Assembly (NCBI GenBank): GCA_004519485.1
Contig: CP038134.1
Coordinates: 930,001-994,000 of the forward strand
Direction: 5' to 3'
Source of the DNA: Nannochloropsis oceanica
Lineage: Eukaryota > Sar > Eustigmatophyceae > Eustigmatales > Monodopsidaceae
DNA: 64,000 nt
Both the position numbers and the translations under genes were made by a program. Shown piece by piece: positions 1 through 64,000 of this stretch. The notes beneath the pieces were generated by a model. It made no database searches. It saw only the letters and a list, made by a program, of their open reading frames with translations, and was not told the DNA's origin. How positions within the stretch are numbered: position 1 is the stretch's first letter; every line of letters starts with the position of its first letter.

Positions 1-660
1 ATACTCGTCCTCGAGGACACAGACAGACACGGGCCGCGACTGGTCCTTCCGACCCTGCAACACTACGGCCAAGAGGCGGTGATAAACCTCTTGTACCAGG
101 TCCGGTATCAGCCCTTTCACATTCGTCATCACCGCGTGCTCAAGCCAGGAGAGAGGGAAGGGAGTAAGTCGGAGCAAATTGGGGCCGCAGAGCTGAATGG
201 TAGTCCATGCCGTGAGGATGGAGGGGAAGAGGGAGGGAGGCAGGACGGACGACGCGGGCTTCCCAGCAGGGCGGGGCGTCATTGCGTCAGAGCCGAGAAT
301 GGTAAGGTCGTCGAGCATCTCCAACCGACCCTCGGAAGAGACACGGGTATGGTATGTACTGGCCCCTTCGCGTTTGACTGCCCCTCCATCCCACCCTCCC
401 CCTCCACCTATGCTGCCTCCTCCGCTGTTCCTGTGTCCGTGGCCTTTGGGCAAACCAGTCCGCATCCTGATTTTCAGGGTGGTGGAAGAGCGGCTGCGCT
501 CCTCTTCCTCGTCCTCGTCCTCCATCCCTCCCTCCGCATCACCCAGAGTGCTGGTGGGCGATGGCTCGGGATATAACTGGTGATACTGCTGCTGTTGGTG
601 CTGGAAATGCTGCTCCCCTTGTTCATGTTCAGAAGGTGCGAAGCGAAATCCTCCTTGTTG

Positions 661-705
<45 letters not shown>

Positions 706-2388
706 ATACCGCGGAGAAATCTTGCTCCCTCCCCGCCCTCTCCCTCTTCCTCCTCCCTCTTCCTCGTCATACTCATTCGCCTGCTGCTGGCCAAGGAACC
801 TCTGTCCTCCCATCCCCACGGGCGAGCCCGCCGGCGTCTCCTCCCAACCCTCCTCCTTCACCTCCTCCTCCGCTCCCTCCATTCCTCCGCTCCCCCCTTC
901 TCCCCCTCCCCGGACATCCACCCACTCTCTGACCAAGATCCGTTGTGCCCTCCCTATTTCCCGACTAACCTTGTCCCTCTCTTTTTTTGTCATGGGCCGA
1001 ATCCCCTCCCCCCGCGCCTTGGCCTTCAGCCCCTCGATAAACGAACACGTTCCATATCTCCTCCCTCCCTCCCCCCCCTCCCTCCCCGCGCGCCACAGCC
1101 GCTACCGCCGTCGGGACCTGCAAGTCCGCCATCTGCCCTGCCACAAACTCGGCATTTTCCAGAAGAGCCATCTCGTTCACTTTGCCATGCGTCTCCCGCA
1201 CGATCCACGTCAAAATGTCATCATACCTCCCAGAGGGTAGCTGCCTGTACGCCTGCACTAGCTCCTTGGCCGTTAACGCACACAGTTTAAACTTCCTCCC
1301 CGCACCTTTATACATGCGGGCATACAACGGGTGCGGATGTAGAAATGACACCGTGGTTCCAGCCAGCTTATACCACACACCCGAGGCACTCACCACCCAC
1401 AGGACAGCCTCCCCATCGAGCATGTAATCAATGCACCATTCCGTGATCTCTGGCAAAAACACCCGCAAGCCCACCCGATCCCAATCCTCTTCCTCCTTCC
1501 CTACCTCCCCCCCTTCCTCCTTCCATTCCTTCCCAGCTTCTGCCCTTGCGGCTGCTTCTTCCTCCCCGAGTACACGCAGGCGCTTCAAAGCACTCCCGCC
1601 TCCCTCCCCTCCTCCCCCCCCTCCTCCTCCTCCCATGTGCTCGGGCCTCAAACGAATCTTGAGTTTGATACCTCCCCCTCCCCCTCCCCTTCCTCCTCCT
1701 TCTCCTCCTCCTACTGCTGCTGCTGCTGCTTGTGGTGGTGGTTGCTGATTCCCTCCCTCACTTGCAACCGACAAGGACATGCCTGAGGCGGACGAGGGCA
1801 CACCTCCTTCCTTCCCTCCTTCCCTCTTCTTGTCTTTCTTAGGCGGGGCGATGAAGTCTGCTGGAAGAACAGTGCCGAAGCCCACGAGCTTTTGTTTCCT
1901 GGAGGGAGAAAGGGAAGGGGGGGGAGGGGGTTAGTCGTTTCGATGGATGCCCACACAAGACAAAGCCGTCCGGCCGCAGATATTTGTGAGGGAGGCAGGA
2001 AAGCGGAAAAGGGAGGAAAGGACGGTGAGGAGGGAGAATCTCCCGCTCCGAGGATCGTCACCAAAGAGGGAGGGAGGGAGGGAAGGAGGGAGGGAAGGAG
2101 GGAGGGAAGGAGGGAGGAAAGGGAGACCACAACCTACCTGAACTTGTCATCCAAGGCCTCAATGGGAGCAGGCAAGCCATCTTCCATATAGAAGCAGAAG
2201 TCCTGCAACGTCCGCATCATCGTACCATCCGCGAAAGTCCCGTATTTTTCAGGTATATTCACCTCAGGACACTCCTGTACTGCTGCCTGGAGGTTCGCTG
2301 GAAGGTGCTCGTTGCCCCCCAAGAGGAGGGCGAGCTCTTGCCGGCCTATAACATGCAGCCGTTTTCTAATCGTGTCTTCGACGCTCAT
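1..2388 (-). CDS. RFTS (DNMT1-RFD) + DDT domain chromatin protein, partial
   Basis: Runs off the left end, so its C-terminus is missing. I read exon 1 at 2388-2138 and exon 2 from 1898 leftwards, with a GT-AG intron (1899-2137) full of CCCT repeats; the join is phase 2 and gives KFRKQKLVGFGTVLP. Exon 1 (LQDFCFYMEDGLPAP) and the stretch after a Gly-rich insert (ITEWCIDYML, VWYKLAGTTVSFLHPHPLY, YDDILTWIVRE) together look like the replication-foci-targeting domain of DNMT1, which binds ubiquitinated histone H3 and chromatin. After the frame change at 1071-1078 an open frame without stops runs to base 1 (TKKERDKVSREIGRAQRIL, a Q14 tract). It ends at about 222-60 in a DDT-like helix bundle (ILTAWTTI, LRLTPFPLSWLEHAV, EVYHRLLAVVL), the type found in chromatin-remodelling subunits. 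No methyltransferase domain is visible here. A further 5' exon is possible, because the sequence just before the ATG at 2388 ends like an acceptor (ccccgtatag). Confidence 0.72.
664..705 (-). repeat. CAG/CTG microsatellite encoding Gln14
   Basis: Fourteen perfect CTG units on the plus strand, read as a 14-residue glutamine run in the RFTS/DDT protein. Confidence 0.9.
1899..2137 (-). other. Intron 1 of the RFTS/DDT gene
   Basis: GT-AG intron. On the sense strand the acceptor half is almost pure C/T, built of CCCT and CCTT units. The splice restores an uninterrupted RFTS reading frame, which supports it. Confidence 0.8.
2064..2126. repeat. GGGA/GGAA polypurine tract in intron
   Basis: Imperfect GGGA and GGAA repeat, C/T-rich on the sense strand of the host intron. 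Confidence 0.9.
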
Positions 2389-3800
2389 TCTATACGGGGG
2401 TGAAAGTGGGGGGGGCAGAGAGAGGAAGGAATGGAGGATGAGGAAAGGAGGACGGAACATCCGCAACGCGTGCCGCGACGAGGGAGGGAGGGAGTGAAGG
2501 AGGGAGGTAAGTGGGAGGAGAGACCGAGAAGACAAAGCAATCCTGTCCGCCGCCTGTACAACTAATTCTGATCTTCCTCCTCCTCACTGCTGAGCCTTGA
2601 AAATGCGAATTAGGATGGAGCGTGTAGGAAGAAGGTAGGTAGGCGACGGGGTACGACCATCACTATGTCAGGTCTCGTGGTGCTATTGCGTCTATGGCGG
2701 CGCGGTCAGCGACCAGGTATCTCCATGTGCACCCGCCATGCATAAGGTAAGGATGCAGGAGGGATAAAGAGAGCACAAACAGGTTGTGGGGGGCAAGGGG
2801 CTACGACACTGAACACTTAACTGGACTAGGGGTCGACGACGGAAGAAGGCAATTTTCCGAGGGACCAACCACTACTAGCGGCGAGTGTACTCCGCTTTCA
2901 TCAAGCGTTCACTCGTATCCTCGCTCCCTGTATTGGCTCCCAGGTCGCCTGTAAAAGGAAAGTGGGTAGACGAGAAGGGGGGGAAGGAGGAGGAGGAGGA
3001 GGAGGGGGAGGAGGGGGAGTGTTGTGAGTGAAGAAGGGTGCGAGCCAGAGCCTCGGGGTGGAAATATCTTCACGAGACGGCGCACAACGACCACAGCCAT
3101 CCCAATTACAAGCCCTCGCTGTCTATTCAGAAAAATGCTGACATGGAAGAGCAAAAACACAAACGGCAGAGTACATATAAGAGCCCGCAAGCGAGGAAAG
3201 CAAGAGTGGAAGGAGGAGGCTGGGAGGGGTTCAGGGAGAGAGGAGCGGAGGAGCGAGGCACAGAAAGCTTTCGTCGCCAGGCACGAAGTGCCGGGAAAAG
3301 CAAGTACAGCTTTACCACCAACTAAACGCAACAAGAAAGAATCGCCCCGCCAAAACTGTCCCCGCGAAACGAGACCGCGAGACTTGCCGCGAAGCCTGTT
3401 GCTTGCCGCAAAACGTAGGACACGCCATAGGAACAGGATACGGGTGCTGTTGGGAGCATTCGGGAGGGTCACAAGTCATCATAACTCACAGCGGGCCAGT
3501 ACGATTTTATCATAATTTGAATATGCCCCCTTCCCCCCCCCCTCTCGGCTTAGCGTGCGTCGATATCAGCGTGGCCAGGGATGTAACCCATACACCCTCG
3601 CATTGTCCGTAGGCTCAAGCTGCGTCCGTGGACCTCCAAGGAGCGAATCTTATATGCCTTGCGCGGCTCTGTGTCATGCTTGTCTCCTTCCTCTCTTGGC
3701 GCCCACGCAACATCAGCAGGTATGATTGACGCCTACCCGACAACACAAACACAACACAACAACACGACAACACAGACCGTTGTCCACAAGCCAGGGCACC
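2389..3800. promoter_or_regulatory. Divergent intergenic region, RFTS/DDT and membrane protein genes
   Basis: About 1.4 kb between two ATGs that point away from each other. Reading frames here (for example 3024-3515) are Arg/Lys-rich, without recognisable domains, and I do not believe them. The T/C-rich segment about 2400-2515 could be a 5' UTR intron of the minus-strand gene. No clear TATA box was recognised. Confidence 0.5.
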
Positions 3801-5705
3801 ATGTCCCAGACAACGAAAAGTTTTCCTGGGCGCCACTCCTTCTTCGTAAAACGCACAAGTGCCAGCGCCAGCGCCAGCGCCAGCAAGATCCCTCCGCCTC
3901 CAGTTGCTGCTCCCTCCCATCCTGCCTCAGAAACCAGTATGCAGCAAGTCGGAGAGGAGCAGCACCACGACCACCGTCCCCATCATCTCCTGGCCGACAA
4001 CGAAGAAGAATTGGAGGACGACCTGGCGAATCTTCTCGCTAACAAGAACACCGGTGGTTACTCCGCCGCGTCGTCCGCCGCTGCTTCTCCGCGTTCCCTA
4101 GCAGCCTCCCCGAACACCTTTGATACGCCTAACCGCAATCATTTGTTAACCTCCGTCTTGCATTCCTTAGAGGCGTACGAATTATCGGACCACGAGCAAC
4201 CGGCTGCGTCTACCATTTCTTCGAATACTCCTAGCCGCAGTCGGAGCAAAACCGGCCCGCTCCCCCCTTACCACTACCACTACCACAACAACGCCGGCAG
4301 CGACTCCGACTCCGACATTCCCCCTGCTCCCATCTCTTCCTCCGCCACCTTGCCTCCACTACCTGCTTCCTCCTTCCTTTTACCTTCGCGTGGTGGCATT
4401 TTGGGTCGGCCCGGGCTCCCTCGTCCTCCTGCTGGTGGGGTCGGGCGGACTGCTGGCAAAAGCAGCAGCAGTACTACGGGAGGGGCGGTCAAGAGCGCAG
4501 GAAGTTTCGGATTCATAGGTGTGAACACAATTGGCAGTGGCAGTGGTGGCATGGCTGGGGAGAGAGGGCAGGGTAGGGGGAAGGGGAGTGGGAATATGAA
4601 TAATAACAGTCATTTGTCTGATTCTGACGATGGGATGGAGAAGGAGGAGAGGCGGCTGGGTGATCAAGTCTCAACCTTAAAGCGACAGCTCAGTCGAAAT
4701 GTGCCCACCCTTCCCTGGAGTGGGAACAATTCTCCGACAAACATTCCAACACCTGCCAACATGAAGGATGGAGCTCATCTACAGCTTCACCCTATGCTTC
4801 AAAACCCAGCTGCTTTCCCCGTCCACCTCTCCTCCTCTGCAGCCACGACCCATGACTCATCGGAAGTTTTTTACGACGACTTCAAGCCATCCGCTGCAGC
4901 CGCTGTGGACAAAAGCAAGGGGAAATGTGGTGGAAAGCAGGAGCTGCAGGTGCCTGCAGAAGCAGCGGCCGGTGGAGCTGCTGTTGGCGCTGCTGGTGCT
5001 GGTAGCAAGGGGCGTGGAAAAGGAACTGGCAAGAAGAAAGAATTGCAACAGGATAAATCTTTGGCAGGTGCGACCGTTGCTAGTTTTACTGCTGCTAGCA
5101 CGACTACTTCTATAACCACCACTGGTGCTCATGGGGATGTGGCGAATGCCACGGAGTTTGCAGTGGACCTGTTTAAGCGACGCTCTTTGTTGATAGCGTG
5201 TATGTTGGGCGTCCTCCTCTTCCTAGGAGGGTTGGGAGGGTTCTTCATCGCTCGATCAACCTTGTTATCTTCACAAGCTCTGAATGTAGGAGGAATGGGA
5301 GGAGCGGAAGGAGGGGCTCTGCCGTTGACGCAGCAGCAGATGGAAACGTTACTGGAAAAGGAGAAGCTGAAATGGCAGCAGCAGCAAGAGCAACTACAAC
5401 AATATGAGCAGCAACGACAGCAACGAGCTAATCAGGAGCGAGAGGTCCAGGCGAAGGAAGAGGCAGAAATGGACAAAGACGAGATGGTGGATCTTAGTGG
5501 TTTTGGCAGCAGCCGTAGCAGCAGCAGCAAGATCATGGAAAATGTGGACGCGAGTACGGCAGTGGTCCGTCATCCTGGTGCATGTAGTTGTGACGGTATT
5601 CCTTTGTTTAAGATTTTGCTCGGTCGCATTGCCAGAACCTTTGGGCGGTTGGTGCGGTTCTTGGATCGGCATGGGAAGAACAGGGGAAGAGTTAGGCACG
5701 GGTGA
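3801..5705 (+). CDS. Single-pass membrane protein with Ser/Pro-rich N-terminus and coiled coil
   Basis: Unrecognised protein of 634 aa in one exon. I start at the ATG at 3801 (context caccATGtcc); the frame is open upstream but without a better ATG. Residues 1 to about 455 are low-complexity (Ser, Pro, Ala, His) and probably disordered. Residues about 462-483 form one strongly hydrophobic helix (LLIACMLGVLLFLGGLGGFF) preceded by KRR, so the long N-terminus is probably cytosolic (type II topology). Then comes a Gln/Glu-rich coiled coil (KWQQQQEQLQQYEQQRQQRA), an acidic patch, a Ser run, and a basic Cys-containing tail. No enzyme motif is present. It shares a divergent promoter region with the RFTS/DDT gene and converges with the HMGS fusion. 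Confidence 0.72.
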   Translation: MSQTTKSFPGRHSFFVKRTSASASASASKIPPPPVAAPSHPASETSMQQVGEEQHHDHRPHHLLADNEEELEDDLANLLANKNTGGYSAASSAAASPRSLAASPNTFDTPNRNHLLTSVLHSLEAYELSDHEQPAASTISSNTPSRSRSKTGPLPPYHYHYHNNAGSDSDSDIPPAPISSSATLPPLPASSFLLPSRGGILGRPGLPRPPAGGVGRTAGKSSSSTTGGAVKSAGSFGFIGVNTIGSGSGGMAGERGQGRGKGSGNMNNNSHLSDSDDGMEKEERRLGDQVSTLKRQLSRNVPTLPWSGNNSPTNIPTPANMKDGAHLQLHPMLQNPAAFPVHLSSSAATTHDSSEVFYDDFKPSAAAAVDKSKGKCGGKQELQVPAEAAAGGAAVGAAGAGSKGRGKGTGKKKELQQDKSLAGATVASFTAASTTTSITTTGAHGDVANATEFAVDLFKRRSLLIACMLGVLLFLGGLGGFFIARSTLLSSQALNVGGMGGAEGGALPLTQQQMETLLEKEKLKWQQQQEQLQQYEQQRQQRANQEREVQAKEEAEMDKDEMVDLSGFGSSRSSSSKIMENVDASTAVVRHPGACSCDGIPLFKILLGRIARTFGRLVRFLDRHGKNRGRVRHG

Positions 5706-6853
5706 AGGGAGCGAAGGAAGGATTGAGGGGAATTCTCACGTAAAGAAATGGATGAGGACGAGAAGATATTCACATAAGTTTCATATAAATGACAAGATTA
5801 TAATACTTACACGCAAGACGGGGACTGAAAAATCATCTGCTGTCGCTTCTACCACTGTAAATGGACATGCTGGTCGAAAGGATGACTGGGCGTTTTGTCT
5901 ACACAATTTTCGCTCCCTAAGGCATCGAAATGCACGTGTTATGACCATGCGAAAGAGGAAAGATGACAACAAAACGAAAGCAAAAAAGTTTTTTTAAAAT
6001 ACAAGCGGAAAGAAGGGAGAAGCAATCAACAGTCAAAAAGAAGTAGACAATTCCAGCATGTGGGCGTACAGCACTTTTTGGAAGTATCATTCTTGTCTCT
6101 CTCTCTTCTTTTTCTTTCCCATAACATCGATATTTGTACCATCCCCTCATCTTCTTTTTTTTGTCTCCCTAGCAGTGCAGCAGCAGCAGCAGCAGACTTC
6201 AAAAGTCTGGTGGCGGTGCAACTGCCTTATCTCCCTTTTCCCCCTTAAAAACTTTCCTCTTTCCTCCCTTTCCCTCCTCCCTCGTGCATGCTTCCAAATA
6301 CCCCGCCCGAAATACGAAAGGACTCGCTCGCAGTGAAAATTCAGATGCGCACTCGTCTTAATCGAATAGTGCACTCGTCTTAATCGAATAGTGCACGTGA
6401 ACAGACAGACATGTAGAGTTATTTAGTCAAATAAATAAAAAGCGCACCCGCCAGCCAAGTAGCCCAGATCATCTCATCCTATCTATATCTACCTTTTACC
6501 AAGGGAGACGAATAAAAAAAGAGTACTTGAAATAAATTTGAGTTTGTGACACGCATATACATATACATTGAAAGGGTAGGTAGGAGTGATGAAAACCATG
6601 CGCGCACCCAAAAGCCTCTTCTCTTCCTCCTTCACTTTCTCTCATACCGACTGTATTTCTGCGCCTCTCTGTTTTGCTAGTCGCTTTCGCCGTGTCTCCA
6701 AAGTACAAGTCTTTGTAAATACTATACACCTCTTCGGTTCTTCCCTCCTTCTCTTCACACACATGGATCAACTCTACTTTAAATAAAAAAAACATTACGC
6801 TCCTCTCTAAGGGCTCAACCTATTTCGTAAATTAAACCTCGAACAGACCTCCC
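5706..6853. other. Convergent intergenic region (3' ends)
   Basis: 1.15 kb between the stops of the membrane protein and the HMGS-KS gene. It is AT-richer than its surroundings and has several AATAAA-like stretches (about 6429-6440 and 6783) that could serve both 3' ends. It contains a short CAG run (6178-6193) and one 22-bp tandem duplication. No gene recognised. Confidence 0.6.
6349..6392. repeat. 22-bp perfect tandem duplication
   Basis: Two identical copies, 6349-6370 and 6371-6392, each starting gcactcgtcttaatcg. A third partial copy (gcac) follows and creates GTGCAC/CACGTG-type motifs. Confidence 0.95.
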
Positions 6854-9800
6854 CTAAGGCTGCGCCCCTGCATGTGTCCCCGCATGAACCCCTGCGTAAT
6901 AACCCCCCTCCCCCTCCTCTTGTCCTCCCCCACCTAAATGACCGTACAAAGCAAAGGCCACCTGACTTCCAAATCCCGCAGCAAACCGTAATGCGTACCT
7001 CGCATTGAACTTCCCTCCTTTGCCCAAATTAATCTTCCCTAGATATGGGTCCGTGTGCTTCTCATCTAAATTGGCAACCGGTGGTATAATGCCCGACCGC
7101 AGGATCTGCACAGCTGCCACGTCTTCGAACGACACTCCCATCGGATGACCAGTGTACCCCTTCGTATTCAAGACAATCAACTTCTCCATCCCCGCATCCC
7201 CAAAACATGTTCGCAAGGCAAATATCTCATTCGCCGCGCACGATGAGGCATCTGAAGCATGCGTGCTCGTTTCATGCGACAAATACACCCCCTCCTCCGC
7301 GATCTGCTGCCGTGTAATCCCAAATTTCTTCTCCAAACTACCCAAGAACCTTGCTAACTCCCCTGCGATATGGTGCTGATCCAGGGCCGCACCGTGATAA
7401 GCGCTGTTGCTGTATTGAGTATCAATCAAGCGAATCCGCAACGCCAGTCCAAACGCCTCGATGTGTTCCTTGGACATGACCACACTTGCCCCCAAATTCC
7501 CACCACTGCTCCCGGTACTGGTACTGCTGGTACTGTTAGTGCTGGTGCTACTGGTGCTTCTCCCCGTTATGGACAATGCCAGCAACCCCGTCTTCTCCGC
7601 ATACCTCCGTGCCACCGCTGCCTCCGTCTCCAGCACCATCCCAATTGCCCCCGCGCCCAGCACCAACCCTTTCCTCCTCTTATCGAACGGCAAAGCGGCA
7701 TCCTCCACATTTTCCGAAATCGATGCCGCCCCTAAAGCCCGAAATCCAGACCCAAGCCAAGGAATCAACACGTCCCCCGACGCATTATCAGAGGCAATGA
7801 CTACCAACCGCTCGCACCGCCCCTGCTGGATCATGTCCTGCCCTATGGCAATGGCCTGCGTCGTCCCTGCACATGCCGCATTCGTCTGCATATTTGGCCC
7901 CCTTGCCCCTACAATCTGCGCCAATTGGGCATTGCCTAACACCAAAATCCTAAACAAAAATTTCCTGTCGAATTCATACTCCGCATCAGGGTCCTCCAAG
8001 CGAGCTTTAAGAGACATCTCCAGCTGTTCGTATGCCGCGCGATCCTCAGGGCCGACATGCTCCCAATCACCCCCACAGGTCGCCACCAACTGATTCTTTA
8101 CACTCGTTAGCAACGCCTTGCTCTGTGTCAGGCTTTTCTCCTTCGAATGCAGAAAACGCATCACCTCACTCACTGCCGCTTCCAGGGCCGGGAACGACGT
8201 TGCATATACTACCCCTGTACTGTCCCTCATGTGCTCCGGCAACTGCCACGACGACAAATCCTTCCCCTCTCCCTTAACGATCCCTGCGTCTTTTAACGCT
8301 TCCAACCCTGCAGCAATTGCCACTTGGACAACAGTGTCCATTGTGGCTACCATCGCCTTACTCACACCGTAGGTAGTTAAATCGAATCTCCCCAGCTGTG
8401 CTCCCAGCTTTATCACCTTCTTTTCCGAGTCCACGGCCATCTTGGTAGTCGTCCCGTCTAGATTTTTCTTCAACTGGACCACATTTTTCTCGATCAAATT
8501 CATCTTTGTCACCTCACTCAGATTTGTGATAAAATTCGTTCCATTCACAAGATCCTCGAGGTTAGTGCCAGAAAATACGTCTCGGTCTTTCCCCGGTAGC
8601 CCTGCTGCTACCCCGGTGATGACTAGGGGGGCACCTCCATGGTGACGGATAGGAGAAGTAGCAGCAGCAGTGATAGAGGCCTTCAGCATGGCTTTTAAAG
8701 AGTCTTCGTGGGTGAGCTCGAGGAGAGTGGGCGATTTGAGAGAGAGGGAGTGGGGCATACTGGAGGAGTGGCCTTGCGTGGAGGGAGGGCGGACGACCAG
8801 GGGATAGGACGGGGAGGAGATGGGGGAGGATTTCTGATGTTGTTCAGAGGCGTGGGGAAAATTGAAAACACTGATGCCGCCACTGGTGAGGTGGGTGGTG
8901 CTTATCATTTCTTCCTTAGGGGAGGAGGAGGGTGTGGACGTAAGGGAGGGGGAGGAGTTGTTCGACGAGGTACACGATGGAATAATTTCCTCGCGATGTT
9001 TCCCTTCATCTTCCTCCTTCAGCTCCAGCTCTCGGACAAATGGAGAGAGGACCTGCTGACCGAGCCTGTCTTTGAGGGTGGTGAGCACCTTTTCCACCAT
9101 AATTACCTTACTCGAGCCATGCACCGGGTAAAACAACCCCTTAATCCTCGGCGCCGTCGGCAGCTTCCGTAAATACACCCGGGTGAAATCAGGCCGGACC
9201 TCCTCCAGATAAAACGTCCCGGGGAATAGAGAGGACACTGAATACTGTGGGACAAATCCACCTCTGTTCACATTCTTCTCCCGAATTCGAATCGCTTCCG
9301 AGAGCTCCTCTGGCGTGACTGTCTCCCGTTCCAACAAGCGATCCATCAAATTAATCGTCGATGCCATCTTGCCCAATGTGAACCTCCCACTGTTCACCGA
9401 GCTGGAAGGCTGCCTTCCAGTTATCTGAAACATCGTGGCCAGGGCCCCGCTTCCGAACGAATACACCAACATCCGCTTCCCCACCAGCTCCTGAGCCTTA
9501 AGTGCAATCAAACACACCAAATTCATATACACACTCGCCGTGTACGTATTTCCCACCTGCATACTGACAAGACAACTGGGCCCCACCCGCTTCGAAAAGC
9601 GATCGTGGCTTAATCCCCTTAACAGGCTTTCCAAGTCCCGGTCGTCATAAGTCTCCTCTAGAGGGGTCGCAGCCCACGGGTCCAAGCTCCCCCATCCCTC
9701 CCCCACGGTCTTCTTAAGCTTCCCCCGACGGGTGTCCATATAAAAGAGCCGACCGAAAGCCTTCTGCACCAACTTATTGTACGGGTGGTGAAAGCAGAAA

Positions 9801-10933
9801 TAGTCAATCTCATCCGCGCAAAACGGTTTCCCGAACGCCTCCTCCTGCTTGCCAGCGAATCGCAGGTAACAATCATCCAACGCCCGCAAGTAACACTCCT
9901 TGCTCATCTTCCCATCCACTTCCGGGTACTCACTAGCAAATTTGGGCTTGAAAAAGTCCCAGGTATTGCTTGCATGCGTCGCCCTCAGCTTGGAATCAAT
10001 CACCAATGGCGCATCCGGTCCCACTAGCAACGCCACCGCTCCACACCCTCCCGTCGGCTTGGCAGGTCCATCTGCGTACATTGCAATATCGGCACACACC
10101 ACAATCGCATACCGCCCATCCCATCCACTGCTTTCAACCCATGCCAGGGCATTCAACAGCGCTGCAGTCCCTCCATAACAGGCGTTGACGACCGTCGTTC
10201 CTTCTATATCAGTATTCCCCGACGCCTCAAACAAGGACATGAGCACAGTCTTGGTCGACTTCGCCCTGTCCACCAGCGTTTCCGTTCCCACCTCCAGCCT
10301 CCCCACTTTCTCCCGTGGAATGTCGTACTTACTTAACAAATTCTCTACCACCGTCAACGCAATCGAATTGATATCCTCTCGGTCCCCTACAAACGCCATT
10401 CCTGCCTGCCCCAACCCTGAGGTAAACTTTCCCTGGCTCACCCCATGGGCCCTCTCCAACAACGTCTGTCGCACGTATGTCGAGGGAAAATAGATTTCCG
10501 TTGCTAGAATCCCCACATTATCGGGCCGGCTCCCTCCACCGTACAAGCTCGAATTGTGCGAGCCCGGCTGATAATGTGACGGGTCCTCCTTGGTGCTGGC
10601 CAACGTTGGGCGCGCCTGCTCTGGCTGCTGCTGCTGGTGATGAGGATACTGTGTCCCTTCTGCCGTATGGCTCGGTCGATCCCCGCACAGACCATGGACA
10701 AGGTGGCGGCTTACGGCAACGATAACGAAGAGAAGAGTCACTATCCCTCCGATTAACAAGGGCCGTGCCCACTCCGCAGCCGCAGGTGTCGCCATCCCCG
10801 CTCCCTCAAGCAGCGCGCGAGCCAGCGTCTCCATTGCATCCTCCAATCCCATGGCCGCTTCTGCCACAAGCTGGCTGGCACTACTGGTCGAGGTGGAGGC
10901 GCAGGACGAGGCAGCAAAGGTGGTGGATCTCAT
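6854..10933 (-). CDS. Membrane-anchored HMG-CoA synthase / beta-ketoacyl synthase fusion
   Basis: One exon, 1359 aa, start ATG at 10933. Residues about 58-79 form one hydrophobic helix. Residues about 138-640 are a complete HMG-CoA synthase (condenses acetyl-CoA with acetoacetyl-CoA). All three catalytic residues are present: Glu218 (EVGTETLVDRAKS), Cys252 (VNACYGGTAALLNA) and His382 (FHHPYNKLVQK). A Ser-rich linker (about 650-760) follows. Residues about 768-1330 are a thiolase-fold ketoacyl synthase (PLVITGVAAGLPG) with the nucleophile Cys1021 (TNAACAGTTQAIAIG) and His1220 (LSHETSTHAS) and His1263 (NTKGYTGHPMG), which replace the usual HGTGT and NIGH motifs. Both active sites therefore look intact. 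Free HMGS enzymes are about 450-520 aa. In bacteria, HMGS and a decarboxylating KS cooperate in polyketide beta-branching cassettes, but that KS has lost its Cys. The role here (mevalonate supply or a dedicated acyl branching step) is unknown. Confidence 0.92.
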   Translation of the reverse strand: MRSTTFAASSCASTSTSSASQLVAEAAMGLEDAMETLARALLEGAGMATPAAAEWARPLLIGGIVTLLFVIVAVSRHLVHGLCGDRPSHTAEGTQYPHHQQQQPEQARPTLASTKEDPSHYQPGSHNSSLYGGGSRPDNVGILATEIYFPSTYVRQTLLERAHGVSQGKFTSGLGQAGMAFVGDREDINSIALTVVENLLSKYDIPREKVGRLEVGTETLVDRAKSTKTVLMSLFEASGNTDIEGTTVVNACYGGTAALLNALAWVESSGWDGRYAIVVCADIAMYADGPAKPTGGCGAVALLVGPDAPLVIDSKLRATHASNTWDFFKPKFASEYPEVDGKMSKECYLRALDDCYLRFAGKQEEAFGKPFCADEIDYFCFHHPYNKLVQKAFGRLFYMDTRRGKLKKTVGEGWGSLDPWAATPLEETYDDRDLESLLRGLSHDRFSKRVGPSCLVSMQVGNTYTASVYMNLVCLIALKAQELVGKRMLVYSFGSGALATMFQITGRQPSSSVNSGRFTLGKMASTINLMDRLLERETVTPEELSEAIRIREKNVNRGGFVPQYSVSSLFPGTFYLEEVRPDFTRVYLRKLPTAPRIKGLFYPVHGSSKVIMVEKVLTTLKDRLGQQVLSPFVRELELKEEDEGKHREEIIPSCTSSNNSSPSLTSTPSSSPKEEMISTTHLTSGGISVFNFPHASEQHQKSSPISSPSYPLVVRPPSTQGHSSSMPHSLSLKSPTLLELTHEDSLKAMLKASITAAATSPIRHHGGAPLVITGVAAGLPGKDRDVFSGTNLEDLVNGTNFITNLSEVTKMNLIEKNVVQLKKNLDGTTTKMAVDSEKKVIKLGAQLGRFDLTTYGVSKAMVATMDTVVQVAIAAGLEALKDAGIVKGEGKDLSSWQLPEHMRDSTGVVYATSFPALEAAVSEVMRFLHSKEKSLTQSKALLTSVKNQLVATCGGDWEHVGPEDRAAYEQLEMSLKARLEDPDAEYEFDRKFLFRILVLGNAQLAQIVGARGPNMQTNAACAGTTQAIAIGQDMIQQGRCERLVVIASDNASGDVLIPWLGSGFRALGAASISENVEDAALPFDKRRKGLVLGAGAIGMVLETEAAVARRYAEKTGLLALSITGRSTSSTSTNSTSSTSTGSSGGNLGASVVMSKEHIEAFGLALRIRLIDTQYSNSAYHGAALDQHHIAGELARFLGSLEKKFGITRQQIAEEGVYLSHETSTHASDASSCAANEIFALRTCFGDAGMEKLIVLNTKGYTGHPMGVSFEDVAAVQILRSGIIPPVANLDEKHTDPYLGKINLGKGGKFNARYALRFAAGFGSQVAFALYGHLGGGGQEEGEGGYYAGVHAGTHAGAQP

Positions 10934-12169
10934 TGTCAACTACAGGGTCGTCGTGCTGGCTTCGCCTGGCGCTCCTTGATGTCACGGCGACTTTCAATGA
11001 CGGTGTTTACTGTGGTGCACGTGCATGGAGGGATGGGAGGGATAAGGATGGGTAGGTCTTCTAAGGGGCACAGATTATGTGTGCGTATTGGCCTGTCGAA
11101 AGGAGCGCGTCGGACTGAGGGCAAGATGTCGGGCGCACGATCATCGTCCCGTGTTAGCCACGCTCGAAGCCGTTGCAATACACCCCACACATGTGACCAC
11201 AATGCTCCCTTTTTTAATTTCATGTCCGAATCACTTCCGCGCGTGCCCTGGTGACCGTCATCCTTACAGGGAAGAGACACAGGGAAGAGGCAAGCCAGCA
11301 TCCAAAAAGAAGGATCGAACGCACCTCAACTTATGGAAAGGGTGCTGCCTTTGTGGCCCACCTTTAAATTAAACAAAGGCGATGGTCTATGAGTAAGAAT
11401 AAAAGTGGTGCCATGTGGCTCAATCGTAGTAGTTGCAGCAGTCTGAGGACGCGATAAAGCGAGAATAACCACATCTCGCCGTTTGCAGGCTTTGGTTCCG
11501 CTTCTCCCTCTCCTCGGTTGCACATGGCGGAGAGGCTGCCAGCATACTTATGCTTCACACAATTTTGGGGACAGCATGCCCCTCCATAGCCACCAATCGA
11601 TCAAAGCAGACATTGACTATGTCATGCCAATCACCAATATGGCTCAAACTCGTCGTGATTGGGGCGAAGGACTCAATTGCACGTGTCCAAAGCCAGGCCC
11701 ATTGCTTATCTATCTATAACGGCTGTTGTTTGCCTGTCGCTAACGGCCGAAGAAAAAGCGAAAAAGCCATCGTTAGCCCCGGTCACAGGCTGATAATGCA
11801 TGGGATTTTCATGGGAGCGCATCGTAAAAGTCATGGTGTTACAGTAATGTGCATTCGATGTTTTATATTGGGAGCCGTGCAAGACTATGAAAAAAACACG
11901 AATGCGACGAAAAAGGGTGGGATCTCAAATTCATGGCGCGAAGCATCCATCATGATGCGGCATACAGATTGAATGATCATGCCCTTAACCCACTGGCTTT
12001 GCCCCACCGACCCGCAATGCACCGACATTGAAACCTCTTACCCTCTCCTCCTCCTCCCTTGACAGGGTCTCGCGCTCTTGGATTTTTCCCCCTCCTCGTC
12101 CAACAGCGCAGCAAGCGCTTCCTCTTCATCCCTACCCCATCAACTGACTGCCTGCCCGCCCGCAGGCGT
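10934..12169. promoter_or_regulatory. Divergent intergenic region, HMGS-KS and Nudix genes
   Basis: 1.24 kb between two outward ATGs. C/T-rich stretches ending in AG just before 12064 (cctcctcctcccttgacag) and before 12166 (cgcccgcag) look like splice acceptors, so the Nudix gene may have a spliced 5' leader. No conserved ORF recognised. Confidence 0.5.
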
Positions 12170-14119
12170 ATGGCCAGCATCCTCGACCATCCACCCAACT
12201 CTATAGTACAACCACCTACACGGTTGCGACAAGTTAAAGATGGAGATGGTTTCTGTAATGATACCCCTTCCGTAGAAGAGAGCCTTGCGGCGCTCACGCT
12301 TCACGACGACGAGGTCTACCAGACTGCCTCCTCTTCGACGGACGACGACGACAACAACGCTGCGGTAGGCATGGGAAAGGCTGAGCGCAAACAGCGGCAA
12401 AAAGAGAAGAAGAAAGCGGCAATCGCACTTGTTGCGACGTCTGCCGCTGGTTCAAAGAAAGCGGTGACGACGAATGACGCCCAAGCTGCTGCGGGGCATG
12501 TGTCCTCCTATTCATTTGAAGCCTCCTGCACCATGATAGTCGATGCGGCCACGGCAGTGGCAACGATACCGAGTAAAACGAAATTAAAACCTAGTGGCAG
12601 ACCCACAACTTTCTCCTCAGATGCTTCCGCCACCGTCGCTTCCGCCCCCGCTGTCGACTCCACCACCACAACAACCACAACGGACAGCAGTATGGGTCCC
12701 ACAAAAGTCCGTAAACCACGCCACAAAAAACAACCCAAATTTCTCTCCTCCTCATCCTCTTCATCGGCAACCCAACCCAACCCCAGCCTCTTCTCCGACC
12801 TATCCATTCTTCAAAAAATAACCAACAAACAAGCCGAAATCATCGAAGTCCACACCCCTAATTGCTCATGCCGAGGTGCGTTTTGGCTCAAGAATATGGA
12901 AGCGTCCTCCTTACTTGGTTACGTCGCTGTTACCAAAGGCACTGATGGCGGTCGGATCCGCCCAGCCCTCATCCTGGTTGCCGCAGATCATAGCCTGGAA
13001 GGGGAACGACAAGCAGTAGCAACCATGAAGGCAACAGCAATTAAATACTCCAGCTTGCGTCCCGCGCGATGTGGCCGGACACAAACCCCCGTCCTCCCTC
13101 CCGCCCTTCCTACCTCCTCTCCTCACCCTCCCTTGCGCAGTGGCTTCGTCCGCTCTTCCCACTTGCCCACCTCCACCCTCCCTTCCTCCTCCACCACCCT
13201 CCCTCCCTGGTTCCTCCACGGCGCTGCTGTCATCGTCGGGGAATACACGCACCTCACCTCCCTCGCCCTTCACTACGGGTTCCGCCCGGAGGTCAATCGT
13301 CAATCAGACGACGAAGCTTGTTGCCTCCTCGTTGCCTCCCTTCCTCCCTCCTCCGCCTTCCGTTCCACCTCCTCCTGTCTGACCACCATCACCGAATCCC
13401 TCCTCTCCTCTCTTGCCTCCCATGGCCCGCCCTCGGTAGCTCCCAAGGAAGAAGTAACAATGCTCGGGCACCATTTGCAGACGATTCTACGGCGGGGTAA
13501 TCTCACCCGAGAGAGGGTGTCTCAGGAGGCTTGGAAGAAGGAAAAGCACATCATGCGCGAGCCCGCCCTGCTGGCAATTGGACAGGAGTGGCCCGAAAGG
13601 TTTACGATTGACGTGTTTGGAGGTAAGAGGGAGGTAGGGGAGAGTAGCTTGCAAGCGGCAGTGAGGGAGACGAAGGAGGAAAGTGGGGACTGTGTGTGTC
13701 TGGAGCAGGAAGAGGAGGAGGAGAGAGGGAAGGGAGGAAGAAGATATGTGCGGATACCGGGTTTGGATTTCTGGGATGAAAGCATGGCTTTTTGGGGTTT
13801 CCTTTGTAGAGGGGAGGGAGTGGGAGAGTGGGAGAAGGAGGGAGGGGGGCATGGAAATTTGGCGGCAAGTGGTGGTGGAGGTGGAGGTGGACAGACCTGG
13901 AATGGAAGAGGAGGAGGGATAGGTGGTGGTGGAGGAGGAGGAAAAGGAGGAAGTAGTCGCTTTGGGGCGATGAGAGGAGGTCGTGGGGTCCGAGGAGGGA
14001 GGGGAAGAAGAAGTGAGAGGGGCATGTTTGCTTCTGTTGCCAGTGGTGATCGTGAGGAGCACCTAGGAGGAAGTAGAAGGGTGGGTGGGGTAGAAGGACG
14101 AGGACGACAACGAGGTTGA
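12170..14119 (+). CDS. Nudix-domain protein with C-terminal RGG tail
   Basis: 649 aa from the ATG at 12170. The frame is open upstream but without an ATG, and acceptor-like sites suggest upstream splicing. Residues 1 to about 210 are disordered and Lys/Ser/Thr-rich. About 220-420 is a globular part I do not recognise (IEVHTPNCSCRGAFWLKNM and onward). The Nudix box lies at about residues 482-505 (FGGKREVGESSLQAAVRE then TKEESGD) and fits GX5EX7REUXEEXGU with the RE and EE metal-binding glutamates in place; the hydrophobic positions are relaxed. Nudix enzymes cleave nucleoside diphosphates linked to another group, including mRNA caps. The last about 90 residues are Gly/Arg-rich (RGGRGVRGGRGRRSERG), typical of RNA binding, which favours an RNA-related substrate, but this is inference. 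Confidence 0.78.
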   Translation: MASILDHPPNSIVQPPTRLRQVKDGDGFCNDTPSVEESLAALTLHDDEVYQTASSSTDDDDNNAAVGMGKAERKQRQKEKKKAAIALVATSAAGSKKAVTTNDAQAAAGHVSSYSFEASCTMIVDAATAVATIPSKTKLKPSGRPTTFSSDASATVASAPAVDSTTTTTTTDSSMGPTKVRKPRHKKQPKFLSSSSSSSATQPNPSLFSDLSILQKITNKQAEIIEVHTPNCSCRGAFWLKNMEASSLLGYVAVTKGTDGGRIRPALILVAADHSLEGERQAVATMKATAIKYSSLRPARCGRTQTPVLPPALPTSSPHPPLRSGFVRSSHLPTSTLPSSSTTLPPWFLHGAAVIVGEYTHLTSLALHYGFRPEVNRQSDDEACCLLVASLPPSSAFRSTSSCLTTITESLLSSLASHGPPSVAPKEEVTMLGHHLQTILRRGNLTRERVSQEAWKKEKHIMREPALLAIGQEWPERFTIDVFGGKREVGESSLQAAVRETKEESGDCVCLEQEEEEERGKGGRRYVRIPGLDFWDESMAFWGFLCRGEGVGEWEKEGGGHGNLAASGGGGGGGQTWNGRGGGIGGGGGGGKGGSSRFGAMRGGRGVRGGRGRRSERGMFASVASGDREEHLGGSRRVGGVEGRGRQRG

Positions 14120-14877
14120 GGAAGACGAAGAGGAGAGCAATGTAGGGCGTATGTAGACGGAGGATGATGGTGATGAGGAGGGGGAGGGAGGGGATCTGCG
14201 AAAGTGTCACCAGCTGAGTGGATGGAGGAGAAAGGGCAGGACAACAGGATTCGCAGTTTATGTACATTGATGAATGCAAAAGAAGGTAACAAGGTATAGA
14301 TGTATGTGTACATCGTCTATTCATTGGTTGGCTGATTCTTTGATTGTGATTGGGATCCTTCTTGGTCAAGGTGGTTCTGGTTGTTGGCTTTCTTTCCTTT
14401 ATGTGTCCGTTCATGCCGGTGCTCTTGATGAAGGCAGCTGCTGCTACGGCTAGTGATGCTGCAACGGCTGCTGCTGCTGCTGCTGCAACGGCTGCTGCTG
14501 CTGCTGCTGCTGCTTGTCGAAACCCTCCCCGTCTTCCGGGGACGAATTCTTCTGTTCTCCCCTCGTTGCCTCCACCTCTCGCGTGCCAGTCACCCAGGTG
14601 CATGTCTTCCCACCACGGCGCAGTGTTCCGACATGTTTCAAAGGGCCACATATTGCACTCGTGGGATTCATGCAGGCGAGCCGATTCGCTCTGGTGTAGA
14701 TATTAGCAATAATAATATTTGCCAACCTAACCCTAACCCTAACCCTACATATACCCGTATTTGCTGTACTCACACTTTTCATCCTGTTGCCCGTACACAC
14801 CCACCCACCCACACACACACACACACCCCTCCCCTGGTGTAACATTTTTCTCTTCCTCCCTGTCCCCTGTTTCCTTG
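14120..14877. other. Convergent intergenic region with CTG, telomere-like and CA repeats
   Basis: 758 bp between the Nudix and NF-YC stops. It holds an interrupted CTG/CAG tract (14459-14515), a short CCCTAA array (14726-14747) and a CA-rich run (about 14796-14835). A minus-strand frame over the CTG tract encodes mostly Gln and I do not call it a gene. Confidence 0.6.
14726..14747. repeat. Interstitial telomere-like repeat (CCCTAA about 3.5 copies)
   Basis: Tandem CCCTAA units (TTAGGG on the other strand) lie inside a normal intergenic spacer with genes on both sides, so this is interstitial and not a chromosome end. Confidence 0.85.
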
Positions 14878-17761
14878 CTAGTTCCGAGAGGTGAGAAGCA
14901 TGAAGCCCCCTTCCCCACCGCCAGGTGGTAAATGCGGATAATCCTCCTGCTGCTGCTGCTGCTGGTGGTGGTGGTAGTGCTGAGGGTGCGCTCGTGATAG
15001 ATTCATGTCAGGTGGAGCGTGGGAAGAGGGGAAGGAGGAAGAGGGTGAGGAAGTAGTGGCAGTGTGATACAGCACACCAGCTGCATGTGGAGGTGGGAGA
15101 GGCCGCAGGGATACCGGTGAAAGTGTTTTGAAGGAAGGGAAGAAGGACGGAAAAGAGTAAGGGGGGGAGGAAGGGCTCATGGTGACGGTTGTGGGCGTAT
15201 TGCTGCTGCTAGTGCCAGCGGTTGTAGGGTTATAGGGAGAAGTGGTGGTTGTAATCGAGAGATGGAGGGAGGGAGGAATAGGGGAGATAGGTGGTAGCAA
15301 TTCAGGGATGAGGGAGCTGCCGCAGCGTCGGGAAGAGGAGGACAAGGCGAGAAAGGCACTGACTCCACCTTGCTGATGCTGCTCCTCGTCCTCCTCCTCC
15401 TCCACCACCACATCCTCCTCCCCCACTACATCCTCCTCTTCCTCCTTATCCTCACCTTCACCCTTCTCCTCTTCTTGCCATCCCAGTGGCGACCAGGTCT
15501 GTGTGTCTCGGTCCTCTTCTACATTTTCCTCCTCTACCTCATTCTCCTGCTGCTGCTTATTTTCTCGCTGGTGCTGTTGCATCTGCTCTTCCTGCTGATA
15601 GTCGTAAAACAGACAATCGTCTTTATTTCTTAAGGTATCTTCTTTTATACCTATCTCTTCCTTCTCCTCCTCCTCCTCCTCCTCTTCCTCTTCTTCTTCT
15701 TCTTCTTCTTCTTCTTCTTCTTCTTCTTCTTCTTCCTCCTCCTCATCGCCGCCACTCCCCGCGCCCATGTACGCCTGTCGTGGCACACACCGTGGCCGGC
15801 CAGGAAAAGGAGGAGGGATGGAGGGAAGGTGGGATGGAGAAGCGGGTGTGCGTGCACAGGCAAAAGGGAAAGGAGGAAGAGGATGACGATGAGGATGAGA
15901 AGGAGGAGGAGAAGGAGGAGGAGGACCCGAGGCCAAAGTTATCAACGAAATGGCCGTGGAGTCTCCCTCCTCCTCCCCCCCCCCATCCTCCTTCTTCTCC
16001 ACTTTCTCGGTCCAGTACTCCTTCACCTCCTCCTCCATCATCGTCGGTGTCCATCTCCTTGTTCTGCTCTGTCCTCCTGGCTGTCCTTCCTCCTCCTGAT
16101 CCTCCTCCTGATCCTCCTCCTGCTGCTCCTGTGCCTGCGCCTCCTCCTGAATCCTTGCCTTGCCGACCTTTCCATCTATCTGCTGCTGCTTCTGGGCATT
16201 GACTTTATTCCTGCGCCCCAACGAACGACCGCGGGGTTTCCCTTGCTGCCGCACCTGCCGATGATGCCCATGTTGGTGTTGTGGCTGATGATGCCGAGAA
16301 AGAGGCGGAAGTGGAGGTAAAGAAGGAAAGGCGGAGACGACTATTGATGGGCCCGCGGTGATAGGAAAATAATGTCGATGCTGCTCCTGTTGCTCATAAT
16401 GATGATGGTGATAATGATGCTGCTGCTCTGCATGATGATGCTGCTGCTGATGATTGCCGACGCCGTGAGAGGAAGGGAGGGACGACGCTGAAGTCATGGG
16501 AGGCATACCCCACCGCCCCTGCCTAGTCACAACCGCTATCCCACCTTCCTTCTCCTCCTCTCTCCCCCCCCCCCCCTACCCCTCTTTCCTCCTCCTCTCC
16601 TCCCAGTGCCCCTCCATATGCTCTCTCCAACGAAGCGATTGCCAGCCAGATTCTGCTCCTATTAGTGCCCCTCTTACTCTTAATATGCATGTACTCCCGT
16701 GGGACCAGATCAACCAAAAAGTCAAACATATCACTGATGCTGATTCCCCTTGCCACGTCACACCTCTGCACGCACTTCCTCTTATCTTCTTCTGCGCATA
16801 CATATGCCCGATGACTCAAGTCCTCCACCAGCATCTCACATGCTTTGGCCATCAACAGCTGTACCTCGCCCAACACGGTCTTATTCTTTTCTCCATACAT
16901 CTCCGCACGAATGAAGCGGCGTATTCTCGCCTTAGGCAACTGGATGGTCTTCATCTCCGCCTCGACCTGAGCAGGGGTTAGACAACGGGTGCGTTGCAAC
17001 ACCCTCAGGTAATGCTTCGCCTCGTGGGCCTCCACCCTTCGAATCAGTCGGGCTTGGTACTGCTGCTGCTCCCACAAAGCGGTGGCATCCCGGGTGTCAT
17101 CTTCATCTTCGCCGTCAGAAGAAGGAAACAAGGAGGAGGACGGCCAGTTCTCGTCTTCGTCATCGTCCTCATCGTCATTCCCCTCGCTGCTGAGGTCGCT
17201 GATCTGCTGCTCCTCCTCTGTTTTTCTCTCATTTCCCCGGCCGCTGCCCCAGTTGCTACTGTTAAGGCGACTCAGGATGTGGCTGGCCCTTCGCTTATCG
17301 CCCTTGGTGCCCATTCTTTTCATGGCTATAGATATGTCTTCCTCCCCCTCTCCCTCCCCCTCTTCTTTCTCCTCCTCGTCCTCGTCCTCCTTCTCCTCCC
17401 CCTTCTTAATCTCCTCAAAACTCCGACGCAAACTCTGCCGTCCTGTACCCTTGCCTCGACCTCGCCCTCGTCCGCGCTCTTGCCCTCTTCCTCGGGTACG
17501 AGCCTTACTACGTGCAGTAACTGAAGCCATGGGTGGGCTTAGGGGACAAGAAATGCGGCAGGGTGGTACATGGCTGTGGATGTGGTACTGCTGGTCAGAG
17601 GTATGCAAGGCCTGGCACTCACTCATTGTGCTGGTGGGGAGGCAAGAAGGACGATCGCTGCAGGGAGCACTGCTGCTATGCCCCCGTCCTCCGCCACGGC
17701 CCCCGCGACGTGATGGCGCTGCTGATGCGGCGACCCTCTCCTTCTTCATCGCCAGTGGCAT
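14878..17761 (-). CDS. NF-YC (HAP5/CBF-C) histone-fold subunit with long acidic tail
   Basis: Starts at the ATG at 17761. Residues about 272-357 are an NF-YC histone fold: LPKARIRRFIRAE, VLLMAKACEMLVEDL-like helix 2, and the diagnostic end DMFDFLVDLVPRE. NF-YC pairs with NF-YB, and the dimer recruits NF-YA to CCAAT boxes. The N-terminus is Arg/Gly-rich then acidic. At a G13 run (16564-16576) the frame ends in 16 junk residues. One G fewer would join it directly to an open frame down to the TAG at 14878, adding about 550 residues rich in His/Gln, Glu, Pro and Ser, with a long Glu run at about 15660-15744. Total about 960 aa; typical NF-YC proteins are about 200-450 aa. A GTGAGT donor near 17625 could mark an intron before MASVTARSKARTRGRG, which would change the N-terminus. 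Confidence 0.85.
15660..15744 (-). repeat. GAA/GAG (TTC/CTC) tract encoding poly-Glu
   Basis: Nearly pure TTC and CTC triplets on the plus strand, with about 17 uninterrupted TTC units. They are read on the minus strand as a glutamate run in the NF-YC tail. GAA tracts can form triplex DNA. Confidence 0.9.
16564..16576 (-). repeat. G13 homopolymer at a frame change in NF-YC
   Basis: Thirteen C on the plus strand. Twelve would fuse the histone-fold frame to the downstream frame without a stop. Confidence 0.9.
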
Positions 17762-18880
17762 AGTGGGTACCTTTAGTGTGTGTGTGTGGTGCGTTGCGGG
17801 CGGGCCTTAAAATGCGTGTGGGGCGTGAGGTTTGAAAGTATGACCAATAGCAGAACGACAAGATTTCAACAAGAAAATGAGGAGGCGCCACGAATAATAA
17901 ATCTACGGCAAAGGACTGCAGAAAGAGGGTGCGGCACGTAAATCCATGGGTGCTGCTCCGAGAAGTGATGTCTTCGAGAGGGGTGGTGGTATTGGGAGGC
18001 ACGGTGATAAAGATGATGCATAGTGGTGTGTTGGGCGGCAGACAGTTGAATCTTGCCGGAATGCCCCTATGTTTTATATCAACAACAAATGAAAACGAAG
18101 CTGCGTCCACAGAGATTTCATTTTTCTTCTTTTTCTTCCACGGGGCAGAGAGAGAAGTCTTTCCAGGTCGTTTCCAGGTTCCGACGACGACGGGCGAAAT
18201 GTGCCCGGACGGGGTGCGACAGTCTCGAAGCACACTTTACACGGATAATGCCACCAGACATAAAAGAGCTCGGGAACCCTACTTGTGCTCATGACGAATC
18301 ACTTTACGTGTTTTTAACATTCTTGCGCGAGCCGTGTGAACACGCTTTCATTTTAAAGCTCAGCGATTGCGCCAGACCTACACGCCTGCACTTCCTTCCT
18401 CCTGCCCTCGAAGCAAAGTACAATGACAGTGGAAAACGAGCGTATTGCAGTAGCCTCTTCGAGGCTCACTGTATGAATGAGCAGTCACTACACTTCTGCA
18501 GTCCTCCTACGCACCCCCAAGAGTCGTGACCCGCATCCGATCCCCCTTCAACTCTGCCCCGTTTTCCCCTTCCTCCTTCCCTTGCGCCTCGCTCGTTATC
18601 GACATTTTCAATCAAACTCTCAAGGGGTGGGGCACACACTCGATGCAGGCAGGACATATTTGCTGAAATGACAAGAGACCTTTTTGTCTACTTTTGTGGT
18701 GCCGCACTTTTTGGTTATTGTGTTTTTTGCACACTAATCCACCGGCCTTTCCCTTACTTCCCCACCCCCACATGCAACCACAGGCAGGCGATCCCAAGAG
18801 GCCTGGCCCACCGAGAGTCACTGCTCAATTTAGTCGGGATCTGCATCTAGCGCCTCTTTCCTCTCTTCTCTTTCGGTACC
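17762..18880. promoter_or_regulatory. Divergent intergenic region, NF-YC and protease genes
   Basis: 1.1 kb between outward ATGs. Frames in it (17929-18294, 18053-18529) have no recognisable domain and look spurious. Confidence 0.5.
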
Positions 18881-20635
18881 ATGAATATATCTTGGACCAG
18901 CCGCTGCGGGCTGTCCCTCTTTTGGGCCATGGGGGCCGCAGTGTTGGGTGCGCCGACCGTCTGGGCACAGAGAGGGCCCTTGGAGGACGGGTTGGGGGCC
19001 CGATTTCAGAGCGTGGGTTATGAAATCAATCCGAACTCTATTTTTGGCAAGATGAGCACGATGAGTGCTGACATGAAGCCGGCTGCGGGGGGACGACCCA
19101 AGTTGTAAGTGTATGGGGTAGAAGTGAGGAGGACAGGGGTAGGCGGGAGTGTATGTGTGGAAATGCTGGTTGCAGCCACAGTATTTCTCCATCAGCGGCC
19201 ATTGTTTTCCTCCATCGGCATCTCAAAGCTGTTACAGGCGCTGTTTATACACAATCGGTCGCCCGGTATGGCTGGGACCTCTCCTGCTCCTGTGGCAGGC
19301 ACTACTGAGGGACTCGCCTATGTACCTCCCCCGACCTCTCTCACCCCTCTCACCGGTGTCTTCTGTACTTCCTTACCTCATGACTACAGTTTCAATGTCT
19401 CGGTTGACCAAGCCAACTACGTGAGCCTTCGGGCCTTTCTCGGCACGCTTCCTGTGAGCGGAGGCAAGCTTTCAGACCTCATTCGGGATGAAGACGACGG
19501 CGACCTCCCCTCCGTCGAGGCGTACCTGGATACTCTCAGTAAAGGGATCAGGGACAATCTCGCACAAGGCTTGCGTGGCAAAAGGGCAGCAGCGGTAGAG
19601 GTGGGGGCGGAGGGCGGGCAGAAACAGGGAAGTGGCAATCAGCCTCCGTCTCACCCGTATCAACGCAAGTTAAATGTATACGCGAAGGACCAACGGAGTA
19701 ATTTTGATTGGGACGTATATCCGGATCGTGTGGTTGGAAAACTGATGTTTCCTGCCTCGTATTACTGCACGGGACAGCTGATCGGGAAGCGGTTAGTTGC
19801 TGGTGGTATTTTGGTCTGCGGTTTCTTCTTCCTCCCTCCCACCCTCCCTCCCACCCTCCCTCAGTCCCTCAATTCCTAGGTGGGCCCTTCCCTTCCCAGC
19901 TGCTGAGGTCTTTGATCTATTATCAGCACATTTGTGTAGCAGAGCCATGCAAAAGTCCTCTTACCATCACTTCTTCCTATCCCTCTCCCTCCTCCCTTCC
20001 TCCCCCCCTCCCTCCCTCCCTCCTTTCCTACGCTCAGGTATGTCCTCACGGCCGCTCACTGTTTCTACTCGTATGGCAGCCAAATCGACGGCAACAACAT
20101 GTATCAATCCCAGTTCCGTGCGGCTTACCACACCAACAAAGCCGGGCAGCACTTTTACGCGGCCTCCTCCACATGGGGTCGGTTGTGGTACGGCACAACC
20201 TACCCGGAAGTCTACCGCAACAGTGACTGGGCCATCATCGAGTTGGAAGAGCCGTTGGGCGAGACGCAAGGGTACGTGGGAATCAATCCCACGGACTTAT
20301 CGAAGAAGCTGCCTATGTATAATAAATTCCAATTGATTGGCTATTCCGAGGACGGATACAGTCAGACCGCCGGGAAGGACCCGCAGTGCTCGTTGGAAGA
20401 TGCTTACCAGGGGGTGTATTTCCACAATTGCGACTGTGCTGCTGGGGCAAGTGGAGGTGCGCTTCTCGATGGTAGCTATAATGTCGTGGGGATCAATACA
20501 GCGCACATCATGCCATCTAACACCCAGTTGTTGAGGTCCACCGAGTACAATCCCACGTACCCTAACATTGCGGTACCTGCATATCAGTTCATGCCGACAT
20601 ATGCACACATCTTGATGCAGATAGATACGGTCTAA
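18881..20635 (+). CDS. Secreted trypsin-like (S1) serine protease
   Basis: Three exons inferred from GT-AG sites and phase: 18881-19104, 19390-19791, 20038-20635, giving 407 aa. The first intron ends ctcatgactacag after a C/T-rich stretch; the second ends in CCCT repeats. An N-terminal signal peptide is likely (LSLFWAMGAAVLGAPTVWAQ). A propeptide-like region of about 150 residues follows, then the protease core: TGQLIGKRYVLTAAHC with His216, NSDWAIIEL with Asp272, and GASGGALLDG with Ser347. The triad is complete. The motif GASGG replaces the usual GDSGG, as in some glutamyl-endopeptidase-like S1 proteases, so activation and specificity may differ from trypsin. Probably exported or vacuolar; substrate unknown. 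Confidence 0.88.
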
Positions 20636-20770
20636 CGGGAGGACGGGCGGGACAGAGGGAACTTAGGAGGAGAGGAAAGGAAAGGAGGGGAAGGGATGGC
20701 CATGAATCTAACTATCTGTACTCTAAATATTGTTTATATTATTTCATATTGGTGTCCGTGTATAAGTTAA

Positions 20771-20784
20771 TGCAAACGTTTGCA
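20771..20784. repeat. 14-bp perfect palindrome
   Basis: tgcaaacgtttgca equals its own reverse complement. It could be a dimeric factor site; no factor is identified. Confidence 0.9.
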
Positions 20785-20862
20785 TATGATTAAACGTCCA
20801 AAGTCGGTCCGAAGGAGAGGTGGGGGAGGGGGAGGGGGAGGAAGACTTGTGCTGAATCGGTT

Positions 20863-20889
20863 ACTCGTATGCAATGGATGCATACGAGT
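20863..20889. repeat. Inverted repeat, 11-bp arms and 5-bp loop
   Basis: Arms actcgtatgca (20863-20873) and tgcatacgagt (20879-20889) pair perfectly. It lies about 80 bp from another palindrome. Confidence 0.92.
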
Positions 20890-21358
20890 TAGGTGAAAGC
20901 GATAAAAGGAGTGGACGTGGAAAGGGGGGTGCAAATTGAAACGGGTAAATGGAGTAGCGATTTTCGGGAGGGAGTGGATTAAGAAGGGAGGATCAAAAAG
21001 AATGTGCAAAATGGAAGGTACTTTATCCTACATAGGTACAACCAAGAACGTACGAACAGAAGGCCACTAGGGTCAGAAACGATGTATATTTAGCGCTCCT
21101 TAAGAAAGTACACTGGCGGAGGGAGACTGAGACAAGAAAAGCAACGCTGTAATCAAACAGATGGAGGCGAGTGAGAAAGTCAATTGTGATACGCAGACCG
21201 ATCGACTCAGTCGTGAACCCGTATTTCGGGTTCGGTCTCTATGAATGTCACAAAGAAAGGGATGAAAACAGAAAGAAAGAATGGACATACCCCATTATCG
21301 AAAAAGCATTGCTTGTGCTGTTGCGAAAAAGCAAGTAGAGGAGCTTGCTTGATGTGGT

Positions 21359-21394
21359 GATGGAGGTTGAATTTTTGATGGAGGTTGAATTTTT
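21359..21394. repeat. 18-bp perfect tandem duplication
   Basis: gatggaggttgaattttt occurs twice head-to-tail, 21359-21376 and 21377-21394. Confidence 0.92.
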
Positions 21395-21980
21395 TGAGCG
21401 GCACAAATGCAGCGAATAGTTTTCAATGACGGTCATATCTGCTCTCGATAGACGTCCACTATCATCTTTTCACTGTCTATGACCGTTTTGTGAGCCACTT
21501 TCGCCTTCCCTTTTGTTGGCTTGCTAAACATCCGAAAGCCAAAAAACTCGGCAAAATAAGGGGAAGAATATGCAACAATTTATCGTTGGAAGGCTTCGTG
21601 TGTAATCCTGAGAGGAGGCACGCTTGTGTAAACACCTGCGTTTGGTCTGCGGAAAGGTTGCACGCGATAATTTTACGATCGTAGGAAACTACGGAAAAAG
21701 AATTACAGACAACATCAGATATCCGATCGCCGACCACGGACGACCGTTTCATGGGCCAACTCAACAACTGTGCAAGTGCTCTCGTGCTCGCATACATTTC
21801 CGCGATAGGCATTCCCGATGCATCTAGACTACGTCAATATGTGGACTATGGTCCTGATGGTTGGTAAGCGCGTCCTTTCCATGCGTTGCAGAATGGGCCC
21901 TAATCCCCCTCCAGCAGCCACGGATTTAAAAAATGATTCCCGCACGACTTCATTAACCCCCCGCTACGGACACGCATGCA

Positions 21981-24269
21981 ATGTCCCACACACCCCCTTC
22001 CACGAAACACGCAAAGGCTCCAAGCAAGGAAGTATCAATCATGGTGGACCCTGAGCTCATCGGGGAGGCTGCAATTGGGGGAACAGAGGCCTCTGAAGTC
22101 CTTATGGATGGCTTCGTCCTCGTGTTCCTCTGCGTGCTGGCCGCGACGCTCATCATGAACCACACTCTTGGGCACAAGCTCCATGTAAGTCGTCCACGTC
22201 TGGCCCCTTTCCATCCTTATTCTCTCCTTCCACCCCTCCTGTTTTCCATTTATCCTTCCCCTCGTTGGTTGAGGGTGGCTCAACATATTGGACCTGTCTG
22301 TCATCCTCCGTTCTTCTTTTCTTGATTTTCTCAGTCACTCGGCGCTCAAAATCTTCTTTCTTGAACCCTTTCTCCTCTACAGCTCAAATACGTGACGGAA
22401 GCAGGGGCCGTCATTGTTGTCGGTGCCGTTTTGGGCGGCATCGTCATTCTCTCTACGCACGGCGAGGCCAAGGAGTGGCTTGCCAACAGCATCAGCCCCA
22501 CAGTCTTCTTTATCGGTTTCCTTCCGCCCATCATTTTCAACTCGGGCTACACCCTGAAACGGAAGGTCTTCCTCTACTACTTTGTGCCTTCTGTGTTGTA
22601 TGCCGTCGTGGGCACCATCATCACCACTGTCTTCATTGGTCTCTCCCTGTATGGTTTGGGGCAGGCGGGCGTGTCGCTGAACATGTCACTGCCCGAGTGT
22701 CTGGCATTCGGAGCCTTGATCACCTCCACCGATTCCGTGGCTATCCTCAGTATCTTCGAGCGTTTGAAAGTCGATCCCTTGGTTTTTTATCTCTGCTTTG
22801 GGGAGTCTGTGTTGAGCGATGCGGTAGTGTTGGTGCTGTACAAAATTTTCACGAAATTCATTGGAGCGGAAATGACCTGGGCGTCCATGGGACATGGTTG
22901 TGTGGATTTCTTGGTCTGCCTGGTGGGGAGCATGGCAATTGGATTCTTGTTTGGGTGCATTTCGGCACTGGTTTTCAAGCATGTGGATCTGCGGCACACC
23001 ATTTATGAGATGGGGGTTTATTTCCTCTTGGCCTACATTCCGTCCTTGTTCTCGGACGTCGTATCACTTAGTGGAATTGTGACGATTCTATTCACTGGTA
23101 TGTTTTCTCGGCAGTATACTCACCCAAACCTAAGCGTGAATGGACAAGCCCGTGCCCTTTTCCTCTTTGCCTTCCTCTCTGTCCTGTCCGAAACCGCCGT
23201 TTTCCTACAACTTGGCTTCAGTGTCTTCAGCACGCAGCTAAGCAGTCTCCAGCCCCTCTTTATCTTCTGGACCCTCCTACTTGTCCTCGTTGGGCGAGCC
23301 ATCAATATTTACCCCATGTCATGCGTGATCAACCGGTGCACCTCCCTTAATATTCCCCGCAATATCCAGCACATGTACGTAGCTCCTCCTTCTCTCCCTC
23401 CGTCCCGTCTTCCCTCACTCCCTCCCTCCCACCCAACCAGCGTCCCAAAGAGAGCAAATAGAGAGAAAGCAAATTCTTTATCGATGAGTACTCAGTAGCA
23501 CATGCTTTTTTCCTTCCTCCATCCCACCCTCATGCCCCCCTCTTTCCCCTACAGGTTGTGGTTCGCCGGCCTCCGTGGCGCCATGGCCTACGTCTGCGCG
23601 AAGGGATTTCCCAATACCTACGATAACCAAGCCGTCGTCGAAGCCACAACAATGGTAATCGTCCTTGTTACTGTCTTTTTCTTCGGCACCTTCACCATCA
23701 GCGCCCTCGAAAGTTTGAAAATTCGAATGGGCATCCAGGCCAGCGATGCAGTCAATCTCAGTGCAAATCAAAGTAAGCTCCTGGCTCTCGAGACACGATA
23801 TTTGTTACCGTTTTTGCACAGAAAATTGCACTTGAGACGAGAAAGGCATGCACCACACGCTGTGGAGGAAGAGGGCGAGGAGGTGATTGAGGAGGAGGAG
23901 GAGGAGGGGAAGAGGGGAGTACAGTCAGTGGGTGAGGGGGGCCTGAGGGGAACGGGGTCGATGGGCACGATATCCGGGAGTTTTATGCAGAATGAATTGA
24001 TTGATGGGCTTTTCCGGCGAGATAGCATGACGATAACTAGTAGCGGTGCTGGCGCTCCGGCGGGAAGGAGCGGTGGTGGGGGGAGTCGAGGGCTTTCCTC
24101 GCATGTGCATGGAAGTAAGTCGTCGGTGGGTGGGGAGAGTGAATGTGAGGTTGTGGGTGACAGCAATCCCGGCAACAGCAGCAGTGGGGAAATATTCGGG
24201 GAGAATATGGAAGAAGGGGAAGAGGACAAGAGGGAAGATGGGACAGGGCTCTCGGCAAGAGTAGTGTAA
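21981..24269 (+). CDS. Na+(K+)/H+ exchanger, NHE/NHX (CPA1) family
   Basis: Three exons: 21981-22184, 22383-23374, 23555-24269, giving 636 aa. All introns are GT-AG with C/T-rich acceptors, and phases match (0 and 2). The protein is a multi-pass antiporter that swaps cytosolic H+ for Na+ or K+ across an endomembrane or the plasma membrane. Landmarks: TM1 (GFVLVFLCVLAATLIM), the inhibitor-binding-type segment FFIGFLPPIIFNSGY, the ion-binding TM5 region GALITSTDSVAILSIF and FGESVLSDAVVLVLY with conserved acidic residues, and the late GLRGAMAY segment at the start of exon 3. The motif FNSGY resembles intracellular NHE6/8 and plant NHX5/6 members more than plasma-membrane NHE1; this is judged by eye. 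The last about 170 residues form a cytosolic tail rich in Glu, Gly and Ser. Start chosen at 21981; a second in-frame ATG lies at 22041. Confidence 0.94.
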
Positions 24270-25271
24270 GTATAATTGGAATGTGTGTATGTTCCGGCCC
24301 ACTTGCATGAAGCAGGCTGGGAGATAACCGAGTAAGACGAACGAGTTTCTGCCGGAGAAAAACGACGAAAATATTCTTATTCTACCCTCAAATTTAGAGC
24401 GACAAATCAAAAGGAAATATAAGGGAATTAATGGCTTGGGGAAGATTCGACTGTTTCATGCGACGCCCTACGTCTTACTCATCTTTGCATGCAAATGTGA
24501 CGGTGTTGACCCGTCAATTTTTATCTAGAAGTCTACAGACATGTCGTTTGGATGCTTCGAAAATTAAAATAAAATAAAGTCAAAATATCTACTGCGTGTC
24601 TGAACGACCTGGGGTGTATGATGGGTCAAGAAAAAACAGATTTCTATTGGGAGCTCTGGTGAGAAATGGACTCGGGTGAGAAAAGATAGACCACAAATGT
24701 CAAGAACCTGATTGTCAGGTAAGTCTATGTGTCGCGAGTGGTTGACCCGGGAGCTTTGATTTTCGTATTTTTTTTTTTTTTGGAAGTTTAATACACCGAC
24801 ACGTCAATGCCTTTCTACTTTTGTTGCTGTTGCTCTCGCTGACCTTCCCCGCCGTATTTACCGCTGCAAACTTATTAACAATCGAGCCACTCGCCATGAT
24901 GACGCTAGACGAACTTCAAGGGGCGTGTGTCTAGCCCGCTTTGCGGCGACTAAGATTGCAGCCTGCTATACACTGTACTCTCTTTTCTCATCTATTTTAA
25001 TCTCTACTCAAAAGCTCCATTTCTCCTAATGTATATCCTGTGTCTGTGCCTCACGAACCTGATTTTTTCGATTTTCTGCATCTGTCCTCCCCTTCTGATT
25101 TTTCTTCCTGCCTGTACCTAATATGTTTCACTCACTCATGGAATTTATCATCTTAAATTACTTCCATGTTTCTTCCCTCCTCAACTTTCTCTTGCCATAT
25201 TTTCCCTCTCCATGCCTCGTCTTTGATTTCCCTATCTCACTATTTATTTGGTGGGCTCCACTGCAATTTCC
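24270..25271. other. Convergent intergenic region, exchanger and UBR4-like gene
   Basis: 1.0 kb, AT-rich, with a T13-15 run at about 24768-24781. Plausible shared 3' regions; no gene recognised. Confidence 0.55.
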
Positions 25272-28200
25272 TTAGAAGATACAGTTGCTGCCCCATTCCA
25301 CGAACCGCACCACATCGTCCTCCCCTCCTTCCCCCTCTTCCCTCTCATTTTCTTCCATCTTCTTCTCCTCCTTATCCTCGACCTCCACGCCCCCTTCCCT
25401 TCCCCCACCTCCTCCCTGCACTCGGGTCAATCGTCGAAGCAATGCTCCCTCATCCTCTCCTTGTCCACCTTTTTGCCTCTCGAAATCCGTCGCTATAGCC
25501 TCACAAACACGCGTGTTTTTCTGATCATCATCATACAGCCTTCCTCCTTCCCCTTTTCCGGCTCCCATCGGCTTGAACCCCACTATATACGCGTCCAACA
25601 ACAGCAAATAAGTCAACAATGGCCGCGCCACAGCTAAGGCCAGCCGCCTTTCCTCTGCGTGCGCCTCATCCGTTTCCTCACCCTCCTCCCCTTCCTTTTT
25701 CAAGCCCACCCTCCCTCTTGTAGTATGCTGCAACATGTCGCCTTCCGAAAACGCCCGCCGCCGCTTTCGTCCTCTCTCCACTCCCCCCTCACATCCTCTT
25801 TCACTTCCTTTTTCATTTCCTTCTCGATTACTCACCTGTGATGAAGACGTCGATGATGAAGACAACGCTCCTCCTCCTCCTCCTCCTCCTCCTCCTCCTC
25901 CTCCTCCTCCTCCCCCTACTTCTGCTCCAGCTCCTTCCCTTCTTCTTCTTGGCCCCCCCATCACTGCCGCTGCAAACGACTGTGACCGCAGCCTTTGTCC
26001 CCTTCCTCCTCCTCCTCCTCCTCCTCCTCCTCCTCCTCCTCCTCCTCCTCCTCCTCCTCCCCATACTACTCCTCCTCCCAATACTCCCCGACTGGACGAC
26101 GCCCCTGACCCGGTACCATCACCTTTTGCCTTTTTGACCCCCGCCAGTAACATTAACATCTTTGTAAATACCGGTCGTGCGCTCTCCCACTCCCCCCTCG
26201 ACAGGAAAAACAGAGCAAGGACAGGCATGAATGTCGCCCCCTCCGTAAGCTCCAAAATGTCGGCTACCTGGCGGGAACGGCCTTCGACCCTCCGCCTCTT
26301 CCTTCTCGCAGTCATGCTTATCTGCTGCTGCTTCTGCTGCTGCTGTACCCCTCCCTCCTCTTTCTTTCCGCCCTCAGGAGCGGAGCCTGACTTAACCACA
26401 GTCGCTTCCGAGGGCGTGATCCCTCCTCCATTCTCTCCTTCCACCCTTTCCTCCTCTACTTCCTCTTCCTCCTCCTCGTGTGCTTCCTCCTTCTCTCTCA
26501 AAACTCTCTCCACCCTCCTAATCCACGCCCTCATCATTCCCTCCAACCGTGCCACGTCCCTCCCCTCCTTTTTGCCGAACCCCCCCTCCTTCAAGTGCAT
26601 ACCCAACGCCAACTGATATGGAATCAACTTGAGATTGCTCCCCAACGAGCCCCCTCCACAGTCATCCCTCACACTCTCCCCATATGCCAGCCGCAACAAC
26701 AATAAGCGTACATCGTGAGCAATTAATCCGAATCTACTTAAAAGCGTCTGACCATGCATCGACGATAACCTCGAAAAGTGCTTTTCGACCGCTTGGTTGA
26801 ACAATTCCCGGTTCGTCTGGGGACCTCGGATGGGCAATAGTCCGTTGGTGCTGACTCGAGAGTTCCGTAAGGCAGCTCCGTCCCATTCGCCTTTCGGTCG
26901 CTTCAATGCACGGTCCGCACGGACGGCCTCGGCATGACAGGAAAGGTGGATGAAGTTGTGGGCGGTTACGGTCGTGATCAAACGGCAGCTCCGACGCGCT
27001 GCGGACAAACCAGCGGAAGATACTGAGAAAGCAGAGGAGATGGAAGAGAAAGCAGAAGAGGAGGCAGAGGAGGCAGAAGATGCAGAGGCCGTGAAATGAC
27101 GTTGTCGACACCCCTGTCCCCGCCCCTCCGCCCCTCCTCCCTCCCTCCCTGCCCCTCCTCCTGTCCCACCCAGCTGGCCAAAAAAAGACCGCGCTCTCAA
27201 CAGCGATGAGTATGGCTCCGCCACCGTCGCTGCAGCTACATCTGCTGCTGTCGGGGCTGCTGCTTCCGTTAAAGCTGCTACCACCGGATTGTTTCCTCCA
27301 CTACCACCTCCTCCTCCTTCTTCTTCTCCTACTTCATTCCCACCCATAGACAAAGCATCTCCTTCCATGGCTGCTACGTCACAATTGGCAACGGCCTTGC
27401 TGTAAATATACAAAGCAAGGACCTCGGTGGGCTTCAGCCCCATTCCTTCCTGGCAGACTTCGCATGCTACCCCTGCCTCTTCTTCAAGTCCCTGCAAGTC
27501 TTTCAGCCATTTGGAAGATGAAGAGGAGAACGATGATGTAGCTACTGCTGCTGCTGCTGCTGCTCCTCGTGCTGCTGTTGAGGAATAGCAGGACAGGAAA
27601 GAGGAGGAGGAGGGTAATGCGGAGAGAGATAGAGAGCGAGGGCGACGAAGGCGAGACGTTTCATTGGATGACAGGGCACGAGGAGCGGTGGAAGGGGAGG
27701 GTGAGAAGGAGGATGCGGAGGATGAAGGAAACGAGGAGGGGCTGCCACTTGCACATGCACTGGCGGCACTACCTCCACTCGCATCAATCTCCATAGAAAC
27801 AATACTCTCCTCTTCCTTTCGCGGCTGTTGTTGCTGCGATAATGAAGCTGATGCTGCTGTTCCCGTTGCCGTTGCTGTTGTAACGGCTGGTGTAGGGACA
27901 GAAGGCGAAGGAGGGTGGGAAAAAGGAGGAGGAGCAACAGTCAAACCCATGGCAGAGAGGGCTCGCGTTCGATTTTGTTGGGCCAAGCGTCGCTTTTGTG
28001 ACTTGGTTGTCTGCCGCAGGCCCCTGATGGTCTCTCCCACCTCCATTAACACCGACGCTGCTGTCGCCATTGCCGCAGTTCCACTAGCAGTACCAATGGC
28101 ACCGTTCACAGTACCAGGAGGAGCAGCAGCAGCCGCTGCACCACCGCCACTAGCAGTAGCAGCAGCAGCGACAGCAGCGGCGTTCAAGGCATCCTCTAAT

Positions 28201-31200
28201 ATCTCCTCCGCCACGGACCCCGCATCGCCCGACCCGGTCAAACCCTCAATATCGTGTAGCATTCCCAAAGCCCCCTCTTTCATCATGAGCGCCCATGTCC
28301 CTCCATGCCCCCCCCTCCCTAGTCCCGCCAAGACCCTTAATGCGGGTAGCACCAACGGCCTACTTAATCCCACTTTCCAAGCCGCCTCCACCTTCTCCTT
28401 TCTCTTCAGAAACTCCCCGCGAGTTCCACTCTCTTTCACCGCTTTCCCAATCCCTTCCCCCACCGGCAATGCAGCCTGCAGCGCCGCAACAGTAGCAGCA
28501 GCCAACCCTCGCGTCAGTAGCTGGTCGCGAAGGAAGGTAGAGGCAGACACCGCGTCTCGCCTTCCTGCCGGTAAGCCGGCCAACGCCTCCAGCATAATGG
28601 TCAACCGCAAGGGAGGGAAGGTCGCTTCTGCTGCTGCTGTTACAATACTTCCTTCCTCCTTCTCTCCCTCCCAACGAGACCAGTTAATCTCCTCGACGAT
28701 TTTCTCGGCAAGCGCGGCACAGGCCTCCTGTCTGCCATAGGTGAGGAAGGGGAGAAGTCGTCCGACGGCTTTTGTCAACGAAGGACTCGCCTGTAGCACC
28801 TCTACCAATGTGGGATCCGACAGTGCATCCAAAAAACCGCGCACGGTGTCGCCCTTCCTTCCTTCCCTCTGTCCTTTGGCCCCTCCCTCCTCCACCATTG
28901 CTGTCGACGAGGGAATCGCCTGCCCTTCCTCGTCGTCTCCATCCCCCCCTTCCTCCTTTCCTCCTTCCCCCTCCCCACTACCCAGCTCCTCCACCAACTG
29001 CAACAACACCGCCGTCCCTCCACACCCTTTTTCCTTCTTCTCCCCTCCCCCTCCTCTTTCTTGGTGGGACGAACGTAACGCGGCCAGAAGGTAAGAAAGT
29101 AAGGTAGCCGGTCCCTCTAGATTGAACAACAGCCTGGCTCGATTTTCACTACTTTTACAACATAGCTTCAATACCTTCGTCGCCACGCACGGAATCTCCC
29201 ACTCATTCGAGGATGGTGTCAAAGGTAAGGGGGAAGGAGAAAGGGAAGGAGGGCGGGCCAGATCCAACAACGCCGCCAACCCTCCTCGAGTGGCGCCTAA
29301 TACACGGGTAAGTTCCCTTGTGGCAGCTGCTGCGGCCTCCTTTTCTTCGCCCGCCGCTTCCTCCTCCTCCAGTGATTCCACCACCTCCTCCGTTGGCTCG
29401 CCATCCACACCCATAAGTCGATACGTCACCACCATTGGCGGGAAATTCGCATCATTTGGCACATTCCCTCCCTCTCTCCCTCCCTCCTCCCCTCCCGGAA
29501 ATCCGTAAATTTCCGGGGATTTTTCCATCACCCACTCTCTCCACATGCCCCCAAAAAGCAGCCGCAAAGGCAGATCCAGACACACGATCTTTCCACACAC
29601 CAGACACTCCAGCAGCTCCATCGAGTCCACCATTCCCAGCTCCCGCGCTAGCCACCGTCTCAAATCCCGTACAGTCGGCTGGTCCATCCCTCCCTCCCTC
29701 CCTTCCCCGTTCTCCACATCCAATGTGATCTCCCATACCCCTATCGGATTCCGAGAGAGGTTGCCTCGGAAAAATTCGTCCTGCGAAGGGGCTCGTCGGA
29801 GTTGGATTCTGAAAGATGGGAGGGGGATTGGGGGGGAGAGGGTGTCTTGCATTGCATGCATCAGGAAGAGGAGGTTATCGGACGTGTGGTATAAGGTGCG
29901 AGGAGAAAAAAGGCGGGAAGGAGGACGGGTTGCAGGTGTGCTTTTCTTATTGCCTTCTACTTCCTCGGCCAGAATTTTGGTCAAAGCCGCAACGTACAGG
30001 GCCTCTTCATTGCCCTTCCTCCCTCCCTCCCGCCCTCTTTCGATGCCACCTCCTGGGGCGATAAGACCCATGAGGTCCAGAAGGGATGCATCTACGGCTG
30101 GAGGAGCAACCGTGAAGGAAGATAGTTGCAGCACCAGGCGGAGAAGGGGGGTGAGGTATTGCTGTAGCCGCTGCTGCCTCAGATGGGGATGGAAAGCGAG
30201 GAGAGCTTTCAGGGCCTGAATGAGCTGGAATAGGACGAGGCCATGGTTGGTGTCGGTGCTACTGCAGATGCTCAGACTGCTCCTCCTAGTGAGGAGGAGG
30301 AGCCGGTCGGCCTCTTTTTTGGCGCGCTGGCAGAGGGAGATTAAACCTCCACAGGCTGTCAGGTAGGAGGCGAGGATGGGATGGCAGACGAGGTGCCGAA
30401 GCAGGGCGAAAAGCTGAAGAAAGGAGGGCTCGGAGAGTGGTTGCTGCTGCTCGTCGTTGTTGAGGACGGATATAAGCAGGTCAAGCAGACGGGTTTGAAG
30501 GGAGAAAGGGGGGGGGAGGAAGGTAGGTAGGGAAGAAGTTGCCGATGGTGGCGTATCCACATCCATTGCTTCCCCCTTTGCGCTCTCTTTTTCCTCCTCC
30601 CCCTCCTCCTCCCCCTCTTCGTCCTTGTCGTCATCCTTCTCCCCCTCCTTCATATCCTCATCCATTTCTTCCGTCTTCTGCCCTTGCTGCTGCTGCTGCT
30701 GCTGTTGTTGTTGTTGTTGTTGTTCTTGTTGTTGCCGCTGCTCCTGCTGCTGCTGCTGGTGCTGGTGCTGGGCGTGGAAGCGATCGACTTTTTCTAAGAG
30801 GCCTGCCATGAGCCAGCCGGCTTGTTTGCGCGTTTCGAGCGAGTGTGGGGTCAGAAGGAGGGATAGCCACCAACTACCATGCGGTGACGAACTGAAAAAT
30901 GTGGCATTGGTGTCGATGTTGCCGCTGCTGCTGCTGCTGCTGCTACTCGTCGTCGTAGCCTTCCATTTGGCGAGCACACGCCGAGCCAACACCATCTCAC
31001 GCTCCTGCTCCCCTCGCTCTTCCACTTCCTTCTCCCCTCCATCCTTCCCTCCCTTCCCTTCCTTCCCTTCAATCATCTCCACCAACAATTGAAAGGCGAA
31101 TTTCGTCACCACTCCCTCCATTTCCTCTTCCTTCCTTCTCCCTCCCAAAAACAAAGCACTAAGCAAACGGAGGCAGGGCAAAGCCACTCCCTCTGCCACC

Positions 31201-34096
31201 ATTCGATGATCAAAGGCAAGAGGCCCCACCCTCCGTAGTAATTTGAGGGGCAACATGAAACTACGCACGTTCATCGCCAGGAAAAAGGAGGGAGGGATGG
31301 AGGGCACAGTCCGTCCGTCCGTATGGGAGAAGTGGCAGAGCGCATGAATAAGATCGAGGTACGGAGTCAGGATCTCGGGGTTGCGGAGGGTAAGGGGGAT
31401 CAGTCGGGGGAGAGCGTGGTGGAAAAAGAGGTTGTGAAAGTGGGATTGAACGAGGGCACCACCGACGGAGCAGAGCAGTTTCAGAAGCTCAATCGCATGA
31501 AGACGGATGGCGGCGGTTTGGTAGGTGGTGATGGGCTCGAAGACGGCCATCAACAATGAGAGGAGGCGAGAGGTTTCCTCCTGTTTTTGTTGTGGTTGAA
31601 TGAAGTCTTGACGATGAAGGCCGAGGAGTCGAAGGAGGCCTTTCTCGCTTTGGTTTTCGACCATGCGTGCTATCAAGCACAAAAGACAAAATATTGTCGA
31701 AATTCTACAGTCGAGACACGCACTCTCTTCCTCCGCCCCGTGCCCCCTCACTCCCTCGTCCTCATCTTCCTCCTCATCTTCCTCCCAAGCTCCTTCTTCC
31801 ATCCTAGTCTGATGCTCTTCCAATTCATTTGCGAGTCTTTTCAGCTGGCGCGTGTACGACAGGCGTTTCTCATACGAGGCTCTGACTGTGCCGGTGTAGT
31901 AAGAAATGACCGCTGATGGTGCTACGGATCCTGCAGAAGTAGTAGCAGCTGTAGCAACAGCGATGGAGGGGGGAGTAGGAATGACAGGGAATGAAGCATA
32001 GAGCAAATTTAGATGGGGCGGCTGCCCGGTAAAGGACGAGGAAGGGAGGGGGGAGGGAAGGGAGGTAGAGGAGGCTGGATGGCTGTCAGGTGCAGACTGA
32101 GGAGGAATCGCAAATGTCACCTCTCGACCGCTGCTTGTGTTGCGGCTACTACGACTGCTGCAACTCTTCGAGCCCCAACCCTCGACTGCTGCTGCTGCTG
32201 CTGCTGCTGCTGCCACCTCGGCTGGCACAGCCCGCTCCAGCCCTCTTCCACCCATGGTCGCTTGAGCTGAGTCCACCAACAGTCCCCTGATGCGCTCCGA
32301 CTTACCATCTCTTCCTCCTTTATCTGTTCCTCCTACGATCTCTCCGCCTCGCCTGTTCACATCCATGAGCCTCTGTATCTCCCCCACATGAACATGCTGC
32401 ACACGCTGTTCCTCCATCAACAATCCCGCCGTCTTTTCATACGCCTCTCTCACCTCCATCACCTCTTCCTCCTTCACTCCCTCGCCGCCCCTCCCTCTCC
32501 CTCCCAAAACCAGGCCTGCCGGGACCGCCAGCAGCCGGTATCGAAACGATCCATACCCGCAATACCCACACGCGACACACAAAAAAGAATCCACCTGCGA
32601 GTAATTCACATGCCTGCAGGACCTACATCCCGCAATCTCCCCACAGGACCGACAAAACCGATGCGCATCTAACTCTCGCCCACAGTTGGGGCAGGGCACC
32701 GCCCCTGCTATTTCTCCTGCTCCTGCGGTTGTGATAAAGGAGGGGGGAGAGGGAGGGTAGAAATCGTTGTACTCGATCCAGAGGCTCCCTACGAGGGCCG
32801 GAAGGGGTAGGTCGACTTGAAGAAAGCTTTGCCCTTTCCTCAGATGAAGGGTCGTGAGTTCTTCCCACTTATGTGGATCGGTGCTGGAGAGGGCGGCAAT
32901 GGAGAGAAGGGGACGCGGGAGGAAGAGAAGGCGAATTGTCTTGACGTGCCGAGCATGGGCGTCGGAGATGGTGAGTTGAACACGGCAGATACGGTAAGGG
33001 GCACGAAGGGAGAGGAAGAGGGAATTTTCGGTGGCGCGCTGGAGGCATTTGAGACCATCGAGGGGCGAGAGACGGTATTTGATGGCAGACGAGGAGGGCG
33101 GAGACCCGGACGAGGATGGTGGCGATGACGAGGACGATGAAGAAAAAGAGGAGCGGAGTCGTGTACAGGGAAGACAAGGGGTGGGCTCGAGGTAACGCGG
33201 GAGGGAGGCAAGGATGGGGTGGTTGCTTTCAAGCGCAGCGTAGAGAGGAGAGGAGGGGTGATTGATCAGGCCGTGAAGCTGTGAGTCGAGCAGTCGCACA
33301 AGGAGGTTGAAGAATACGAAAGAGGTTGAGAATGAGGAAGGCAAAAGCTGTCCCTCCTTTTCTTCCGTCTCCTCTGGCAACTGCTTTTGCTGCCTAAGCT
33401 TCGTCTTCCCCTCTTCCTCCTCCCCACCCAGAGCTTTTTCCTGCCTGCTCTCCCACCGTTTCTCGTCCTTCCCTTCGTTTTCAATCAAGCCGTACAGCAC
33501 CTGCAACATACCCACTGCGTCAGCCCCATGTGCCAAAAATGCGGGAAGAAATCTTGTGAACGCCTTGATAGCCTTTCGTCTATCCTCCACCACCAGCCCC
33601 TCCCAAAATCGATACACAAGTACCGCGGCGATGCCGCGAGCTCGGTCATTTGAGGATTTCAGAGAGCGACAGGCAAGGTCAATGAGGACCCACGAATGTA
33701 TCCTCCCTTGCTCTACGAGTAGAGCAGTGGTAAGAGGGGAATGGGTGAGAACGTGGGCTCTTGCATTTTTGGATGGCACCAAGGCGCCTTCTTCCACGAG
33801 GAATTCATCGTTGTCGCGGTCAGAGTCTTCCGTCGAGCCCGTAATTCCAGCTCTTGCTGCTGGTCCTCCTCCTCTGTCTCCCCTCATCCGCACCTCCTCG
33901 TCCTCATCCTCCTCGTCAGAGGAATAACGGTGCTCTTCTTCCTCATCTTCTTCCTCATCTTCTTCCTCCTCCTCACCCACCACTAGCATCTCCTCCTCCA
34001 TCATCTGGTCTTCCTCCTCATCCTCATCCTCATCATCCTCCTCCTCCTCCTCCTCCTCCTCCTCCTCCTCCTCCTCCTCCTCCTCCTCCTCCTCCT

Positions 34097-34128
<32 letters not shown>

Positions 34129-36060
34129 TCCTCCGCATCATCCTCCTCTTCTGCCTCCTCATCCTCCTCCTCAATCTCCTGCTGCATCGCCTCATCGTCT
34201 TCCTCCCCTCCGTCATCCAAGCCCTCCTCACTATCAGACCCATAAGAGTGTCTCGCTCTCCTCCCCTTATTCCCATCGGTCCTCCTCCAATTTTTCTTTC
34301 TACCACAACTGTTGCTCGATACTCGCGCGGCAGCAGCTGCAACAGCAGCAACAGGAGCAGCTCGAACACGGGTCACACTAAATGATAAACCAACCCGTCG
34401 TTGCTCCTCCTCTCCTTCATCCTCCTCCTCCTCCTTCACTTCATCAAACTCAACCTCCTCCTCCCTTATCTCGTTCTTTTCCTCCTCCCCCTTCTTCTTC
34501 TTCTTCTTCCTGTTCTTCTTCTTCTGCTGCTGCTTTATCGTCTTTTTTTCCTCCCTTCTGTCGTCCTTTCCGTCATCGTCATGATCCCCGCCTCTATTTT
34601 CAACTCCCTGAGACTCCTCCTTCTCTCCCTCCTCCTTCTCCTCAGTTGCAATCTCCAGTAGACTTAATGCCAGCAGCTGTGTTTCGTCCCCTCCCTCTAA
34701 CGCACACACCACATCAAAAAGCACACATAAAGGAGGCACGTCCTCCCTTCCTCCATCCCTATCTCTTTCCTCCTTCTCTTGTATCTCTTCCTCCTTCATA
34801 TCCTCGTCGTCCTCTTGCTCCTCAATCGATGCACCTCCAGGTGTAATTGCGGCTGCTGGTAGCAACACAGATGAGGAAGGAGAGAAGCAGGAGAAAGGGA
34901 AGGAGGGAAGAAGGGCAAAGGCTTGCCAATTCGCAGGACGCGCTAGAGCAGTCACGAGAAGCCGGGTGAGGCAACTGTGGATGGACGCCTGTCTTGTGTA
35001 AGGTAGGTCTGGCAGACACACAAATACACGATTGCTTCTCCTACGCTGCTGCTGTTGCTGTTGCTGTGGCTGCTGGTGGGCAAGAAGGGAAAAAGGAAGT
35101 CCGGTGGCAAAGGAGAGGGCATGGAGTTCTTGAGTGAAAAAGTAGAAGTCGAGTGTGCGGCGATACGATGGGTAGTGGTCTCCATACAAGGCGCGAAGGA
35201 GCATTTTGCTGCTGTTGATGAGAGCAGCAGTGGTAGCAGCAGCTGGAGTAAAGGTGGAAGTGCTGCTGCTGGTGCTGCTACTCTTTCTTGGAGTGGCGGG
35301 TGAGGAGAAGGAGGAGGACGACGACGAGGGAGGGGAGATATGAGCGTGCAACAGATTGCACAACAGATGCGGCCAGGATGGATCAAAATCCGAGGACGAG
35401 GGCGCGATGGATAAGGGGGTGGGCCGTTGTGTGCGTTGCACCGCCGCCAACAGGTCCAGAAGAGAAGCTAGGAGGAGCGGAGATGAGTCTCTCACGCAAA
35501 GCAGGGCGAGAAATTGCTCGTTCTGTCGCTTTTGCTGCCCCATCGTCGTTTTGAGGCCTGGCTGCGGCCAAAGGGTGCTCCAGTCAATAGCTCCTGCTCC
35601 TGCACCAACTGCTCCTCCTCCTCCTCCTCCTCCTCCTCCTCCTCCATCTGCCATCTCTTTAACTCCGTCCATCTGCCCCTCCCGGCTTGCCAGCCAAGTA
35701 GAGAGTAAGCCACGGATCTGTTGCTCGATCTTTTGGGCACCCTCAGGACCGACAGTGGCAGCAATCAGAGATCGAGCAGAATGAGGGAAGAGGGGGAGGG
35801 AGGGCGTGGGGGAGAGGAGGCAAGCCAGGGCACGCGAAAGGAGAAGGGCGGTCTTGCTGGCTGCAGAGGGCCGAGAGAGGTGCTTGCGATTGCTAAAGCT
35901 AGTGTCAATGTTACTCCTGCTTGAACTGCTGCTGCCATCTCCTGTCAGTTTTTGGAGCGCAAGGCTGAGGTAGAGGGAAAGAGTGATCGCCAGGTGCCGC
36001 GCTCGAGCGCTGCTGCTCTTTCTGTCGCTGCTCCCGCTCTTGCTGCAATCGCTCTTGATC

Positions 36061-36101
<41 letters not shown>

Positions 36102-37769
36102 CTCGCCTCTATTGTTGCTGCTGCTGTTCTTGCTTCTATTGTTGCTGCTGCTGCTGTTCACCCCTCTCAAAAGCTGCAAAAGCAAATTTATATAATTCAT
36201 GCATGCTTCTTCTGTAGAGACCATATCCTTCCCCTTCTTCACTCCGTCCGTCACTCCCTCTCTGTCCAGAGCTCGGATTACCACGCGTGGAAATCGAAGC
36301 AACAATCGATCGAATAGCACCAACAAAACGGCCTCTATCCCCTTCACCCTCCCCAAGCCCCCCCTAAATATATGCGTCAGACCATCATCATCGCCATCAC
36401 CATCCTTCCCTTTCTCCTCCTCTCCTCCGTCCTTCCCCTCTTTCTCTTTCCTCTGCTGCTTCTCTTGCGCGGTTTCTTTCCTCTCCGCAAAAGAAGGCGG
36501 GGTCGTCCCTCTCTTCCTCTCTCTTAGGCCCTCCCTCCTAACCCCCCTCTTGCCCTTCCCCTTCTCCTCCTTCTTCTTTTCCTCCATCTCCTGGATTATG
36601 TCGTCCTCATAGGCCATGGGGGGCAGCAACATCTCTCTGTTCCTCTCTTCCTCCCCATTTGCACCAATGAAGACCATACGATGGTTCGAAAAATGTTCCT
36701 CCAACACTTCCTCCCCTTCTTTCTCCCCCTCTTTCTCCCGCCCGCCCTTCATGTGAATCGCTCTATAACACGCTTCACACAAATCAACATCCGGACAAAC
36801 CCGACAGTGGTATCTGCCCGAAGGCAAGGGAAACGACTGGCATCTATCACAAACGTACACTAACAGCGAGGCACCTGGGGTGGAAGGGGAGGAGGAAGAG
36901 GGAAAGGGGGTCTCGGAGACAGAATTGAGGCCCTCTTTCTCAGAGTTGGCTTCGCATGACAGAGGTGTGCCCTCCCTGCCCTCCCTTCCTTCCCTCCCTT
37001 CCTTTCCTTTATTGGGTTGGGCGGCTGAAGCAAGAGTAGGGAAGAATGGAGCAGCTGCTGTTGATATTTGCGGCCCCTTCGTGTTCTGGGCAGCCTTGTC
37101 CGTTTTTTTCTTCTGCTTCCTTCGGGCTTTATCAACACGGTGCTCCAGCCAGGAGGAAAGACATAGACCCACCGCTGCCGACACTCCTGACGAGGAATTA
37201 TCCAACAGACGAACCAATGCATCCACCCCTGCAACGATCCGTGCATCCTCCATCCCCCCCCCCGCTGTTCTGGGAAAGACAGTCGCAGCTGTACAAGCAG
37301 CACCAAGTTCTCGTATGCCAAACTCAACGACTTCCCGTGCCACCGTTTGTTGCTGCTGCTGCTGCCTCTCAATGTCCGAATCGCTGCTGAAGCTACTGCT
37401 GCTTCCGCTGCTATTGCTGCTGTTGCGGCCCTTGCTACTGTTCCCATTTTCGTTTCTACGGTGTAAGGTCAACACCCGTCTCACCAATGCTTGCACCCAC
37501 AGCTCTTCCATCCCTCCTCCCTTCCTCCCTTCCTCGAAGCCCAGGTAGAGGTGGGAGGGGCGGCGAGTTAAGATATGTTGGAGTAATTTGACTATGGCGC
37601 TGAGCTCTTGAATGGCCAGAGAGGGGGATGAGAGGAGGAGGCGGACACGGGTAATGTGAATTGTGTCTTTAACTTTACTGTAGGCCTCGTCCTCCTCCTT
37701 CTTCGGTGGTTGCACCCTCTCCTTCTCTCTTTTCTCCTTGTCCCCCTCCATTTTCCTGGTGCCGATGGA

Positions 37770-37801
<32 letters not shown>

Positions 37802-38303
37802 CCGTGATGAGAGGCTCCTGGCACAACTGCCGCAGCAGGAGCTTGGCCGCCGATCGTACTAGGTGGTGCGTCTGCCGTGTATTCGCCGTGCCCCATGTGG
37901 CCCCCAACACAGCCTTCACCGCTGCAAGGCCCTTCTGCTCGTGCTGCTGCTGCTCCAGCTGTTTCTGTTGCACGGCCACAGCACTGCTGCTGCTGCTGCT
38001 ACTCTTGGTCGTGGTAGCGGTAGCAAGGGCGAGCACACGGAACGTACTGAGGACGGCGCATTCCCAAGGAGCGGTAGCAGGCTCAGAGAGCATTCGCCAC
38101 TCCTCCCCCGAGGTCTGACACCCCCTCGAGGTGGAAAATAGAGATTTTCGAGAGATGAAGCTTCCCTCCCAGCCTACTTCCTCCTCGTCCTCATCCTGAT
38201 GGTATCGATGCTCGTCCTTCTCATAATATCGGCCGTAAAGCTCCACCGCATCCAGCACTGGGCCCCTCCCTCCCTCCCTCGTTACACCCCCGACATCCTG
38301 TTG

Positions 38304-38337
<34 letters not shown>

Positions 38338-41300
38338 AATCCGATCAAGGACAAGGTCACCATTGTCGCCTCCCGGGCCCACATCATTTCCTCCTCCGTC
38401 AACGCAAAGTCGTACCACCTGCCCCCTCCTCGCCTCCCTCCCTTCCGCCCCCCCTCACACAATCGTCGCTGGCCCATCACCTGAATCACTCGCGGGACCG
38501 TTTCGGGCCCCATTAAACCTACCAAAACCCGCACATTCGTAACCGCATACTCCTTTGCATCCACTCCCACCCCAAGCGACAAACATTGCTCTCTCCCTCC
38601 CTCCCTCCCTTCTCCTCCTCCTCCTCCTGCTCCTCCCAAAGACAAGGGCGGGAGGGGGGGAGCCATGAGCTGTGCACTTCTTATTTCGCCTCGCTTCGCT
38701 GCACCGACAGTGATCCAATCCCCTTTCCCGCCAACGTCATCCTCCTCCTCCTCCTCTTCCTCCTCCCCTTCCTCCTCCAACTCCTCCTCATCTGTTTTCC
38801 TTCTCACAGGAGGGGAGAAAAGGATGGAGGGCCTGCCCTTCCCTTCTCCTAGACCACCGACACGCCTGGCACAAGAAGCACGCAAGAGCTGAATGTAGAA
38901 CTGATCGAATTTTTTAATGCTCTCCCCAATGAAATCGAGAGAAAAATCTTCATCCATCCTCTCGACTTGCTCGCAGAGGGCATAGTGGGTGCTTTGAACG
39001 GGATGGGTGGAAGGGAGAGGAGGAGGGAGGGGCGGGGAGAGAAAGGTGCGTAGGGCCTTAGTTGCTCGGATGGTAGCTTCTTCGCCAAATGAAGGGGGGG
39101 AGGGCAAGCACCGGCGACGATGCGACTGCTGACAGCTACCAGAAGCAGAGCTAGAATGGAACATCATGTTTCTCTTCGCCGCTCTCCCTCTACTGCTGCT
39201 GCACCTCCTACTATAGCTGCTGCTGCTGCTGCTGGGGGCAAAAAAAGACAAGCTCCCACTCTCCTGCAGCACCATCACCACCGACTTTCCCCCAGCCCCT
39301 GCGGCCGTACAGAAACCCTCCACCCCTCCATCCCCTGTCCAATTACTAGTCTTGCCGTCCTTGCTACTATTCCTCAGATCTATCAAGTCCTGCACCACCC
39401 ATCGATCTCCCTTCTTCCTTCCTCCCTCCTCCTGCTCCTCCTCCCCCTCCTTCTTCTTCTTTCCCATTTCCAGGCGTGACAGCACCACCACCCGTTCAGA
39501 CCGTAACACGGGATTACGAGCGACGAAAAGAACGGAGGGAGGGGCGTCATGGGAAGGACCGTCCAGGAAGCGAAGGAAAGGGCCTTGGCATGCATAGGCG
39601 GAGGGGGGCAAAGACGAGGAGAAGGTGGAGGAGGACGAGGGACCGAAGGAGGAAACGACCGTAGATGAAGGAGGCACCGACAACGGCGAGAATTTCGTCG
39701 ATCTCCCCTCCTCCCTCCCTTCGTGGCCATCCCTCTCTCCCTCCTTCGCTTTCCCGAGCGCTGCGGGAGACAGCAATTGAAAGCCTGTTCCAATGCTTGA
39801 CAGATTCTTATTCACAGGGAACGCAATCACCTTCTCCTTCGACCCCAGCAGCAACAGTCCCAGTCGCGGGGATATATGGAGGGATAGAGGCCCCCGTTCC
39901 CCGTGGAGGAGCTGATCGAGGGAGAGGGAGGGAGGGAGGGGGAGGGCCGTGGCGAGGGATGCATCGAATCGACCGAAAAAGGTGCCACCGGTGGGAGTGC
40001 GTAGAGGTCTCAAGAGCTGTAGGCCCTTGGTGAGGACAAGGACAGCTATCCCTAGGGAAGAGCGCTCTTTCCCTCCTTGCCTCCGACCTTCCTCCTCCTC
40101 CTCCCTTCTGTCCGAGGTAGGGAGGAGGATGGCATCAAAAATCAAACGGTCAGAGGGGGAGGTACGGTAGCAGTGGGTTAGTGCGGCCAAGGCCTGTCCC
40201 TTTTTCACCCTATACACCTTCACCGCATTCTCCATCACCAAACACACATGCAGCCTTCCTTCCCTCCCTTCCTTCAGCATCGGCAGCCAAAATGCTGTCT
40301 TGCATGCGCCACTTGCATCGTGGTTGTCAGCGACAGTCGGGTCCACAACGAGCCTTCTCGACAACCGTCCACCGTCGTCGAAACTCAGGTGCTGACACCC
40401 GTACATACTCCACGCAACCACCTCCCTTCCTCCCTCCCCGGGGTGGAACGCCACTCCCAACGGCTGCCAAGGCAAGTTCGTCCTTGACAACACGCACAAA
40501 CCCCCCCTTCCCCCCTCCCTCCCACCCTCCTTCCTGGTTGTGAGAAGGCCGAGGATGGAGGCAAGGACGGCTTCTCGTCCTTCGACATAGACAATTTTGT
40601 CCCCTATGGCGTTAGAAGAGAGGGTGGACCGACGGGCAGTGCCTGCGGCCAGCTCTAGGCGCAGCTGACGAGTAGCGCTGGTCTCGTTCAAGACGAGCTC
40701 GGCGTTGAGGGTTGAAGGGGGGAGGTGGCCCGGGATGGGGGCGTAGAGGGAGGGGAAGGAGTGGAGGGAGGACGAAGGGGAAGGGGAGGAGGAGGCACGG
40801 TGGAGTTGGACGGGATTGGTGGCAAGGGGGCCCTGGCTGCTGTTGCTGCTTATTCTGCCACTGCTGCTGCTACTGCTGCGAGTGACTTTGTCCCATAGCG
40901 CTCCGAGAGCTGCAGCCAGAGCTCGGCTTCCTTCCTCCTCCTTTTTTTCTTCTGTGAAGCGCTCAACCAAGCCAGACAGGCGCTGAGCGAGATTGGGCAG
41001 GTGGAGAGTGGGAGGGTGGGAGAAAGACGTCGAAGACGAGAGTGATGGGGGGCATGAAGGGGTGAGGGCACGTATGGCTGCCACTAAAGCAGGGAGGCTC
41101 TCACTGATCCCACGCCAAGGCTTAGCAGGAAACAGTATCGGACCCCCTCCACCTCCTCCACCTCCTCCTCCTCCCGCTGCTGCAGCTGCTGTTGCTACTG
41201 TTTTTGGAACTCCTCTTTCCTTCGGTCTCTGAGCCGTACAGTGCTGTGCCTGCTGCTGCTGCTGCTGCTCCTTTTGATTGACGTTGGGGGGCGGGACATA

Positions 41301-43955
41301 ATCGATGTCCATCGCATCCGCCCTGCCTGCAGGTTGGGCTCCTATTCCTGCTCCTGCTCCTGCCGTTCCAGTTGTTGCTACCGTTGCCACCCGTAGAGCA
41401 GCAGCAGTAGTAGTAGTAGAAGTAAGGTCACAGATAGCGGTAGAGCCTTGGCACGTACACCGTACTGTTCCTTCTACCCGTGCATCGCCCAGGAAAGACA
41501 GGTCGTGTCCCCTATGACACGATTTGGCGCAGTGGACGCAGCACGCATATAGGGTCTCGTCTTTCAGGGATAGGGAGGGACCGCCGGGTTGGCAGGTGTG
41601 GCAGTAATAGCGGCCAAGAGGGGGGGAATAGAGAGGGGAGCAGGAGGAGGAGGCATCGAATTCCTTGTGTTGGTAATCTTGCTCGCGAAGAACGGGTGCT
41701 GAGGCGGCTGCTGCTGCTGCTGCAGCAGCTGCTGCTCCTGTCACGGGCCCTCCCTCCATCGCTTCCTCGATCCGATGCACGCTCTCTCTGTCCACTCCCT
41801 CCTCCTCGCCCTTGGCCTCCATCCCTCCCTCCTCCATTGCCTTACGGCTACTGCTGCTGCTGGCTGCGGTGGTCGCCGACATCAAAGCCTCTAGCAGTTC
41901 CAAAAGCCGTAAACGCCCGGCCCTATCAGTCTCCAGTCTACGCCATGTTTGTCTTCGTCCAGCCTTCCTTCCTACCCTCCCTCCCTCCTCCGCTTCCTTC
42001 TCCAAGCAAGCTAGCACGGCCTCCCCCATCCTCCCTTCCTTCCCGAGAGCCACGGCAAGGCAACAACAAAATCTATGCATCCCTAGGGAGGCTAGCCCGG
42101 GTTCAGACACGAGGAAGGGAAGGAGGGAAAGGAGTGCTTCGAACAGCGCTGTGCAGTAGGCGCGGGGGCTGGAGGAGGGAGGGGGGAATGACAGAGGGCG
42201 GGAGGACGATCCTGAGGAAAAGTGACGGGAAGGGTGGCGGGCGAGGGAGGAAGCGACGGAGGAGGAGGAGGGGGAGAGGGAGGGGGAGGAAGGGCCCAAG
42301 CCATCAGCCTCGGCGAGAAGAACGAGGAAAGTGGCGAAGCTCGAAAAGAGTGAAGAAACATCGTCGCCGGTCCTTTCCCCCCCTTCCTCCCTCTCCTCCT
42401 CCGTCCCTCTCTCGAACTTCCCTTTCATGATTCCTCTGTCCCTTCCTCCTCCTCTGCCACCCAACCCGTGGAACACCAGCCGTCGAAGCGTCGACCCAGA
42501 CAGAGCAGCTAGACTGGACGCGAGCCAGGACACAATCTCCCGTCCCTTCAACTCATCCTTATCCTTTTCATTTCTTGAAGACGAGGGGGGGGGGGTGTAG
42601 GTGAGCGAGTTGGGAGGGTCCGAAAGGGAGGAGGAGAGCACCGCTACCAAAAGCTGCACCAGACGTCGACTGGCGGGTTGGGGTGGACAAAGGTGGAGGA
42701 GGGGGAGGATCCGAGGGAGTGCTCGGTGGAAATGGTTCAGCAGGGCGCTGATGTCAGTGGTCAAATATTCCGTGTAGATCGACAGGGCGTGTTTCAGCAA
42801 AGCGGATGCAAGGGAGGACAAGAGCGAGATAGACTGCTGCTCTTGAGCCCTTTCCGAAGGAGGGAGGGCAGTCACAACAAGTAAGGACTCCAGCGCGAGC
42901 TCCAATCGTGCCTCGGCTTCACAAGCCAAGGAAATGGGAGGCAGCTGCTGCTGCTGCTCCTCCTCCTCCCCACACAAAGCGCTTAGGGTCCGATCCGCCC
43001 TCACTGCCGCCAAGGGATTCCTCATACCATCTCCGTGGAAAAAAGAGGAAGAGGAGAAGGAGGGAGAAGAGGAGGAGGAAATGACCAAAGTCATCACCTC
43101 TTCCTCTTCCTCCCCCCATCCCTCCTCCACCATGGTCGCCGCTGTTGTAGCTGTTGCTGCCGCTGCTGCTACTGCACGCCCGCCACGCGGAAATTGAGAG
43201 GTGGGGGGAGAGAGGGACGCGGAAGAGGGCATCATCATTCCCCTTCCGCTCTGTCTTTCGACAACCGCCACGCTTATCACCGCTGCAAGTCGCCTTCGTG
43301 CCAAAGCCAAGCGCCCCGCCGCTCCCCCTCCTCCTATTGAGCTCCCACTACCACCACTGCTGCTGCTGCCGCTGCTGCCGCTGCTACTGCCCATGGTCAC
43401 ACTAGGAGGAAGGTCGACATAGGCGTCTTGTAAGCGAGAGAGGGAGAAGGATGGGGATAAGGGCTCTTCAAGTCCATCAATAAGGGAGGCCATGTCTCGG
43501 TGGAGGGCTGGGAGCAAGGCGCCGACCCCTCGGACGTGTGGTTCTTTCCGCCCCATGCGGAGGATGAGGAAAGTACAATCCACCAAGGATATTAGACCTC
43601 CACACTTGTCCGAGGTGGTGTTGCTGCCGTCGGTCGATGGGCCAGCTAAAAACGCCCCGATGTCGCATTTGCGCCAGACAGCCTCGATTGCCTCGTACAG
43701 GGCTTGACGATGCACAATAAGGGCGTGTCGCAAGGCCTTGTCGTGGCTCATGCAGCCATCTGCGTGGGGGCTACTGCCGGTGGTTGCAGCGACCATTATG
43801 GCTGACAACGAGGGGGTGGTGTTGCTTGAGGAGGAGGAAGTGGAGGAGGAGGGGGAGGACGAGGACGGGGCAATCGTATTGTGCGTGTTGCGTCGTTTGC
43901 GCTTGGGTGCCCCAACCCCGCCGCCACTGCCGCCGCCCCCCTTACAGCTACTCAT
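25272..43955 (-). CDS. Giant E3 ubiquitin ligase, UBR4 / BIG (calossin) family
   Basis: A single uninterrupted frame of 6227 codons from the ATG at 43955. Human UBR4 and plant BIG are about 5100-5200 aa; the surplus here is mostly Gly, Ser, Glu and Gln runs. Domain order matches the family. A UBR box at about 783-836 (YYCHTCQPGG, CCVHCAKSCHRGHDLSFLGD, CTCQG) binds N-degrons. A beta-propeller-like region lies at about 1160-1300 (NLPWQPLGVAFHP). A ZZ zinc finger lies at about 2365-2400 (YVCDRCQSFPLPSGRYHC, CPDVDLCEACYRAIH). A Cys-rich finger pair lies at about 3750-3805 (CPNCGREL, FCRSCGEIAGCRSC, DSFLCVACGYCGYG), recognisable in animal UBR4. The catalytic hemi-RING is at about 5490-5520 (GVACEVCQEGMGLKPTEVLA), followed by the UZI helical part (NFIHLSCHAEAVRADRA, STNGLLPIRGP). 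In this family it polyubiquitinates substrates for quality control and N-degron decay. It is the only member of its class in the window. Confidence 0.93.
25866..25913 (-). repeat. CCT/GGA tract encoding poly-Gly (UBR4 C-terminus)
   Basis: Pure CCT triplets on the plus strand, read as glycine. A second, longer tract is at 26003-26060. Confidence 0.9.
26003..26060 (-). repeat. CCT/GGA tract encoding poly-Gly (UBR4 C-terminus)
   Basis: Nearly twenty consecutive triplets, longer than the neighbouring tract. Together the two give G-rich loops between helices of the C-terminal domain. Confidence 0.9.
34018..34140 (-). repeat. Poly-Glu / poly-Ala / poly-Glu coding tract
   Basis: Plus strand reads CCT triplets then CCG triplets (about 34098-34127). 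The protein has Glu and Asp runs around an alanine run at about residue 3270-3310 of the UBR4-like ligase. Confidence 0.88.
36060..36098 (-). repeat. CAG/CTG tract encoding Gln/Ser run in UBR4-like ligase
   Basis: About a dozen CTG units on the plus strand; further short CTG runs follow to about 36160. Confidence 0.8.
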
Positions 43956-44886
43956 GGATGGTTGCTTTGGATGTGTATGTTAGTCTGTACGAGAAGCTGT
44001 GCACTACTCTTGCAAAGCAAGCAAGCTATCTGTACGTGAAGGTGAGGGGGGGTGGGAGGGGGCGTAATTGACGTGGACGAGGAAGGAGCGAGGGGGAGGG
44101 GTGTGAAGGGAGGCTCCATACACGTGTTGCCAGGTGTAGGGCGTGATAGACACATCAGCCATGATGCGTGACGATCATAATTGCAGCACAGCAAGCACGG
44201 AGATCTCGCGTGCGTTGCGAGCGTTGTTCGTCCTCGCAGTGTGGAAGAAATATGATTCCATCGCTCCACGCGCTGGGCAAGAGCTGAGTTCCACGTCTCA
44301 CTTTCTCTCCCGACAGCCAGTCACATAAGCCAACCAGCCGGAGCCTTGCCTCGCAAACAGGCACAATTTCCCGCAGAGGGAAGCAGGTGTAGCACTTGCG
44401 GATGGCTTCAAGCTTCGCGAGCGCAGAGACGGACGACGCGTTCCAGGAGGGCAGCGGGTGGCAGACCCAATAATCTCTGTTACTCATCTTCTCCACGACT
44501 TTTTACCACGCTGCACACATAAATCGATGGAAATGACGTCGTACTAAATGGATGTTTCCGGCGGAAGCGCAGAGAACATGATAAGAGTCTCCAACAAAAG
44601 TTTCAAGATTAGTTTTTGGCATGTTGCATCAGACTGCACCTTTGGGGAGGGCATTTTGTGGCGCATGCGGAGGCAGGCCGACGCTATATCAAATACGCAT
44701 GAATAGAACGCTAGAATTTTGTGTAGTTAAATCATCTCTTTGGTGTGGCTCTGAGGTATACATGCTCATTCTCCACCATAAACTTCGAAAGACTCCCCTG
44801 CTCGTCGACCTCCTGTCTCCCCGTCCTCACCTCAACTCAACCACCCACCTACATCGCAATGTAAACCACACACTACAGATCCAAGA
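43956..44886. promoter_or_regulatory. Divergent intergenic region, UBR4-like and TXNDC9-like genes
   Basis: 931 bp between outward ATGs. The pyrimidine-rich 44805-44880 is the proximal leader of the plus-strand gene. No ORF supported. Confidence 0.5.
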
Positions 44887-46167
44887 ATGGAAATCCCTTC
44901 GCAAATGGCGGACCCAAATGCCTACCACGTCTTTCCAGGAGACGAAGTTGGTGGCGGCTTGGGAAAAGACAAGGATGTAAACCTGGAACCTTCGGCAGCG
45001 GAGCGAGAAAAAGAAGCATACCTCCATCCCTGCTGCCAAAAGGAGCTAGAGTCTACGCGGGCCCGCACCAAACTTATGTCGAAGTTGCGTGCTGTTGACA
45101 TCACTCGGCAAGCGATGGATCGGCGGAAGGGTGTGGTGGGGTTGAGCGAGGAGCAGCACCAGCATGAGCATGGAGCAGGGTGTTGTGCGTTGATGGCGGA
45201 CTACCCGGCCTTGGCTCGCTTGCGGGTAACGAGGGACGGAGGGGTAGGAACAAGGCAAGACTATGATGACATGGAAAGAAGGAGGAGCAGCAGCGGCATC
45301 AGCAGCAGAGAGGTGGTGGCATCGTATGAAGAGGGCGAGGACGAGGAGGACTCCGAGGAAGATGGCGACGACGATATTTTGCGTGAATTGGAGGCCGGGG
45401 ACGATGGAGGCTTTCTCGAAATTCGTCGAGCGGAATTGATGCGCCAGGCTCAAGAAGCGGCTGAAATCCAGTACTTGGGTATCGGGCTGCACACTGAATT
45501 ACCCCCCAATCGAGTGCTTGACCTTGTATACCTCCGGTGTTGTCATCTGGTGGTTCATTGCTATGACCCCTATGGAGAGACGAGTGCCGTGTTGGACTTA
45601 CAATTGGAAGGGTTGGCAAAGATGTATCCAGGGACGCGGTTTGTTCGGACGCCCTTTGGGGGAGGAGAAGGCTTGAGGCAAGCGTTACGAGTGCCTGCCC
45701 CGGGGAGTGGGAGTGGTTACACCAAGTCCGTATTGTTGAGCTTGAGGGATGGGTCTCTGGTTGATAGTTGCTATGATTATGGGAGAAGGTTTGGGGAGGG
45801 GAGGGAGGGAAGGAGGGAGGGAGGGGAGGTGTACTTGGAGGCGGTGGAGCAGTGGTTGAGGCATTGCCAAGTGCTGGAGAGGGAGAGGATGGATGTGGAG
45901 AGGGCTCGGAAAATGAGGTTGTTGTTGAAAGCGCAGATGGGGAGAAAGGGGGGGAAGGGAGGGAGGACAGGGGTGGGGATGCGGATGGCGATTACGGCGG
46001 GAGGGCAGGAGAGAGATGAGGAGGTGGAGGATGGGGGGGAGGACGAGGACGAGGCCGAGTTTTATGAGTGTGGATTGGAAGGGTGCTACAAGCCCTTCAT
46101 TCACTCACATGTGGGGATGGAGGGTATACAAATGCCGAAAGAATTTGGCGCGATTGGGGAGCATTGA
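44887..46167 (+). CDS. Phosducin/TXNDC9-like thioredoxin-fold protein
   Basis: 426 aa, one exon, start at the first ATG. Residues about 163-300 resemble the TXNDC9/phosducin-like layout: an acidic lead-in, a basic amphipathic helix (IRRAELMRQAQEAAEIQYLG), then a thioredoxin-fold strand and helix (CCHLVVHCYDPYGETSAVLD, LEGLAKMYPGTRFVRTPF). Members of this family lack the redox CxxC and act as co-chaperones of the CCT chaperonin in tubulin and actin folding; the CxxC is also absent here. Unusual: Cys/His clusters at both ends, HPCC at about 47-50 and C-x4-C-x5-H-S-H near the C-terminus (ECGLEGCYKPFIHSHVG), which could bind zinc. A Gly/Arg/Lys-rich insert lies at about 300-375. The family assignment is by pattern and moderate. 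Confidence 0.6.
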   Translation: MEIPSQMADPNAYHVFPGDEVGGGLGKDKDVNLEPSAAEREKEAYLHPCCQKELESTRARTKLMSKLRAVDITRQAMDRRKGVVGLSEEQHQHEHGAGCCALMADYPALARLRVTRDGGVGTRQDYDDMERRRSSSGISSREVVASYEEGEDEEDSEEDGDDDILRELEAGDDGGFLEIRRAELMRQAQEAAEIQYLGIGLHTELPPNRVLDLVYLRCCHLVVHCYDPYGETSAVLDLQLEGLAKMYPGTRFVRTPFGGGEGLRQALRVPAPGSGSGYTKSVLLSLRDGSLVDSCYDYGRRFGEGREGRREGGEVYLEAVEQWLRHCQVLERERMDVERARKMRLLLKAQMGRKGGKGGRTGVGMRMAITAGGQERDEEVEDGGEDEDEAEFYECGLEGCYKPFIHSHVGMEGIQMPKEFGAIGEH

Positions 46168-46363
46168 CGTAGGACAAGCAACTCCCACAACAACACAAAA
46201 GAAGAGGATCTCAGAGCAGTAACGAGTAGGAAATAAGAATAAAAATATCACACAGTTCTACGGTGTGATCACTTTGGCCTCGGATACACACACGCTCGGT
46301 GTTGTCCCCATCGTATGCACTTCTTTTAAACTCCAGACTTTTTTTCGGAGCTACGGCTGCGAT
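46168..46363. other. Short convergent spacer
   Basis: 196 bp between two stops. The string aagaataaaaatatc at about 46235 is a candidate polyadenylation signal for the plus-strand gene. Confidence 0.45.
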
Positions 46364-47062
46364 TCATCTCAGAACAGCAGCACCAGTTTCCAGACCCTCA
46401 TCTTCTTCCCATTTATTCTCTACGACCTCATCTCGTAGCCTGCCTTTTGCGTGTTTCCCCTCCTTACCCCTCCCCTCGCTCTCCTCCGACCTCTTCTGCT
46501 GGATGCCAGCAACCACCCCTGCAAGCACAGGCCGTGACATTTCAGACGCATTGTCCGGCATCTCACTACTGCTGATTTCGTTCACATTCTCTCCTATTTT
46601 TGTGAATGTTGTGGTCGCCGCTGCTCCTGCTGCTGTTGCTACTAATGGTGGTAGTGATACTGGTGACGTGGGCGACGCGTGCGTAAATGTCGGCGTGGCA
46701 ATATTGCGACGCTCTACACCAAAGTCCAACTCCTCCTCGTACCCATACAAATCATCAAAAATGTCCTCTATCATGTCATGATCGTCATCTTCTTCCTCCT
46801 CCCTATCCTCGAAGTGACGGCTGCGTCGTCCTCGCCGTCGTCGGGGCAACTCCGTATACTGGACTTCCAGTTCTTGTCCTGTCCCTCCACTTTCTCCTTC
46901 TCCTGCTCTTCTTCTTAGATACCGATGCAAGGCCCGAACCAAGTAGACAAAAAAGAGGGCCAACAAGGCACCCGCAACCGTTGAGAGGAAGAGAGGCAAG
47001 GTCCCATGCCCCTCAATAATGCGGTCGAGCATGGGAGACGGGGCATTCGGAACAGCCTCCAT
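46364..47062 (-). CDS. Small single-pass membrane protein, unknown
   Basis: 232 aa, one exon, ATG at 47062. One transmembrane helix at about residues 22-44 (LPLFLSTVAGALLALFFVYL) is followed by a strongly basic patch (RALHRYLRRR). The rest is hydrophilic: an RRRRGRRSR cluster, an acidic stretch (EEEEDDDHDMIEDIFDDLYG) and a Ser/Thr/Ala region. The short N-terminus without a cleavable-signal pattern suggests an N-out/C-in anchor. No family recognised. It is divergent with the LYR-motif gene, 362 bp away. Confidence 0.7.
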   Translation of the reverse strand: MEAVPNAPSPMLDRIIEGHGTLPLFLSTVAGALLALFFVYLVRALHRYLRRRAGEGESGGTGQELEVQYTELPRRRRGRRSRHFEDREEEEDDDHDMIEDIFDDLYGYEEELDFGVERRNIATPTFTHASPTSPVSLPPLVATAAGAAATTTFTKIGENVNEISSSEMPDNASEMSRPVLAGVVAGIQQKRSEESEGRGKEGKHAKGRLRDEVVENKWEEDEGLETGAAVLR

Positions 47063-47424
47063 TTAGATGTGTGCGGCAAATCTTGGCCAGGGAGTCGACC
47101 TAGGGATACAGACGTAGCCTGCACCCCCTTCTTCTCGTCGCTACCTTCGCTGTAGCGGAGTTGTCCCTGTGATGGAGCGTGGGAGTACAGGGAGGATGCT
47201 TGAGACGGGAGAGGTAGGACGGTGATTTTTTTTGCGCTTCAGCGACGCTTCCGTTGCTGACATTTCCATGACTCATGAGCCTACACACTGCTGCACTTAT
47301 GGTTATATTCACTCCTTGTAATGCTACACAAAGGCAGGACCGGTACGCCAACCGAACCCCGCAGGGAAAACCTCCTCACCTCCCGCAAACAGCAAGCAAA
47401 CCCTTGCTTTCTTTCCATCGTACA
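47063..47424. promoter_or_regulatory. Compact divergent promoter region
   Basis: 362 bp, the shortest head-to-head spacer in the window. It shrinks to 212 bp if the upstream in-frame ATG at 47275 is the start of the LYR gene. Confidence 0.5.
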
Positions 47425-48083
47425 ATGCCACCTCCTGCCCCTGTCGCCACCTCGGCAGTCACCACCGCCGTCCTCCAGCTGTATCGTCGCATTATCAAGA
47501 ATGCCAAGGTCTTTCCCAGCAAAGGGCGTGACCGCATGGTCAAGGAAATCCGAGAGGGTAAGTAATTATGTTCGGATGGCTATGCACAGGGGCGACTGAT
47601 AGTAATACGAAATAGTGGCGTTACATCTTGCATGCTTGCCTTGTTTCTCCTTCTTATAGCCTGTAAAGATTGTGCCCCATGAGTTCCCTTGGCACTTCGC
47701 TGGCTTAAGCTCTCTCCTTTCTGATGCCTCACCCACCCGTTCCCGAAGCTTCAATTCGGCCCTCCTCAATCCATTGGCCACGCCTCATACACATCCCACC
47801 TCTACAAACAGAGTTCCGCGTCAACGCCAAAGAAACTGATCCCGATAAGATCCGGAACCATCGCAGCATGGCCATCAAAGGCCTTAGTCAGCTACAAGCC
47901 TACACAGGATTGGTGGACACAGACATGGACTGGTCCGTTACCATGGAGCCCGCACCGTTAGGAGGGCTATCGGAGGAAAAGGTAGAGGAGAAGCTAAAGC
48001 GTGTGTCTAAGGCGACAGTCAGCTCCGGGAGAGAAGAGAAGGGGGTGGGTGGGAAGGGGCTGGAGGAAGAGGGAAAGAGATGA
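47425..48083 (+). CDS. LYR-motif (Complex1_LYR) mitochondrial protein
   Basis: Two exons, 47425-47557 and 47812-48083, giving 134 aa. The donor is gtaagt, the acceptor ctacaaacag, and the phase-1 join gives REEFRVNAKETDPDKI. The N-terminal LYR signature is VLQLYRRIIKNAKVFPSK, followed by the conserved FR-N motif of the three-helix LYR fold. LYR proteins bind acyl-ACP and help assemble Fe-S enzymes and respiratory complexes in the mitochondrial matrix. Which member this is (LYRM4/ISD11-, LYRM9- or SDH-assembly-like) I cannot decide. The C-terminal 30 residues are Lys/Glu/Gly-rich. An in-frame ATG at 47275 would add 50 residues and could supply a presequence. Confidence 0.8.
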
Positions 48084-48457
48084 CGAGGGGGGGAAGCAAA
48101 GAAGATGGGAGATTGAAGAGATCGTGTAAATAGAAAGGGCGTCGGCTTTCTCAGGGCTGCACGACTGACATACCGATTTATCTGCTCCTTCCTTCTTTTG
48201 GGGGGGCTCTGTCATGTGTCTGAGCAAGGACTGTGTCCTTCCCTTCCTTCCTCCCTCCCTCCCTCCCCCCTCCCTCATTTGTGTGCAGTGAGGTCGAGCA
48301 GTCCACTCTCTCACTCTTCCTTCCAATCCCAAAAACGCGCCTCTCCTTTCGCACTCCCCCATCCCTCCCCTCCATGCCTTGCTTAAGCCTCCAAGCGGCT
48401 GCGGGTCAACATGCGTGCAGGCAAACACCTCCACATAGTCCCTCTTTCCTCTCTCCT
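48084..48457. other. Convergent spacer, LYR and RpiA genes
   Basis: 374 bp between stops, with a TTCC/CTCC tract at 48240-48272. No gene seen. Confidence 0.5.
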
Positions 48458-49700
48458 CTACTTCTTATTGATGACGTCGATGCCCGTCTTCCCAGCCACG
48501 ATCACCGCCGTGGTCATGTCTAAGAAAAAACCGTGCTCCACCACACCTACCACCTTCTCCAGCGCCCCCGCAACGGCCATCACGTCCGCAATTGGCGCGG
48601 TGTAGTACAAATCCACGATGTAGTTGTCATTGTCAGTCACGTAGGGCTTGTCTCCATCCATGCGAAGCTTCCCCGTCGCCGCGCCCTTCACCCCTGGCAA
48701 GCCTAGGATCGTCCGTTGAGTGTGCTCATGGCAGAAGGGGGTGATCTCCACGGGCATCGCACCAGTGACTCCCAGGCCAGGCACCATCTTGCTGTCGTCC
48801 ACAATGACGATGAACTTCTTAGCGCACACCTTTTAGGAGGGAAGAAGGGAGGAAGGGAGGAAAGATGGGAGGGAGAAAGGCAGAGGTCAGGTTGGTCGTC
48901 TCATGTCATAAGAGAATGACGCGTAGTACACATTTTTACAATTCTCCTCGCTCCTCCCCTCTACCCTTCCTCTCCTTCCTGGCACACGTACCTCCACCAT
49001 CTTCTCACGCAGCAAAGCACCCCCTCGTCCCTTCACCAAGTTCAGAGCCGGGTCCACCTCATCGGCACCGTCAATGGCCACATCCAACACAGAGTGAGTG
49101 TCAAGCGTCACCAGGGGGATTCCCAGGCCTTCCGCTTGCTCCTTGGTGCGGATGGAAGTAGGGATGGCAACGATGTCCTTAAGCTCGCCAGCCTTGAGCT
49201 TCTGCCCGAGGCGCTCCACTGGGGGGAGGGAAAAAGGGCGAAATGAGAAGGGTGCTTATTGTTCGGGTGTTTATCATCACAACTGAACACCATCATCAAT
49301 ATGGGTAAAGGAAAAATGTACAAGTAAGGGAAAGCAGAAGCTTTCAATAGGGGCTGGGGCTAGGGTAGGAAGTTTGATCCGAGGAACCTTGACGTATGAC
49401 CTCCCTGCACTCCACCGTCCCCACAACCCATGCCCTCCGCACGCACATACCAGCAAAGGCGGCAGTGGAACCGGTGCCCAGGCCCACGACCATGCCGCTG
49501 GTCACGTAGTCATCCACGGACTTGTAGCCCACTTGCTTCTTGAGCTCGTCTTGGCTCACGGCGAAGCGCGCGGTGGTGGTCGAGGCACGGCGAGTGCACA
49601 GAGCCGGGCCGTGCAGGGGCTGGCGGACAGGAAGGATAAACGCAGAGGCACCCACGGTGACCATGGCCATGACAGAAAAGAGAGTCTTTTGGCGGCTCAT
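48458..49700 (-). CDS. rpiA: Ribose-5-phosphate isomerase A, plastid-targeted
   Basis: Three exons: 49700-49451, 49218-48992, 48829-48458, giving 282 aa; all splice sites are GT-AG and phases match. The enzyme interconverts ribose-5-phosphate and ribulose-5-phosphate in the Calvin and pentose phosphate pathways. Family motifs are all present: [73 protein letters not shown]. The first 20-odd residues form a signal peptide ending in VGASAF, the ASAFAP-type motif with Phe at +1. It is followed by an Arg/Ser/Thr-rich transit-like stretch, the bipartite targeting of secondary red plastids. The introns are purine-rich near the donor and C/T-rich near the acceptor. It is divergent with the glycine cleavage H gene. 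Confidence 0.95.
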
Positions 49701-50233
49701 TTTTATGTGTAGGGTGAAGGACTAGCCATAGGGTTTTGTTGAGGTGGTGAGGGAAGGAGAGAAGCGGAAGGTGAGAGATGTGTGACCCGGGGATGAGTTG
49801 ATGGTAAACATCAAATCCATATCCACGTTTGCGGTTCGGGCATGCTTTTTCTCACCCGCACTACACAAGGCATCACACAAACATAAACAAGCCGCCGCAC
49901 AAAGAGGGGTCCAAGCCCGTTAGTTTTGGATCCAATCCTTGCGCGCAGGATGCTTCTTCGACGGCGAGAGAGCTTCTTGTTGCCTAGCATTTGCATCGTC
50001 CGTCTCGTGTAAACTCTCGATCATGGCATTTCTAAGCTTTACCCAAATGCTGTGATCTAAGTCAAAGTGACTTGACTTGTATGAGCATGCCTTCGACCGC
50101 TTCTCTTCATTCCAGCCTCCTAGCTATGTGTATATCAGACACTCACCATCCTCAATCCTCACCATCATCCTTGCACTCAACACCAGCGCCCAAACAAACC
50201 AGGGGCACCGTCTCGACGACTCGCCGTTGTATT
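49701..50233. promoter_or_regulatory. Divergent promoter region, RpiA and GcvH
   Basis: 533 bp between outward ATGs of a Calvin/pentose phosphate enzyme and a photorespiratory enzyme subunit, a plausible shared light-responsive control region. No named element recognised. Confidence 0.5.
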
Positions 50234-51158
50234 ATGCTCGCCATAGCCACCCGCCAATTGGCACGCCGTGTCGCTTTCACGGTAAGTTTTTGGTGTCGAC
50301 TTATCGTCGTCGTCATCGTAGTCGTTGTATTTCCCATCCGCGCCCCTATGCATACGATGTTAGGAACGATGTGATGCTCTCTCCACATCTCTGTACCTGT
50401 GCGCATATGCCAAAAAAACATGCCAATACACTTTCTGCATCATCACGCAAATTATTTACGTCCCTCTTTCCCCTCTTTGTCCATGCTTTCGTCCATCCCC
50501 CTTTATGACTTCCACCGCAGCCCGCCGCTCGCCAACTCAACATCACCCGCACCCTGGCCTCCACTCGGTACGCAACCTCTCACGAATGGGTGAAGCTGGA
50601 TGGGGACGTTGCGACGGTGGGCATCACGGGCTTTGCGGCGAAGGCATTGGGTGATGTGGTGTACGTGGACTTGCCCGAGGTGGGGGCGTCGTTCGCCAAG
50701 GGGTAAGTCCATCAAGAATGAAGATGAGATCACAAGCGAACCTCCTTCTCCCCCCTTCCGCCCCACCTTTGCCCAACGCTCCCACCTCTCCTCATATTTG
50801 ATTGAAGTGCGTTGTATTTGTTGTGAAGCCTTGCAAACGATTTTGAGGAAGGGAAAATGACGGAAAGTCATGGCTGCTTCTCACCCTCTTACCACATCCC
50901 TCCCTCCGTCCCTCCTCCCTTCCCCCTTGTTCCAGCGACCCGTTCGGATCCGTGGAATCCGTCAAAGCAGCCAGTGACGTGTACGCACCCATCTCTGGAG
51001 AGATTGTTGAGTCCAACGCTGCTTTGTCTGACGACCCGGGGAATGTGAACAAGGCCGCCGAGACTGATGCGTGGTTTGCCAAGTTTAAGGTTACGGATAA
51101 GAGCGAGTTTGATGCTTTAATGGACTCAGAGGCATACAAGGCACACACCGAGAAGTAG
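50234..51158 (+). CDS. gcvH: Glycine cleavage system H protein, mitochondrial
   Basis: Three exons: 50234-50281, 50521-50702, 50936-51158, giving 150 aa; GT-AG introns, phases 0 and 2. Carries the lipoyl arm that shuttles aminomethyl groups between the P, T and L proteins of the mitochondrial glycine decarboxylase, the CO2-releasing step of photorespiration. The N-terminus is a classic presequence ([16 protein letters not shown]). Motifs: [33 protein letters not shown], and the lipoylation site Lys87 in VESVKAASD, then [10 protein letters not shown] and the C-terminal [12 protein letters not shown]. Length agrees with the family. The first exon, coding only the presequence, is separate from the mature protein. 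Confidence 0.95.
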
Positions 51159-51818
51159 AGGCAGAGGGGGAGGGGGGGAGGGAGGGAGGAAGGCTGGGAT
51201 TGAGGCCTGGGATTAACGCGAGTTTGACGCTCTTGATGGCTGCAAGGGCGTTCGACAATTAAACAAGGGAAGGAAGGAAGCAGAGGAGGAAGGGGATTAA
51301 GGGAAAAGAAGAGGTAGAGGAGTGTTGATGGGAGACGTGAAGAGACTGGCTTGAATTTATACATACATACGAGGTGGAAGGGTAGGTGGATGGGGCGTTC
51401 ATTTCTTTTTTCTGGTAAACAAATCGGAGATAAGGGTGATACATAAGAAAGAGACAAGAAAAGAATTAAACTCAATTGACTTAGTCTTCTAAGGACATGT
51501 TAGGTTGCTGTGTGGGCCATAGTGCGTGAGTATCTGGGGGTAGTCATCACTGTTGCCGACATGCACATTAACCATGCGTATCTCACCCCTTGGACCCCCA
51601 CCTTCCGTCTTTACAATATGTATACTATCGCTTGAAATACAGGTGTTAACGACGGATTCCAATTTGTTCTTCCTTTCTTTCACGTTCTTGGTCGTCTTAC
51701 AACTATTCTCATCCCTCCCTCGTCCATTCCCTCCCTCCCTCCCTCCCTCTCGCCTTCGGGCGAGCACCTGCTTGTGTCACACTCTCTTGGCCTCTCTCCT
51801 TGCCCTCCAACGGTCTCA
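51159..51818. other. GcvH 3' region and spacer
   Basis: 660 bp. It includes a GGGA tract right after the GcvH stop, and further on a CCCT tract that runs into a TTCG hairpin (51749-51764). A minus-strand frame at 51489-51767 is not supported by any motif. Confidence 0.5.
51749..51764. other. Hairpin with TTCG tetraloop
   Basis: ctcgcc-ttcg-ggcgag: a perfect 6-bp stem with a C(TTCG)G loop, very stable if transcribed. It follows directly on a CCCT tract. Confidence 0.8.
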
Positions 51819-52013
51819 ATGCGGTTTTATATTAAGCATACTGGCAAAAGGCCCATGCAATTACTGAACGAACTCGACGCCTTCGAGTGTCGCATCAATG
51901 GCGTGTGGGATGCAAGTGAGAACACCCAAGGAGGCGGGAGTGAGGCAGGGAGGAAAGGGCAGAAGGGACGGACCAGGGGTGGGAAGAAGCCGGCTTGGAA
52001 TGGCAAAGGATGA
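51819..52013 (+). CDS. Possible small basic protein (64 aa), unknown
   Basis: ATG at 51819, stop TGA at 52011-52013. The first half reads like a folded peptide (MRFYIKHTGKRPMQLLNELD); the second is Gly/Lys/Arg-rich and ends KKPAWNGKG. An AATAAA lies 6 bases after the stop, which favours a real transcript end. A GTGAGA near 51913 could instead be a donor, making this the first exon of something else, though no following exon was found. No family recognised. Confidence 0.35.
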   Translation: MRFYIKHTGKRPMQLLNELDAFECRINGVWDASENTQGGGSEAGRKGQKGRTRGGKKPAWNGKG

Positions 52014-52231
52014 AAGAAAAATAAAGTGTAGTGTGCTTCGGCTGGGACATCGCATCCGCTGCCTCTTGTGGTGATCAAATACTTTTGTCTTTTTTCATTT
52101 TACACATTGTGTTCCACCTCGCTACGTATGTACACTCTTGATAATCGTCATCACCGACGCACACCATGACACTCTTCCTCAATCCCCCACCATCTCCTCT
52201 TCCTCTCCTCCTTTCCTTCTCCTGCCCTTTC
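52014..52231. other. Short convergent spacer
   Basis: 218 bp between the small ORF and the stop of the longin-like gene. Nothing else seen. Confidence 0.4.
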
Positions 52232-53352
52232 TCACTCCCAACGGCTACTCCCCATCCTTGCTGCGGGAAGCGTTCCCCCCCTTCCTCCTCCTGCTCCAAT
52301 CTTCACCTTTTCGACGTGAGGCATCAATGTAGGAGCAGGTGGGAGAACACGCCCCCCCTCCTTTTCCCTCTCTTTTTCTCTCTCCCTTTCCCGCTCCCTA
52401 TCTTTTTCCTCCCCCACAACCTCCCACCCCTCCAAAGGGGGGAGTACCGATTTCTGTCGGTGGTAGTAGAGAAGCTTGCCTTTTTTCTTCTTCTTCTCCA
52501 GGAGCGAGACAATGCACCATCCGCCGTTACAGGAAGAGGATGAAAAGGGAGGGGAGTAGAAGGAGGAAGAAGAGGGAGGCGCACTGCTGTTGCTGCTGCT
52601 GCTGGTGGTACTGGTGGTGTTGGTAGCGCTGCTGCTGCCCTCGTTCTCCTCCCCTTTCCCTGCAGCCATAGCGACGGAAGAGGCGAAGAAGGGCAAAGAA
52701 GATAGCTCGGTGATGCTGCTGCTGCTGATGGTGATTTTCCCAGCGACCTTGCTGTTCTTACTGCTGCTGCTGCCACTAGTACCACTACTGCTACTGCTGC
52801 TGCTGCTGCCCTTTTTACTGTTACTGCTGCCACTCCCACTGCTTATGGGACGACCAGACACCAAATCTGTTAGCTTTGCCAATCCCCCCCCCCCCCCTCC
52901 TTCTCCCAATTTATACGCAAGCCACCTCTCATCCTTCACAACCGCCACCGATGGCCTTCCCCCCCCCCTTCCTCCTTCCCTCCCTTCCTCCCCCTCCTCC
53001 CCCTCCTTCCCGTACCAGGGACTTCTACCGTGAAAGCCCCTCAGGACAAAAAGTCCATTCACGCCTCCCTCCCCAGCGCCCAGCACTAAGAAAGAAGGGG
53101 GAGCACGCTCCACCTCTTCACTCCATACCTTCAACCTCCTCCTACAACTCCGGCTCAAGACATCCAACCGCACTTCTAGGAGTGTGTGTAAAATGACCTT
53201 CTCCCCCTCCTCCTCTCCTTCGCCGTCTTTTTTGCATTCCAATCCTTCCTCCTCCCCACCCTCCCCTCCTCGGGGTGAGCGATTGCAACTGCTGCTACTT
53301 CTACTGGTGCTGCTCGCCTCTCCTTCTTCTCCCATTATCTGGTGCCCGTGTT

Positions 53353-53384
<32 letters not shown>

Positions 53385-56343
53385 CCGCTCAGAAACCCGT
53401 TCAACAATCCCACCGCTTTCTTCAATGTCCCTTCTCCTCTTCTTCCTCCCCTCCCTCCGCCATCCAGATAATACTGCCAGCTCTGTGCCTGGATCTGTGC
53501 CTGCATCCCCACCCCTCCCTCCTTCCCACCCTCGCCCTTGTCCTCCCCGAACATATCCCAGTGCAAGATGTACCTATTTTCCGCGATGATATGAACCGAG
53601 CCTACTACCGGGTCGATGTTTATTGTGATGGGGAGGGAGGATTCAGCGGCGGCAGGGGTGAGCAGGTTACCACGACGGACTAGAAGGGAGGAGGCAACGA
53701 CGTACGAATCGCCTGAGGGAGGGAGGGAGGGAGGGAGGGAGGGAGGGAAATAGGGTGAGGGAGGACAAGACAGGCGGTGTCGTGCCACTCGACAAGAAGG
53801 ATTGAGAGAGGAGAGGGAAGACAGAGGCAGAGGCACGGAGGGTGGAAGAGAGGAAACACGAAGATTGGACATCACCCTACCTCCCGACGCCGTTCGAGAG
53901 GAGGCTCTCAGGATGTCCTGACAAAGGAGGGTGGCAGTTTCCACGTCCACTACCAGGGGGTTTACCAGTCGATGCATTTCTTCCTGTAACCCCTGCGGGT
54001 CGCCCGCAAATTCCCTCCCATTAACCACAATCGTCTCCCTTTGCGCATCTTTCAACGCCTGGGTCAAGTCGACCGCCGCTGGGGGAGGGAGGGGGATGGC
54101 GATGAGAGAGGAATGGAAAAGATGAAGCAGGGTGAGGAAGCTGTCGATATTCTTCGCAATGGCAACCTGGGCTTGTAGCGCAAGCTTGACTTGTCCGTCG
54201 AGGCAACGAAGGAGGAAGTTCTCTCCTCCCCCGTTACTGTTGCTGCTGCTGCTGTCGCTGGAAGGAGGAAGGGGGTCAGTCATCCCAGAGTAGTCCATGG
54301 GTAGGAGGATGCAGGCGTTGGAGGAGAGGGAAGGAGGGGAGGGAGGGAGGGAGAGAGGAAGAGTGGCAGGAGAGGAGGTGGTGGATGTGTGGGCACCCCA
54401 TCGAGGAGGTTTTGGGGAGGCAGAGAGCGGGGAGGAGGATGGGGGGGAGGAAGAGATGCTTAGCGTGTCGCTGGCGGGAGATCGTGGTGGTTGCTGTTGC
54501 TGCTGCTGCTGCTGCTGCTGCTTGCCTGATCTTGACAAGGAAAGGACCGAGGAGAGTTCCAGCATGTCGAATGCCAGTCCAGTCCTCTGCCCTCCCTCCC
54601 TTCCTCCCTCCCCTTCAACGTTTCCATCCTTCTCCTCGTCCTCGTCTTCATTCTCCTCTCCGAGTAGAAGGCAGCTTTCACTATCGCCTCCGCTGATGGG
54701 GCGAAGTGGAGGTGATGGTGGAAGGGGGGGGGCAGGAGGAGAAAGATGGGAGGGAGGAGACGATACGGGGACAGAAGAATGGAATGTAAATTTCTTGATA
54801 ACGGAAGGAGGCTCCCGGACGATGGGAGGGGAGAGTGTTTGGAGGAATGACACTTCTTCGAGAGTTGTTGACAGTGGCCTGTCGTTGCTGCTGCTGTTGC
54901 TTGTGCTGCTTCCACGGAAGCTCCGACGGGCCACGTCCTTGGGTGGAGGGGCGAGGAGGGGAGAAGTGTTGACTCCATCACCACTGATGCTCTTTCCACA
55001 GTGGATACTACAGCTGCTCCTGCGGCTGCTTTTGTCGATAACACTAAAGGGATCATCTTTTTGCATAGCGGAGAAACTGGGGAAGGCAGTGGCCGTGACA
55101 GTGGTTCTATTGGTGGCTGTAGTGGTGGGCCAAGCGTTCTCCCAGGCGGCATCAAAATACGTCACCGACGCCACCGACGCGGCTGCTACAGGGCTACTGC
55201 TGCTATTGCTGCACCTGATCCTGGTGCTGGTGCTGCTGGTGCTGCTAGTACTGCTGGTACTGATGACTCTCCTACTTGTCAGGGCATGGCTCCAAGAGAA
55301 GGGACGGGAAGAGGAGGAAGCAGCTGTGGCGTCAGCAGCCGTTGCGATGGATGCAGAAGTGGAAAGGGACCAGGAAGAGGGGCGAGGGGATTCAGGGGGT
55401 GACATCACGGCCTGAGCCCGTGGCTTTGGGCAATACAAGAGTAAGGGGGAGGAGGGGGAAAGGGCCAAGGAGGGGCAAGGGAAGGAGAGAGGGGCATCTG
55501 ACTTTGCATTTTGCTCCGTCACGGCCGCGTAGAAGGAGACCCGGAGAATAGGGAGGAAGGAGGAAATAAATGTTTCATCTTGCGCTCGGGAAAAGTCAGA
55601 GGTAAGGGAGGAAGGAGAGCTGTTGCTGTTGCTGCTACCATTACAGCTGTTGGTGCTGGTGCTGCACTGGATGGCAGCCACCACGCTCTTTTTGATCGTT
55701 TCGAGAAAGGTGAAGCTTTCCTGGGTAGAGGAATCCTGGTCCGACACGCACAGAGAAAGCAGCGCGATGGACGAGGGCACGAATGAGGGGGAGTAGGAGG
55801 AAGAGGGAGAGCAGACCCTGGATGTCGCCTTTTGCTGCTTAGGGGGCGAAGACGTCTGCAGAGGCGCTTGAAACACAATGTAATCAAAGTTGTGACCCTC
55901 CGCAACATAGCTCCGCCGGAGAATCCCTGACATTGACGGAGGTCTTCCCTTCACATCACTCCCAGCTCCTTTTACTTCTTCCTTTCCTCCTTCTCCTCCT
56001 CCTCCTCCTCCTCCTCCTTTCTCGTTACATTTTTCAATCCCGGCTTCGATTTGGATGCCAGGCAATCGTTTGGGAGCGGCCGCCACGAGACGTCGGGCAA
56101 TACGTTGGTAGTTCCCTGTCAAATCCGCAGCGCCTCCTTCTGCCACAATCTGATATTATGGCGGGTGGACGAAAGAGTGAGTGGCCAAAGTCGAAAAATA
56201 AAAGATGGGGTCCGAGAGGGGGTAAGCGGAGGACGGCATGGAGGGGACGCCATCTCACTCAAAGCACCTTTTTCGAACGATTTCATGCGTACCTCCCAGT
56301 CCCCGCCGCCCTTGGCCGCGGCTAGGAGCGTGTAGAGCTGCAT
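52232..56343 (-). CDS. Longin-like protein with long disordered insert and C-terminal VNG/PP-GW module
   Basis: Exon 1 (56343-56293) codes MQLYTLLAAAKGGGDWE. A GT-AG intron leads to exon 2 (from 56149), and a second in-frame intron (53880-53713, CCCT-filled, gtaggg/ccctcag) is likely. Total about 1266 aa. The start resembles a longin domain, the N-terminal fold of VAMP7/YKT6-type and other trafficking proteins: NYQRIARRLVAAAPKR, then GHNFDYIVFQ, IALLSLCVSDQD and FTFLETIKKSVVAAI, interrupted by Gly- and Ser-rich insertions. No SNARE heptad region or C-terminal anchor follows. Several hundred Ser/Pro/Gln-rich residues come next, then a helical part (LKDAQRETIVVNGREF, VDVETATLLCQDILRAS, GDSYVVASSLLVRRGN). 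The end carries a module with GAGEGGVNGLFVLRG and KGKLLYYHRQKSVLPPLEGW, a pattern I associate with unnamed repeats in stramenopile proteins. Function is unknown; membrane trafficking is an inference. Confidence 0.6.
53713..53880 (-). other. Likely in-frame intron of the longin-like gene
   Basis: 168 bp, donor gtaggg, acceptor ccctcag, phase 1, no stop in frame. Retention would insert 56 Pro/Ser/Leu residues from CCCT repeats. Splicing joins RTASG to GDSYVV. Confidence 0.7.
53715..53748. repeat. (GGGA)n tract
   Basis: Eight perfect GGGA units inside the second intron of the longin-like gene. Confidence 0.92.
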
Positions 56344-57040
56344 ATTGTGGCAAAGGGTGTGCACTGTTGGCGACCAAATCAATGGGAATGGAAAGGAGGG
56401 AACTAGTTGAGGAGTTGCGCTGGCCTGCGCGCTATCTCAGAAAAGCATGGCTCCCTGGCTTCCTTGCTTTTTTCCTAGTCCATGACCCAAATGTGCGTAG
56501 TGGGTAGGTGAGTAAGCCGATCGGGCTACTCCTCACCTGTGCTGGGTGGGTATAGATGCAGGGTGGAAGTGTGAGACATGATTGGGTCATATGAAGGCAA
56601 ATAAGGGCTTGAGGATTGACGCACGATGACGCCAGGCGCTGGCGACGGTAAATCCTCGTACTTCCAATATGTCTTGTTTTGCTTTCACGATCACATCAGC
56701 ACCAGCACCACATTGACAGCGCAACTAAAGTTAGAAAAAGTCTTGGTGGAGAGAGGGGAAAGAGAGGCCGTTGATGCGTCAGCGGCCGGATCTTGGACAA
56801 AAAGCACTCTAAGACTCAAACTAAGCAGCTAGACATGGTGTCTGCAAACGTCTCAGCTGTGACTTATGCACACCACCTCATTTTCGCTCTCTGAATCTCT
56901 TCTTACTCTCCCCCAATCCACAGGCCGCGACAGTCATTTTGTCCGCACTGCGTTAACGCGCGTGTCGTGGGTCCTTCCTATCCCCCGCCAACTTGCCCTT
57001 GAACTATCCCACCAGCGCGCGCCCCATCCCTTACTGCGTC
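56344..57040. promoter_or_regulatory. Divergent intergenic region, longin-like and Dsc3-like genes
   Basis: 697 bp between outward ATGs. No ORF or named element supported. Confidence 0.5.
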
Positions 57041-58540
57041 ATGGCCACCGATCCCCTGAATACCAGCGGGAGCAGCAGCACCAGCAGTCCTCGCACACCA
57101 GGTAGCGAGGGTATAGATGGGTCGGACTCAAGCGAGACGACGGGACTCTTATTAGGGGGACCTGTGAGCAGAAGTGGCAGCAGCAGGAGTAGCAGCCGAA
57201 CGTCCCGGACAAGTAGTCGCAATACGCCGCCTCCTCCTCCCCCTCCTCCTCCCTCGACAGCATCATCATCGTCGTTGCGTTCGACTCCCCCTCCTCCTCC
57301 ACAGCCGCTGCCACCACAATCGGAAGGAGCTGCTTCCTCCTCGTCTTCCTCCTCACTCTCCATCAACATAACTAACACCAGCCTCTCCGGAAGCGGCCGA
57401 GGTGAAGCCACGAATCAAGCCCAAAGCACCACCACAAGCGCGACCATGGCTGCCTCTCCAGCTCCCCTAAGAGAAAGAGAAGAAGGCCTCGTCTCCCTGC
57501 GTGTCAAGACGCTCGACTCCAAAGAACACGTCTTCGAAGTGAATACCAACACGCTCACCGTCTCTGAGTTCAAGTCCCTGCTCTTCCGTACCTTACCTGG
57601 GGCGGAGGGTAAGTTTCTTCGCCTCATCACACAGGGCAAGATGTTGATACCTGATACGGCGTTGCTTAATTCCTTCAAATTACTGGACCAGACGGTCGTC
57701 CACTGTGTCTTGTCCGACCAGCCCCCCCGCGCCCACATTGGGCACATAGGGATTGACGTTGATGGAGGAGGAGGGAGGGAGGAAGGACAAGTGGCCTATC
57801 CCGAGGTCAATGACGATCCGGTATTGAGGAGGGGGCTTGATAGACTTAGGACACACGGATTTTCGATACAAGAGGTGGCGGCGTTAAGGTCTTATTTTAA
57901 TGCGCAGGTGCTAGCGTATGCGGCCCGCCAGCCGTCGAGGGAGGGGGAGTCAGTAGAGGAGAGGAGGAATAGGATGGAGGAGGAGTGGATGGGCAGGCAG
58001 GGTGAGGGGAGTGAGTTTGCGTTGAACACGAATAGGGTGGTGGCGACACGGGCGGTGTTTGCAGCAGCTAGGAGGGGAGGAGGGGGGGAGGGAGGGGGGG
58101 GAGAGCTGGGCGCGGGGACGTCGAGGGAGTTTGTTTATGGATTTATAATGGTACGTCGGAGTTTAGGAAATAGGAGGGGGGGATTCTACTTGTGAATGAG
58201 ACGTCAAGGTTTGAGTGTGTATTTACTCTTGCTTTCATCTTTGTCACGACGCGCCTGACTGACTATAGAGCCCTTGTCCTCACTCATCTTCTTCCTCTTT
58301 ACCCTCTTGGCCACAGGGCTTTGCGCTCGGCTTCATCTCCCTGTTTTGGTTGTGGAACATTCCTCAGACGCATACCCAAAAGATGGGCATCATTTTAGGC
58401 GTCTCTTGCTCCCTCGGATGGAACATAATTCGAAGGGCGGAGATGGAGGGAGGGACGGAGGGAGGAGCGGGAAGCGGAGGAGGGAATGAGTTGCCGTCGA
58501 CCTTTGGAAATGGGGGTGGAGGGGTGGACACGGCGGGTGC

Positions 58541-58576
<36 letters not shown>

Positions 58577-58616
58577 GACAGGAGTACCGCCGGCGACAGT
58601 GGGCGTGGGACAATGA
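57041..58616 (+). CDS. Membrane ubiquitin-fold protein, Dsc3 / TMUB-like
   Basis: Two exons, 57041-58150 and 58317-58616, giving 469 aa; gtacgt donor, ccacag acceptor, phase 0. Start is the ATG at 57041 (gtcATGgcc). Residues 1 to about 145 are Ser/Pro/Thr-rich. About 152-226 is a ubiquitin-like fold (LVSLRVKTLDSKEHVFEV, LRLITQGKMLIPDTALL, DQTVVHCVLSD). About 260-320 matches the C-terminal Dsc3 pattern: RRGLDRLRTHGFSIQEVAAL, RNRMEEEWMG. Two transmembrane helices follow, at about 363-390 (GFALGFISLFWLWN; the intron splits just before it) and about 396-411 (MGIILGVSCSLGWNII). Dsc3 is a subunit of the Golgi/endosome Dsc ubiquitin ligase of fungi; animal TMUB proteins work in ER-associated degradation. 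A role in membrane-protein ubiquitination is therefore likely. The tail is Gly/Ala-rich. Confidence 0.75.
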
Positions 58617-59383
58617 GGGAGGGAAGGAGTGAGCGAGGAAGGGAGGAAAGGAGGGTTTGTGTATATAATTAGAAAGAGAGTAATGATAGGGGTGGTCTTT
58701 TCTTTTGCTCTAACAAACGTTGAGAGGAGAGGGCGGGGAGAGGCTGAGCAATAAGAAAGAGGGAGGGAAAGAGGGGAAGGAGTAGGTGAGTGTAATAAAT
58801 ATTGCACATCAACAACATGGCCAACCATTAAATCAATCTAGAGATTGCCAGGGCGCGGATGTGGTTTAAAGACACATAGGTGGGCGTGCTCACCGGCAGC
58901 CTTTGCGTCACATTGGCTTCTTTTTTCCTTTAATTCGTTTTCCTTTTTTTTCCCCCTTGTCTTCTTCTTTTTTTCCTTCTTATTCTTCTCTTTCTCTTCG
59001 GCAAGTGTTCACTCGTCGACTCGACTGCTGCTCATCCTGCTTCTGCTCCTGCTCCTCACCCTGCCTTCTCTTCCTTTCAACAGCAATGATCTCATTCTGT
59101 CTCTCGAAAGAATCAAAATATCAAAATATCTGCTGTTCTTCCAGTGTGTCTATAGGTGGCACACTATCGCACCAGCCAGGCAGAAACATCGCCCTATGAA
59201 CTGCTCTCGTCTTCCCTCCTTCCTCTTCTTCTGATCAGGGTATTCGTTATATCATTCCTTTCCCCAAATTTGCTTGATTTTTCCTATACTTGCCATCTCT
59301 CTCCGCTTCTTTGATTTCACATATTCCTTTTATGGACCGTGCGCCGCCCCTCTCCCCACCCCTCCCTTCCTCCCTCTTTCCGC
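58617..59383. other. Convergent intergenic region, Dsc3-like and ABCB genes
   Basis: 767 bp, T-rich in the middle (58920-59000). aataaatattgcac at about 58795 may serve as a 3' signal. No gene seen. Confidence 0.5.
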
Positions 59384-62300
59384 CTAAGTCGACATGCGGC
59401 ACAAGAGAGCGTACTGGCTATCAGGCTGCGCGGAAAGCTCCTCATGGGTTCCTTGCTCAACGACTCGTCCGGCAGAGACGACACAAATCATATCGGCGTT
59501 GCGGATGGTGGAGAGTCTACAAAGGAGGGAGGGAATGAGGAAGAGGAGGGATGTGAGTGTACTGTGTTGTTTGTTATTTGCCCGGTAGAGCAGACACAGA
59601 TCATGTCGGCGTTTCGGATGATTCAGGACATAAGAGAGAAACAAAAGGAGGGGAGGAGGGAAGGAGGGAAGGAGGAAAGGAGGAGACTTCGAAGAAAGTA
59701 AGAGATGTAGACAGCCTGATAGAAGAATTAAAAGGAGAGATAAACTTACTCCACACTCCCCCGCATATATGCCAGCAGCTCAAGCACTCTTGCCGATATT
59801 CAAATATACACACTAGCACCGCGCTTATACAAAACACACACACTTGCCCACCTATACACGCACACACGCAAGCACACACATATACACACACACTTACCGA
59901 TGGGCCACCACGATGGTCGTCCGCTTTTTGCTCTGCATGAGGTTGTCCAGGGCCTCCTGCACCACTGCCTCACTCTCTGAATCCAGCGCCGACGTCGCCT
60001 CGTCCAACAACAGAATGGCCGGATCCTTCAAAATAGCTCGCGCAATTGAGATCCGCTGCTTCTGTCCTCCCGAAAGCTGTATACCGCGATCCCCCACCTC
60101 AGTCTCATACCCACTTGGGAAGGACAAGATGAAATCGTGAGCATTGGCGGCCTTGGCCGCGGCGATGACGGACTCACGCGAGGCAGAGGGGAGACCATAC
60201 GCGATGTTCTCGGCAATGGTGCCTACAAAAAGAATGGGCTGTGGAAGGGGGGAGAAATGAGGAGAAAGGGTAGGGAGGGAGACAGGGAGAAAGTGATGAG
60301 GGCGATGATGTAAATGAATGCGCGTATAAATTGTTACAGGTAACATTACTATCCTCCCTTCTTCCCTTCCTTCCTCCCTCCCTCCTTCCCTCCTTCCTTC
60401 CCTCCCTCCTTCCCTCCTTCCTTCCCTCCCTCCCTCCCTCCCTCCCTCCCTTTCTTTCTTTCCTACGTACCTCTTGCGAAACTAAGCCAATCTGCTGCCT
60501 TAACCACCGCACGTTCAACCCCTTCAAGTCGTGTCCATCCAAAGTAACACTCCCTCGCTGGGGATCATAATACCTCTCCACCAGCTGGACCACCGTGCTC
60601 TTCCCCGACCCACTCGCCCCCACCAACGCGACGGTTGTCCCGGCCTCCACCGCCAAATTGAACTTCTTGAAAATCTTGGCTTCTGGCCGCGAGGGGTAGG
60701 TGAAATCAACATTTTTCAGTTCCAACCGTCCGTTGACCGTTGGAAGGGTCAAGCCTTTTCCGTCCTCTGAAGAGTCGATTTCGGGGTGCCGGTCCACGAC
60801 TGCAAAAATGCGAGCCGCGGCTGAGTTGGCAGCGGCTTGATCGCCCAAGAAAGACGTGTTTTGCCCGATGCTTTGCGCGGACATGGTGACCTACAGTGGC
60901 GGGGGAAGGAAAGAGGGAGGGAGGGAGGGAGGGAGTTGCGGTGAGATTAAGGATTAGTCTGAAACTAGATTTTGGAAAGGGGTGGGCAAGCGAAGATGGA
61001 AGGGCAAGGCACGACCCCTAATGACCCTAGATGAGCCAACACGTACCGCCATCAGACTTCTCAACATATGCTGGAACGCCGACCCTCTCTCCTCAACCGG
61101 AGAGTCCAGGACCAAAGTACTCCCATACCAAAACAACAATCCATACGAGCTCAAGCTAATGAATTGGGACATGCCCAACGTGATCCCCTTCAACAAACCG
61201 CTCTTGATCCCGAGTTCCATCGGTCGCTGCAAGGCCTGTGAATACAAGGACAACAATTTGGTGTTCATCCCGAACGCCGTCACAGTCCTGATTCCCGATA
61301 TTGCCTGCACGGCCACGGCCCCGCTTTTTGCCACACGGTCCTGTGACGCATCAGTATTCGCCCGCAGGGCCTTCATTTGTGCGAAGCTGCCGATGACCAT
61401 TAATGGCAAGATGCCCAACAGCACCAACGACATTTTGAGCGAACCAAACGCGAAGGCAATGGTGAAAGCGGCGGCAATGGTCACCAGGTTCTGTACGGAA
61501 CGACCGAGGTTTTGGCCCGTCACGTTCTTGACAAGGGTGACTTCTGTGGCGAGACGGGCGGTGATAGCGCCTGTCAGACAAAGGAAATGATGAGTGGGAT
61601 TAAAATTGGATAAAACTAGAAGGCCTCGTTTCAGCCTGACATGCCACCATCTCCAACGAGTCACACTCCCCACCTTCCCATCAGGCCCATACTCCCTCCC
61701 TCCTGCCTTCCCTCCGCACCTGTCGAGTTTTCCTCCTTGTCAAAGTAAGCAATGTCTTGTCGAACAGTGGCTCGGAACATCATATCGCGGAGGCGAGTGG
61801 TGACGCGCTCGCCCATCACCGTGAAGGCCAAGAGCTGCGTGAAGGTTGCGCCAGCCACGACTGCGGCCAGAATGGGAAACATGCCTGAAGGGAGGGAGGA
61901 GGGAAGGGAGGGAGGGAGGGAGGGAGAAACGGAGGGAGAAAGAGGTGTGAATGACACATACATGAGCGTGGGGGATTGCGAGGGAGGGAGGGAGGGAGGG
62001 GGGGAGGGAGGACATACGTACCAGCCCAAAAGAAAGCCTTCTGTCGGACCACGTGGGGATCGGGGTCGTAGAGATAGCTGACGATGTTCGAGAGCAGGAA
62101 GGAGTAGGCCGGAAATGTGCAGCCATTGACCACCGCCCTGAAGAACAAAGGGGAAAGGAAGGGAGAAAAGAAAGGAGGGAGGGAGGGAGAGGGGGGAAAG
62201 TCAGCAAGCAGCGGTGAAAGGAGCGAGGGAAGAAGAGGTCTGAAATGGATGGAGGAGCGAGGAAAGGAAGGAAGCAGTAAGTGAGGGAGGGCAGAAGGGA

Positions 62301-64000
62301 GGGTGGTTATGCGGGGCCTACATGGTCAGGGCGAGGCCCACCCACTTCCACTCGGGGCGGGAAAGATTCCAGAGACGGTTGCGGTCGACTTTGTCTAAAG
62401 TAGAGTCATCAGACGCATTGCTCTTCACCACCACGGAAGACGGATTGCTGATGTTGTGGTGACTGCGAGGTTTCTTGGGCGAAATAAGCATATCCTCCTC
62501 CCCTTCGTCCTCCTCCTCCTTCGTCTTCTTGCCGCTCATTTTCTTATTCGCCGCCGCCACAGTTGCCGCTGCAGAATCAGCAGCAGCGCCAGCAGAAGCG
62601 GCATTGCCATTCAAGTAATTGGAGCTCGTCACCCGGCTCCCCATCCCCGATCCAAACGAGGCCGTGGACGATGTACGGGACATCCCGCCCTCCTTCCCTC
62701 CCTCGAAATTTGGCAACGTCTGCAGGCGGACCAGGCCCCGGTAATGCCCTTGTTCCATGGCCATCAGCTCGTCGTGTTTCCCTTGCTCGACGATGCGGCC
62801 CTTGCGAAGGACGACAATCACGTCGGCATTGCGGATGGTGGAGAGGCTATGGACGAGGGAAGGAGGAAGAGAGGGAGGGAAGGAAAGAGGGAGGAAAATA
62901 CATAAATTAAATATATACGTATGTATAGGTGGGTGCGGGTGGGTGGGCGACCCCAAGAAATGTCGTGACGAGCACAATACATCATCCCAAGTTCGACTGC
63001 AAGCTATCCCTACCGGTGAGCGACGATGATGGTGGTGCGTCGGCGCATAGCCACCAATTTATCGAGCGCTTCTTGGACCACTTTCTCTGATTTGTTGTCC
63101 AATGCCGACGTCGCCTCGTCCTGTGCACAAGAAGGAAAGGAGAGGGAAAATTAGACAAATGTAATTCAGTACGCGGTACTATCTCTCTCACACACTATCT
63201 CCTTACCAACAATAAGATTGCTGGGTCTTTGATGATGGCCCGCGCAATTGAAATTCGCTGGCGCTGTCCCCCCGAAAGCTGCACGCCCATCTCTCCGACC
63301 GTCGTTGCGTAGCCATCGGGAAACGACATGATGAAATCATGTGCTGATAGGGAGGGGAGAGAGGGGAGGGAGGGCAGAAAGGAATGAGAGAAGGAGACAA
63401 AAGTGAGCTGAGCATTTGCGCCAGGAGGATGACTTAAACGAATCTAAGGAAATTGAGAAAGGAGAACAAGAGGGAGGGAAGAAAGGAGGGAGGGAGATGG
63501 GAGCCGAACCGAGCAAAGGGAGGTGCTCTTACCATTCGCCGCTTTCGCTGCTTCCACAATCTGCGCCATAGGCACTCCTCCCACAGCGTGCTCCTTCCCT
63601 CCCTCCTTCTCCCCCTCCGGCATCGTCACCGTCTTCATCGACCCATACGCAATATTTTGGGCAATGCTCGTAGCGAACAAAGTCGGCTCCTGACTCACCA
63701 ACCCCACCTGCCCCCTCCAATACTTCAAATTCAATTTTTTTATTTCCGTTCCATCCACCAGAACCTCCCCCTCACTAGGGTCATAGAACCTTTCCATCAA
63801 GTTGACGACCGTGCTCTTCCCCGAGCCCGACGACCCCACCAACGCCACCGTCTGTCCCGGCTCCACAACGAGAGAGAACCCTTGGAAAATAGGCGCATCT
63901 GGGCGTGTGGGATAAGTGAACGACACGTCCTTGAACTCTATTTTGCCTTGGACATGCTCTAATTTCTCCCCTGATTGGTCTTCGCTATCGATGGCGGGGA
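59384..64000 (-). CDS. ABC transporter B family (MDR/P-glycoprotein type), partial at the 5' end
   Basis: Ten exons visible, in order: >64000-63533, 63343-63207, 63120-63014, 62846-62322, 62137-62022, 61884-61720, 61570-61047, 60890-60471, 60238-59898, 59516-59384; all GT-AG with matching phases. The first transmembrane domain lies beyond the window. Present are NBD1 (Walker [11 protein letters not shown]-loop VSQEPTLF, signature LSGGQRQR, Walker [14 protein letters not shown]), a linker rich in Ala/Lys/Glu, a full TMD2 (for example [20 protein letters not shown] and [18 protein letters not shown]), and NBD2 ([31 protein letters not shown]-loop IVVAHR). All ATP-binding motifs look intact, so it should be an active full-size exporter of lipids or xenobiotics; substrate unknown. 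NBD1 has an extra Glu/Gly/Lys insert (about 63595-63640). Confidence 0.95.
59582..59622 (-). pseudogene. Decayed duplicate of the last ABCB exon
   Basis: Inside the last intron. The minus strand reads [13 protein letters not shown] against [13 protein letters not shown] of the true final exon at 59516-59384, about 100 bp away. No acceptor AG precedes it, and its downstream part has diverged, so it is probably not spliced. Confidence 0.75.
59824..59893. repeat. CA-rich degenerate microsatellite
   Basis: Imperfect cacaca/acacgc run in the last ABCB intron, close to its donor. Confidence 0.8.
60354..60462. repeat. CCCT/CCTT polypyrimidine tract in an ABCB intron
   Basis: About 110 bp of almost pure C/T on the plus strand with higher-order repetition of cttccctccctccttccctc-like units. 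It is purine-rich on the sense strand and lies in the donor half of intron 60239-60470. Confidence 0.92.
61889..62012. repeat. Two (GGGA)n tracts flanking one ABCB intron
   Basis: Tracts at about 61889-61940 and 61980-62010 in intron 61885-62021. Both are C/T-rich on the sense strand. Confidence 0.88.

Follow-up and report, generated by a model that had tools for sequence, protein, structure and literature searches.

A fused HMG-CoA synthase and ketosynthase in Nannochloropsis oceanica whose ketosynthase groups by sequence with a prokaryotic lipid synthase family

A single frame carries both condensing enzymes

The window (the whole stretch of DNA analysed here, 64,000 nucleotides of Nannochloropsis oceanica contig CP038134.1) contains a minus-strand open frame of 1361 codons (6854..10939), in which an ATG at 10933 opens a protein of 1359 residues that runs to a stop at 6854 (Table 1). 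When the bases of this piece were shuffled 300 times, stop-free runs reached at most 276 codons, both strands considered. An earlier note, made from the sequence alone, had described this frame as intronless, with an N-terminal hydrophobic stretch and with the active sites of both an HMG-CoA synthase (HMGS) and a ketosynthase (KS) intact. We confirm that the hydrophobic helix, a complete HMGS and a KS lie in the single 1359-codon frame, and that the six residues which, from knowledge of the families, we take to be catalytic (E218, C252, H382, C1021, H1220, H1263) are present at these positions, in agreement with the alignments. The top hydrophobic 19-residue windows begin at residues 54-65 (mean Kyte-Doolittle value at most 2.33) and the best window beyond residue 100 reaches 1.61, a profile that is consistent with one N-terminal anchor. 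Ser, Pro and Thr make up 35% of linker residues 596-765, and a Pfam scan called no AT, ACP, KR or DH domain in the fusion protein.

Table 1. Features of the fusion gene, in positions of the window
Feature	Position	Strand	Basis
HMGS-KS fusion gene	6854..10933	-	1359 codons + stop, intron unnecessary
N-terminal hydrophobic helix, ~residues 56-80, putative membrane anchor	10694..10768	-	Kyte-Doolittle scan
HMG-CoA synthase domain, eukaryotic type, residues 136-590	9164..10528	-	PF01154 + PF08540, TIGR01833, 2f82
HMGS catalytic Glu218	10280..10282	-	alignment to 2f82
HMGS catalytic Cys252	10178..10180	-	alignment to 2f82
HMGS catalytic His382	9788..9790	-	alignment to 2f82
Ser/Pro/Thr-rich linker, residues 591-765	8639..9163	-	composition; no Pfam family there
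Ketosynthase domain, residues 766-1335, KS2 family of Type-R/Asgard lipid synthases	6929..8638	-	
KS nucleophile Cys1021	7871..7873	-	column C in 81/81 KS2, 8/8 KS1
Insert, residues 1111-1161, partly Ser/Thr low complexity	7451..7603	-	gap in aligned KS2 relatives
KS His1220 (HETST motif)	7274..7276	-	H in 81/81 KS2
Rewritten loop, residues 1225-1229	7247..7261	-	HASDA vs PARGG in 81/81 KS2
KS His1263 (TGHPMG motif)	7145..7147	-	H in 81/81 KS2

The profile search suggested in the earlier note bears out both halves. HMG_CoA_synt_N (2e-79, residues 136-309) and HMG_CoA_synt_C (1.8e-76, residues 310-590) exceed their Pfam cut-offs, as do ketoacyl-synt (2.9e-14) and ACP_syn_III (2.4e-6); Ketoacyl-synt_C falls slightly short (20.0 vs 20.8 bits). 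The eukaryotic equivalog model TIGR01833 matches at 555 bits (cut-off 286) over model positions 2-457 of 457, and the HMGS half scores 449 bits against the HMG-CoA synthase 2f82, 48.7 against CurD and 32.4 against PksG; judged by these scores, it is of the eukaryotic CoA type and not of the CurD/PksG type. No HMGS match other than the fusion gene was found in the 29.3 Mb genome.

An HMGS probably outside a mevalonate pathway

In a six-frame search of the genome that ignored introns, HMG-CoA reductase gave 0 PF00368 matches, and none of the five GHMP kinase matches, whose best families are IspE, homoserine kinase, galactokinase (two matches) and fucokinase, is a mevalonate kinase, a phosphomevalonate kinase or the decarboxylase. 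DXR and IspE were found. The HMG-CoA users sought were the reductase and the lyase, and the lyase alone was found, in pieces. Thiolases are also present, so that acetoacetyl-CoA could have a source other than the KS half. That N. oceanica is without a mevalonate pathway is also stated in the available text of PMC4052811 and in a further paper, which possibly rests on it.

The fusion itself is already in print. As far as the available text goes, PMC4052811 reports it in N. oceanica and Ectocarpus, suggests a non-mevalonate function, and describes the N. oceanica HMGS as transcribed and under purifying selection. The HMGS proteins of N. oceanica IMET1 (g249) and of Ectocarpus siliculosus likewise combine PF01154, PF08540 and PF00109 in that account, and by this published domain composition g249 is probably the present gene or its ortholog. 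The same text leaves the kind of KS unstated, and it is the kind of KS that is new here. A literature search joining HMGS, beta-ketoacyl synthase, alga and mevalonate returned PMC4052811 only; one for a stramenopile HMG-CoA synthase-ketoacyl synthase fusion returned nothing, as did one for a Heimdallarchaeota or Asgard fatty acid synthase with ketosynthase or polyketide. The available portions of the red-body and fatty-acid-derivative papers PMC11211512 and PMC8511707 do not mention the gene. Identical fusions characterised as ordinary mevalonate enzymes, which the earlier note had named as evidence against its idea, did not turn up: the fusion is in print, and no enzyme characterisation was found in the portions available.

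The KS half groups with the second KS of lipid synthases

The first relative of the KS half to be found, from Nonomuraea in a plasmid collection (36.8% identity by tblastn), is the second KS (KS2) of a Type-R-like lipid synthase. Wider relatives came from scanning contigs with a two-row alignment; the algal sequence alone matched a pattern at 47 stretches, none of them a relative, and the viral contigs scanned yielded none. Of 307 relatives, 80 were kept, the comparison set comprising archaea and bacteria, where the nearest relatives found lie. The algal KS matches the Type-R-like second KS along its length, at 39-47% identity over shared alignment columns, whereas the KS domains of the genome's own polyketide synthases (PKSs) match it over short stretches at 26-27%. 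In the tree, 36 KS2 rows with the alga separate from 8 KS1 rows at 100/100 support. On these sequence grounds the algal KS belongs to the KS2 family, which is formed by the second KS of lipid synthases with the architecture KS-AT-KS-ACP-KR-DH ('Type R', with larger Asgard versions). It is not a KS of PKS modules, nor of the kind without Cys found in beta-branching cassettes, and the PKS-type clade that the earlier note had named as support for its idea is not borne out. To our knowledge no reaction has been assigned to the KS2 family, archaea and bacteria included, and the 60 solved structures that the KS2 profile lists include no recognisable KS2-family enzyme.

The Cys-His-His triad is complete in the alga and in all 81 KS2 relatives; one of the two patterns used to fetch the relatives spans residues 1012-1019, adjoining the catalytic Cys, so that conservation near this residue is partly imposed, while neither pattern covered the PARGG loop or the two histidines of the triad. 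The histidine motifs had been called atypical, and this stands for one part only: HETxT and TGHPMG are largely normal for KS2, and it is the loop after HETST that departs, as it also does in two of the four stand-alone Asgard KS. With the PARGG loop altered beside the first His, the activity of the algal KS may be gone or different. In the predicted structure the algal KS has the thiolase-type fold and triad of FabF/KASII, at ~25% identity, and the insert region has low pLDDT (model residues 357-389). Unlike FabF/KASII, KS2 carries S-H-E and N-T-K-G signatures, and the algal model contains a stretch with two long helices, predicted at model residues 153-188 and 198-215, that we take for a putative insert relative to FabF/KASII.

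KS2 matches share a frame with further synthase domains in 79/81 prokaryote loci. Four stand-alone versions, lone KS like the algal half, came from the Asgard search (L037, L041, L155, L156); among Asgard genomes 42 of 227 match KS2, several weakly. Identity to the alga is highest for the stand-alone L156 (47.0%) and Heimdall L035 (46.0%), followed by two Myxococcales KS2 (45.5%), and Asn1001 of the alga recurs in three of the four stand-alones, the residue being His in at least 97% of the 79 fused KS2. The alga pairs with L155 at 92/84, both on long branches; once L155 is removed no single placement holds, grouping with L156 giving a p-AU of 0.512 and grouping with L156, L037 and L041 one of 0.14. 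A clade of the alga and all four stand-alones has support 39/82. The data weakly reject a position of the alga inside the group of 11 bacterial KS2 (p-AU 0.031) but do not reject one as sister to all 11 (0.467). These comparisons leave room for an Asgard as well as a bacterial source of the algal KS. No HMGS was found beside or fused to a stand-alone or Asgard KS2 in the loci examined, by BLAST at 1e-8 with a eukaryotic HMGS query that a distant archaeal HMGS would escape; in none of the 20 Asgard genomes covered did a KS2 match share a frame with an HMGS-like match, so that the partnership was not seen there.

A proposed double condensing enzyme and its rivals

The reading that we prefer, at a probability of roughly 40%, is that of a membrane-anchored single-chain double condensing enzyme, in which the KS would supply an acetoacetyl-thioester and the HMGS would convert it to HMG-CoA for non-isoprenoid use. 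The KS half would load acetyl (or a short acyl; the substrate is a guess) onto Cys1021, and condensation with a malonyl thioester would then yield the acetoacetyl (beta-ketoacyl) thioester, to which the tethered HMGS half would join acetyl-CoA. Malonyl decarboxylation would render the otherwise uphill acetoacetyl step irreversible. Since neither HMG-CoA reductase nor mevalonate kinase was found, the HMG product would meet a non-isoprenoid fate, and with the lyase as the one user found, candidates are leucine-linked C5/C6 acyl metabolism, ketone bodies or an HMG-derived lipid as yet unknown. A point against this reading is that making HMG-CoA and cleaving it again with the lyase in the same compartment would be futile in part. 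The thiolases, the altered PARGG loop, a KS family of no assigned reaction known to us and the partnership not being seen in the Asgard genomes searched also count against it. In-situ acetoacetyl formation was among the possibilities raised in the earlier note, whose interpretation is, overall, partly supported; we favour it as a possibility. As to origin, it is possible, if doubtful, that a stramenopile ancestor fused a stand-alone Asgard-type KS to its own HMGS, that the resulting membrane enzyme uses malonyl and acetyl units to build HMG (or an HMG-like thioester with a beta-branch), and that it was kept in Nannochloropsis after the loss of mevalonate synthesis.

Bacterial beta-branching (HCS) cassettes have HMGS together with KS as their signature, and the KS there lacks its catalytic Cys. 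The alga might possess a eukaryotic counterpart, its HMGS acetylating a beta-ketoacyl-ACP from its own KS or from the genome's PKSs to give beta-branched chains, and PKSs are indeed present, with a giant frame of 16178 codons that holds 11 KS domains, alongside three or more other KS-AT frames. However, the KS retains Cys1021, as the earlier note had pointed out, and the HMGS half is not of the cassettes' CurD/PksG type, so that the fusion resembles them in neither respect and the bacterial cassette itself is unsupported. No enoyl-CoA hydratase (ECH) family was called in eight of the 11 segments centred on a KS domain in the giant PKS or in fragments of three other PKSs, and none of the genome's 20 ECH_1 matches lies inside a PKS frame by coordinates; stand-alone ECH enzymes do exist. 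We regard such a eukaryotic enzyme as improbable. The halves might instead act independently, the KS starting or extending a lipid or polyketide chain on an ACP and the HMGS otherwise used or serving mainly as a scaffold, with fusion amounting to co-localisation. The usual residence of KS2 in multidomain synthases, its stand-alone versions and the genome's PKSs would suit this, but the HMGS half keeps its catalytic residues under reported purifying selection, and the reported composite in Ectocarpus indicates that the join has been kept (PMC4052811, available text); we think independence rather unlikely.

A front end of the mevalonate pathway, vestigial or still feeding isoprenoids, would agree with the role of HMGS elsewhere and perhaps with the fusion reported in Ectocarpus, as far as that text is available. 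Yet the lack of reductase and mevalonate-type kinase matches in the six-frame search, together with DXR, IspE and the published absence of the pathway, largely refutes it for this genome; we reject it as very improbable, and the suggestion that the protein might feed mevalonate is unsupported. The long Ser/Pro/Thr-rich linker could raise the suspicion of an artefact, whether two adjacent genes read as a single frame or an assembly join. This we find scarcely credible, given the continuous frame, the similar GC3 of HMGS (0.65), linker (0.65) and KS (0.61), and the like domain composition described for N. oceanica and Ectocarpus, with transcription in N. oceanica, in the available text of PMC4052811, which argue against a join.

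Why a model oil alga should keep an HMGS when no HMG-CoA reductase is found is a puzzle that PMC4052811 left unexplained, as far as its text is available. Placing the KS in the KS2 family of archaeal and bacterial lipid synthases makes malonyl-driven HMG formation a concrete hypothesis, one that a single protein and a handful of mutants could put to the test. The algal KS also offers a lone-domain model for a widespread 'chain length factor' domain with an intact triad. If true, the double condensing enzyme would mean that eukaryotic metabolism has a further, non-isoprenoid route for HMG, and it would give metabolic engineers a useful irreversible acetoacetyl-forming step; an ancestral fusion, if true, would mean eukaryotic HMG use outside isoprenoids.

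Comparison with known systems

The 'Type R' secondary lipid synthase of Acidobacteria, Roseiflexus and Elusimicrobium is given as KS-MAT-CLF-ACP(3-6)-KR in the available text of PMC3098273, and the algal KS family corresponds to its 'CLF' position, the second KS, an assignment that rests on the shared architecture and on family members from Roseiflexus and Acidobacteria rather than on that paper's own sequences. Compared with Type R, the alga is without AT, ACP, KR and DH, has HMGS instead, and has a changed PARGG loop. The label CLF implies a dead KS; the KS2 triad is nonetheless complete. The Asgard synthase L036 (ER-KS-AT-KS-ACP-KR-DH-PPT) carries the same KS2 family as the alga, without HMGS. 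NphT7 is a KASIII-type acetoacetyl-CoA synthase that condenses malonyl and acetyl units to the acetoacetyl-CoA feeding HMGS; it differs from the algal protein in its KASIII type and in not being fused to HMGS, and resembles it in the reaction that we propose for the KS half.

The fusion gene and its precedent

All six active-site residues that the earlier note had claimed for the fusion of HMG-CoA synthase (HMGS) and ketosynthase (KS) were found at the numbers it gave, and the frame of 1359 codons compares with a longest open run of 276 codons in 300 trials of shuffled DNA of the same make-up. The fusion is real; it is not new, because the domain composite already stands in passages of PMC4052811. 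Those passages place PF00109 also inside HMGS of N. oceanica and Ectocarpus, describe the N. oceanica IMET1 gene as actively transcribed and regulated under sterol depletion, find the nonsynonymous rate across algal HMGS to be low and, with the remaining mevalonate steps absent from IMET1, suggest a role outside the mevalonate pathway. What is new is the family assignment of the algal KS together with a loop change after its first catalytic His, where HASDA (residues 1225-1229) stands in place of PARGG.

Features of the fusion gene, its window and the compared genomes
Feature	Location	Strand	Remarks
HMGS-KS fusion gene	window 6854-10933	minus	open frame, 1359 codons + stop, ATG at 10933
Hydrophobic helix	fusion protein, residues ~56-80		N-terminal to HMGS
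HMG-CoA synthase N and C domains	fusion protein, residues 136-590
Ser/Pro/Thr-rich linker	fusion protein, HMGS end to residue ~765
Ketosynthase	fusion protein, linker end to residue ~1335
Open frame, 6227 codons	window 25272-43955	minus	UBR4 E3 ubiquitin ligase and ZZ finger matches
Open frame, 1304 codons	window 52232-56146	minus	no Pfam match at 0.001
Dsc3 C-terminal domain + ubiquitin domain	window 56993-58195	plus
HMG-CoA lyase pieces	C4:636599-637600		algal genome
Type I FAS-like protein of Asgard archaeon	L036:4619-15418		3599 residues, KS2-bearing

Family and possible source of the ketosynthase

No close KS paralogue was found in the alga's own genome, where the next match reaches 36% over 117 query residues and PKS modules follow at 26-27% identity. 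This genome also holds a 16178-codon PKS frame with 11 KS domains (G000:C2:536775-581594); in the eight segments scanned it starts with AMP-binding and ACP domains, KR and ACP precede most KS, and AT directly follows KS in only three (L006, L004, L002), so that several modules may be without their own AT there.

The best match in a plasmid collection (Nonomuraea, 36.8% identity, 97% coverage) is the second KS, or KS2, of a 2555-residue KS-AT-KS-KR-DH protein that is followed by a multidomain acyl-CoA carboxylase. Pfam at 1e-5 calls no ACP between its KS2 and KR; we infer one because the same segment matches the Heimdall locus L036, where PP-binding is called. Scanning species genomes with a two-row alignment gave 456 stretches and 307 relatives. 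Among the 80 of these retained, the top seven are Heimdall-type Asgard archaea, followed by Thermoplasmata, Chloroflexi, Acidobacteria, Actinobacteria and Myxococcota. With Nonomuraea included, KS2 shares a frame with other synthase domains at 79 of 81 loci, the other two (L037 and L041, both Asgard) being stand-alone KS of ~550 residues. KS2 matches occur in 42 of 227 Asgard genomes searched, four strong ones (G001, G002, G038, G042) as stand-alone frames of 499-552 residues; one further KS2 match (L148, G033:C276) contains one TAA.

The Heimdall protein at L036 reads ER(NMO)-KS-AT-KS-ACP-KR-DH-PPT and is adjoined by carboxyltransferase and biotin carboxylase genes (acyl-CoA carboxylase subunits). 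Other Asgard genomes carry long KS2-bearing frames too, and a literature search for Asgard or Heimdallarchaeota with FAS found no report. The architecture of such synthases matches that of the 'Type R' secondary lipid synthase (KS-MAT-CLF-ACP-KR, no product known) described in PMC3098273. At the position there labelled chain length factor, the full Cys-His-His triad is intact in 81/81 KS2 sequences, which are therefore probably working KS.

KS2 and the alga split from the first KS with support 100/100. In both trees the alga falls among archaeal lines, outside a bacterial KS2 clade supported at 100/99 or better (whole bacterial set, 100/100 in both). When two more divergent stand-alones are added it pairs with one of them, L155 (92/84), both on long branches. 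AU tests gave p = 0.031 for the alga inside bacteria, 0.467 for the alga as their sister and 0.221 for a grouping with the fused Heimdall loci L035, L036 and L038. Taken together, positions and tests therefore only suggest an archaeal-type source, the place inside KS2 being unsettled.

Are the two genes also linked in prokaryotes? Of 20 genomes taken from the 42 KS2-matching Asgard ones, 13 carry an HMGS-like match, always in its own frame (350-556 residues) and either on another contig or >800 kb from the KS; seven gave no match at the sensitivity used. Neighbours of stand-alone KS are unrelated at L041, L157 and L158 (Pfam) and at L037 (translations, by eye). With the two genes thus unlinked in the Asgard genomes and loci compared, the fusion looks like a eukaryote-side event. 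Two of the HMGS-like frames (G088:C1:2997227-2997964 and G089:C249:9169-10263; 542 and 556 residues, 31-32% identity to eukaryote-type HMGS) exceed in length those of the other eleven genomes, which have 350-372 residues, and are also closer to the eukaryote-type enzyme.

Metabolic context and proposed reaction

The genome check for HMG-CoA reductase and mevalonate kinase that the earlier note had proposed found neither. The fusion gene is the sole PF08540 match in the 29.26 Mb genome (32 contigs), and PF00368 (HMG-CoA reductase) has none, the same search being positive in 5/14 control genomes. The five PF00288 matches belong to other families: IspE and homoserine kinase are the best NCBIfam models over cut-off, galactokinase, fucokinase and a galactokinase fragment the best under it. 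The model for mevalonate kinase, whose cut-off is 163 bits, scores no higher than 60.0 and 36.5. DXR is present and thiolase occurs in several places. These searches were intron-blind, so that a multi-exon gene could have been missed; absence of the pathway from N. oceanica is also stated in passages of PMC4052811 and PMC10989085, whose independence is not certain.

Being complete and of the eukaryotic CoA-using type, the HMGS half would most probably form HMG-CoA. The KS half would most probably form a beta-ketoacyl thioester, acetoacetyl being the form that HMGS requires, and the tether and hydrophobic N-terminus would hold both halves at one membrane. Of the two HMG-CoA consumers searched for, reductase and lyase, lyase alone was found.

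In the bacterial beta-branching cassette, by comparison, the KS is without its Cys, and the HMGS is of a different subfamily from the algal half. The algal PKS pieces scanned yielded no ECH family, and the genome's 20 ECH_1 matches all lie outside PKS frames. The cassette and the algal fusion resemble each other in their parts list only.
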